From positions 1 through 38,897 of the forward strand of contig DWZS01000031.1 of assembly GCA_019117445.1 (NCBI GenBank): a stretch of DNA of 38,897 nucleotides. The letters are read 5' to 3'. A program made the position numbers and the translations under genes. The stretch's first letter is position 1; each line of letters begins with the position of its first letter. Positions 1 to 38,897 of this stretch are shown piece by piece. The notes beneath the pieces were generated by a model. It was not told the DNA's origin. It made no database searches and worked only from the letters and a program-made list of their open reading frames with translations. The stretch is from Candidatus Limosilactobacillus excrementigallinarum (GTDB taxonomy: Bacteria > Bacillota > Bacilli > Lactobacillales > Lactobacillaceae).

Positions 1-21
1 GAAAATGATAAGATAGTGGTG

Positions 22-87
22 CCCATAAAGGTCCTTCTTTCTAATGGAATGTTGTAACGACACCATTAAAGACCTTTATGGGTTTTT
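22..87 (+). terminator. Nested hairpin followed by a T-run (terminator or small structured RNA)
   Basis: A 12-bp perfect outer stem (22-33 with 71-82) encloses a second hairpin (AATGG 43-47 with CCATT 63-67, then TGTTG 50-54 with CGACA 58-62 over a TAA loop) and is followed directly by TTTTT. The shape fits an intrinsic terminator of a gene upstream of the window, but the two-level stem is larger than usual. It could be the 3' end of a small RNA. No ORF overlaps it. Confidence 0.55.
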
Positions 88-130
88 CTGTCCACTAAAA
101 TGTTCAACTTAAATTTTACAATCTGCCATT

Positions 131-167
131 AATTAAAAAGACTGGGTTAACCCCAGTCTTTTTAATT
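131..167. terminator. Palindromic intrinsic terminator
   Basis: A nearly perfect palindrome: an AATTAAAAAGACTGGG arm, a TTAA centre and the complementary arm ending in TCTTTTTAATT. The A-tract and T-tract make it usable in both directions. It separates whatever lies upstream from the histidine kinase unit. Confidence 0.8.
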
Positions 168-193
168 GGTAAACCATTGAAAAATGCTATAAT
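166..193 (+). promoter_or_regulatory. Extended -10 promoter for the kinase-dacA unit
   Basis: TATAAT at 188-193 is preceded by TGc (185-187), giving a perfect extended -10. A weak -35 candidate TTGGTA lies 16 bases upstream at 166-171. It starts right after the palindromic terminator and about 33 bases before the TTG start of the kinase. Confidence 0.65.
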
Positions 194-226
194 AAGGCGT
201 GAATTTAAAAAAGCGGGGAAAATACT

Positions 227-1381
227 TTGAAATTAACGGCACGGGAAAAAGGCGCCCTCTTTTTTGAGGGGATTATCACGGTGGTTTTATTAATCTTAAT
301 TAATTTAGCCTTAATCGTGATCATTCAAGATGTGATTCAAGATAATCCAGGAGTCGCCAGCGGGATTTTTATTATTAAAAAATCGTTAAAGATCGGACCA
401 TTTCAAGCGCAGATTTGGTCGTACCAGCGAATTGTCATTGGGCTCTTTATTGTGATTGATATTTTTGTTGTGTGGTGGCGATTACTTCGGCGCTATCATC
501 AATATCAAATTAACCATATTATTAAAGAACTACATTACATTGCGCAGGGACATTTAGATCATCGAATTCCTTTCCGTTTAAAGGGACGAACACAACACGT
601 TGTGACTAGCGTAAATGCATTGGTAGATAGTGCAGTTCAATCCATGAATGATGAGCGGCAAATTGAAAAGTCAAAAGATGAATTAATTACCAACGTTAGT
701 CATGATTTGCGAACCCCATTAACGAGCATCATTGGATACTTACGCTTGATTGAAGACAAGCAATACCATTCTGAAGAGGATATTCTTAAGTATTCGCACA
801 TTGCTTATGAAAAAGCTAAACAAATGAAGAATATGGTGGAAGACCTATTTGAATATACAAAGGTCCAGCAACATGGGGCCCCGGTTAATTTTATGCCGGT
901 TGACTTGGGACAGCTGCTAGAACAGGTTTGTGCCAGTTTCGAACTAGAAGGGGAAAATCGCGGAATTGAAGTCAGTTCGCAAACGACGCCCACACCTTTA
1001 GTGATTGATGGTGATCCTGAAAAGCTAGGGCGGGTCTTTAGTAATTTAGTGGCCAACGGAATTAAGTATGGCCATGGAGCCAGTTATATCCGTTTGGATG
1101 CCATTCAACACGGCGATCAAGTCACCGTGACGGTCGCCAATGATGGTGAACGAATTCCTGCTGATTCTCTGAGTCACCTGTTTGAACGCTTTTATCGGGT
1201 GGAAGCTTCCCGTTCGAAGGCCACGGGAGGAACTGGTTTGGGTCTGGCAATTGTGAAAAGTGTGGTCGACCTGCACCATGGTAATGTTGAAGTGCAATCT
1301 AATGATAATCAAACGGCCTTTATTGTAACGTTGCCAACTAAACAAGAAAAATCAGGAGCATCGAATGATGAAACACATTAA
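227..1381 (+). CDS. Two-component sensor histidine kinase (VanS/PhoR-like)
   Basis: A membrane sensor kinase of 384 aa that should autophosphorylate on His and pass phosphate to a response regulator. Visible parts are TM1 at about residues 13-34, a short extracytoplasmic loop, TM2 at about 69-88, and a HAMP-like linker. A HisKA H-box follows with NVSHDLRTP (His159), then an N-box around Asn273-Asn277, ANDGE near 304-308 and the GGTGLGL ATP lid at 334-340. The TTG start at 227 is chosen because GGGGA at 215-219 sits 7 bases upstream. The gene overlaps dacA by 17 bases, so it is probably co-transcribed with it and may monitor cell-wall state. No response regulator gene is present in the window; one might lie just upstream, but a terminator and a fresh promoter separate that side. 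Confidence 0.93.
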   Translation: MKLTAREKGALFFEGIITVVLLILINLALIVIIQDVIQDNPGVASGIFIIKKSLKIGPFQAQIWSYQRIVIGLFIVIDIFVVWWRLLRRYHQYQINHIIKELHYIAQGHLDHRIPFRLKGRTQHVVTSVNALVDSAVQSMNDERQIEKSKDELITNVSHDLRTPLTSIIGYLRLIEDKQYHSEEDILKYSHIAYEKAKQMKNMVEDLFEYTKVQQHGAPVNFMPVDLGQLLEQVCASFELEGENRGIEVSSQTTPTPLVIDGDPEKLGRVFSNLVANGIKYGHGASYIRLDAIQHGDQVTVTVANDGERIPADSLSHLFERFYRVEASRSKATGGTGLGLAIVKSVVDLHHGNVEVQSNDNQTAFIVTLPTKQEKSGASNDETH

Positions 1382-2570
1382 ACAAGTGCTAGTTAGTTTC
1401 ATGATTACTTTGGTGGCCGTTTGCGGAATCGGCTTTAACCAATTACCAGTTGTGCATGCAGCGACGGTGGATGCACATGCGGCTTTTGCGGTTGATGCGC
1501 AGACAGGTCAGGTTTTATACAACCATAATGGTGATCAACGATTAGCGGTGGCATCAATGAGTAAGTTACTAACGGTTGCCGTAATTGAAAATGAAATTAA
1601 TTCTGGAAAATTAAAGTGGTCAACGAAGGTTAAAATCACGCCGGCCGAAGCCAAGCTGTCAACTGCCAGTGGTTATTCAAACGTTCCTTTGAAAGCTGGT
1701 AAAAAATACACAGTTAAACAGTTAACACAAGCGGCCTTAATTAAGTCTGGTGATGCAGCCACCATTGCATTAACCAGGGCCCAGGGGCGGAATACGCAGC
1801 AGTTTGTTCAGCAGATGGGGACAATGGCTAAACGGATTGGCTTGAGTAACTACCGGCTTTATAACGGTGTTGGCTTGGAAAACGGTGATATGGCTAGTTT
1901 TAAGTTACCAAAGACGGCAGGAACCGCGGAAAATCAGATGACCGCTCGGGATGTTGCTAAGGTCGCCCGATACTTAATTCGTAACTATCCAGCATTACTG
2001 AAAATTACCCAACAACGAACGTTACGCTGGGACGGGAAAGATTATCCGAATAGCAATGAACTATTGCCTGGCAACGAGGCTGCACCAAAAAAGGTTCAAG
2101 TCGATGGCCTTAAAACGGGAACTTCCGATAAGGCTGGTCAGTGCCTAGTCTCCACTGGTACTTACCAGGGGCACCGAATTATTACTGTTGTCATGCATGC
2201 TAATAACCGGTTCAGTCAAACAAAGGCCCTGTATGAAGAAGTCTTTGCCAATTGGCAACCAGTAACGGGAAAGCAATGGCAAACTGTGAGTGTTAGTCAT
2301 GGACAACAAAAGAAGGTTCAGCTTACAACTAAACATGCGGTGACGGTTTGGCAGCCGCAACATCAACCGGTAAAGGCCCAATTCATTGCGGATGCCCATG
2401 TAAAGGATGGGCAGAAGATCAAGGCGCCACTGAAAAAGAATACCCGAGTTGGTAAATTACAGTATCGTAAATTGACAAATCTCAATAATCAACCGCTCCA
2501 ATTTGGGGTCTACCCAACAAATGAGGTTAAGCGGGCGGGCTTATTTGGCTGGCTTGATAACCTCTTTTAA
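1365..2570 (+). CDS. dacA: D-alanyl-D-alanine carboxypeptidase (PBP5 type)
   Basis: A low-molecular-mass penicillin-binding protein that trims the terminal D-Ala of peptidoglycan pentapeptides outside the membrane. The 401-aa protein has a signal peptide (hydrophobic stretch about 8-31, cleavage probably after HAA or VHA). All three active-site motifs of the S11 peptidase family are present: SMSK with Ser64 and Lys67, SGD at 128-130 and KTG at 250-252. A C-terminal beta-rich domain (about 290-400) follows, as in PBP5. AGGAG at 1354-1358 lies 6 bases before the first of two adjacent ATGs, which supports the 1365 start. Overlap with the kinase gene suggests translational coupling and a shared role in envelope homeostasis. 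Confidence 0.93.
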   Translation: MMKHIKQVLVSFMITLVAVCGIGFNQLPVVHAATVDAHAAFAVDAQTGQVLYNHNGDQRLAVASMSKLLTVAVIENEINSGKLKWSTKVKITPAEAKLSTASGYSNVPLKAGKKYTVKQLTQAALIKSGDAATIALTRAQGRNTQQFVQQMGTMAKRIGLSNYRLYNGVGLENGDMASFKLPKTAGTAENQMTARDVAKVARYLIRNYPALLKITQQRTLRWDGKDYPNSNELLPGNEAAPKKVQVDGLKTGTSDKAGQCLVSTGTYQGHRIITVVMHANNRFSQTKALYEEVFANWQPVTGKQWQTVSVSHGQQKKVQLTTKHAVTVWQPQHQPVKAQFIADAHVKDGQKIKAPLKKNTRVGKLQYRKLTNLNNQPLQFGVYPTNEVKRAGLFGWLDNLF

Positions 2571-2608
2571 AGATTTCCTTAGTAATTAATTTAATGTAAG
2601 TGGTTGCA

Positions 2609-2636
2609 TTGATATTAAGTTAAATTTAAATATGAT
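2609..2636 (+). promoter_or_regulatory. Promoter of azlCD
   Basis: TTGATA at 2609-2614 and TATGAT at 2631-2636 are spaced by 16 bases, about 70 bases before the azlC ribosome binding site. No terminator is visible between dacA and this promoter, so some read-through from dacA is possible. Confidence 0.6.
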
Positions 2637-2720
2637 AAACTAATAGGGAATGTGTGTGTTTGGCATGCATGGTCAATCACAATGTAAAAATTTGACTTCA
2701 TTATTTTGGAGGATTGTTCA

Positions 2721-3575
2721 TTGCAACAAAAAGCCCATCAAATTAATCCAGAAAAACAACCATGGTTGGAAAATCTTGGAATTGCAATGCCATTATGTTT
2801 AAGCTATCTACCAATTGGGGTTGCCTGTGGGATTTTACTTCATGCGGCCGGGATGAACTTCTTACTGATTTTATTGGTATCCGTAATGGTTTTTTCTGGT
2901 GGTGCCCAATTTATTTTGGCATCATTACTGGTATTGGATGCACCAGTTTCCAGTATTTTCATGACCTTATTTTTCCTCGAATTGCGGTATGCGCTGTTAG
3001 GATCTAGTTTGTCGAAATACTTCCGCAACGAGTCGCAACGGATGGTATTATTATTTTCGGCTTCAATGAATGATGAAAACTATGCCGTTAACTACCTGAA
3101 ATTTGCGACCGATAAAAATTGGTCCACTCGTGATGCATTAATGGTTGAACACTATTCATTGATTTCATGGGCGGGTGGAAATCTGATTGGTGGATTAATC
3201 GGAAGTGCGGTTTCGATTGATTTAACAATTGTTGACTTTGCCTTAACAGCATTGTTTATCTACATGATTGTGATGCAAATTCAAAATAACATTACTTTTT
3301 TGATCTGTTTGCTGTCGGTGGTAACGTCATTCTTCTTCCTGTTGCTTACCCGCAACACCATTGGGATTATTCTCTCAACACTGGTCACTTCATTAATTGG
3401 GTTTGCAATCGAAAATCGAGTCCGGAAGTATGCTAAGCACCCAGATAAAACGTGGATTTTGGGCAAGATTAAGCGACCACGGATTACCAAAACCACGGTG
3501 GAAGATATGGAAGGGGACAATGCCCCAGATGAAGAACAACAACTCAATTCCGAATTACATGATGGAGATAAATAA
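2721..3575 (+). CDS. azlC: AzlC-family branched-chain amino acid exporter, large subunit
   Basis: The large subunit of a two-component exporter of the LIV-E family (AzlCD/BrnFE), which moves branched-chain amino acids or analogues such as azaleucine out of the cell. The 284-aa product has several transmembrane segments and the family-typical region around PIGVACGILLHAAG and FSGGAQF near the N-terminus. I take TTG 2721 as the start because TGGAGGA at 2707-2713 sits 7 bases upstream; a longer reading from 2706 would put that Shine-Dalgarno inside the gene. A hydrophilic, charged C-terminal tail of roughly 50 residues follows the last membrane segment and makes the protein longer than most AzlC proteins. 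The stop codon overlaps the azlD start (TAATG). Confidence 0.9.
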   Translation: MQQKAHQINPEKQPWLENLGIAMPLCLSYLPIGVACGILLHAAGMNFLLILLVSVMVFSGGAQFILASLLVLDAPVSSIFMTLFFLELRYALLGSSLSKYFRNESQRMVLLFSASMNDENYAVNYLKFATDKNWSTRDALMVEHYSLISWAGGNLIGGLIGSAVSIDLTIVDFALTALFIYMIVMQIQNNITFLICLLSVVTSFFFLLLTRNTIGIILSTLVTSLIGFAIENRVRKYAKHPDKTWILGKIKRPRITKTTVEDMEGDNAPDEEQQLNSELHDGDK

Positions 3576-3994
3576 TGGTTAGTTTAAGTAATAGTCTAGT
3601 ATTAGCTTCGCTAGTACCTAGTCATCACAATTTGACATACCACCTGATCGTCATTGTCCTTTCTGCATTAGCAGCGTTTATTCCCCGGTATTTTCCAATG
3701 CGGTTCTTTACTAATCGCAAGATTCCGGAATGGTTTAACGAATGGATGAAGTACGTCCCCGTCAGTTTATTTACGGCACTGGTGGTTAAAGGAATTTTTG
3801 TTGACTCCAAGTATCGATTGATTCTGGATAAAATTCATCTTTTTGGTAATACGGTAGTGGTCTATGGCTACGCCAGTTACCTGATCGCAGCGGTTTGTGT
3901 TGGTTTGGTAGCATACTTTACACGTTCCATGCTTTCATCTGTCATTGTGGGCTTAGGAGTAGTATGGCTGCTGTCGATCACGATTGGTGTTTAA
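3575..3994 (+). CDS. azlD: AzlD-family branched-chain amino acid transport protein, small subunit
   Basis: The small membrane partner of AzlC, 139 aa with about four hydrophobic segments. The family-typical IPRYFPMRFF and KYVPVSLFTALV stretches are present; AzlD proteins are usually about 100-110 aa. The extra length is an N-terminal hydrophobic stretch that looks like a real membrane segment. The ATG at 3575 shares a base with the azlC stop and has GGAG at 3564-3567, so the two are translationally coupled. A terminator follows within 10 bases, which closes a two-gene operon. Confidence 0.88.
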   Translation: MVSLSNSLVLASLVPSHHNLTYHLIVIVLSALAAFIPRYFPMRFFTNRKIPEWFNEWMKYVPVSLFTALVVKGIFVDSKYRLILDKIHLFGNTVVVYGYASYLIAAVCVGLVAYFTRSMLSSVIVGLGVVWLLSITIGV

Positions 3995-4002
3995 TCATCT
4001 TT

Positions 4003-4028
4003 GGCTGGAGGGGAACTCCGGCTTTTTT
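4003..4028 (+). terminator. Terminator of azlCD
   Basis: An 8-bp stem (GGCTGGAG with CTCCGGCT, two wobble pairs) over a GGGAA loop, ending in a run of six T. Confidence 0.75.
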
Positions 4029-4045
4029 AGTATGAGGAGGATGGC

Positions 4046-4600
4046 TTGAAAATGAAAAAAGTATATTTGATTCATGGAACATCGACTCGGGATGATGACT
4101 GGTTTCCGTGGTTAGAACAGGCGGTAGCACCAGCAATTCAGTTAGAGCGGTTGTGGTTACCAGAACCTTTTAACCCAGATGTTATGGAGTGGGATCGGGC
4201 AATTGATGAGCAGATTACAGAGAATACTGATTTAACGATTGTTGCTCATAGTTTAGGATGCATTGCTGCACTGCGCTTTGTAAAACGTCATCCGCTGCAT
4301 AATGTCCGGTTAATTTTAGTGGGTGCTTTTGCGCAGCCACTACCTAATTATCCGGAATTAGATGATTTTATGACACCGGCGATTAATTTAAAACAGTTAC
4401 AAGAAAAAATTAGTCAAGCGGTCGTGATTACAGCACAGAATGACCCGATTGCTCCATATCAGTTCAGTGTTGCGGTTGCTAATCAATTGGGAGCAAAGCT
4501 AATTTTGCGGCCCACCGGTGGGCATTTTCTAACGGCGGATGGCTTTCGTGAATTTCCGTTGGTGAAAACGGAATTGGAAAAGATCGTGAAATTCGAATAG
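4046..4600 (+). CDS. RBBP9/YdeN-family alpha/beta serine hydrolase
   Basis: A small cytoplasmic alpha/beta hydrolase of 184 aa; the natural substrate of this family in bacteria is unknown. The sequence opens with the VYLIHGT strand typical of the fold. The likely catalytic triad is Ser69 in AHSLG, Asp133 in QNDPIAP and His160 in GGH. AGGAGG at 4035-4040 serves two in-frame starts: TTG 4046 (5-base gap) and ATG 4052 (11-base gap); the first is listed, the second is possible and would remove two residues. The gene stands alone between two terminators and no promoter could be assigned confidently. Confidence 0.85.
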   Translation: MKMKKVYLIHGTSTRDDDWFPWLEQAVAPAIQLERLWLPEPFNPDVMEWDRAIDEQITENTDLTIVAHSLGCIAALRFVKRHPLHNVRLILVGAFAQPLPNYPELDDFMTPAINLKQLQEKISQAVVITAQNDPIAPYQFSVAVANQLGAKLILRPTGGHFLTADGFREFPLVKTELEKIVKFE

Positions 4601-4610
4601 AAGGTATACA

Positions 4611-4655
4611 AAAAGACTTCAAGATCGGCAGAACCGAGACTTGAAGTCTTTTTTC
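4611..4655. terminator. Bidirectional terminator between the hydrolase and cfa
   Basis: A 13-bp stem (4611-4623 with 4640-4652) is flanked by A-tract and T-tract, with a small internal TCGG/CCGA stem. It serves the converging hydrolase (+) and cfa (-). Confidence 0.85.
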
Positions 4656-4663
4656 GAGCATGA

Positions 4664-5845
4664 TTATTTTTCATTGAGCATGTAGTCACGGGTCATTGGT
4701 AGGTTCTTTCCAGAAGCACCCTTAGTAATCAGGTATTGGATAACATCAATGTTACCAGATTCAAATGAAGCGGCACATGCTTGCAGGTACAAGTCCCACA
4801 TCCGCGTAAAGCGGTCGCCCATCATTTGGGTGATTTGGTCACGATGTGCATTGAAGTTTTGATCCCAAATTTCCAATGTGCGTTGGTAGTGACGACGGAG
4901 CATTTCAATATCCGCAATTTGCAGATGGTTTTCTTCAATATGGTCAACCATTTCTGCTAATCCGGGAACGTAGCCACCTGGGAAAATGTATTTATTGATC
5001 CAGCCGTTATAAGCACCACCTTGTTGACGGGTAATCCCGTGAATTAAGGCAACCCCGTCATCAGCTAAGTACTTAGCAACGTCTTTAAAGTAAATTCCCA
5101 GATTTTCTTTTCCAACGTGTTCAAACATCCCAACAGAAGTGATGTAATCCCATTGCCGATCACCTAATTCACGATAGTCAATGAGCTTCACTTCCGCGAC
5201 GTTACTGAGACCTTCATCATTAATCTTCTTTTGCACAAGTTGATATTGTTCTTCACTCAGCGTTACCCCGGTGACCTTTAAACCATATTCTTTGGCTGCC
5301 GTAAGCATTAATGTTCCCCAACCACAACCGATATCCAGGAGGGTCTTACCTGGTTTTGGATCTAGTTTTTGTAAAATGTGATGCACCTTGGCGATTTGAG
5401 CCGCCTCGAGGTCATCATGATTACCATTTGTAAAGTAAGCACAGGAGTAAGTTAAGGTGTTATCAAGCCAGAGACGGTAGAAATCGTTTCCCACGTCATA
5501 ATGGCTTTGAACGTCGTCTTCACTTTGCTTTTCGCTGTGGCCTTGCTTAGGCAAGAATTTCCGGAACTTTGAACTCCGCATGAAGCTATCAGCACTTTCG
5601 TAAGCAGACTCGATTAATTTTTGAATACTACCATCGATCTCGATTTTGTGATCCATATAAGCTTCACCAAGGGCAATGGAGGCGTTCCGCGTAATTTCTC
5701 GAATTGGAATTTTTTCCTTAAATGTGATCGTGACTTCCGGTTCACCATCACCATAGGTAACGCTCTTACCATCCCAGAAGACGATTTTGACTGGAATCGT
5801 AAATGAGCGACTTAAGAGTTGTTTGTAGAACGTCTTTTCTAACAT
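4664..5845 (-). CDS. cfa: Cyclopropane-fatty-acyl-phospholipid synthase
   Basis: Transfers a methylene group from S-adenosylmethionine to cis double bonds of membrane phospholipid acyl chains, a change linked to acid and stress tolerance in lactic acid bacteria. The 393-aa length matches the family. Visible marks are the [15 protein letters not shown] motif at about 114-128, the TYSCAYF segment at 132-138 and the SAM-binding DIGCGWG at 171-177. The start at 5845 has an AGAAGGAAA ribosome binding site upstream. It reads away from the permease gene at 5921-7025 on the same strand, 75 bases apart, but has its own -10 element, so it can be transcribed alone. Confidence 0.95.
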
Positions 5846-5883
5846 GTGTGGGTTTCCTTCTTTCTTATATTAAACAAGTTACT

Positions 5884-5889
5884 ATTATA
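5884..5889 (-). promoter_or_regulatory. -10 element of cfa
   Basis: A perfect TATAAT on the reverse strand, about 39 bases before the cfa start. No convincing -35 was found at 16-18 bases, so this is only a partial promoter call. Confidence 0.45.
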
Positions 5890-5920
5890 CACCTTGAAAA
5901 TCGGTTCGTGTTTGATCAAT

Positions 5921-7025
5921 TCACGATGATTGTTTTGCTTTGGAAGTATGTTGTTGTGCTCGATCACGAATAATTCGATAAAAGGCGGCAAATAGAGGAA
6001 CGGTAAACATCATGCCAATGATTCCAGAAACACCGCCGCCAACCATCACGGCAACAAATACCCACACGCTTGGCAGGTCAATTGCTTTACCGACGACAAT
6101 GGGGTAGGTAATGCGGTTGTCAAGTTGTTGCAGAATGATGATAAAGATTAGAAAAATGAGTGCTTTAACTGGTGAAATAGCAAAGATGATGACGACGCCG
6201 ACCGAAGCACCTAAGATTGCCCCGATAATTGGAATCAAGGCAGTAACGGTAGTGACTGCGCCCATCATATAGGCGTAAGGTAGCCGCAGAATCGTCATCC
6301 CAATAAAACAGCAGATTCCCAGGATTGCAGCATCTTTGCATTGACCACTAATGTAGCTGCTAAAACTGTTATCGAACACGTGGATTACATACATAATCTG
6401 ATTTTTGGCCCGGGGAAGCCAAAGATCAATTAATTTATAAAATTGTCGTCGTAACATTTCTTTGAAAATTAAGAGGTAAATAGAGAAGAAAACGGCAATG
6501 ACCGTCGTAGTTCCAAAAGAAATGATTTTGGTGGCAGTATGGCGAACTACCTTGAAGGTTCCGCCCACGCCGACGGAAGCCTGTTTAAAAACCGCGGACC
6601 AATTAATTTTACTTGGATCAATATACCTAAATGAGTGGTTCGATAAATAGGTAATGGTCTTTTCGATTATTCGACTATGGTGCGCTAATAGTAACTTGAT
6701 ACAAGCAATTACTTCAGGAATTACTAACCATAAAACCGCTGAAAGAATCACAATAATTGAAATGTAGGACAGTGTGATGCAGATTCCCCGTTGTAACTTC
6801 CGTGCATTAGGGGTGGGAAAAAATTTTTCATACAAGTGCTCCCATTGGTTCAACAAAATATTGATGATATAGGCAAGAACCGCACCAACAAGCAAAGGAA
6901 TTGTTGCATGACCGACATTACCAATAAATTTGGCGACACTGGGCCAATAGGTAATGGCTAAGTATAAAGCAAATAGGGTTATAAATATTCTTAAATAACG
7001 GCGGTCAAAAAATTCTTTGTTCACG
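5921..7025 (-). CDS. AI-2E/PerM-family transporter (permease)
   Basis: A polytopic membrane protein of 367 aa in the AI-2E transporter family (formerly UPF0118/DUF20). Members include TqsA (AI-2 export) and sodium/proton antiporter-like proteins; the substrate here cannot be told. It has paired N-terminal hydrophobic segments, a long central soluble stretch (about 120-180) and a C-terminal membrane block with ALIPIIGAILGASVGVV. I place the start at GTG 7025 because GGAGG lies 8 bases upstream; an upstream TTG would extend it by 7 residues that overlap that ribosome binding site. It is divergent from a second member of the same family at 7152. Confidence 0.85.
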
Positions 7026-7151
7026 ACTAATTCCTCCAGTTTCAATCAATAACTTTATTTTACACGTTATCAGGAGTGAACGGAAAACTTTCGTTCGTGA
7101 GCTGATTTTTGTTAAAATTGGGTTAATTGATGAAAAGAAGGTTATAGAGAG

Positions 7152-8192
7152 ATGGAAAATGCATGGACAAAATTTACCAGCAACGTTCACTTGCACCGGA
7201 CGGTGGTTTTATTAATGCTGATTGCAGTGCTGTACGTTGCGCGGGGCATGATGAACACGATTTTACTAACGTTCATTTTTACTTATCTAATTGTTCATTG
7301 GGTCCGACTGGTCCAACGGTGGATTCCGAAATTACCAGTAACAATCATTGTATTAGTAACATATATTCTCTTGATATGGGGGATTTATTATGTGGTAACG
7401 GATTATCTTCCCATGATTATTAATGAACTCGTCAAAATGGTGGATTCACTAATTAAATTTTATCAAGGTGACGATATGAAATGGTTAATGCGCTATGTTA
7501 ATCGTTACGTCAGCACGGCCACGATTATTGAACAAGCAAAACATGGAATGAGTTTTGCGGTTGACACGTTAACGCGGATTGGAACACTAACCATTTCACT
7601 TTTTATGTCATTAATTTTAAGTTTTTTCTACACGATCGAACTAAAGCAAATGAATGAATTTTCGCATCAATTTTTAGAAACCAAGTATTTGAACTGGCTG
7701 TTTGGCGATATTTATTACTTTGGTAAGACGTTTGTGAATACGTTTGGGGTAGTTTTGGAAGCCCAATTTTTCATTGCCATCTGTAACACTGCGTTAACGA
7801 TGATCTGTCTATCATTTATGAAGATGCCACAGATCTTTGCGTTAGGGTTGATGGTATTCATCCTAAGTCTAGTTCCGGTGGCTGGAGTAATCATTTCATT
7901 AATTCCGCTCTGTTTAGTCGGTTACCAATCTGGCGGGATTCGGGATGTTATCTACATTATTATTATGATCATGGTTATTCATGCGCTGGAAGCGTATGTT
8001 TTAAATCCGAAATTCATGTCCAGTCGAACCGAATTACCAATTTTCTATACCTTTGTCGTGCTATTAGTAGCCGAACATTTATGGGGGACTTGGGGCTTAA
8101 TTGTTGGGGTACCAGTCTTCACGTTTTTACTAGATGTGTTCGGGGTAAAATCGGTTCAGCGGCATCGTGGCCCGCAATCAATTCGGGAATAA
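7152..8192 (+). CDS. AI-2E/PerM-family transporter (permease), second copy
   Basis: A 346-aa membrane protein of the same AI-2E/DUF20 family as its divergent neighbour. Its sequence differs clearly, so it is a paralogue rather than a recent duplicate. N-terminal hydrophobic segments (about 14-35 and 55-85) are followed by a central region and then a membrane block with LSLVPVAGVIISLIPLC; the C-terminus is basic. The ATG at 7152 has AGAAGG at 7136-7141, a slightly long gap of 10 bases. It ends about 40 bases before the fhs operator, with no terminator in between. Confidence 0.85.
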   Translation: MENAWTKFTSNVHLHRTVVLLMLIAVLYVARGMMNTILLTFIFTYLIVHWVRLVQRWIPKLPVTIIVLVTYILLIWGIYYVVTDYLPMIINELVKMVDSLIKFYQGDDMKWLMRYVNRYVSTATIIEQAKHGMSFAVDTLTRIGTLTISLFMSLILSFFYTIELKQMNEFSHQFLETKYLNWLFGDIYYFGKTFVNTFGVVLEAQFFIAICNTALTMICLSFMKMPQIFALGLMVFILSLVPVAGVIISLIPLCLVGYQSGGIRDVIYIIIMIMVIHALEAYVLNPKFMSSRTELPIFYTFVVLLVAEHLWGTWGLIVGVPVFTFLLDVFGVKSVQRHRGPQSIRE

Positions 8193-8232
8193 GTATTTAC
8201 ATTTCCGACAGAATCAACTATTCTAATTATAT

Positions 8233-8277
8233 ATTTACGAACTATTAATAATCTATTTTAAATAATAGTTCTTGTTT
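8233..8277 (+). promoter_or_regulatory. PurBox inverted pair upstream of fhs (PurR operator)
   Basis: ATTTACGAACTAT at 8233-8245 and the inverted ATAGTTCTTGTTT at 8265-8277 are separated by 19 bases. Both resemble the Bacillus/Lactococcus PurBox AWWWCCGAACWWT and its complement, and they share an 8-bp inverted repeat (AACTATTA/TAATAGTT). The same arrangement recurs before purE and purC. The pair ends 30 bases before the fhs start. A possible promoter (TTTACA 8196, TATTCT 8219) lies upstream of it. Confidence 0.75.
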
Positions 8278-8307
8278 TTAGGGGTTTATTTTAAGGAGGA
8301 CCAATTA

Positions 8308-9969
8308 ATGTTAACAGATATTGAAATTGCTGATCGTGCTGAAATGGAACCCATTACAGAAATTGCTGCCAAAATTGGTTTAAGTGAAGATGATATTGAA
8401 CAATATGGAAAGTACAAAGCAAAGTTACAGCTGCCGCTAAAAAAGGATGCTAATAAGAAACATCGGTTGGTCCTCGTGACTTCTATTAATCCAACTCCTG
8501 CTGGTGAGGGTAAATCTACAGTGCTGGTCGGTCTGGGCGATGCAATGAATAAGTTAAACCACCAAACGATTATTGCCATGCGGGAACCATCTATGGGACC
8601 GGTCTTTGGGATTAAAGGTGGGGCCACCGGTGGTGGTTTCAGCCAAGTTATTCCAATGGAAGATATTAACCTCCACTTTACAGGTGACTTACATGCACTC
8701 ACGAGTGCTAACAATACCTTGGCTGCCCTCATTGATAACTACATCATGCGGGATAACGAATTGAATCTTGACCCTCGGCGGATTATTTGGAAACGAGTTG
8801 AAGACGTTAACGACCGTGCATTACGGAATGTGGTGACAGGTCTTGGCGGAGTTATGCAAGGGATTCCCCGAGAAACGGGCTTTGACATTACTGCGGCCTC
8901 TGAATTAATTGCCATTTTGTGCCTTTCGACTGATTTGATGGATTTGAAACGGCGGGTTGGACGAATTGTGGTTGGCTACACTCGGGATAAGGAACCGGTG
9001 ACTGTCAGTCAACTGGGCTTCGAAGATGCCATTACGATCTTGCTGAAGGATGCGATTAAGCCGAACCTTGTCCAAACGTTGGCGCATACGCCAACTATCA
9101 TCCATGGGGGACCATTTGCAAATATCGCGCATGGATGTAACTCAGTTTTAGCAACTCAAGCGGCAATGAACCTAGCAGACTACACGGTTACTGAATCAGG
9201 TTTTGGTGCCGACCTTGGTGCAGAAAAGTTTCTTGATATTAAACGGCGAGTCTTGGGCAAGACGCCAGATGCAATGGTAATTGTAGCCACCGTACGGGCG
9301 CTGGAATATAATGGTGGTGCTCAACTGGCTAGTTTGAAGGATGAAAATCTTCCAGAATTAAAGAAGGGCATGGCAAACTTAAATCGGCATATCAAGAATA
9401 TGCAACGGTTTGGTATTCCACTGGTAGTCGCAATTAATCATTTTGTAACTGATACAGATGCTGAAATTAAAGCGATTGAAGAAAATTGTAAGGCCCTCGG
9501 TGTTAACGTGGTGGTCACTGATGCCTGGGCTAAAGGTGGCGATGGTGCAATTGACCTAGCTAAGGAAGTGGTTAAGCTGGCCGATCAACCAAGTACGTTC
9601 CATGAGCTTTATGACTTAGATCAAACTCCAGAAGAAAAGATCCGGACGATTGCTACGCAGATATATGGCGCGAAGAACGTCGTGTTTAGCAAGAAGGCTC
9701 AAAAGCAACTTAAACAATTTACTGACCTGGGTTGGAACAGGCTCCCCGTATGTATTGCGAAAACGCAATACTCATTTACTGATGATCAAACTCAATTGGG
9801 GGCACCAACGAACTTTACGTTCCATATCCGAGAACTGGTTCCAAAGCTGGGGGCAGGGTTCATTGTGGCCTTGTCTGGTAACATGATGACGATGCCGGGG
9901 CTAGCCAAGACTCCAGCGGCCGTCAACATGACAATTGATGAAAATGGGACAATTACTGGATTGTTCTAA
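8308..9969 (+). CDS. fhs: Formate-tetrahydrofolate ligase
   Basis: Makes 10-formyl-tetrahydrofolate from formate, THF and ATP, the one-carbon donor used by PurN and PurH encoded downstream. The 553-aa length is standard. The P-loop-like TPAGEGKS sits at residues 63-70, followed by family-typical stretches such as [19 protein letters not shown] and [10 protein letters not shown]. The start at ATG 8308 is fixed by AAGGAGGA at 8293-8300 with a 7-base gap; the open frame extends further upstream but those codons lie in the operator. The PurBox pair ahead of it places one-carbon supply in the PurR regulon. A terminator separates it from purE. Confidence 0.96.
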
Positions 9970-9989
9970 GATGAATAGTTAGATGTTTG

Positions 9990-10033
9990 AAAAAAGACAC
10001 AGAATATCGTAATGATGTTCTGTGCCTTTTGTT
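9990..10033 (+). terminator. Terminator of fhs
   Basis: A hairpin from CACAGAA (9998) to TTCTGTG (10024), 11-13 pairs with two wobbles, is followed by CCTTTTGTTT. It lies between fhs and the purE operator. Confidence 0.75.
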
Positions 10034-10034
10034 T

Positions 10035-10078
10035 ATATACGAACTATATTTCTAAAATTAATTATATTGTTCTTGTTT
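10035..10078 (+). promoter_or_regulatory. PurBox inverted pair upstream of purE (PurR operator)
   Basis: ATATACGAACTAT at 10035-10047 and the inverted ATTGTTCTTGTTT at 10066-10078, 18 bases apart, match the layout at fhs and purC. A candidate promoter (TTGTTT 10029-10034, TAAAAT 10053-10058) would be covered by the operator, which suits repression. Confidence 0.75.
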
Positions 10079-10128
10079 TATTTCACTAAGTTTGGTACCC
10101 TAAAGGAGATCTAAGGAGGGAATGACTA

Positions 10129-10614
10129 ATGAGTAAAGTTAGTGTTGTGATGGGCAGTAAATCAGATTGGCCAACGGTTAAAGAAGCTTGCTTGATTTTA
10201 GACCAATTTGGGGTTGATTATGATAAACAAGTGATTTCTGCACACCGGATGCCAAACGAAATGTTCGCTTTTGCGCAAAATGCTGTTAAAAACGGTACCG
10301 CGGTCATTATTGCTTGTGCAGGCGGGGCTGCCCATCTTCCAGGGATGATTGCGGCAAATACACCATTGCCCGTGATTGGTATTCCTGGTCAAACAAAGGC
10401 TTTAGGCGGAATGGACTCATTACTTTCGATTGTTCAGATGCCAGCAGGCATTCCGGTCGCGACTACGGCAATAGGCAATGCGGGAGCCAAGAACGCTGCT
10501 TTATTAGCGCTCCAAATTTTAGGAATCACTAATTCAAAGATTCAACAACAGATTGTTCAGTATCGACAACGGATGCATGATGAAGCAAAAGAAAGCGGGA
10601 ATCATCTTGACTAA
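10129..10614 (+). CDS. purE: N5-carboxyaminoimidazole ribonucleotide mutase
   Basis: Class I PurE converts N5-CAIR to CAIR in IMP synthesis, working after PurK. At 161 aa it matches the family length. VMGSKSDWPT at about 7-16 and the SAHRMP motif at about 41-46 are the signature substrate-binding loops, and AGGAAHLPGM follows. AAGGAGGG at 10113-10120 sits 8 bases before the ATG. It is the first gene of a purE-purK-purB unit and overlaps the purK start by 8 bases. Confidence 0.96.
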   Translation: MSKVSVVMGSKSDWPTVKEACLILDQFGVDYDKQVISAHRMPNEMFAFAQNAVKNGTAVIIACAGGAAHLPGMIAANTPLPVIGIPGQTKALGGMDSLLSIVQMPAGIPVATTAIGNAGAKNAALLALQILGITNSKIQQQIVQYRQRMHDEAKESGNHLD

Positions 10615-11731
10615 CTTTATTCAACCGGGATCAACCATTGGGATTATTGGCGGTGGCCAATTGGGTCAAATGCTGGCGTTAGATGCAAAGCAAACGGGAA
10701 TGAAAGTCATTATTTTGGACCCAACACCGCATTGTCCAGCTGGCCAAGTCGCTGATGAACAGATTATTGCCCCTTATGAAGACGTAGCAGCAATTCAAGA
10801 ACTTGCCCAACGTGCGGATGTCTTAACCTATGAATTTGAAAACGTTGATTTGAAGGCCTTAGAAGATGTGGCAAATCATTCGTATGTTCCCCAGGGAACA
10901 AATTTGTTGTACATTACTAAGGATCGGATTCGGGAAAAGACTTTTTTACACCAAGCGGGATTGAAAACGGCGCCTTTTCAGCCTGTACATAATTCTCAAG
11001 AACTGGAAAACGCGGTGGCCAATATTGGGTATCCGTGTGTTTTGAAAACATGTGAAGGTGGTTATGATGGGCATGGGCAAGTAGTTTTGCATCAAACAGC
11101 TGACTTAGCAAAATGTGCGGAGATTTTAAAGACGCAAAATTGTATTTTAGAAGGTTGGGTTCCTTTTAGAATGGAATGTTCTGTAATGGTGGCCCGTAAC
11201 GAACGGGGAGAGGTCACCACGTTCCCGGTAGCCGAAAATATTCATCATAATGAAATTCTGCATATCAGTATTGTCCCGGCTCGGATTTCACCAGCGTTGC
11301 AAAGACAAGCGCAACAGATGGCGGAACAAATTGCTCAGGCAATTAATTTACGGGGGATTTTAGGGGTGGAGATGTTTGTTGGCCAAGACGACCAGATTTA
11401 CATCAATGAATTAGCACCACGCCCGCATAATTCTGGTCATTATTCGATTGAGGCCTGTAACTTCTCTCAGTTTGCCATTCACAATCGAGCAATTTGTAAC
11501 TGGCCGCTACCACAAATTAGACTTTTACAGCCTGTAGTAATGGTGAATGTACTGGGGCAACACGTTGCAAAAGTCCGTCAGCAAATTGCACAACACCCGA
11601 CTTGGCATTTTCATGATTATGGAAAAGCGGAAATTCGCCATAACCGAAAAATGGGTCACGTAACGATTTTGACAGATGATGTTGAACAGACCCTCCATGA
11701 AGTGGATGCCAGTGAAATTTGGCAGAAATAG
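10607..11731 (+). CDS. purK: 5-(carboxyamino)imidazole ribonucleotide synthase
   Basis: An ATP-grasp enzyme that uses ATP and bicarbonate to carboxylate AIR, giving the substrate of PurE. I choose TTG 10607 as the start (374 aa): GCGGGA at 10595-10600 is 6 bases upstream, it overlaps the purE stop, and the protein then begins [20 protein letters not shown] as PurK proteins typically do. Longer readings from 10553 or 10577 are in frame but lie inside purE. Visible marks are the GGGQLGQM nucleotide-fold loop, [13 protein letters not shown] in the ATP-grasp region and the [11 protein letters not shown] motif near the metal site. Confidence 0.93.
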
Positions 11732-11796
11732 TTTTCCAAAATAATTCAAATCATTATAGAATAGAACTATTGAGAAAAAGAAAGGATTTTAAACCC

Positions 11797-13092
11797 ATGA
11801 TTGATCGCTATACTAGTCCAGAAATGAAGCATATTTGGAGTGACCAGACTAAATACCAATGCTGGTTAGAAGTTGAAATTGCTGCAGATGAAGCCTGGAG
11901 TAAACTTGGCCACATTCCAGCGGAAGATGTAGAAAAAATTAAGCAGAACGCAAAGTTCACGGTCGAGGGGATTAACGAGATCGAAGCAGTAACTCACCAC
12001 GACGTGATTGCCTTTACGCGGGATGTTTCTAAGTCGTTGGGACCTGAACGAAAATGGGTTCATTATGGAATGACGAGTACCGACGTCGTTGATACTGCGC
12101 AGGGTTACCGTTTAAAAAAGGCGAATGATTTATTACGCCAAGATATTGAAGACTTTATGCAAGTCTTAAAAGAAATGGCGGAAAAATATAAGTACACGGT
12201 ATGTATGGGCCGAACTCACGGGGTACATGCTGAGCCAACCACGTTCGGTTTGAAGGCTGCCCGCTGGTATTCAGAAATGAAGCGTAATCGGCAGCGGTTT
12301 GATGAAGCTGCTAAAGGGGTCGAAGCTGGTAAAATTTCTGGAGCAGTCGGCACTTTTGCTGAAATTGATCCATTTGTGGAAGAATATGTTTGCAAGAAGT
12401 TAGGGATTCGTCCACAGGAAATTTCGACCCAAGTTTTACCACGGGATTTACATGCTGCGTATATTGCCGCGATTGCGCTCGTTGGGACCAGTCTGGAAGA
12501 GATGGCTACGGAAATTCGTTCCTTGCAACGGACGGAAATTCATGAAGTTGAAGAACATTTTGCCAAGGGACAAAAGGGTTCTTCTGCAATGCCACATAAG
12601 CGGAACCCGATTGGTTCGGAAAATATTTGTGGCTGTGCACGGATGCTCCGGGGGTACATGGTACCAGCTTATGAAGACGTTTCACTATGGCACGAACGAG
12701 ATATTTCACACTCAAGTGCTGAACGAATGATTTTGCCTGATGCGACCTCGTTACTAGACTATATGTTGAAGCGGTTTGGACGGATTTTGAAGAACTTAGA
12801 TGTCTTCCCAGAAACAATGAAGAAGAATATGGACAAGACCCTCGGCTTAATTTACTCTGGACGGGTTTTGCTAAAGCTAGTTAATTCAGGGATGACCCGG
12901 GAAGCGGCATATGATTTGATTCAACCATATACCGCTAAGTGCTGGGCTGAACAAATTCCGTTCCGCCCATTGCTAGAAGCTGATCCAACAATCCAAAAAC
13001 AATTGACCAAGGAAGACTTGGATGATGCATTTGACTATCATTGGCACTTACGCCACGTTGATGATATCTACAAGCGAATTGGGTTAGATTAA
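11797..13092 (+). CDS. purB: Adenylosuccinate lyase
   Basis: Acts twice in purine synthesis: it cleaves SAICAR to AICAR and adenylosuccinate to AMP, releasing fumarate. The 431-aa size is standard. The fumarase/aspartase superfamily signature [11 protein letters not shown] is present at about residue 262, as are [14 protein letters not shown] and [14 protein letters not shown]. The ATG at 11797 has AAAGGA 10 bases upstream; the frame is open further back into the purK end. It lies 65 bases after purK and could be co-transcribed with it. A strong terminator follows. Confidence 0.96.
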
Positions 13093-13130
13093 CGTGTTGA
13101 AAATATAATAAATTTGAATTTATACAATCA

Positions 13131-13182
13131 AAAATAACGGTCGGTAAGGTCTGAACAATTAGAGCTTACCGACCGTTATTTT
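13131..13182. terminator. Bidirectional terminator between purB and the carbohydrate locus
   Basis: A perfect 18-bp stem (13131-13148 with 13165-13182), A-rich on one side and T-rich on the other, with a 16-base loop. It ends purB (+) and the four-gene reverse-strand operon (-). Confidence 0.9.
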
Positions 13183-13199
13183 TAGGTAGTGGATAAAGA

Positions 13200-13544
13200 T
13201 TATTTGGTATCCTTATCAGGAACGCCAGCTAATACTTGAAAAATATCTGCTAATGATATGTTTTGATTATTGAATTTTTTATTAATAAGTAGTTGACGAA
13301 ATTCTTCGATAGATATTTTTTCAGTTTGTTTATACGGAACTACGGAAGAAGCACCTTGATTCATACTGGTTTGAAAGGTAATGATTAACCCCTCATTACT
13401 ATCTAACTTAACGGTGTATTGTTCGTAATAAGCGGGAATGTCATAATTACCGTTAAGTTGTTTGTGTTTTTTAAAAAAGTTAATGATAAGGTCATTAAAT
13501 TTATCTTTGGATTGTAAGGCAACTTGCCAGTCTTGACTTGTCAT
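13200..13544 (-). CDS. Unknown 114-aa protein at the end of the carbohydrate operon
   Basis: I do not recognise this protein. It is 114 aa, with no signal peptide or membrane segment, lysine- and asparagine-rich, with a predicted alternation of short helices and strands. An AGGAAAGGA ribosome binding site lies upstream of the ATG at 13544, with a gap of about 11 bases. It is 25 bases downstream of the SGNH hydrolase gene on the same strand and ends at a shared terminator, so it is most likely the last gene of that operon. It may be accessory to the pathway or an unrelated passenger. Confidence 0.7.
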   Translation of the reverse strand: MTSQDWQVALQSKDKFNDLIINFFKKHKQLNGNYDIPAYYEQYTVKLDSNEGLIITFQTSMNQGASSVVPYKQTEKISIEEFRQLLINKKFNNQNISLADIFQVLAGVPDKDTK

Positions 13545-13569
13545 GATTAAACATTTCCTTTCCTAAATT

Positions 13570-14253
13570 CTATAGTGAATTAATTTTAAAAGCGATTGTT
13601 TTAGCTAATCTTTCATGACCCTCAGCGTTAGGATGAAGCCCCTCCAATGATAACTTTGGGAATAAGTAGGGGTTATAATTTCCAACATTAAAAATATCTA
13701 ACACGGGAATTGAAAAATAATTACCGACTTGTTTGATGGCATTTACATAATCAATAAATGTGTACCCCAATTTATTTTTTCGTAATTTTCCCTGATTATC
13801 ATATAATCGCCATTCAGCATGATTCGATTTTGCTGGAGTGATTAAGAGAAGCTTAGCAAATGGGTTTTGGCTTGCTAAATTGGTAATCATATATTTAAAG
13901 GATCCGCAGAAGGTATAAATATTGATGTCATCATTAATTGAACCAATTGGTCGATTACTGGCAAAATCATTGGTGCCACCAAAAATAGTGATGACTTTTT
14001 GATCCTTAACGTCTTGAATTTGATCACCAATAAATCCACGGTCATCGTCTCCCTTAGCAATGGTTGCACCACCAATGCCAGTGTTCCTAGGGCAAGTCCC
14101 TAAGTATTTCTCCATTCTTGATACATAACTTGGAATATCTGGTCGTGATGCAGCTCCATGAGTAAAACTATCACCAATACAAGTGATGGGTTGGTTACGA
14201 TAAGGGAAGAGAATATTTTTTATATCTATATCTTCATTATTCATTTTGATCAT
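13570..14253 (-). CDS. SGNH/GDSL-family hydrolase, probable carbohydrate acetylesterase
   Basis: A cytoplasmic 227-aa SGNH hydrolase; such enzymes beside glycosidases usually remove O-acetyl groups from sugars. Block I is GDSFTHG with Ser29 as nucleophile, the block II glycine lies in GIGGATI, and block III is GGTND with Asn95. The catalytic His is His207 in EGLHPN. The residue three before that His is normally Asp (DxxH) but here is Glu204, which is unusual. No signal peptide is seen. I place the start at ATG 14253 because GGAGAAAGA lies just upstream; it overlaps the permease gene by 17 bases, so the two are coupled. The real substrate is not shown by sequence. Confidence 0.85.
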   Translation of the reverse strand: MIKMNNEDIDIKNILFPYRNQPITCIGDSFTHGAASRPDIPSYVSRMEKYLGTCPRNTGIGGATIAKGDDDRGFIGDQIQDVKDQKVITIFGGTNDFASNRPIGSINDDINIYTFCGSFKYMITNLASQNPFAKLLLITPAKSNHAEWRLYDNQGKLRKNKLGYTFIDYVNAIKQVGNYFSIPVLDIFNVGNYNPYLFPKLSLEGLHPNAEGHERLAKTIAFKINSL

Positions 14254-15823
14254 TCTTTCTCCAAAAAGTAATTGAATCGTAATTAACACCAGTTAGGTCT
14301 TCACAAATAGCCTTGGTATGAGGATCGACATCATTCATACTGCCACCCTTTTGAAGACGCACTAACTCAGTAGAAAGAACTTTAAAAGTACTCTTGCTGA
14401 GGTGGAAACGACTAGCAAAAAACATGGCAAGCAGAATCATACCACCAACACCAACGGACATAATTAAGGTAATCATTATAATGGCGCTATGGGGTTGTGT
14501 AAGAGAACCGGTTGCTGATTTTTTAAAGCCAGCAAAATCGAGTAAGTAACCAGCCACGACCCCAGCTAATCCTTGACTGATTTGATTAATAAAAGTCATA
14601 ACAGATGCAAATAATCCAGAACGATTTTTACCAGTTACTAGAGTGTCTAAATCTGGAATGAATGGGAAAGCATTCCATGGTGTGAAATATAAGATGTAAA
14701 GCCCAATTTCATATAAAACCATGCCAATAATTAAGTAGAACATGATATGGGATGGTTTCATCAATGCAATTAATCCCCACATAATGGCACTAATTAATAT
14801 TAAAGAATACCCAAAAAGATCCATTGCTCGATAGCTAATTTTTGTAATTACAAAGCCTGCAATGATGGTAACTGGAATGGATACAATGCTGAGCGATTGT
14901 AAAAAGCCAGAGGTACTGGTAGATTTTCCAAGAACATAAACGATGTAGTAGACAAAGACGGTACTAAATAAAATGGAAGCAAAATAGGAACTCAAGTAGA
15001 TTCCCATATGAATTCGGAAAGTTTTAATTTTGAACGTTGAAAAATAGTTTTTAAGTTCAGCTTTTAAGCCGTGATTGTTTCCATTTTCCGCCTTTGCTTC
15101 AATATTTAATTGCTTGGCCTCTGCTTTAGTGACAAAGTGTTCCCAGGTTGTTTTATAGCAAACCCAAATAAGAAAAACGGTAACAACAGAAAATATAATC
15201 TGCATGAGTAGGTATGGAATTGGTGATGACTTTGGGTAAAATTTGAAAAGCATTGCCGGAACAAATTGAGTTAACATGTTACCTAATCCAGCAATAACCA
15301 TTCTGGTAGTCGACATGTAAGTTCGTTCGTTAAAGTCCTTAGTCATTTCATTAGGTAAACATTCCCAAGGAATTTGTAAAACGGACATTAGAACGGTTGT
15401 TAGTAGGTAAGTAACAAGGTAGTACCAGTAGGACATACCAGAAATCCATAATGTAATAGGAACTAGGACAGCTGGAATGGCGACTAATAAGAAAATGTGC
15501 CGCCGACCATATTTACGACCAAGCCGGTATTTATAAATATTATCTGAAATGTTTCCCATAACTAGTGAAGCAATGGCATCAGCTACCCGACCAATCAGGA
15601 AAATGGTAGCCCCTTGTCCGGCTGACAAGCCACAGAATGTGGTGTAGAAGAACAGCAGCCAGGCCCCCACTAAACCTTGCATTGAAATGCTAAAAAATGA
15701 AAATACACCAAATCCAATTGAGCGACCGATTTCAATTTTACCGCGGCTTTGATAAATTTTTCGATTTTGATATTCATCCCAGCCATCATGGAGTGAAGTG
15801 GAAGAATGATTTGCGTTATTCAT
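14237..15823 (-). CDS. GPH-family (MelB-like) MFS sugar:cation symporter
   Basis: A 528-aa, 12-segment permease of the glycoside-pentoside-hexuronide:cation symporter family, which includes melibiose, xyloside and glucuronide carriers. The family loop after TM2 is visible as GNISDNIYKYRLGRKYGRR. Hydrophilic tails flank the membrane core, about 35 residues before TM1 and about 55 after the last segment. AAAGGAG lies 8 bases before the ATG. It is 18 bases downstream of the GH115-like gene and overlaps the SGNH gene, so it probably imports the substrate of both. No phosphotransferase IIA-like domain is seen at the C-terminus. Confidence 0.88.
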   Translation of the reverse strand: MNNANHSSTSLHDGWDEYQNRKIYQSRGKIEIGRSIGFGVFSFFSISMQGLVGAWLLFFYTTFCGLSAGQGATIFLIGRVADAIASLVMGNISDNIYKYRLGRKYGRRHIFLLVAIPAVLVPITLWISGMSYWYYLVTYLLTTVLMSVLQIPWECLPNEMTKDFNERTYMSTTRMVIAGLGNMLTQFVPAMLFKFYPKSSPIPYLLMQIIFSVVTVFLIWVCYKTTWEHFVTKAEAKQLNIEAKAENGNNHGLKAELKNYFSTFKIKTFRIHMGIYLSSYFASILFSTVFVYYIVYVLGKSTSTSGFLQSLSIVSIPVTIIAGFVITKISYRAMDLFGYSLILISAIMWGLIALMKPSHIMFYLIIGMVLYEIGLYILYFTPWNAFPFIPDLDTLVTGKNRSGLFASVMTFINQISQGLAGVVAGYLLDFAGFKKSATGSLTQPHSAIIMITLIMSVGVGGMILLAMFFASRFHLSKSTFKVLSTELVRLQKGGSMNDVDPHTKAICEDLTGVNYDSITFWRKNDQNE

Positions 15824-15841
15824 AATAATGACTCCTTTGCA

Positions 15842-17890
15842 TTAATTTTCATTAAGTGATTCACGTAACTTATTGGCTAGTTGATCGTCATTTAATTCAC
15901 GATGGGTGGTCCATAACAACATTACTCGCGCGTCGCCTGGTAATTTAATAAAGTGACGTTCCCACCCGTCTTCATCGGCGGTATCACCAATGGTGCGAAT
16001 GTATTGACGAATAAAGCGCAGTTTATTAATGGTCAGTGGCACGTTATTGTCTGCATCATTTTCATAAAAATCACGCCATTTTGGTGAAGGATTATGATTA
16101 ATCACTTCGATGATTTTTTTCATGCTTTGTAAGGCACAGTCTGCATGTAAAAAGGCAGTAATGAGGTTATTATCTGATTGAGCGACTTGAGCGGCTTGAT
16201 AAGCATGAATTAGTTCATTTAATGCAGAGAGCCCTTGTGCTTGATTAATTGCGCTCATGTAAATGTCCCCATACAAAACACAACGGTTATGTTGATCTTT
16301 CATTTTTAGAAGAAGGACTTCTAATTGGCAAATTAATTTAGACCATTTATTTAATGAAGGTTCGATCATTTTTTGAATGTTAGCAAGGTCTTTTGCTAAA
16401 GTACCTTCGTTAACTAGCCAAGTGGAATCAGTTAGTTGGCCATTTGGAGTTACCCAAGCTTTAATTATTCGCCGAATTAGGAATGGGGCAAATTCATCGC
16501 CTGCTCTTTCATCAGTATGTTGGCCATATTGAATAATACTGTTCCAATATTGTTTATAGCTATCAATGATTTCAGCATTAAATTCGTTATAGTAATGATG
16601 AACGTATTCTTGCAAGATTTCATCTAAGGAACGACGGTGATAATCGACTAACCAACTTTTGGCATACTCACGTAGATATAAAATATGTGGTTTAATATTC
16701 CCAGTATTAATTAATTCGAAAGTGTCTAAACTATTTTGCCGAGCTTTTATTAACTCATTAGAAACAAAAGCGGGACTATTGGACATTAGGCCAAGAAAAT
16801 TAGAGGCTTGCAAATCGTGGAAGCCGGCGTGACAGTAAAGACCACGTTGCCGTTTTTTGGGATTAGGAACTTTTAGAATTGGGATTCGTGGATTGTCATT
16901 TCCCTGGCGACGGGAAACCATTTTTCCATATCCACTATCAGCCCAAATTTCGATGACATCATTTGGAAAATCAAGCAGGCCTTCCCGATATAAACTAGTT
17001 AGTTCCCCATAAATATTGATGGCCATTGGAGCCTTAGGATCATATTTTTTAACCATTTCGTATTGAGTACGGATGATTTGGTTAATAACTTTTGCGATTT
17101 CCTTTTTGGTCCATTTACGGCTGTGATCATCCAGCCAAAATGGTTTATCCCCTTGTCCCCGAAAGCCGAGACTATAAACTACTTTCATATTCCGTTGTGC
17201 TAAAATTGCTTTTTTCCAAAGACCTTGGAATAATTGAGGATATTTTAAATAAGAAGCAGATAGATGGGGATATTCACGAGCAAACATTTTTGCTCCAAGC
17301 GGTTCTGGATGGTGTTGAGCAATGATTAATCCATAATTACTTGCTAATTGTCGATTACGCTGCGAAGTTAAGCCAGTGCCTGGAATGATCATATTGCAAC
17401 CTACTCGTAGGGCTGCTTCAAATGCCTGTTCCCAGACATATTGATTCGAGTCATGGTCTTTCCATGTGTTTATTAATAATTCGTCATTAATAAACCATCC
17501 ACGATATTTAGTTTTGTAGTTAGGGAGGTGTAGGTTGAAATTAGACCATGAAATATATGCTTGCTTTTGAATTGGGGTATCCATCCAATACCAAAAATCA
17601 TCAATTTTTAATATTGATCTTGATACTGCTAGGGCACCATACATTACTCCAAGATTGCTTCCCGACTTAATGATTACTTGGTGATCATGTAAATCAATCT
17701 GATATTCTTCAGGATTAGCTGTGAGTTGCTCATCAACTTGAAGGTGAATTTCATTTGGCTCTTTCCTGGCGGTAGTTACTTTGTTGATGTCTCGCTGAAG
17801 AATTTCTCGTGCTCGCTTCAATACAGAATCAAACAAATTAGATGTAGTCACTTGAGTTGCTTTAGAAATGATAAAAAATGGTTTATCCAT
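15842..17890 (-). CDS. Glycoside hydrolase family 115-like protein (putative intracellular alpha-glucuronidase)
   Basis: A 682-aa protein resembling GH115, whose known members release (4-O-methyl)glucuronic acid from xylan or its oligosaccharides. The N-terminal GH67/GH115-type beta domain (about 1-110) has SGSNLGVMYGALAVSRSIL and FWYWMDTP. Then come motifs in family order: RGWFINDE at 130-137, HHPEP at 193-197, GFRGQGD at 242-248, SLYREG near 300-304, WADSGYG at 316-322 and GLYCHAGFHD at 350-359. It is shorter than typical GH115 enzymes (about 800-1000 aa) and lacks a signal peptide, so it should act on imported oligosaccharides. The start is ATG 17890, with AAGGA 8 bases upstream; a longer TTG reading would include that site. 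It is first in a four-gene operon. GH115 assignment is by motif resemblance; the exact uronide is not known. Confidence 0.8.
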   Translation of the reverse strand: MDKPFFIISKATQVTTSNLFDSVLKRAREILQRDINKVTTARKEPNEIHLQVDEQLTANPEEYQIDLHDHQVIIKSGSNLGVMYGALAVSRSILKIDDFWYWMDTPIQKQAYISWSNFNLHLPNYKTKYRGWFINDELLINTWKDHDSNQYVWEQAFEAALRVGCNMIIPGTGLTSQRNRQLASNYGLIIAQHHPEPLGAKMFAREYPHLSASYLKYPQLFQGLWKKAILAQRNMKVVYSLGFRGQGDKPFWLDDHSRKWTKKEIAKVINQIIRTQYEMVKKYDPKAPMAINIYGELTSLYREGLLDFPNDVIEIWADSGYGKMVSRRQGNDNPRIPILKVPNPKKRQRGLYCHAGFHDLQASNFLGLMSNSPAFVSNELIKARQNSLDTFELINTGNIKPHILYLREYAKSWLVDYHRRSLDEILQEYVHHYYNEFNAEIIDSYKQYWNSIIQYGQHTDERAGDEFAPFLIRRIIKAWVTPNGQLTDSTWLVNEGTLAKDLANIQKMIEPSLNKWSKLICQLEVLLLKMKDQHNRCVLYGDIYMSAINQAQGLSALNELIHAYQAAQVAQSDNNLITAFLHADCALQSMKKIIEVINHNPSPKWRDFYENDADNNVPLTINKLRFIRQYIRTIGDTADEDGWERHFIKLPGDARVMLLWTTHRELNDDQLANKLRESLNEN

Positions 17891-17925
17891 AATTTCCATC
17901 CTTATAAACAAATTTCGCGCTTAAT

Positions 17926-17939
17926 TGTAAGCGTTTTCT
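17926..17939 (+). promoter_or_regulatory. cre site (CcpA operator) in the araC/GH115 intergenic region
   Basis: TGTAAGCGTTTTCT matches the consensus TGWAANCGNTNWCA at 13 of 14 positions. It fills the spacer just upstream of the araC -10 and is about 36 bases before the GH115-like start on the other strand, so CcpA bound here could shut both directions in the presence of glucose. Confidence 0.75.
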
Positions 17940-17940
17940 A

Positions 17941-17949
17941 TGATATAAT
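17941..17949 (+). promoter_or_regulatory. Extended -10 promoter of the araC regulator
   Basis: TGaTATAAT is a perfect extended -10 lying two bases after the cre site. The -35 position (TTAATT 17921-17926, 17-base spacing) is weak. Confidence 0.6.
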
Positions 17950-17991
17950 CTTTGCAAACTCAGACTAAATTATTGCAAAAGGAGACCCGTT

Positions 17992-18861
17992 TTGCTTCAA
18001 TATAATGATTTCCCACTAGACGGGACGATTAAGCAAGATATTGTTTGTTTTCACCATTTAGATAAACATCACACTAGTCCATTTCACAGACATCTTGATC
18101 ATGTTGAATTGTTATTAATATTAAACGGCGATGTTGAGTTTTTTTCTAAAAAAGTTAATGTGAATTTAAAGCCAGGTGATTTAATATGTATTCCCAATGG
18201 AGTTTGGCACCGTATTTATACCGATTCATCCAAGAAATATGAGCGGGTTTTTATTAATATTAGAGTTAGTACCATTGCCCGACTATCAACGTTACAAACT
18301 GATCTAATGCGGTGCTTTCAACATTTTCCCTTAGGATGGGATGTCAATATTGTCAGTCTAACTAAGAACGAAAAAATGGAGTTTATTGCGCTTTGTCATC
18401 GTATTATTAATTATTTGCAATCGGAAGCCACACTGGACTATGGCTATGATCTTCAATTAGATATATTACAAGCTCGATTATTGCTGGCGATTAATAGTAA
18501 ATTACAGCGGCCTAAGAAAATACCGCAGCTTGTTCATTCTAGTCGATTGCAGCAACTACTGGATTTTATTGATACTCATTTAGATCAAGATCTAAGCTTA
18601 AAGGAACTTTCGAGGCGGTTTTATTTGCATCCAGACTACTTGAATCGATATTTCCATAATCATATGGGGTTATCGTTACATTTATATATCAAGCAATTAC
18701 GAACAGATAAGGCATGCCGATTGCTTACTAATGGAGAACGTATCAATCAGGTTGCCAGCGACTGTGGGTATCAGAATTACAGTAGTTTCATTCGAGCATT
18801 TACTAATGAAATGGGAATATCTCCTGGAAAATATCAACGACAAAATGTAAATCGCTCTTAA
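17992..18861 (+). CDS. AraC-family transcriptional regulator with cupin sensor domain
   Basis: A 289-aa regulator divergent from the GH115-like operon and probably its activator. The N-terminal cupin (about 20-100) carries PFHRHLDHVELLLILNGDVE and LKPGDLICIPNGVWHRI, the sugar-sensing fold. The C-terminal double helix-turn-helix (about 185-287) has DQDLSLKELSRRFYLHPDYL and the family tail CGYQNYSSFIRAFTNEMG followed by ISPGKYQ. AAAAGGAG at 17977-17984 sits 7 bases before the TTG start; no ATG is suitably placed. Its promoter overlaps a cre site, so its own synthesis is probably under catabolite control. The effector is inferred to be the sugar or a product handled by the operon. Confidence 0.9.
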   Translation: MLQYNDFPLDGTIKQDIVCFHHLDKHHTSPFHRHLDHVELLLILNGDVEFFSKKVNVNLKPGDLICIPNGVWHRIYTDSSKKYERVFINIRVSTIARLSTLQTDLMRCFQHFPLGWDVNIVSLTKNEKMEFIALCHRIINYLQSEATLDYGYDLQLDILQARLLLAINSKLQRPKKIPQLVHSSRLQQLLDFIDTHLDQDLSLKELSRRFYLHPDYLNRYFHNHMGLSLHLYIKQLRTDKACRLLTNGERINQVASDCGYQNYSSFIRAFTNEMGISPGKYQRQNVNRS

Positions 18862-18916
18862 CTACACCACTAACTTAATCTCTTAAATGCTTGTTATCCT
18901 CCTTAGGCCATTTGAT

Positions 18917-18945
18917 TTGCAGTTTCTCATAATCTGTTCAATAAT
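18917..18945 (+). promoter_or_regulatory. Candidate promoter of the P1B ATPase gene
   Basis: TTGCAG at 18917-18922 and AATAAT at 18940-18945 have a 17-base spacing and end 20 bases before the start codon. No terminator was found after the araC gene. Confidence 0.5.
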
Positions 18946-18964
18946 TTAATTATTAGAAGGACAG

Positions 18965-20785
18965 GTGAGTAAGATGACAAGTAATCGGCAAAAACTATTA
19001 GTTTTATGTGGAATTGCAGTTTTAGCGGCCGTTTGTCAATGGGGATTGCAGGTCCCGCTTTGGGCGCAAATTATCAACAGTGTTGCTGGCGGATGGATGG
19101 CTTTGGTGATGTTTATTGATATGCTCAAGAAGCTGCGCGCGGGCGATTATGGTGTTGATTTACTGGCCATTACCGCGATTGTTGCAACACTGGCGGTGGG
19201 TGAGTATTGGGCAGCAATGGTCATTTTGTTAATGCTCATCGGTGGCGATTCTTTAGAGGACTACGCTAATCAACGGGCTCATAGTGAACTCAGTACTTTG
19301 CTGGATAACACACCGCGGATTGCTAATCGTCTAATTGATGGCAAGGTCATGGCTGTCGATGTCAATGAATTAAAAGTCGGGGATCAAGTAGTCATTAAAC
19401 CCGGAGAACAAGTTCCGGTTGACGGGATCGTAGTGGAAGGAATTAGCTCAGTTGATGAGTCTATGCTCACTGGAGAATCCTTGCCGGTTAATAAAAGTTG
19501 TGGTGAAGAATTACTGTCTGGCTCAGTGAATGGTGATGGCCGGTTAGTGATGAAGGTTCAACGGTGTGCTGCAGATAGTCAGTACCAACAATTAGTTGCC
19601 TTGATTGAACAATCTGATCAACAACCCGCCCATTTTGTTCGTTTAGCCGATCGTTATGCATTACCCTTTACGCTCATTTCGTATCTCATTGCGGGAATTG
19701 CATGGTGGGTAGCAAAAGATCCAATTCGATTTGCTCAAGTTTTAGTCGTGGCATCACCGTGTCCGTTGATTTTAGCAGCACCAGTGGCCTTTGTTTCCGG
19801 AATGAGTCGGAGTTCCACTAACGGGATTGTGGTAAAGACTGGGGACGTGGTCGAAAAGCTGGCAACGATTCGTTCGGCTGCCTTTGATAAGACCGGTACA
19901 TTAACGCACGGTAACTTAATGGTCAGTGCTGTGGTTCCCCATGGTGAGATTACGGCGAAACGGTTGCTCCAGATCACCGCAAGCGTGGAACAAGATTCGA
20001 ACCACGTGTTAGCGCAATCAGTAGTACAAGCAGCTCGTCAGCAATCAATTTCTTTATTACAACCAACTGCAATGCATGAAACTACGGCTCAGGGAATTGA
20101 AGCGATGATTGATCAGCAGAAAGTCAAGGTCGGCCGCAGGACCTTTGTCGATCCTGATAATCAAATTACGGCCGCGGATGTCACCGCCATTTACGTGGTG
20201 GTGGATGGCCATTATTGGGGCCGGATTGAATTTCAGGATCAGCTCCGTAGTGAGACGCCGCGGGTAATTAACAAATTACGAGACTGTGGTGTCCAAACGA
20301 TTATGATGTTAACTGGGGATCAAGAGCAAATCGCTCAACGTATTGCAGCAAAAATTGGTATTACGCAAGTCTTTGCGGGATTATTACCAGAACAGAAGGT
20401 CATGCATCTACAACAGCTCCCTGATCAGGAACGCCCAAGCATGATGGTTGGAGATGGTGTGAATGATGCGCCGGTATTGAAAGTGGCTGATGTTGGGGTT
20501 GCCATGGGTGCTCGAGGCTCGACCGCCGCAAGTGAATCAGCGGACGTGGTGATTCTAGCAGATGATTTACGTAAAGTGGCGAATGCCATTGTGATCGCTC
20601 AAGACACATTACGGATTGCCAAACATGCCGTATGGATTGGGATTGCGGTGTGTGTGATTTTGATGCTGATTTGTAGTACTGGGGTTGTACCAACGATTGT
20701 TGGGGCCTTTTTGCAAGAAGTTGTCGATACAGTTTGTATCTTATGGGGTCTCCGGGCACGGCATGATTTTAAAAATCTAATGTAA
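18965..20785 (+). CDS. P1B-type heavy-metal-transporting ATPase with SPC motif
   Basis: A 606-aa metal pump powered by ATP, without any N-terminal heavy-metal-associated domain. Motifs in order are TGES at 169-172, the membrane SPC metal motif at 264-266 (in VVASPCPLILAAP), the phosphorylation site DKTGT with Asp308, MLTGD at about 448-452 and GDGVND at 496-501. The usual HP dipeptide of P1B pumps is HV here (NHVLA, 346-350). SPC in place of CPC points away from copper and towards Co, Zn, Ni, Fe or Cd; the sequence does not decide which. Two starts are possible: GTG 18965 with AGAAGG 4 bases away, or ATG 18974 with AGGTG 6 bases away. It stands alone between the sugar locus and purC, with its own terminator. 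Confidence 0.88.
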   Translation: MSKMTSNRQKLLVLCGIAVLAAVCQWGLQVPLWAQIINSVAGGWMALVMFIDMLKKLRAGDYGVDLLAITAIVATLAVGEYWAAMVILLMLIGGDSLEDYANQRAHSELSTLLDNTPRIANRLIDGKVMAVDVNELKVGDQVVIKPGEQVPVDGIVVEGISSVDESMLTGESLPVNKSCGEELLSGSVNGDGRLVMKVQRCAADSQYQQLVALIEQSDQQPAHFVRLADRYALPFTLISYLIAGIAWWVAKDPIRFAQVLVVASPCPLILAAPVAFVSGMSRSSTNGIVVKTGDVVEKLATIRSAAFDKTGTLTHGNLMVSAVVPHGEITAKRLLQITASVEQDSNHVLAQSVVQAARQQSISLLQPTAMHETTAQGIEAMIDQQKVKVGRRTFVDPDNQITAADVTAIYVVVDGHYWGRIEFQDQLRSETPRVINKLRDCGVQTIMMLTGDQEQIAQRIAAKIGITQVFAGLLPEQKVMHLQQLPDQERPSMMVGDGVNDAPVLKVADVGVAMGARGSTAASESADVVILADDLRKVANAIVIAQDTLRIAKHAVWIGIAVCVILMLICSTGVVPTIVGAFLQEVVDTVCILWGLRARHDFKNLM

Positions 20786-20795
20786 ATAAAAATGA

Positions 20796-20836
20796 CCAAC
20801 TAGCTGAACAATCATTGGCTAGTTGGTTTTTAATTT
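20796..20836 (+). terminator. Terminator of the P1B ATPase gene
   Basis: A 9-bp stem (CCAACTAGC 20796-20804 with GCTAGTTGG 20818-20826) followed by TTTTTAATTTT. Confidence 0.85.
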
Positions 20837-20850
20837 TGCCATTTTTGGTA

Positions 20851-20894
20851 AATGACGAACAATAATAAATAAACAAAATTAAAAGTTTGGATAT
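20851..20894 (+). promoter_or_regulatory. PurBox inverted pair upstream of the purC promoter
   Basis: AATGACGAACAAT at 20851-20863 and the inverted AAAGTTTGGATAT at 20882-20894 are 18 bases apart. The second box matches AWWGTTCGGWWWT at 12 of 13 positions. The pair ends three bases before the -35, with its centre about 60 bases before the expected transcription start; this resembles the position of PurR sites upstream of purine promoters in Bacillus and Lactococcus. Confidence 0.65.
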
Positions 20895-20897
20895 TTG

Positions 20898-20926
20898 TTG
20901 ACAGATTTGCAATCAATTGATATGCT
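20898..20926 (+). promoter_or_regulatory. Promoter of the purCSQLFMNHD operon
   Basis: A perfect TTGACA at 20898-20903 and TATGCT at 20921-20926 are separated by exactly 17 bases. Expected transcription start is near 20933, about 70 bases before the purC start. Confidence 0.8.
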
Positions 20927-20936
20927 CATGATGTTC

Positions 20937-20980
20937 GATAACGAACTCAAATAATTATTTGCTTTACAAAGTTCGTGTTT
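20937..20980 (+). promoter_or_regulatory. PurBox inverted pair in the purC leader
   Basis: GATAACGAACTCA at 20937-20949 and the inverted AAAGTTCGTGTTT at 20968-20980, again 18 bases apart. It lies downstream of the promoter and ends 25 bases before the purC start, so binding would block initiation or elongation. The first box overlaps a perfect palindrome, GTTCGATAACGAAC, at 20934-20947 (GTTCG/CGAAC over ATAA). Confidence 0.8.
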
Positions 20981-21005
20981 TATTCAAAAAGGAGCGATTT
21001 TAATC

Positions 21006-21731
21006 ATGGGTGAACTATTATATTCCGGAAAAGCAAAACAAATGTGGGCGACGGAGGATCCGGATTTATTACGTGTTGTCTACCTTGACCAAGCAACCAT
21101 GTTGAATGGCAAACGAAAGGACCATTTTGCTGGTAAAGGTACAGCTGCCAATGATATTTCAACGTTAGTTTTTGAATATTTAATCCGTAAAGGAATTCCA
21201 ACGCACTTTGTGAAACGGCTCTCGCCAACAGAAGAATTAGTAAAAAAGTGTGAAATGATTCGATTAGAATTTGTTACCAGAAATATTGTTGCGGGGCATT
21301 TCGCCTCACGCTTCGGACTAAAGGAAGGGACGCCATTAGCCCAACCGGTAGAAGAAACGTTTTATAAGAGTGATGAACTGGATGATCCCTTTGCTAACGA
21401 ATCAGATGCCATTGCTATTCAAACATGCACGGCGAAGGAATATCAACAATGTTGGGATTTAGCACGGCGGTGCAACGTACTATTGACTGCGCTTTTTGCA
21501 AAGGCGGGGATGAAATTAGTTGATTTTAAGCTTGAGTTTGGCAAGTTAGCAGACGGCACTTTGGTTCTTGCAGATGAATTTTCACCAGATAATTGTCGAC
21601 TGTGGGATCGTGAAACGAATGCCCACCTGGATAAAGATGTCTTCCGCAAGGGGTTGGCTGATATTACGACAACTTATGATGAAGTATATGCACGTTTGCA
21701 AAAGGCAGTCATGGAGGAAAATGATGATTAA
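21006..21731 (+). CDS. purC: Phosphoribosylaminoimidazole-succinocarboxamide (SAICAR) synthase
   Basis: Joins CAIR and aspartate with ATP to make SAICAR. The 241-aa protein begins with the family pattern LLYSGKAKQMW and contains GKRKD, KRLSPTEELVKKCE and VDFKLEFG, followed by ADEFSPDNCRLWD, the conserved substrate and ATP regions. AAGGAG at 20989-20994 lies 11 bases before the ATG. It is the first gene of a nine-gene operon and overlaps purS by 8 bases. Confidence 0.96.
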   Translation: MGELLYSGKAKQMWATEDPDLLRVVYLDQATMLNGKRKDHFAGKGTAANDISTLVFEYLIRKGIPTHFVKRLSPTEELVKKCEMIRLEFVTRNIVAGHFASRFGLKEGTPLAQPVEETFYKSDELDDPFANESDAIAIQTCTAKEYQQCWDLARRCNVLLTALFAKAGMKLVDFKLEFGKLADGTLVLADEFSPDNCRLWDRETNAHLDKDVFRKGLADITTTYDEVYARLQKAVMEENDD

Positions 21732-21969
21732 AGTTCGAGTTTTCGTCACCTATAAACAATCAGTTTTTGATCCCCAAGGGGATACGATTACTAAAACCGT
21801 TCACGCCATTGGTCATTCTGAAGTGGAATCTGTGCAGGTTGGTAAGTTTTTTGACTTGAGCTTAAAAACTACCCCAGACCAAGTGGCAACAGTCATTAAA
21901 GACATTGCGACGAATTTATTGGTGAACTTCAATATGGAAACTTACACTTACCAAGTGCTGGAGGGCTAG
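21724..21969 (+). CDS. purS: Phosphoribosylformylglycinamidine synthase subunit PurS
   Basis: The small 81-aa bridging subunit of the PurLQS complex, which makes FGAM and channels ammonia from PurQ to PurL. It reads [20 protein letters not shown] then a conserved VGKFFDL core. I choose ATG 21724 because GGAGG at 21713-21717 is 6 bases upstream; ATG 21721 is only 3 bases away. A longer in-frame reading back to 21568 lies wholly inside purC and is not real. It stops two bases before purQ. Confidence 0.94.
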
Positions 21970-21971
21970 TT

Positions 21972-22646
21972 ATGAAGATTGCGGTAATTGTCTTTCCTGG
22001 TTCTAACTGTGATGTTGATATTTATGAAGCACTGGCGACCGTTTGCCACGCTGATGTCCAATACGTTTCCCATCGTGAAAGAAGTCTGGCTGGTTTTGAT
22101 GCGGTGATGCTGCCAGGGGGCTTTTCATATGGTGACTACCTGCGAGCGGGAGCGCTAGCACGGTTTACAAACATTATGCCGGCAATTATTCAAATGGCTA
22201 ACGAAGGGAAACCAGTATTTGGGACTTGTAATGGATTTCAAATCTTAACTGAAGCTGGCCTATTGCCTGGAGCTTTAAAACACAACAATAGTCAGCAATT
22301 CATTTGCAAAACGGTTCCGTTAGAAGTGGTGAATAATCAGACGTTGTTTACTACTAAATATCAAGCACGTGAACGAATTGCGTTACCGATTGCCCATGCT
22401 GATGGTTGTTATGTTGCCAGCAAGGAGACGCTCAACCAGTTGGAACAAAACCACCAAGTAGTCTTTCGGTACGCAGCGGAGAATCCGAATGGCTCTTTGA
22501 GAAATATTGCTGGGATTACAAATCGTCGAGGAAATGTCTTAGGGATGATGCCACACCCGGAGAGGGCGGTGGAAGCCCTGCTAGGGAATACAGCTGGGCG
22601 ACGTCTCTTTGAATCACTGTTAGCAAATGGCACCGTAAAAGCATAG
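21972..22646 (+). CDS. purQ: Phosphoribosylformylglycinamidine synthase subunit PurQ (glutaminase)
   Basis: A class I glutamine amidotransferase of 224 aa that hydrolyses glutamine to feed ammonia to PurL. The triad is visible: Cys86 in FGTCNGFQ, then His195 and Glu197 in PHPER. The N-terminus [14 protein letters not shown] is typical of PurQ. GGAGGG lies at the end of purS, a few bases before the ATG, so the two genes are coupled. Confidence 0.96.
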
Positions 22647-22658
22647 TGAGGGAAAACG

Positions 22659-24887
22659 ATGAAGCAAGCAATGACACCAGAAGAAATCAAAAAGCAAAAG
22701 CCTTACCTTGATTGGAGTTTGACGGAAAAGGAATATAACTATATTGCCGATCAATTATTAGGTCGTTTACCAAACTATACGGAAACTGGTTTATTTGCAG
22801 CAATGTGGAGTGAACATTGTTCTTATAAAAAATCGAAGCCGGTTTTACGTCTCTTTCCAAATAAAAACGCTCGAGTTTTACAGGGCCCGGGTGAAGGTGC
22901 GGGAGTAGTTGATATTGATGATGGACAGGCAGTCGTTTTTAAGGCGGAAAGCCATAACCACCCGACAACAGTGGAACCCTATCAAGGTGCCGCAACCGGG
23001 GTGGGCGGAATTCTCCGGGACATCTTTAGTATGGGGGCCCGACCAATCGCGTCACTGGATTCGCTACATTTTGGTGAATTAACGGATCCCCAAATGCGGA
23101 TGAAAGTGGCCCAAACAATCAAAGGCATTGGCGACTATGGAAATTGTATGGGGATTCCCACGGTGGCTGGCGAAACAACGTTTGATCCTTGCTATCAAGG
23201 TAATATTTTGTGTAACGCGATGAGTGTTGGTTTGATGAATCAAAAAGATCTCCAGCAAGGGAAGGCTGCCGGAATTGGTAATGCGGTGATGTATGTAGGT
23301 GCCAAAACCGGGCGTGATGGAATTCATGGAGCCACCTTTGCTTCTGCGGACTTTTCTGATGAGAATGCGACGCAACGTTCCGCCGTCCAAGTCGGCGATC
23401 CGTTTATGGAAAAGCTGCTGATGGAGGCATGTTTGGAATTAATTCAAAAGCATGCTGATTGGCTGGTTGGGATCCAAGATATGGGAGCTGCTGGAATTGT
23501 CTCCTCCAGTGCTGAAATGGCAAGTGAAGGCCAGAGTGGTATGAAATTGAACCTAGATTTAGTACCACAACGGGAAACGGGAATGTCCGCATATGAAATT
23601 ATGCTGAGCGAATCCCAAGAACGGATGCTGCTTTGTGTGGTGAAAGGCCATGAAAAGGATGTCCGAGAAATTTTTAACCGGTATGATCTTGATGCGGTTA
23701 CGATTGGACGGATTATCGAAGGCCACGATTACATTCTCGAACACGACGGTGAAGAGGTTTGTCACATTCCAGTATCAACGTTAACGGATGATGTTTTAGA
23801 AGAACCAAGTACTGAACGAGAACCGCAACGTCTGCAAACTGCTCGAGAAGAACCAGTTTGGCAGCCGGTTGTGAATGAACCGGGACAAGTACTTCGCCAA
23901 CTGCTGCAACAAGCAACGATTGCCAGTGATGAAGTTTTAACGCAACAGTATGATAGTCAGGTTCGGACGTCAACGGTGGTTGGTCCGGGGAGTGATGCCG
24001 GCGTGATTCGGATTCGTGGCTACCATAAAGGTTTGGCGATGACGACTGACGGGAATGGCCGTTTTGTTTACTTGGATCCCGAAATCGGTGGACAAATGGC
24101 GGTTACTGAGGCATATCTCAATATTGTGGCGAGCGGTGCAGAACCATTAGCAATTACCGACTGCCTTAATTATGGTGACCCAAATGATCCAGAGATCTTC
24201 TGGGAATTGCACCATTCAATTGAAGGAATGGCGACTGCGTGCTGCATCTTTGATACTCCGGTCATTTCAGGAAACGTTTCTCTTTATAACGAGAACAATG
24301 GTCGAGCAATTTATCCAACCCCGATGGTGGGCATGGTGGGCTTAATTAAAAATCTTGATCACGTGATTTCGTCATTTGCTACCCATGCCGGAGATGATGT
24401 TTACCTTATTGGTCAAACTGGTAATGATTATGCTGGATCAGAACTGCAAAAATTGATGACGGGGCAAATATCTGGGACGCTATCAAAAGTCAACTTACAA
24501 AGAATTCAGGAATATTGTGGGCGCCTGCATTCTGAAATGGTGGCTGGTCACGTAACTGCCGCCCATGATGTCAGTGAAGGTGGCCTTGGTGTCGCATTTG
24601 CTGAAATGTTATTTGCTGGTAAGACTGGAATGAATTTAGATTTACGTGATCTCACCGCTCCGCAATTGTTTAGCGAAACTGCGGGACGAATGGTAGTGAC
24701 AGTACCAACAGCTTTTAAGAAGGAATTTGAAAACGTAATGGGGAATGATGCCCGTTGGGTCGGAACGGTTACTAACACCCATTGGTTAGAAGGACACCTG
24801 CAAGGCGCGGATTTCAATGAAGATTTGGCGGAACTAAAGAGAGAATATAAGGAGGCGCTCCCGTGCCAGCTGAAGTTAAAGGATTAA
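22659..24887 (+). CDS. purL: Phosphoribosylformylglycinamidine synthase subunit PurL (small form)
   Basis: The 742-aa catalytic subunit of the PurLQS complex, converting FGAR, ATP and ammonia to FGAM. The length is that of the small Gram-positive PurL, consistent with separate PurS and PurQ genes next to it. Motifs include [30 protein letters not shown] followed by [15 protein letters not shown], and a second AIRS-like half with [11 protein letters not shown] and [12 protein letters not shown]. The end overlaps purF by 25 bases. Confidence 0.96.
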
Positions 24888-26326
24888 ATGAAGAGTGTGG
24901 TGTCTTTGGCATTTTTGGTGCACCACATGCGAATCAACTGACTTACCTAGGGTTGCATACTTTGCAGCATCGTGGACAGGAAGGTGCCGGTATTGTAACG
25001 ACTGATCATGAGGAAATGTATCAGCATCGTGACCGTGGACTGTTGGCTCAGGTTTTCAAAAATCAAGCGGATATGGAGGGCTTGCTTGGTGATACTGCAA
25101 TTGGTCATGTACGTTATGGAACGGCAGGACGCGACGCAATCCAAAATGTTCAGCCGTTTCTCTTTCGCTTTCATGATGGTGATGTGGCATTAGCCCATAA
25201 TGGCAATTTAACGAATGCAGTCACATTACGTCGCCAACTCGAAGATGAAGGGGCTGTTTTTCAGTCAGACTCAGATACGGAAATTCTCATTCACTTGGTA
25301 CGTAAACACATTCAGGATGGTTTTATTCCGGCCCTTAAACAAAGCTTGAACGAAGTCAAAGGTGGATTTGCATTTTTGCTGTTGCAAAAGGATCGCTTAA
25401 TTGCTGCTTTAGATCCGAATGGGATTCGTCCATTATGTATTGGCCGGCTCGCGAATGGTGCTTATGTGGTGGCAAGTGAATCTTGTGCACTGGATATCGT
25501 AAACGCCCAATTTGTGCGGGACGTCCAACCGGGTGAGCTATTGATTATTGATCGTGATGGTTTACACGAAGACCGGTATACGAACAATACGCAATTAGCG
25601 ATCTGTTCGATGGAGTACATCTACTTTGCGCGTCCCGATTCAATTATTCATGGAGTGACGGTTCATAACGCTCGTAAACGAATGGGTAAGTTGTTGGCAC
25701 GTGAACATCCTGTGGAAGCAGATATGGTAATTGGGGTGCCGAATTCCTCCCTTTCTGCGGCTAGTGGCTATGCCGAAGAGATTGGCCTGCCGTATGAAAT
25801 GGGTTTGATTAAAAGTCAGTACGTAGCGCGGACTTTTATCCAACCCACCCAAGCGTTGCGAGAACGCGGGGTCCATATGAAACTGTCGGCGGTCCGGGGC
25901 GTGGTTCAAGGACGGCGCATTGCGGTTGTGGACGATTCCATCGTTCGTGGAACCACGTCGCGGCAAATTGTGCAGATGTTACGAGCCGCTGGTGCGAAGG
26001 AAGTTCATATGCTGATTGCTTCTCCACCATTTAAATTTCCGTGCTTTTACGGGATTGATGTCTCCACACGGGCAGAATTAATGGCTGCCCACTTTAGTGT
26101 CGAAGAAATGCGTCAACAAATTGGTGCTGATTCACTGAGTTTCTTATCGGTGCCCAATTTAGTTCGAGCAATTAATGTACCAGATGCAGGGACGGCACCT
26201 TATGGCGGACTTACCGTTGCCTATTTCAATGGTGACTATCCAACGCCACTTTACGATTATGAGGCTAAATACCTAGCCTCGTTGAATAAGCAGGAACGTC
26301 GTGAACGAAGGGAGCGAGAAGCGTGA
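24863..26326 (+). CDS. purF: Amidophosphoribosyltransferase
   Basis: The committed first step: makes 5-phosphoribosylamine from PRPP and glutamine. The 487-aa protein starts at GTG 24863 with AAGGAGG upstream, inside the end of purL. An 11-residue leader precedes Cys12 ([11 protein letters not shown]); in the Bacillus-type enzyme this leader is removed so that the Cys becomes the N-terminal nucleophile. The PRPP-binding loop [13 protein letters not shown] is at about 355-367. The Bacillus-type enzyme carries an Fe-S cluster; several downstream cysteines are present but I did not match each ligand. It overlaps purM by 4 bases. Confidence 0.96.
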
Positions 26327-27360
26327 GTCGTTACGAAGAAGCTGGTGTGAACATTGAAGCGGGTTACGAGTTAGTGAACCGGATTAAAAAAGCGGTTAAT
26401 AGCACCAATCGCCAGGGAATGATGACGGGAATTGGAAGTTTTGGTGGAATGTTTGATTTAGGTGAACTAAAATTTCGCCACCCGATTTTGATTTCTGGAA
26501 CCGACGGGGTTGGCACCAAGTTACTGATTGCCCAGCAAATGAATCGGCATCATACGATTGGCATTGACGTAGTTGCTATGTGCGTAAATGATGTTTTGGC
26601 TCAGGGGGCTGAACCCTTGTACTTTTTGGATTACATTGCAACTGGTCATAATGATCCTGCTAAAATGGCGCAAATTGTTGAAGGAGTGGCTACCGGTTGC
26701 CAGCAAGCAAACGCAGCGTTGGTTGGCGGTGAAACTGCAGAAATGCCGGATATGTATTCTGAAGATGAGTATGATTTAGCAGGCACGGTGACTGGCGTAG
26801 TGGAAAAGGACGCCTTACTAACTAGTGCCAATCCAGAAGCAGGGGATATTTTGGTTGGGTTACCTTCCAGCGGACTTCACTCGAACGGTTTTTCACTCGT
26901 ACGTCAAATTCTTTTTAAAGATCACCATGTTGAATTAACTGCTCAACCAGAAATGCTGGGTGGGGAGACGGTTGGATCGACCCTACTAACCCCTACCAAA
27001 ATCTATGTTCAAGCAGTTTTACCATTACTCAAAGACCATTTAATTCGTGGAATAAGCCATGTTACCGGTGGCGGACTCCCCGAAAATGTTCCACGGATGA
27101 TCAGTAGTGCTTTACAAGCGCAAATCGATCCGCAATGTTGGCCGCAATTACCCATTTTTAACTATCTAAAGCAAATGGGCCACTTGGCGGATGACGATTG
27201 CTGGAAGACCTTCAATATGGGGATTGGGATGGTACTAGCGGTTGCTCCGGAGAATGTTGAATTAGTTCAGAGCCGCCTTGCTGAAGCTGGCGAACGCAGT
27301 TATCAAATTGGCTGTTTGGTAAAGCGACCCCAAGGCAGTGCCAAGATTGAGATTAAGTGA
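26323..27360 (+). CDS. purM: Phosphoribosylformylglycinamidine cyclo-ligase (AIR synthase)
   Basis: Closes the imidazole ring, converting FGAM to AIR with ATP. At 345 aa it matches the family. Motifs include [26 protein letters not shown]-like [31 protein letters not shown] and [11 protein letters not shown]. The GTG start overlaps the purF stop (GTGA) and has GGGAG upstream, showing tight coupling. Confidence 0.96.
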
Positions 27361-27369
27361 GGTTGGACG

Positions 27370-27948
27370 ATGAGAGTGGCGATTTTTGCTTCCGGAAACG
27401 GAACTAATTTTGAAGTATTAACCAAGCAATTTCAAAACCACCAGTTAGCCGGCAATGTTGTGTTGCTATTTTGTGATCATCCCGACGCTTACGTGATGAA
27501 AAGAGCGCAACGTTTGAATGTTCCAGCATTTAGTTGGACGGTTAAAGAAGTTGGTGGAAAAGAAGCCTATGAAAAGCGGCTTTTAAAGTTATTACAGACG
27601 CAAAAAATTGATTTGATTTTATTAGCTGGTTACTTACGAGTGGTGGGCTCGACGATTTTGGATCAGTATGAGGGACGTATCATTAATTTACATCCCGCAT
27701 GGTTACCGGAGTATCCGGGGCTACATTCGATTGAACGGGCGTACCGCGATCGAGTTTCTGAAACTGGTGTGACCGTACATTTTATTGATCGCGGCTTGGA
27801 TACGGGACCGATTATCATGCAAGAGCGGGTACCAATCCACTCAGATGATTCACTAGCTGAACTCGAAACACGAGTACATGAAGTGGAGCATCGCCTGTAT
27901 CCTCAAGCAGTGAAGCAGGTTTTAAGTCAATTAACAACAAAGGAGTAG
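27370..27948 (+). CDS. purN: Phosphoribosylglycinamide formyltransferase (GART)
   Basis: Transfers a formyl group from 10-formyl-THF to GAR. The 192-aa protein has the N-terminal ASGNGTNFE loop and the catalytic Asn-His-Asp set in [13 protein letters not shown] and [10 protein letters not shown]. The family usually reads HPSLLP where this one has HPAWLP, a mild variation. Its formyl donor is supplied by Fhs, encoded at 8308-9969. It starts 10 bases after purM. Confidence 0.95.
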
Positions 27949-27955
27949 ATTACCA

Positions 27956-29494
27956 ATGAAGCGTGCTTTAGTAAGTGTTTCTGACAAGACAAATTTAGTA
28001 CCATTTGTTCAAGGATTAGCGGAGAATGGCTTTGAAATTGTTTCAACGGGCGGCACTAAGCAAGTATTAGATGAAGCCGGCATCAAAACCATTAGTATTG
28101 AAGACGTGACCCATTTTCCTGAAATCTTGGATGGTCGGGTGAAGACGCTGAACCCTTACGTTCATGGTGGATTATTAGCCCGGCGTGAAGTTCCTGAACA
28201 TATGGCGACACTCAAGGAACATCAAATTACCCCAATTGATCTAGTGTGTGTTAATCTGTACCCTTTTAAACAAACGATTGAAAAGGAAGGGGTCAGTTTA
28301 GCAGAAGCAATCGAAAATATCGATATTGGTGGTCCCTCAATGGTGCGTTCGGCTGCTAAAAACTATCGTGATGTCACCGTGGTTACAGACATTAATGATT
28401 ACGATCAGGTACTAGCAGAAATTCAACAAAATGGGGGAACTACTCTTGTCACCCGTGCCCGATTAGCGGCCAAGGCCTTTCGAACTACGGCAGCCTATGA
28501 TGCCCTAATCGCTCAGTACTTGACTAACCGGGAAGAATTAGCAGATCCGGAAAAACTGACGTTAACGTACGATCTTAAAGAAACAATGCGTTACGGAGAA
28601 AATTCACATCAACAGGCCTGGTTGTATGAAGATGCTCTGCCCAAAGCTTACTCTGTCTTGTCGGCCCACCAACTTCATGGAAAAAAGCTATCATATAACA
28701 ACATCAAAGACGCGGATGAAGCGTTACGGTGCATTCGCGAATTCGATCAACCAACCGTTGTTGCAATGAAACACATGAATCCATGTGGAATTGGACGTGG
28801 TCAGACAATTGAACAGGCTTGGCAACGTGCTTATGAAGCTGATTCAGTGTCAATTTTTGGTGGTGTGATTGCCTTGAACCGACCGGTCGATTTAGCGACG
28901 GCGGAACACATGCATAAAATTTTCCTAGAAATCGTGATTGCGCCAAGTTTTGATGATGATGCTTATCAATTGTTAGCGAAAAAGAAAAATATTCGCCTGT
29001 TAACGGTTGATTTTACTAAGAAAGATGAATCAACTAAACGTGAAGTTGTATCTGTAATGGGCGGCTTGCTAATGCAGGATCAGGATGTTTTAGAAGAAGA
29101 CGCACATGATTGGCAATGCGTAACTGCGACGAAGCCAACGGAAAGTCAATTACAATCGTTGATGTTTGCTTGGAAGGCGGTGAAACATGCTAAATCCAAC
29201 GCCATTGTAGTTGCTAACGATGAACGGACGTTAGGGGTTGGTGAAGGACAGCCAAACCGAATTGATTCATTAAAAATTGCGGTCAAACATGCTGGAGATG
29301 CAATTGATGACCGAACGGTGATGGCTTCAGATGCCTTCTTCCCGTTTGGTGATTGTATTGAATTTGCTGGTCAGCATGGGATTAAAGCGGTTGTTCAACC
29401 TGGTGGATCCATTCGGGATCAAGAATCAATTGATATGGCAAATAAGTACGGCATCGCAATGGTTACAACCGGTGTTCGCCATTTCCGTCACTAG
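27956..29494 (+). CDS. purH: Bifunctional AICAR formyltransferase / IMP cyclohydrolase
   Basis: Carries out the last two steps to IMP. The 512-aa protein has an N-terminal MGS-like cyclohydrolase domain ([14 protein letters not shown], then EIVSTGGT and [14 protein letters not shown]-like [19 protein letters not shown]). A C-terminal AICAR transformylase domain from about residue 195 carries the catalytic KHMNPCGIG motif near 271-279. AAAGGAG precedes the ATG by about 10 bases. It uses 10-formyl-THF from Fhs. Confidence 0.96.
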
Positions 29495-29516
29495 GATTTG
29501 TTAAAAGGAGAACCGG

Positions 29517-30773
29517 ATGACGCAACAACAAAATATATTAGTAGTGGGTGAAGGTGGCCGTGAATTTGCAATTGCCAAGAAATTGCAAGAGAGTACCCAT
29601 GTGCGACAGGTTTACTGTGCCCCAGGCAATGACGGAATGGAATCTGTAGGTGTTCAACGGGTTGACATTGCGGAGAATGATTTTCCCCAATTGATTGACT
29701 TTGCTAAGACCCATGGGATTGCTTGGACTTTTGTGGGACCTGAGGATAGTCTGGTGGAAGGAATTGTTGATGAATTTCATGCGGCGGGTCTCAAGATTTT
29801 TGGCCCCACTGCACGGGCTGCTCAGTTAGAAGGATCGAAAGATTATGCCCTGAATTTTATGGATCATTATGGGGTTCCAACGGCAAAACACCATAGCTAT
29901 CGTGATCAAACAGCGGCACTCAAGGGGTTAGATGAATTTGGTTTTCCATTAGTTATTAAAGAAAATGGTTTAGCAGGCGGTAAAGGAGTAGTAATTGCTC
30001 AGGACCGTGCAGAAGCAGTGAAAACAGTTGAAGAAATGTTTGCTAATGGTCAATCACGACTGGTACTCGAGGAATGTTTGGTGGGGCCTGAATATTCACT
30101 TTTTCTGGTCTTGAGTAATGGTCATTATCGGATTTTACCAATGGCTCAAGATCATAAACGAGCTTATGATGGTGATCGGGGCCCCAATACTGGTGGAATG
30201 GGCGCTTATAGTCCACTGCCCCAATTAGCGAAGGCTGATTATCAACGGATGATTGACGAAGTCGTAAAACCAACGGTCCAGGGACTGGTTGCTGGGGACT
30301 ACCACTACCATGGGATTCTTTACATTGGTTTAATCATGACCGCTGCAGGGCCGAAAGTCATTGAATATAACGTTCGACTAGGGGATCCGGAAACTCAAGT
30401 TATTTTACCCCGCTTAACAACGGATTTATATGAATTAGTTGATGCTGCGTTAAAGGATGAACCATTACCTGAGATTCAGGTCAGTGAACAAGCAGTCTTT
30501 GGGGTTGTAGTTGCTGCGGAGGGATATCCGCAAAAACCTGTTCATGGACAACCACTAGCAAAATTACCGGATATGGACGGGGTAATAATTGACTATGCTA
30601 ATGTGACGGGTGATCCTAACCATTTGCGAGGTGCGGGTGGTCGCCTATTGATGGTTCTTTCGATGGCCGAATCTTTGCAAGCGGCACATGATCGGGTCTA
30701 TCAGTACCTTGACCAACGTCATTTGCAACAGTGCTATTACCGCCATGATATTGGGGCTAAAGCTGGACTTTAG
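29517..30773 (+). CDS. purD: Phosphoribosylamine-glycine ligase (GAR synthetase)
   Basis: Second step of the pathway: couples glycine to phosphoribosylamine with ATP. The 418-aa ATP-grasp protein has LVVGEGGREFAIAKK-like ILVVGEGGREFAIAKK at the N-terminus, IKENGLAGGKGV at about 146-157, DRGPNTGGMGAYSP and EYNVRLGDPETQ. AAAGGAG lies a few bases before the ATG. It is the last gene of the operon; no clear terminator follows. Confidence 0.96.
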   Translation: MTQQQNILVVGEGGREFAIAKKLQESTHVRQVYCAPGNDGMESVGVQRVDIAENDFPQLIDFAKTHGIAWTFVGPEDSLVEGIVDEFHAAGLKIFGPTARAAQLEGSKDYALNFMDHYGVPTAKHHSYRDQTAALKGLDEFGFPLVIKENGLAGGKGVVIAQDRAEAVKTVEEMFANGQSRLVLEECLVGPEYSLFLVLSNGHYRILPMAQDHKRAYDGDRGPNTGGMGAYSPLPQLAKADYQRMIDEVVKPTVQGLVAGDYHYHGILYIGLIMTAAGPKVIEYNVRLGDPETQVILPRLTTDLYELVDAALKDEPLPEIQVSEQAVFGVVVAAEGYPQKPVHGQPLAKLPDMDGVIIDYANVTGDPNHLRGAGGRLLMVLSMAESLQAAHDRVYQYLDQRHLQQCYYRHDIGAKAGL

Positions 30774-30816
30774 TGAGCAGGTGTAAATAAAAATTTGGTC
30801 AACCACTTGCTACCTA

Positions 30817-30845
30817 TTGGAATTTATTTCCGAATGGATTAAAAT
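30817..30845 (+). promoter_or_regulatory. Promoter of gpmA
   Basis: TTGGAA at 30817-30822 and TAAAAT at 30840-30845 with a 17-base spacing, about 55 bases before the start codon. Confidence 0.6.
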
Positions 30846-30899
30846 ATTGGAGTAATGCTTTTTTATTGCGAGATTTAAGAAGAAAGAGGTCAATTGGAC

Positions 30900-31595
30900 A
30901 TGGCTAAATTAGTATTGATTCGTCACGGTCAAAGTGAATGGAACCTTTCAAACCAATTTACTGGTTGGGTTGATGTTGATTTAAGTGAAAAGGGTGTTGA
31001 ACAAGCCAAAGCTGCTGGTAAGGCGATTGCTGAACACGGTTTGCAATTTGATTACGCCTATACTTCAGCTTTGAAGCGGGCAATCAAGACCTTGCACTAT
31101 GCTCTCGAAGAATGTGATCAACTTTGGATCCCAGAATTCAAGACATGGCGTTTAAATGAACGTCACTATGGTGCCCTTCAAGGTCACAACAAGAAGAAGG
31201 CTGCTGAAAAGTACGGTGACGAACAAGTCCACATTTGGCGTCGTTCATACGATGTTTTACCGCCATTGTTGGGGGCAGACGATGAAGGTTCTGCTGCCAA
31301 GGATCGGCGTTACGCCAACTTAGACCCACGGGCAATTCCGGGTGGTGAAAACTTAAAGGTTACTCTGGAACGGGTTATTCCACTGTGGCAAGATGAAATT
31401 GCGCCAAAGCTTTTGGATAACAAGAACGTCATTATTGCAGCACACGGTAACTCATTACGTGCGCTCTCCAAGTACATTGAACAAATCTCTGATGAAGACA
31501 TCATGAACTTGGAAATGGCAACTGGTCAACCAGTTGTTTACACCTTCGACGACAAGTTGAACGTGTTGGATAAGGAAAAGTACGACATTGACTAA
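30900..31595 (+). CDS. gpmA: 2,3-bisphosphoglycerate-dependent phosphoglycerate mutase
   Basis: Interconverts 3- and 2-phosphoglycerate in glycolysis. The 231-aa protein has the phosphohistidine motif [10 protein letters not shown] with His9, then [15 protein letters not shown]-like signature residues, [12 protein letters not shown] and AHGNSLRAL with the second catalytic His. ATG 30900 is preferred over the TTG six bases earlier because AGAGG at 30885-30889 then has a 10-base gap and the protein begins [10 protein letters not shown] as is usual. It has its own promoter and terminator, and codon use looks biased towards preferred codons, as expected for a highly expressed gene. Confidence 0.95.
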
Positions 31596-31609
31596 TGTTA
31601 ATGGGTAAT

Positions 31610-31645
31610 AATAAAAGGCTGGGTCTCTACTCAGCCTTTTATTTT
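31610..31645 (+). terminator. Terminator of gpmA
   Basis: A 15-bp stem (31610-31624 with 31629-31643, one wobble) over a CTCT loop, followed by TT; A-rich on the left arm. Confidence 0.85.
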
Positions 31646-31680
31646 GCGAATAGTTCAATTAAGCCGAAGGGAGCAGGAAA

Positions 31681-33180
31681 ATGGTGTGGACATGGGACGT
31701 CATTAGACGAGTAATCGAAGTATTATGGCTGATTAATATTGGGTTTGCAATTTGGACAGTTTTCCGTAGTCGCCGGGATATCGCTTCCACCTGGGCATGG
31801 TTGCTAGTATTAACGGTCTTTCCGGTAGTTGGCTTTATTATTTATTTGATCTTTGGTCGTCAGCTTTCCCAGGATGATATTTTTACGATGCGTGCAGAAG
31901 ACCAAAGGGTTCAAGAACACTTTTTAAAAAAGCAGCACCGATTAATTAATAAGCATCGTCTCTTACCAGCGGCCGTCAAACATACTAAGGACCGGATGAT
32001 GGTCCAGGCACTATTAAATAATAGTGAATCTTTAATTACGTTTGATAATCAAGTGGAATTATTTACTGACGGGCACGTTAAGTTTGCGCACCTAATTGAT
32101 GATCTTAATCATGCTCAATCCATGATTAGCCTAGAATACTATACTTTTTATGATGATGGTTTAGGGAAGCGGGTTTTGCAGGCTCTAGAAAAGGCTGCAA
32201 GTCGTGGGGTTAAAGTCCGCGTTCTCTATGATGCAAGTGGTTCGCGTGGGACCAAACCGAGTTTTTTTGCGCACTTACGAGAACTGGGCGGTGATGCTCA
32301 ACCGTTCGTTTCAGCTCCAGCACATTGGTTTATGACTCCGCGAATGAATTATCATTTACACCGTAAGTTAGTAATCATTGATCATCAAGTCGGTTATATT
32401 GGTGGTTTTAACATTGGTGATCAATACCTTGGTCTGGCCCCCAAGTTTGGGTATTGGCGAGATACTCATCTGCGGGTAGCAGGACAGGCAGCTCAGATTA
32501 TGGAAGTCCGGTTCGCAATGGACTGGAATACCAGTTGTCGGCTCTCCAAACTCCCTAAGATGAATCTAGATCATACTTTAGGAAGTTTTACAATTAAGCG
32601 CCCGACGAGTGAAGATATGCAACGTCATGAATTTGTTCCAATGCAGATTGTTTCATCAGGACCGGATAATCAACGATTTGCAATTCGGCGCGGGTATGAA
32701 AACCTCATTAGTCGAGCAACGCAGTATGTTTATATTCAAACACCATACTTAATCCCGGAACCTTCAGTACTAGAAGCGTTAATCATTGCGGCCCATAGTG
32801 GAGTGGACGTGCGCGTGATGATTCCATGTAAACCTGATCATCCATTTGTTTACCGTGCCACGGAATACTATGCTAAATACCTGGTTAATAATGGGGTTAA
32901 AGTTTATAAATATGATCATGGCTTTATTCATGCAAAGACCATGGTGGCAGATGGAACTTTAGCCTCAGTCGGTTCCGCCAATATGGATTACCGAAGCTTT
33001 AGCTTGAATTTTGAAGTGAATGCCTTTACTTATAGCCATGATTTAGCGGAACGCTTGCGGGATGCATTTGAACAGGATCTGCAACAATCCACACGGTTGA
33101 CGCCAGAATATTTTGATCAGCAAACCAAGTGGCACCAATTTAAAGAATACTTTTCACGGTTATTGTCACCAATCTTATAA
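31681..33180 (+). CDS. cls: Cardiolipin synthase
   Basis: Membrane phospholipase D-superfamily enzyme that makes cardiolipin from two phosphatidylglycerol molecules. The 499-aa protein has two N-terminal membrane segments (about 11-26 and 38-59) and two HKD motifs: His227-Lys229-Asp234 and His417-Lys419-Asp424. The segment around LIFGR after the second membrane helix is typical of Cls. GGGAG lies upstream of the ATG; only 35 bases separate it from the gpmA terminator, so its promoter must overlap that terminator or lie in the short gap. Confidence 0.94.
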   Translation: MVWTWDVIRRVIEVLWLINIGFAIWTVFRSRRDIASTWAWLLVLTVFPVVGFIIYLIFGRQLSQDDIFTMRAEDQRVQEHFLKKQHRLINKHRLLPAAVKHTKDRMMVQALLNNSESLITFDNQVELFTDGHVKFAHLIDDLNHAQSMISLEYYTFYDDGLGKRVLQALEKAASRGVKVRVLYDASGSRGTKPSFFAHLRELGGDAQPFVSAPAHWFMTPRMNYHLHRKLVIIDHQVGYIGGFNIGDQYLGLAPKFGYWRDTHLRVAGQAAQIMEVRFAMDWNTSCRLSKLPKMNLDHTLGSFTIKRPTSEDMQRHEFVPMQIVSSGPDNQRFAIRRGYENLISRATQYVYIQTPYLIPEPSVLEALIIAAHSGVDVRVMIPCKPDHPFVYRATEYYAKYLVNNGVKVYKYDHGFIHAKTMVADGTLASVGSANMDYRSFSLNFEVNAFTYSHDLAERLRDAFEQDLQQSTRLTPEYFDQQTKWHQFKEYFSRLLSPIL

Positions 33181-33192
33181 TCAAAAGAAGCT

Positions 33193-33240
33193 AAATAGGG
33201 TTCCAGAAGTTCGGTTTTACCGAGCACTGGAACCCTATTT
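33193..33240. terminator. Bidirectional terminator between cls and bsh
   Basis: A 14-bp perfect stem (33193-33206 with 33227-33240) with an inner TCGG/CCGA stem; A-rich and T-rich flanks make it usable by both converging genes. Confidence 0.88.
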
Positions 33241-33261
33241 GTGGATCATGTGTTTTATATT

Positions 33262-34248
33262 TTAGTTTACATGATTGATGGCTTGTTGATTAATGAATGG
33301 GTAGGCGGTTAACTTTTGACTAGTTAGATCAATCTTATTCATCTCCACACAATTAATTTGGTTATTGGTGTAAGTTGTGTAGTAGAGACTTCCCTGATCC
33401 AGATCATAACCCACCGTGTAAATTGTGTATTCAAACTTGGCGGGGTTAGTTGCTACTTGGTCAAGACCGCTTTGCTGTTCAACCGAGTGCATTACGTGGA
33501 ATAATTGAGTAACGTTGGCAATTTCATCATGCGCTGGCCAGTTGGCATTGTATTTATTAAATGTGGCACGGACAAAGCGACTTTCCGCGTCCATTCCGCC
33601 AGGGAGGTTGCGAGTGCCTAATCCACGACTATAATCAGTTAAGTTAACTTGATCAGAAAAGGTGTTGGCGAGGGTGTTAGCTGATAAAGTACGATAATTA
33701 TTGAGGTTGAAGAGTTGCTTGGGGAATGAAGGGTTATTGGTTAAGACTCCAACGGGATCGTCATAAACATGGACACAATCGTGATCACTTTCAACAACGA
33801 TGGCGGATGTTTGATCAGCAATTAACCAGTGCAATGGTGATGCTGGTAAGTCCGGGCTGAATTGCCGGTTAGTAACGTTGACATTCGCTAACAACTTTTT
33901 AGCTTCATCAACAGTTGCGCATTGACCTAAAACCCAGGGGATTAATTCAAAGGAAGCAACATTTTTGTGATCAGCCTTGCTGGCTGCATAAAAGGCATTG
34001 TCGGGATAGTTAAGGCCACCCATTGCTAGGCCGTGCTCGTTAGCAGCGTCGAAGTATAGGGGATAGTCATCCATCACAGCGGCAACCCCAATCAAGGCAT
34101 AGTGTTGATCGAGATCGTCAACTTCGTGGAAATTGAACGGCTTGTTGCGTGGTGTAATCACCACCTGTTGGCCATATGATAATTCTAAATCTAGATTGCG
34201 GCCAAAATAATGATGATTAGCCATGGCAAAACTCATTGCAGTACACAT
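33262..34248 (-). CDS. bsh: Choloylglycine hydrolase family protein, probable bile salt hydrolase
   Basis: An N-terminal-nucleophile amidase of 328 aa that most likely deconjugates glycine or taurine bile salts in the cytoplasm. After Met removal the nucleophile is Cys2. The other expected active-site residues are present: Arg17 and Asp20 in GRNLD, Asn80 in GGLN, Asn171 in LTNNPSF and Arg224 in SRFVR. The overall pattern closely resembles lactobacillar BSH enzymes (PLYFDAANEHGL, SPLHWL, YSRGLG, SVEQQ). A penicillin V acylase activity cannot be excluded from sequence alone. AAAGGA lies about 9 bases before the ATG. It is a single-gene unit divergent from the aminotransferase. Confidence 0.88.
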   Translation of the reverse strand: MCTAMSFAMANHHYFGRNLDLELSYGQQVVITPRNKPFNFHEVDDLDQHYALIGVAAVMDDYPLYFDAANEHGLAMGGLNYPDNAFYAASKADHKNVASFELIPWVLGQCATVDEAKKLLANVNVTNRQFSPDLPASPLHWLIADQTSAIVVESDHDCVHVYDDPVGVLTNNPSFPKQLFNLNNYRTLSANTLANTFSDQVNLTDYSRGLGTRNLPGGMDAESRFVRATFNKYNANWPAHDEIANVTQLFHVMHSVEQQSGLDQVATNPAKFEYTIYTVGYDLDQGSLYYTTYTNNQINCVEMNKIDLTSQKLTAYPFINQQAINHVN

Positions 34249-34296
34249 AATAAGACATCCTTTCCTGATAGAGTACTTTTAAAACGATTTAAGCCA

Positions 34297-34302
34297 ATTA
34301 TA
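34297..34302 (-). promoter_or_regulatory. -10 element of bsh
   Basis: A perfect TATAAT on the reverse strand about 49 bases before bsh. A TTGACA lies only 10 bases upstream of it, too close for a normal pair; the properly spaced -35 would be a weak TTTTTC. Confidence 0.45.
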
Positions 34303-34311
34303 GGCCCTTTT

Positions 34312-34341
34312 TTGTCAACGAAAAAGGATTTGCTTTATAAT
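34312..34341 (+). promoter_or_regulatory. Promoter of the aminotransferase gene
   Basis: TTGTCA at 34312-34317 and a perfect TATAAT at 34336-34341, spaced by 18 bases. Its -35 overlaps the reverse-strand TTGACA near the bsh promoter, so the two divergent promoters share DNA. Confidence 0.65.
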
Positions 34342-34386
34342 AAGGTTAGTGGCTAATAATTTATTCTACCGAGGGGGTCGTTATTA

Positions 34387-35562
34387 ATGGTTGATATGAG
34401 TAAACACATGCGTGATTCATTACAAAATGTGCCGAGTCAAAAGATTTTTGACTTTTCCCAATTTACGAGCACGATTGACGACATTATTCAGTTAACAATT
34501 GGTGAACCGGACTTCAATACGCCGGAACATATTAAACAGGTGGGGATTCAGGCAATTGAGGATAATCATACTCATTATGCTCCACAGCGCGGGACGGCTG
34601 GCTTATTGAAGGCAGTGAGTGGCTATCTGAAAGACACCACGGGAGTTGATTATGACCCTAAGACGCAAATTTTGGTGACAAATGGGGTCACCGAAGGAGC
34701 GTTTGCAGCGTTGAATGCTATTGTCAATCCAGGTGATGTTGTCCTCGTGCCGACACCAACGTTTTCAATTTATACTGCTGATGTGGCCATTGCTGGTGGA
34801 ACACCGGTAGAAGTTGATACTTCACCCGCAAACTTTCGCCTTACCCCGGAGATTTTAAAACCTTATTTGGCCAAGTATGGTGATCGGGTTAAAGCCATTG
34901 TGGTAGTTAACCCATCTAATCCAACAGGAGTGGCGATGGATCAAGCAGAATTGAATGCCATTGCTGATTTGGTTCGGGGGAAGAATATCTTTATTTTAGC
35001 AGACGAAATCTACAGCGAACTTTGGTACGATGGTCAAGCTGCGTCCATTACTAAGTCATTACCAGAACAAACCATTTTAGTAAACGGACTTTCCAAGAGC
35101 TATGCAATGACCGGCTGGCGAGTAGGCTACTTGGCAGCACCGAAGGATGTTGTAGCGAATATCTTTAAAGTACATGCATTTGCGGTAACAGATGTGGCCA
35201 CCTTCGTTCAGGATGCAGCTCAAGAGGCTTTAATGAACGGCCGTGAAGATTATCGTCCAATGGAAAAGGCATATATCAAACGCCGGGATGTAATGAAGTC
35301 AGCGTTAACGAAGATGGGCTGGCAGTGCACGGCACCCCAAGGAGCATTTTATATCTTTGCCCGGATTCCTGATTTTCTGGATCAAGATGATGAGCAGTTG
35401 GCCTATGATATGGCTAAGACTGCTAAAGTAGCTGCCACGCCAGGTTCCTACTTTGGCAAGGGTGGCGAACATTATATTCGTTTTAGTTATGCGACAGCGT
35501 TGGATAAAATTCAAGAAGCAATGACGCGGTTAGCGAAGTATTGTGCTGATCAGCAAAAATAA
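34387..35562 (+). CDS. Class I/II pyridoxal-phosphate aminotransferase
   Basis: A 391-aa fold type I aminotransferase. Visible marks are TIGEPDF at 37-43, Asn in NPSNPTG (175-181), DEIY at 206-209 and the PLP-binding lysine Lys237 in GLSKSYAMTGWR, with the substrate-carboxylate Arg in YIRFSYA near the C-terminus. In Gram-positives this type includes aromatic aminotransferase (AraT), aspartate aminotransferase-like enzymes and N-acetyl-diaminopimelate aminotransferase (PatA); the sequence by eye does not decide. GAGGGGG at 34371-34377 is 9 bases before ATG 34387. It is a single gene between a promoter and a terminator. Confidence 0.9.
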   Translation: MVDMSKHMRDSLQNVPSQKIFDFSQFTSTIDDIIQLTIGEPDFNTPEHIKQVGIQAIEDNHTHYAPQRGTAGLLKAVSGYLKDTTGVDYDPKTQILVTNGVTEGAFAALNAIVNPGDVVLVPTPTFSIYTADVAIAGGTPVEVDTSPANFRLTPEILKPYLAKYGDRVKAIVVVNPSNPTGVAMDQAELNAIADLVRGKNIFILADEIYSELWYDGQAASITKSLPEQTILVNGLSKSYAMTGWRVGYLAAPKDVVANIFKVHAFAVTDVATFVQDAAQEALMNGREDYRPMEKAYIKRRDVMKSALTKMGWQCTAPQGAFYIFARIPDFLDQDDEQLAYDMAKTAKVAATPGSYFGKGGEHYIRFSYATALDKIQEAMTRLAKYCADQQK

Positions 35563-35600
35563 TTATGATTAAAATACGAAATTTATTTAAAACAATCATG

Positions 35601-35630
35601 ACACGGTTGAGAAATCAGCCGTGTTTTGTT
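35601..35630 (+). terminator. Terminator of the aminotransferase gene
   Basis: A 10-bp stem (ACACGGTTGA with TCAGCCGTGT, one wobble) over a GAAA tetraloop, then TTTGTT. Confidence 0.82.
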
Positions 35631-35650
35631 ATGTTAAGTTCGTTAGCTTG

Positions 35651-35659
35651 TGCTATGAT
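35651..35659 (+). promoter_or_regulatory. Extended -10 promoter of the DUF975-like gene
   Basis: TGcTATGAT forms an extended -10 about 40 bases before the start; no good -35 is seen at normal spacing. Confidence 0.5.
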
Positions 35660-35698
35660 AAAGCATAGTTTTGCGAAATATTAAGAGGAGAGAAAAGA

Positions 35699-36616
35699 AT
35701 GAAAAAAGTTTCTTTAAAGGGTTTTATTGCTGAATTAAAGTCCAGCATGAAGGGCGAATACTTTAACGCTCTGTGGCCAGTGGGTGGTTTCTTTATTATT
35801 TTTATCGCCCTTAGTGCAATCTTGATGTTCTTTTTCCAAGGAATTGCGAGTTCGATTATGATGAACATCATGATGGTAATGTACGGGATGACTTCTGCTG
35901 GTGCGATTGGACTAGCATTATTAGAATTGCTGGTTGCGTTAGTGCTCATGCTAGCAGTGAACTTTTTCTATGGATTTATTCAAGCGGCAATTCAATATGC
36001 ATATGTTGCCCGTTTCCGTAACACGGATACTAAGGTTACGGCAACGAGTATTTGGGCACAATATAAACGCCTGAACAAAAATCAACTGTGGCGTTTGGCA
36101 TTGTATATCGGCCTGTTCATGTTCCTATGGACGCTGCCATTGGATATTGTTGCGGGAATCTTTGCACGTAATCAGGCGGTCGTTATTACCTGCCGGGTAT
36201 TGAACTTACTTTTGGTGATCTGGAAGTCACTCCAATACTCCCAAGCTTATTTCTTATATAATGACCAACGTCCTGAATTTTTGGGGCAATCAATGCGGCA
36301 TGCCTTGACGGCCAGCAAGCGTTTTATGCGTGGTTTAAAGTGGAACCTATTGTTGATTGCAGTTGTCACGATTGTATTACCAATTGTGGTTTGGTTAGCC
36401 ATTTTTGGCGGCCTTGGTTACTATGGTATTTACACAGCAACCAACTTCTGGATTTGGTTTGGTTTTATTGTTGCTTTTCTTGGGGTAGTGGCATGGCTGC
36501 CGGTAACCTACGCAGCCACGGCACTTTACTATCAACAGACGGCGCCTAATCAAAATCTGGATACCGTTTTTTCTGGGACCTTTAAATCAGTTGAAGAATT
36601 AACTGGACAAAAATAA
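35699..36616 (+). CDS. DUF975-like multi-spanning membrane protein
   Basis: A 305-aa membrane protein with about six hydrophobic segments, probably of the DUF975 family (function unknown). The resemblance rests on the hydrophobic layout, the YAYVARFRNTDTKV segment after the second pair of helices and the SMRHALTASKRFMRGLKWN stretch that recalls the S-x-x-LMKG-x-K pattern of the family. GAGGAGAG lies just before the ATG. It has its own promoter and terminator and no functional link to its neighbours is evident. Confidence 0.65.
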   Translation: MKKVSLKGFIAELKSSMKGEYFNALWPVGGFFIIFIALSAILMFFFQGIASSIMMNIMMVMYGMTSAGAIGLALLELLVALVLMLAVNFFYGFIQAAIQYAYVARFRNTDTKVTATSIWAQYKRLNKNQLWRLALYIGLFMFLWTLPLDIVAGIFARNQAVVITCRVLNLLLVIWKSLQYSQAYFLYNDQRPEFLGQSMRHALTASKRFMRGLKWNLLLIAVVTIVLPIVVWLAIFGGLGYYGIYTATNFWIWFGFIVAFLGVVAWLPVTYAATALYYQQTAPNQNLDTVFSGTFKSVEELTGQK

Positions 36617-36636
36617 TCAACAACAATTATAGAGGT

Positions 36637-36669
36637 AAAATGACTGAGCGAGAGCTTAGCCATTTTTTT
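36637..36669 (+). terminator. Terminator between the DUF975-like gene and the cop operon
   Basis: AAAATG-A-CTGAGC pairs with GCTTAG-C-CATTTT across a GAGA loop (one A/C mismatch, one wobble) and runs into TTTTTTT. Confidence 0.75.
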
Positions 36670-36681
36670 ATTGGTTTTGTG

Positions 36682-36710
36682 TTGACAATCGTAAACGCAG
36701 GGGCTAAACT
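36682..36710 (+). promoter_or_regulatory. Promoter of the cupA-copA operon
   Basis: A perfect TTGACA at 36682-36687 and TAAACT at 36705-36710 with a 17-base spacing. Confidence 0.7.
36684..36693 (+). promoter_or_regulatory. cop box 1 (CopY-type operator)
   Basis: GACAATCGTA resembles the cop box TACANNTGTA at 6 of 8 defined positions and overlaps the -35 element. It is part of a direct repeat (ACAnTCGTAAACnCA) shared with the second box. Confidence 0.6.
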
Positions 36711-36728
36711 AAGTACACAAATTAAGAT

Positions 36729-36738
36729 TACAGTCGTA
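36729..36738 (+). promoter_or_regulatory. cop box 2 (CopY-type operator)
   Basis: TACAGTCGTA matches TACANNTGTA with one mismatch. It lies between the expected transcription start and the cupA ribosome binding site, so with box 1 it brackets the promoter start region as in other CopY-controlled operons. Confidence 0.65.
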
Positions 36739-36762
36739 AACACAAAAAGGATGGCGAGAGCG

Positions 36763-37134
36763 ATGCAAACAATGATGATTTTAGTGATTGCAGTTCTATT
36801 AATTGGGGCAATTATTTGGTGGTTTTTTGGTAAACATGAACAGGCGGTTGAAACTGCACAAGCTCGAAATAACCGTCAAGAAGCAACAGTGGTGGTTAAA
36901 GGTGGATATTCTCCAGAAACCATCGTTTTGAAAAAGGGCGTTCCGGCAACCCTGAACTTTGAAATGAAGGATTCAACCGCTTGTCTCTCACATGTAGTCT
37001 TTGATAAGTTGGGGGTCGACCGTGACCTAACAAAGCAAAAGGTTACTAGTATCGAGATTCCTACTGATCATGCTGGTGATGTGAACTTTGCTTGTGGAAT
37101 GAATATGTTTCACGGAAAGGTTGTTGTTAAATAA
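36763..37134 (+). CDS. cupA: CupA-like membrane-anchored cupredoxin copper chaperone
   Basis: A 123-aa protein with one N-terminal membrane segment (about 4-22) and a cupredoxin domain. Likely Cu(I) ligands are Cys74 and His77 in ACLSH, and Cys111, Met113, Met115 and His117 in ACGMNMFHG. This is the layout of pneumococcal CupA, which binds Cu(I) and passes it to CopA. I choose ATG 36763, preceded by AAAGGA with an 11-base gap; ATG 36751 abuts that site, and the longest frame (from 36640) begins inside the upstream terminator and crosses both operators. Its stop overlaps the copA start, so the two act as a unit. The domain is taken to face the cell surface, by analogy. Confidence 0.85.
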
Positions 37135-38897
37135 TGCGATTCAACATACAGAAACGATTTTGGATTTCATTAATATTTAGCCTCCCTTTGTTAGTTCAAA
37201 TGATTTTGATGCCTTTTCACTTCATGATTCCCAATTATGAAGCAATGGCATTTATAGTGACGACCGTAGTTATGGCTGTTGGTGCTTGGTCGTACTGGGT
37301 TAGCGCATGGGCAGCGTTTTTAAGACACAATGCAAATATGAACACCCTGGTAGCAATTGGAACGCTGATTTCTTATGGGTATAGTATTTTTGCAATGGTG
37401 ACGGGGCGACCAGTTTATTTTGAAAGTGCTGCATTTATTACCGTTTTTGTTTTACTAGGTGATCTGATGGAAGAACGGATGCACCAACGAGCATCGAATG
37501 CATTGGCAAAGCTGGTGGATTTACAGGTTAAGCACGCCTTAGTTTATAAAGATGGTCAATATGTCGCTACCCCAATTGAACAAGTTAAAGCTGGTGATGA
37601 AGTTCTTGTAAAACCTGGTGAGAAAATCCCGCTTGATGGAATTGTAACGAGTGGTTCGTCGACGGTGAACGAATCCATGATTACCGGTGAAAGTATGCCG
37701 GTTAGTAAGCAGCCTGACGATCCAGTAGTTGGTGCTACCATCAATGGTGAAGGGCGTTTGGTAGTCCAGATTACTAAGGTGGGGCAAGAAACCATGCTGG
37801 CCCAAATTGTCGAAATGGTGAAGAAGGCACAGACGAGTCGTGCACCAATTCAAAATCTGACTGATAAGATTTCACAATTTTTCGTTCCAGCAGTTTTAAT
37901 TATTGCGATTTTAACCTTCGCTATCTGGACAGTTTTTCTACATGTTTCGATGGTTCAGGCGATGCTGTATGCAGTATCGGTAATTGTGATTGCTTGTCCC
38001 TGTGCGTTAGGCTTAGCAACTCCGACTGCGTTAATGGTTGGGACTGGGCGTGCGGCAAAATTAGGAGTCCTGATTAAGGAAGGTCAAGCCTTAGAAATTG
38101 TTGATCAATTGAAGACAGTGATTTTTGATAAAACTGGTACGATCACTACGGGTAAACCAGTTGTGACGGATGTAGTTGGTGACCAAAGGCTAACTTTGCA
38201 AATTGCGGCGAGTCTTGAACAAGCTTCAGAACACCCACTCGCAAATGCAATTGTGCGAAAAGCACAGGAGAAGCAGATTCAATTGCTTCCAGTTGATCGG
38301 TTTAAAGCGGTTCGTGGTCATGGAGTTCAAGGAATATTTAATGGTGAACCTGCATTTGTTGGCCGTCGAGAGATGGTCGATCAATTAGGCGATGATTTGA
38401 ACAATCAATGGAAGAAACTGGAATTAGAAGCTAAGACTGTGGTCGCTGTTTCGCTGAAAAAGCAAGTAGTAGGACTAGTTGCCATTCAGGATGCACCTAA
38501 ACCAACGAGCGCTGAAGCAATTCGAAAACTAAATGCGCGAGGGCTACGAACGGTGATGCTGACTGGCGATAACCAAACAGTGGCTGAAACAATTGGCCAA
38601 CAAGTTGGAATAAAAAAGGTCATAGCAGGAGTGCTGCCGAATGAAAAGGCAGACTATGTAGCCCAGGAGCAGGAGAACGGTAAAGTTGCTTTTGTGGGCG
38701 ACGGTATTAATGATGCTCCAGCATTAGCAAAGGCAGATGTTGGTATCGCGATGGGGTCAGGAACTGATATTGCAATTGAATCTGGCGAGATTGTGTTAGT
38801 ACAAAATGACCTTTTAGGGGTAGTTAAAGCATTAGAAATCAGTCGCAAGACGTTCGACCGGATCAAGTTGAATCTTTTCTGGTCACTAATTTATAAT
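37134..38897 (+). CDS. copA: Copper-exporting P1B-1 ATPase (partial, runs off the window)
   Basis: The first 588 residues of a Cu(I) efflux pump; the frame is open to the last base. No N-terminal CxxC metal-binding domain is present; the protein begins directly with the membrane domain. Motifs are TGES at 184-187, the membrane CPC at 288-290 ([20 protein letters not shown]), DKTGT with Asp332, the SEHPLA motif, [13 protein letters not shown] and, at the very end, FWSLIYN, the YN signature of P1B-1 copper pumps. ATG 37134 shares a base with the cupA stop and has only a distant AAAGG, so it probably relies on coupling. The missing metal-binding domain may be replaced by CupA. Confidence 0.93.

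Follow-up and report, generated by a model that had tools for sequence, protein, structure and literature searches.

The locus described here lies in a window of 38,897 nucleotides (the whole of contig DWZS01000031.1, assembly GCA_019117445.1) from Candidatus Limosilactobacillus excrementigallinarum. It consists of four closely spaced genes on the same strand and a divergent gene for an AraC-family regulator (Table 1), an arrangement which the first-pass annotation had proposed and which the ORF calls confirm, with intergenic gaps of 18 and 25 bases and one overlap. The overlap, between the esterase and symporter genes, is seen when the longest esterase ORF is used, the likely start of this gene being an ATG at 14253 or 14244. 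Two starts are available to the GH115 gene, a TTG giving 689 residues and an ATG at 17890, preceded by AAGGA, giving 682. The GC content at the locus is 0.35–0.38, against 0.39–0.47 in the rest of the window. Promoter and terminator scans of the window yielded no more candidates than shuffled sequences. Two exact matches to a cre-like pattern, which we take to be that of CcpA, were found in the window, one of them between the AraC and GH115 genes; with up to one mismatch allowed, 20 sites were counted against 24 expected by chance, and it is the position of the intergenic site, not the number of sites, that is suggestive.

Table 1. Genes and sites of the locus (positions in the window)
Feature	Position	Strand	Description
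114-aa orphan protein	13200-13544	-	ORF; no family over a cut-off
SGNH/GDSL esterase, predicted O-deacetylase	13570-14289	-	up to 239 aa; PF13472 2.7e-20
MFS_2/GPH-type symporter, predicted uronide importer	14237-15823	-	528 aa; PF13347 1.1e-39
Short three-domain GH115, predicted alpha-glucuronidase	15842-17890	-	682 aa; TTG-extended ORF to 17911
AraC-family regulator, divergent	17992-18861	+	289 aa; cupin plus HTH
CcpA cre-like match (presumed pattern), AraC/GH115 intergenic region	17925-17939	+	0 mismatches

Membership of the enzyme in GH115 was supported by a significant match to PF15979 (E 1.4e-51, 176 bits against a cut-off of 27, profile positions 5–326 of 335). Its structural model, aligned only to residues 40–665 of 4c90, displayed the fold of the family, with domain A, TIM barrel B and helical domain C, and the closest fold outside GH115 was that of GH138, an enzyme of RG-II. 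The C-terminal domain PF17829, which is present in the long lactobacillus GH115 of locus L053, gave no match in the window enzyme at E values up to 1; to our knowledge this domain is common in characterised GH115 enzymes and is not required for membership in CAZy. No hydrophobic N-terminus was detected (highest mean hydropathy 1.01 per 15 residues within the first 60), in agreement with the earlier description of a short enzyme devoid of signal peptide as far as hydropathy can tell, and the protein is probably cytosolic. The nine CAZy candidates described in the available text of PMC13059095, unlike the short GH115, carried signal peptides.

Seven residues of BoAgu115A (Phe203, Asp206, Arg328, Asp332, Glu375, Tyr420 and His422) are presented in the accessible part of PMC3879575 as contacts or probable contacts of GlcA, or as positions whose loss cuts activity at least 300-fold. 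Mapped through PDB alignments onto 35 aligned proteins, they were identical in all 23 short lactobacillus enzymes, the nine Bacilli relatives and the three long GH115s, the window protein included. From its family and these core residues, the short GH115 is predicted to hydrolyse alpha-linked GlcA or 4-O-methylglucuronic acid. The catalytic domain, the A–C fold and the seven residues are shared with the xylan-active BoAgu115A, wtsAgu115A, SdeAgu115A and AxyAgu115A, from which the short enzyme differs in lacking the C-terminal domain and in the positions of Asp424, Trp245, Met248 and Lys374. Indeed, Trp249, Asp424 and Val426, all named in the same part of PMC3879575, are changed in the short clade, with Gly, Ala, Thr or Ser at the metal-site Asp424 position, while Trp245 and Met248, which line the methyl-group channel, are replaced by Ile/Val and Thr. 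The short GH115s of lactobacilli are a distinct clade. The best sequence match of the window enzyme among solved structures was the arabinogalactan-active BtGH115A (2.1e-16 with a single sequence, 4.4e-30 with a profile), a chain of 783 residues with 20% identity to the window enzyme over 538 structurally aligned residues. Both are devoid of the metal-site Asp, BtGH115A carrying Ser395 at that position according to the text seen of PMC9063842.

The symporter had been called a GPH permease, a name that stands with respect to the MFS_2 profile (136.7 bits against a cut-off of 27) but not to the stricter TIGR00792 gph model, where it reaches 128 bits, under the cut-off of 231; with the NCBIfam glucuronide transporter model it scores 73 bits, the cut-off being 528. 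Of the 330 family genomes, 18 contain it at E 1e-150, every one of them among the 20 positive for GH115, and none of the 310 GH115-negative genomes does (up to four candidates per genome scored). Of the 23 short-form loci, 22 have the symporter gene at most 8 kb from GH115, the exception being a contig that ends just past GH115; the 23 loci, the window among them, span 5.1–38.9 kb and some are ended by contig edges. A distance-correlation check did not demonstrate co-inheritance of the two genes. The recurrent linkage and co-occurrence of GH115 and symporter bear out the view that they form one module.

The window GH115 had matches in three of 50 genomes of the genus and PF15979 in 20 of 330 sampled genomes of the family, the window's own included in each case; the three samplings of 330 genomes were treated as one set, judged by their equal size. 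GH115 appeared in 10 of 40 sampled genera, and published CAZyme tables, at least in the portions available, list it for both Limosilactobacillus reuteri (PMC12741103) and Lactobacillus rhamnosus MY-1 (PMC11241047), so that to call such a system unexpected in lactobacilli was an overstatement. The literature matches listed, represented by titles and abstract openings, included no study of a lactobacillus GH115 enzyme or of the GH115/symporter pair. Because of these matches in the genus and the family, and because the gene pair recurs in other genomes, the locus is not a chance assembly. A decayed or inactive GH115 homologue, surviving by chance in an inserted stretch, would be in keeping with the low GC, the scarcity of the gene in the genus, the symporter broken into two ORFs in L054 and L060 and the GH115 likewise split in L062; it is, however, very improbable in view of the full-length open frame, the invariance of the core residues across the aligned proteins and the tight gene linkage.

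The SGNH esterase (74 bits for PF13472, cut-off 32.9) aligns with GDS, GGTND and GLHP blocks all present and carries a Glu three residues ahead of the His, where Lentilactobacillus relatives have Asp; with the acetylxylan esterase AxeA1 model NF042968 it obtains 29 bits against a cut-off of 700. Esterase genes, belonging to three clusters, accompany GH115 at a distance of 8 kb or less in 13 of the 23 loci, and the L. caviae locus has none, so the deacetylation step envisaged earlier is plausible but not universal. One of the three clusters is a weak GDSL match in its member L057. The AraC regulator contains HTH_18 (PF12833, 1.5e-20) and cupin (PF07883, 6.3e-9) domains, and 13 loci have a member of its cluster at most 8 kb from GH115, divergently oriented in 12 of them. 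Relatives of the 114-residue orphan, one to four per locus within 8 kb, were present in 11 of 23 loci and constitute a conserved family that often adjoins sugar transporters; the model of the window protein (pLDDT 74) gave no confident fold match.

As the first-pass annotation correctly stated, the window locus includes neither a xylosidase nor a uronate isomerase. Glucuronate isomerase UxaC was present in all 20 GH115 genomes against 46 of the 310 others, which favours a uronic acid as the likely product. Ten of the 23 short-form loci have genes of uronate catabolism at a distance of 8 kb or less; the window does not belong to these ten, its genome having the UxaC gene on another contig, in a cluster that includes a GH28 gene. 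The genome evidence thus lends good support to a uronide pathway inside the cell, the enzyme activity itself being predicted. UxaC serves both hexuronates, and the acid released could be galacturonic or another uronic acid, with GH115 acting as an alpha-uronidase of new specificity. The GH28 gene, a search that found no UxuA in the window's genome, the GH138 fold as nearest neighbour and the loss of Trp249, a GlcA contact in BoAgu115A, all lean in that direction. We regard such a specificity as improbable, though, since UxuA, of the glucuronate branch, was found in 19 of 21 genomes, the window's genome has a GH2 gene with a beta-glucuronidase as best PDB match (3.4e-202) some 3.6 kb from UxaC, and the carboxylate-binding Tyr420 and His422 are kept.

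The pathway had been assigned to glucuronoxylan, and from that proposal the intracellular uronide module stands, whereas xylan as the substrate of the short GH115 is doubtful. Queries for GH8, GH67, XylA, GH3 and the GH43 xylosidase taken from the xylan clusters of L053, L070 and L071 found no homologue in any of the 23 short-form loci, and the xylulokinase query recovered only FGGY kinases of 20–29% identity in L006, L010 and L054. By contrast, xylan clusters do harbour long GH115s from the same order (three of seven, flanks being covered for three of the seven), with GH67 nearby in L053 and L070. No match to xylose isomerase was obtained in 14 of the 20 short-form genomes, including the window's, where no GH43 exceeded its cut-off either; a weak GH43 match there is actually a GH32 gene. 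A glucuronoxylan cluster was rejected on these grounds. The xylan-cleft positions Lys374 of BoAgu115A and Tyr408 of wtsAgu115A are Gly and Phe in all 32 short-form enzymes. The change of Lys374 speaks weakly against xylan, since the non-xylan BtGH115A keeps the Lys; it keeps the Tyr as well and, in the alignment, the Trp and Met lost from the short clade, and the four positions (Trp245, Met248, Lys374 and that of Tyr408) were dropped as evidence against xylan. Because the short clade differs from BtGH115A as well as from the xylan enzymes, cleft residues do not decide the substrate. Import of acetylated glucuronoxylo-oligosaccharides (aldouronic acids), their xylose being used elsewhere or left, would still accord with the best-known GH115 activity, which is on xylan (PMC13059095 and PMC9063842, in the parts available), with the esterase genes near GH115, with the SGNH esterase acting on MeGlcA-3-O-acetyl-xylose that boosts GH115 (PMC5863359, likewise in part), and with XylA in six of the 20 short-form genomes, L. 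caviae and L. rudii among them; weighed against the missing xylan genes, it is possible but rather unlikely.

Other neighbours direct attention to galactose. A GH43 cluster, free or fused to AraC, was present in six of the 23 loci, and exo-beta-1,3-galactanases rank among the PDB entries that it matches best; Pfam recognised the GH43 domain in five of the six, the PDB matches are based on two proteins, and the proteins of L067 and L068 share 97% identity. LacLM was found in two short-form loci, GH78 in one and GH127 in one, and the neighbourhood of the Bacilli relative L072 contains PL11, GH42 and a GDSL esterase with an AGA-YXIM domain. Furthermore, a beta-helix gene lies near a short GH115 in three lineages, a Melissococcus plasmid, lactobacillus L056 and Gracilibacillus L011, the last of which lacks this symporter; the window does not contain such a gene. 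PDB hits named lacto-N-biosidase (9e-14 to 1e-11) cover only some 60–80 N-terminal residues of the beta-helix proteins, and with NF047897 the Melissococcus protein scores 47.6 bits against a cut-off of 2500 and that of L056 gave no hit. The three proteins share an invariant Asp-x6-Asp, whose spacing is presumably that of the GH136 catalytic residues. Such galactan-type and GH136-like neighbours, which a minority of relatives have, speak for (methyl)glucuronic acid linked to galactose; the best PDB sequence match, to the arabinogalactan-active BtGH115A, speaks for galactose too. Accordingly, a galactose-type aglycone (type II arabinogalactan, RG-I side chains, gums) appears more likely, xylose is a clearly less likely choice, and a small remainder is left for other sugars; the estimate for galactose was set slightly lower since BtGH115A retains the cleft residues that differ in the short clade, which hence do not speak against xylan alone. 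In the text seen of PMC9063842, BtGH115A is believed to act as a monomer, and the GlcA of the arabinogalactan on which it acts is reported to be beta-linked. More tentatively, the short GH115 might be the cytosolic half of a route resembling that for lacto-N-biose, in which a secreted GH136-like enzyme releases a disaccharide of the (methyl)glucuronosyl-galactose type that the symporter imports and GH115 splits. If this were true, the window strain would scavenge disaccharides set free by others.

On balance we favour reading the locus as one module for the uptake and cleavage of small oligosaccharides capped with uronic acid, with an aglycone more likely of galactose type. The AraC protein would sense the sugar and turn on the operon, possibly under additional control by CcpA; the symporter would carry a short acidic oligosaccharide into the cytosol, where the SGNH enzyme, in an accessory role, may strip O-acetyl groups if present, and the short GH115 would cleave the alpha-linked GlcA or 4-O-methylglucuronic acid. 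The freed glucuronate may then enter the UxaC route, whose co-occurrence with GH115 was observed. In the intracellular GH67 aldouronate system of the AguA type, an acidic oligosaccharide is imported and its uronic acid is then removed in the cytosol. The module proposed here is alike in outline but employs a different glycoside hydrolase family, and the active-site residues of GH67 are not conserved in GH115 (PMC3879575, accessible part). The UidB/UidA type also combines a symporter of the same broad family with a cytosolic glucuronidase; its enzyme is a GH2, whereas the window module uses GH115 and its symporter falls far under the glucuronide transporter cut-off.

These data delimit a clade of short GH115 enzymes, probably cytosolic and paired with a symporter of their own, and give a group of transporters lacking an assigned substrate a testable one. 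The module would show how some lactobacilli obtain carbon from plant fragments capped with uronic acid, which others leave behind, and offers a small system for settling what non-xylan GH115 enzymes cut.

The uronide module in the window is real: the four co-directional genes and divergent AraC regulator described in the first-pass annotation were all found as open reading frames at the positions it had given, and its assignment of the enzyme to GH115 is borne out by Pfam (PF15979, E 1.4e-51). The symporter matches MFS_2 (1.1e-39), the esterase GDSL (2.7e-20) and the regulator HTH_18 (1.5e-20). The remaining 114-aa protein scored above the cut-off for no family in the profile search, and fold comparison gave no confident match to a known fold; its family has up to four copies per locus, frequently directly after sugar transporters. 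The genome assembly comprises 1.63 Mb in 93 contigs (93% complete), the window being contig C18.

GC content between about 13 and 19 kb is 0.35–0.38, against 0.39–0.47 in the remaining 2-kb windows. Together with a P-type ATPase gene of ordinary GC, this low-GC stretch parts purE-purK-purB from purC-purQ-purL-purF (13200–20785 in all), so it looks like an insertion. Neighbours of the module in two members of the window's genus, Limosilactobacillus rudii and L. caviae, differ from those in the window. The ATPase is ~53% identical to enzymes of two other lactobacilli (loci L064 and L065), where the ATPase genes directly adjoin GH115; this may reflect a shared transfer or chance. A second ATPase-like ORF, 33% identical to the first, reaches the window end.

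Published CAZyme tables list GH115 for L. reuteri (PMC12741103) and L. rhamnosus MY-1 (PMC11241047); among the literature matches listed, none was a study of a lactobacillus GH115 enzyme or of a GH115/symporter gene pair. Of 330 genomes of the family, 20 contain PF15979, and these fall in 10 of 40 genera. With up to four candidates scored per genome, the window's symporter was matched at E ≤1e-150 in 18 of the 330, all 18 GH115-positive. Two GH115 genomes lack a match: G129 has a long GH115 only, and in G353 the symporter gene next to GH115 is broken into two ORFs. At the locus level, this symporter lies within 8 kb of the short, three-domain GH115 in 22 of 23 cases, the exception being a 5.1-kb contig that ends just past GH115; an esterase gene is nearby in 13. 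On a Melissococcus plutonius plasmid the short GH115 is followed by a symporter 71% identical to that of the window. Protein distances of the two partners did not correlate over 19 loci (r 0.11), and this symporter was absent from all nine Bacilli relatives outside the order.

UxaC was present in 20/20 GH115 genomes versus 46/310 others (Fisher P 8e-16; symporter 9e-28, both ignoring shared ancestry), and UxuA in 19 of 21 GH115 genomes tested. As judged by a family scan on one member per gene cluster, UxaC lies within 8 kb of GH115 in six of the 23 loci, UxuA in five, a mannitol-dehydrogenase-family (UxuB-like) gene in seven, KDG-kinase-like and KDPG-aldolase genes in two, and any uronate-catabolic gene in ten. 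The window's genome gave no UxuA match; it carries a second uronate cluster, whose glucarate-dehydratase-like gene scores 709 bits, below the model's 829. Together with the tight symporter linkage, the UxaC distribution supports well, at the genome level, an intracellular uronide pathway. Glucuronic acid release is the best reading of what the short GH115 does, its final steps in the window's strain being putative.

The identity of the substrate is another matter. Esterase genes at the 13 loci argue for a substrate that is acetylated, consistent with rhamnogalacturonan I (RG-I) or xylan; this is the main point in favour of the glucuronoxylan first proposed. The long GH115s of the order served as an internal control. 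Of the seven detected, the three that were examined all lie among xylan-use genes: L053 has GH8, GH3, GH43, GH67 and xylose isomerase, L070 has GH43 and GH67, and L071 has GH43, GH8 and xylose genes. By contrast, homologues of these GH8, GH67, XylA, GH3 and GH43 proteins occur in 0/23 short-form loci; a xylulokinase query matched FGGY kinases (20–29% identity) in L006, L010 and L054. Xylose isomerase was found in 6 of 20 short-form genomes, the window's not among them, and no GH43 in the window's genome exceeded the cut-off. Xylan specificity of the short enzyme is therefore doubtful.

Several short-form loci carry galactan-type neighbours. The GH43 of L058 (a separate gene) and L062 (joined to an AraC regulator) has 3nqh, named only glycosyl hydrolase, as top PDB match, followed by exo-beta-1,3-galactanases. 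L058 carries LacLM and a DUF2264 protein whose top PDB match is a beta-D-glucuronic acid dehydratase (1.5e-21); both also occur in L059, as judged by cluster. GH78 lies in L007, GH127 in L005, and L-arabinose isomerase with an FGGY kinase in L006; in a Bacilli relative (L072) the neighbours are GH42, a GDSL esterase and a PL11 rhamnogalacturonan lyase. Given these neighbours, present in a minority of loci and none in the window, and the missing xylan-cluster homologues, we regard (methyl)GlcA linked to galactose, derived from arabinogalactan, RG-I or gums, as more likely than a xylose-linked uronide.

In Melissococcus, the short GH115 and symporter are followed by a beta-helix protein whose N-terminus is hydrophobic. 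Its top PDB match carries the name fibronectin type III domain-containing protein (3.3e-21), and the next four are lacto-N-biosidases (9e-14 to 1e-11), the best stretches covering ~60–80 N-terminal residues. Relatives 39–41% identical occur in short-form loci L056 and L011 (Gracilibacillus), and all three share an Asp-x6-Asp pair. This protein is a possible extracellular partner of the module, a lead for, rather than a test of, a bolder scheme in which a secreted GH136-like enzyme frees a (methyl)GlcA-galactose disaccharide for import.

Positions of the module, its surroundings and related features
Feature	Locus	Position	Remark
Orphan, 114 aa	window	13200–13544 (-)	also L008, L009, L010, L058, L059, L063
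SGNH esterase	window	13570–14289 (-)	
Symporter	window	14237–15823 (-)	
Short GH115	window	15842–17890 (-)	
AraC regulator	window	17992–18861 (+)	
Purine cluster parts	window	10129–13092; 21006–26326	
P-type ATPase	window	18965–20785	
P-type ATPase	L064; L065	6805–8640; 11111–12946	
Second ATPase-like ORF	window	37134–38897	
Second uronate cluster	L085 (G000:C19)		GH2 beta-glucuronidase-like, glucarate-dehydratase-like, GH28, UxaC, GH31, MFS_2, GntR, GH30
Beta-helix proteins near short GH115	L093 (Melissococcus); L056; L011	6159–7955; 13412–15892; 1681–6456	in part GH136-like; three lineages
AraC with N-terminal GH43 domain	L062; L064; L065; L067	4403–6478; 13987–16161; 4671–6743; 4819–6891	PDB matches of the L062 domain are galactanase-like
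DUF2264 protein, next to LacLM and GH115	L058; L059	12866–17747; 12622–17500	

The GH43-AraC fusion was also recognised by Pfam in L064, L065 and L067, and an L068 protein is 97% identical to the last; in L058 GH43 and AraC are two genes. An enzyme-like GH43 domain serving as the sensor of an AraC regulator would, if true, be unusual.
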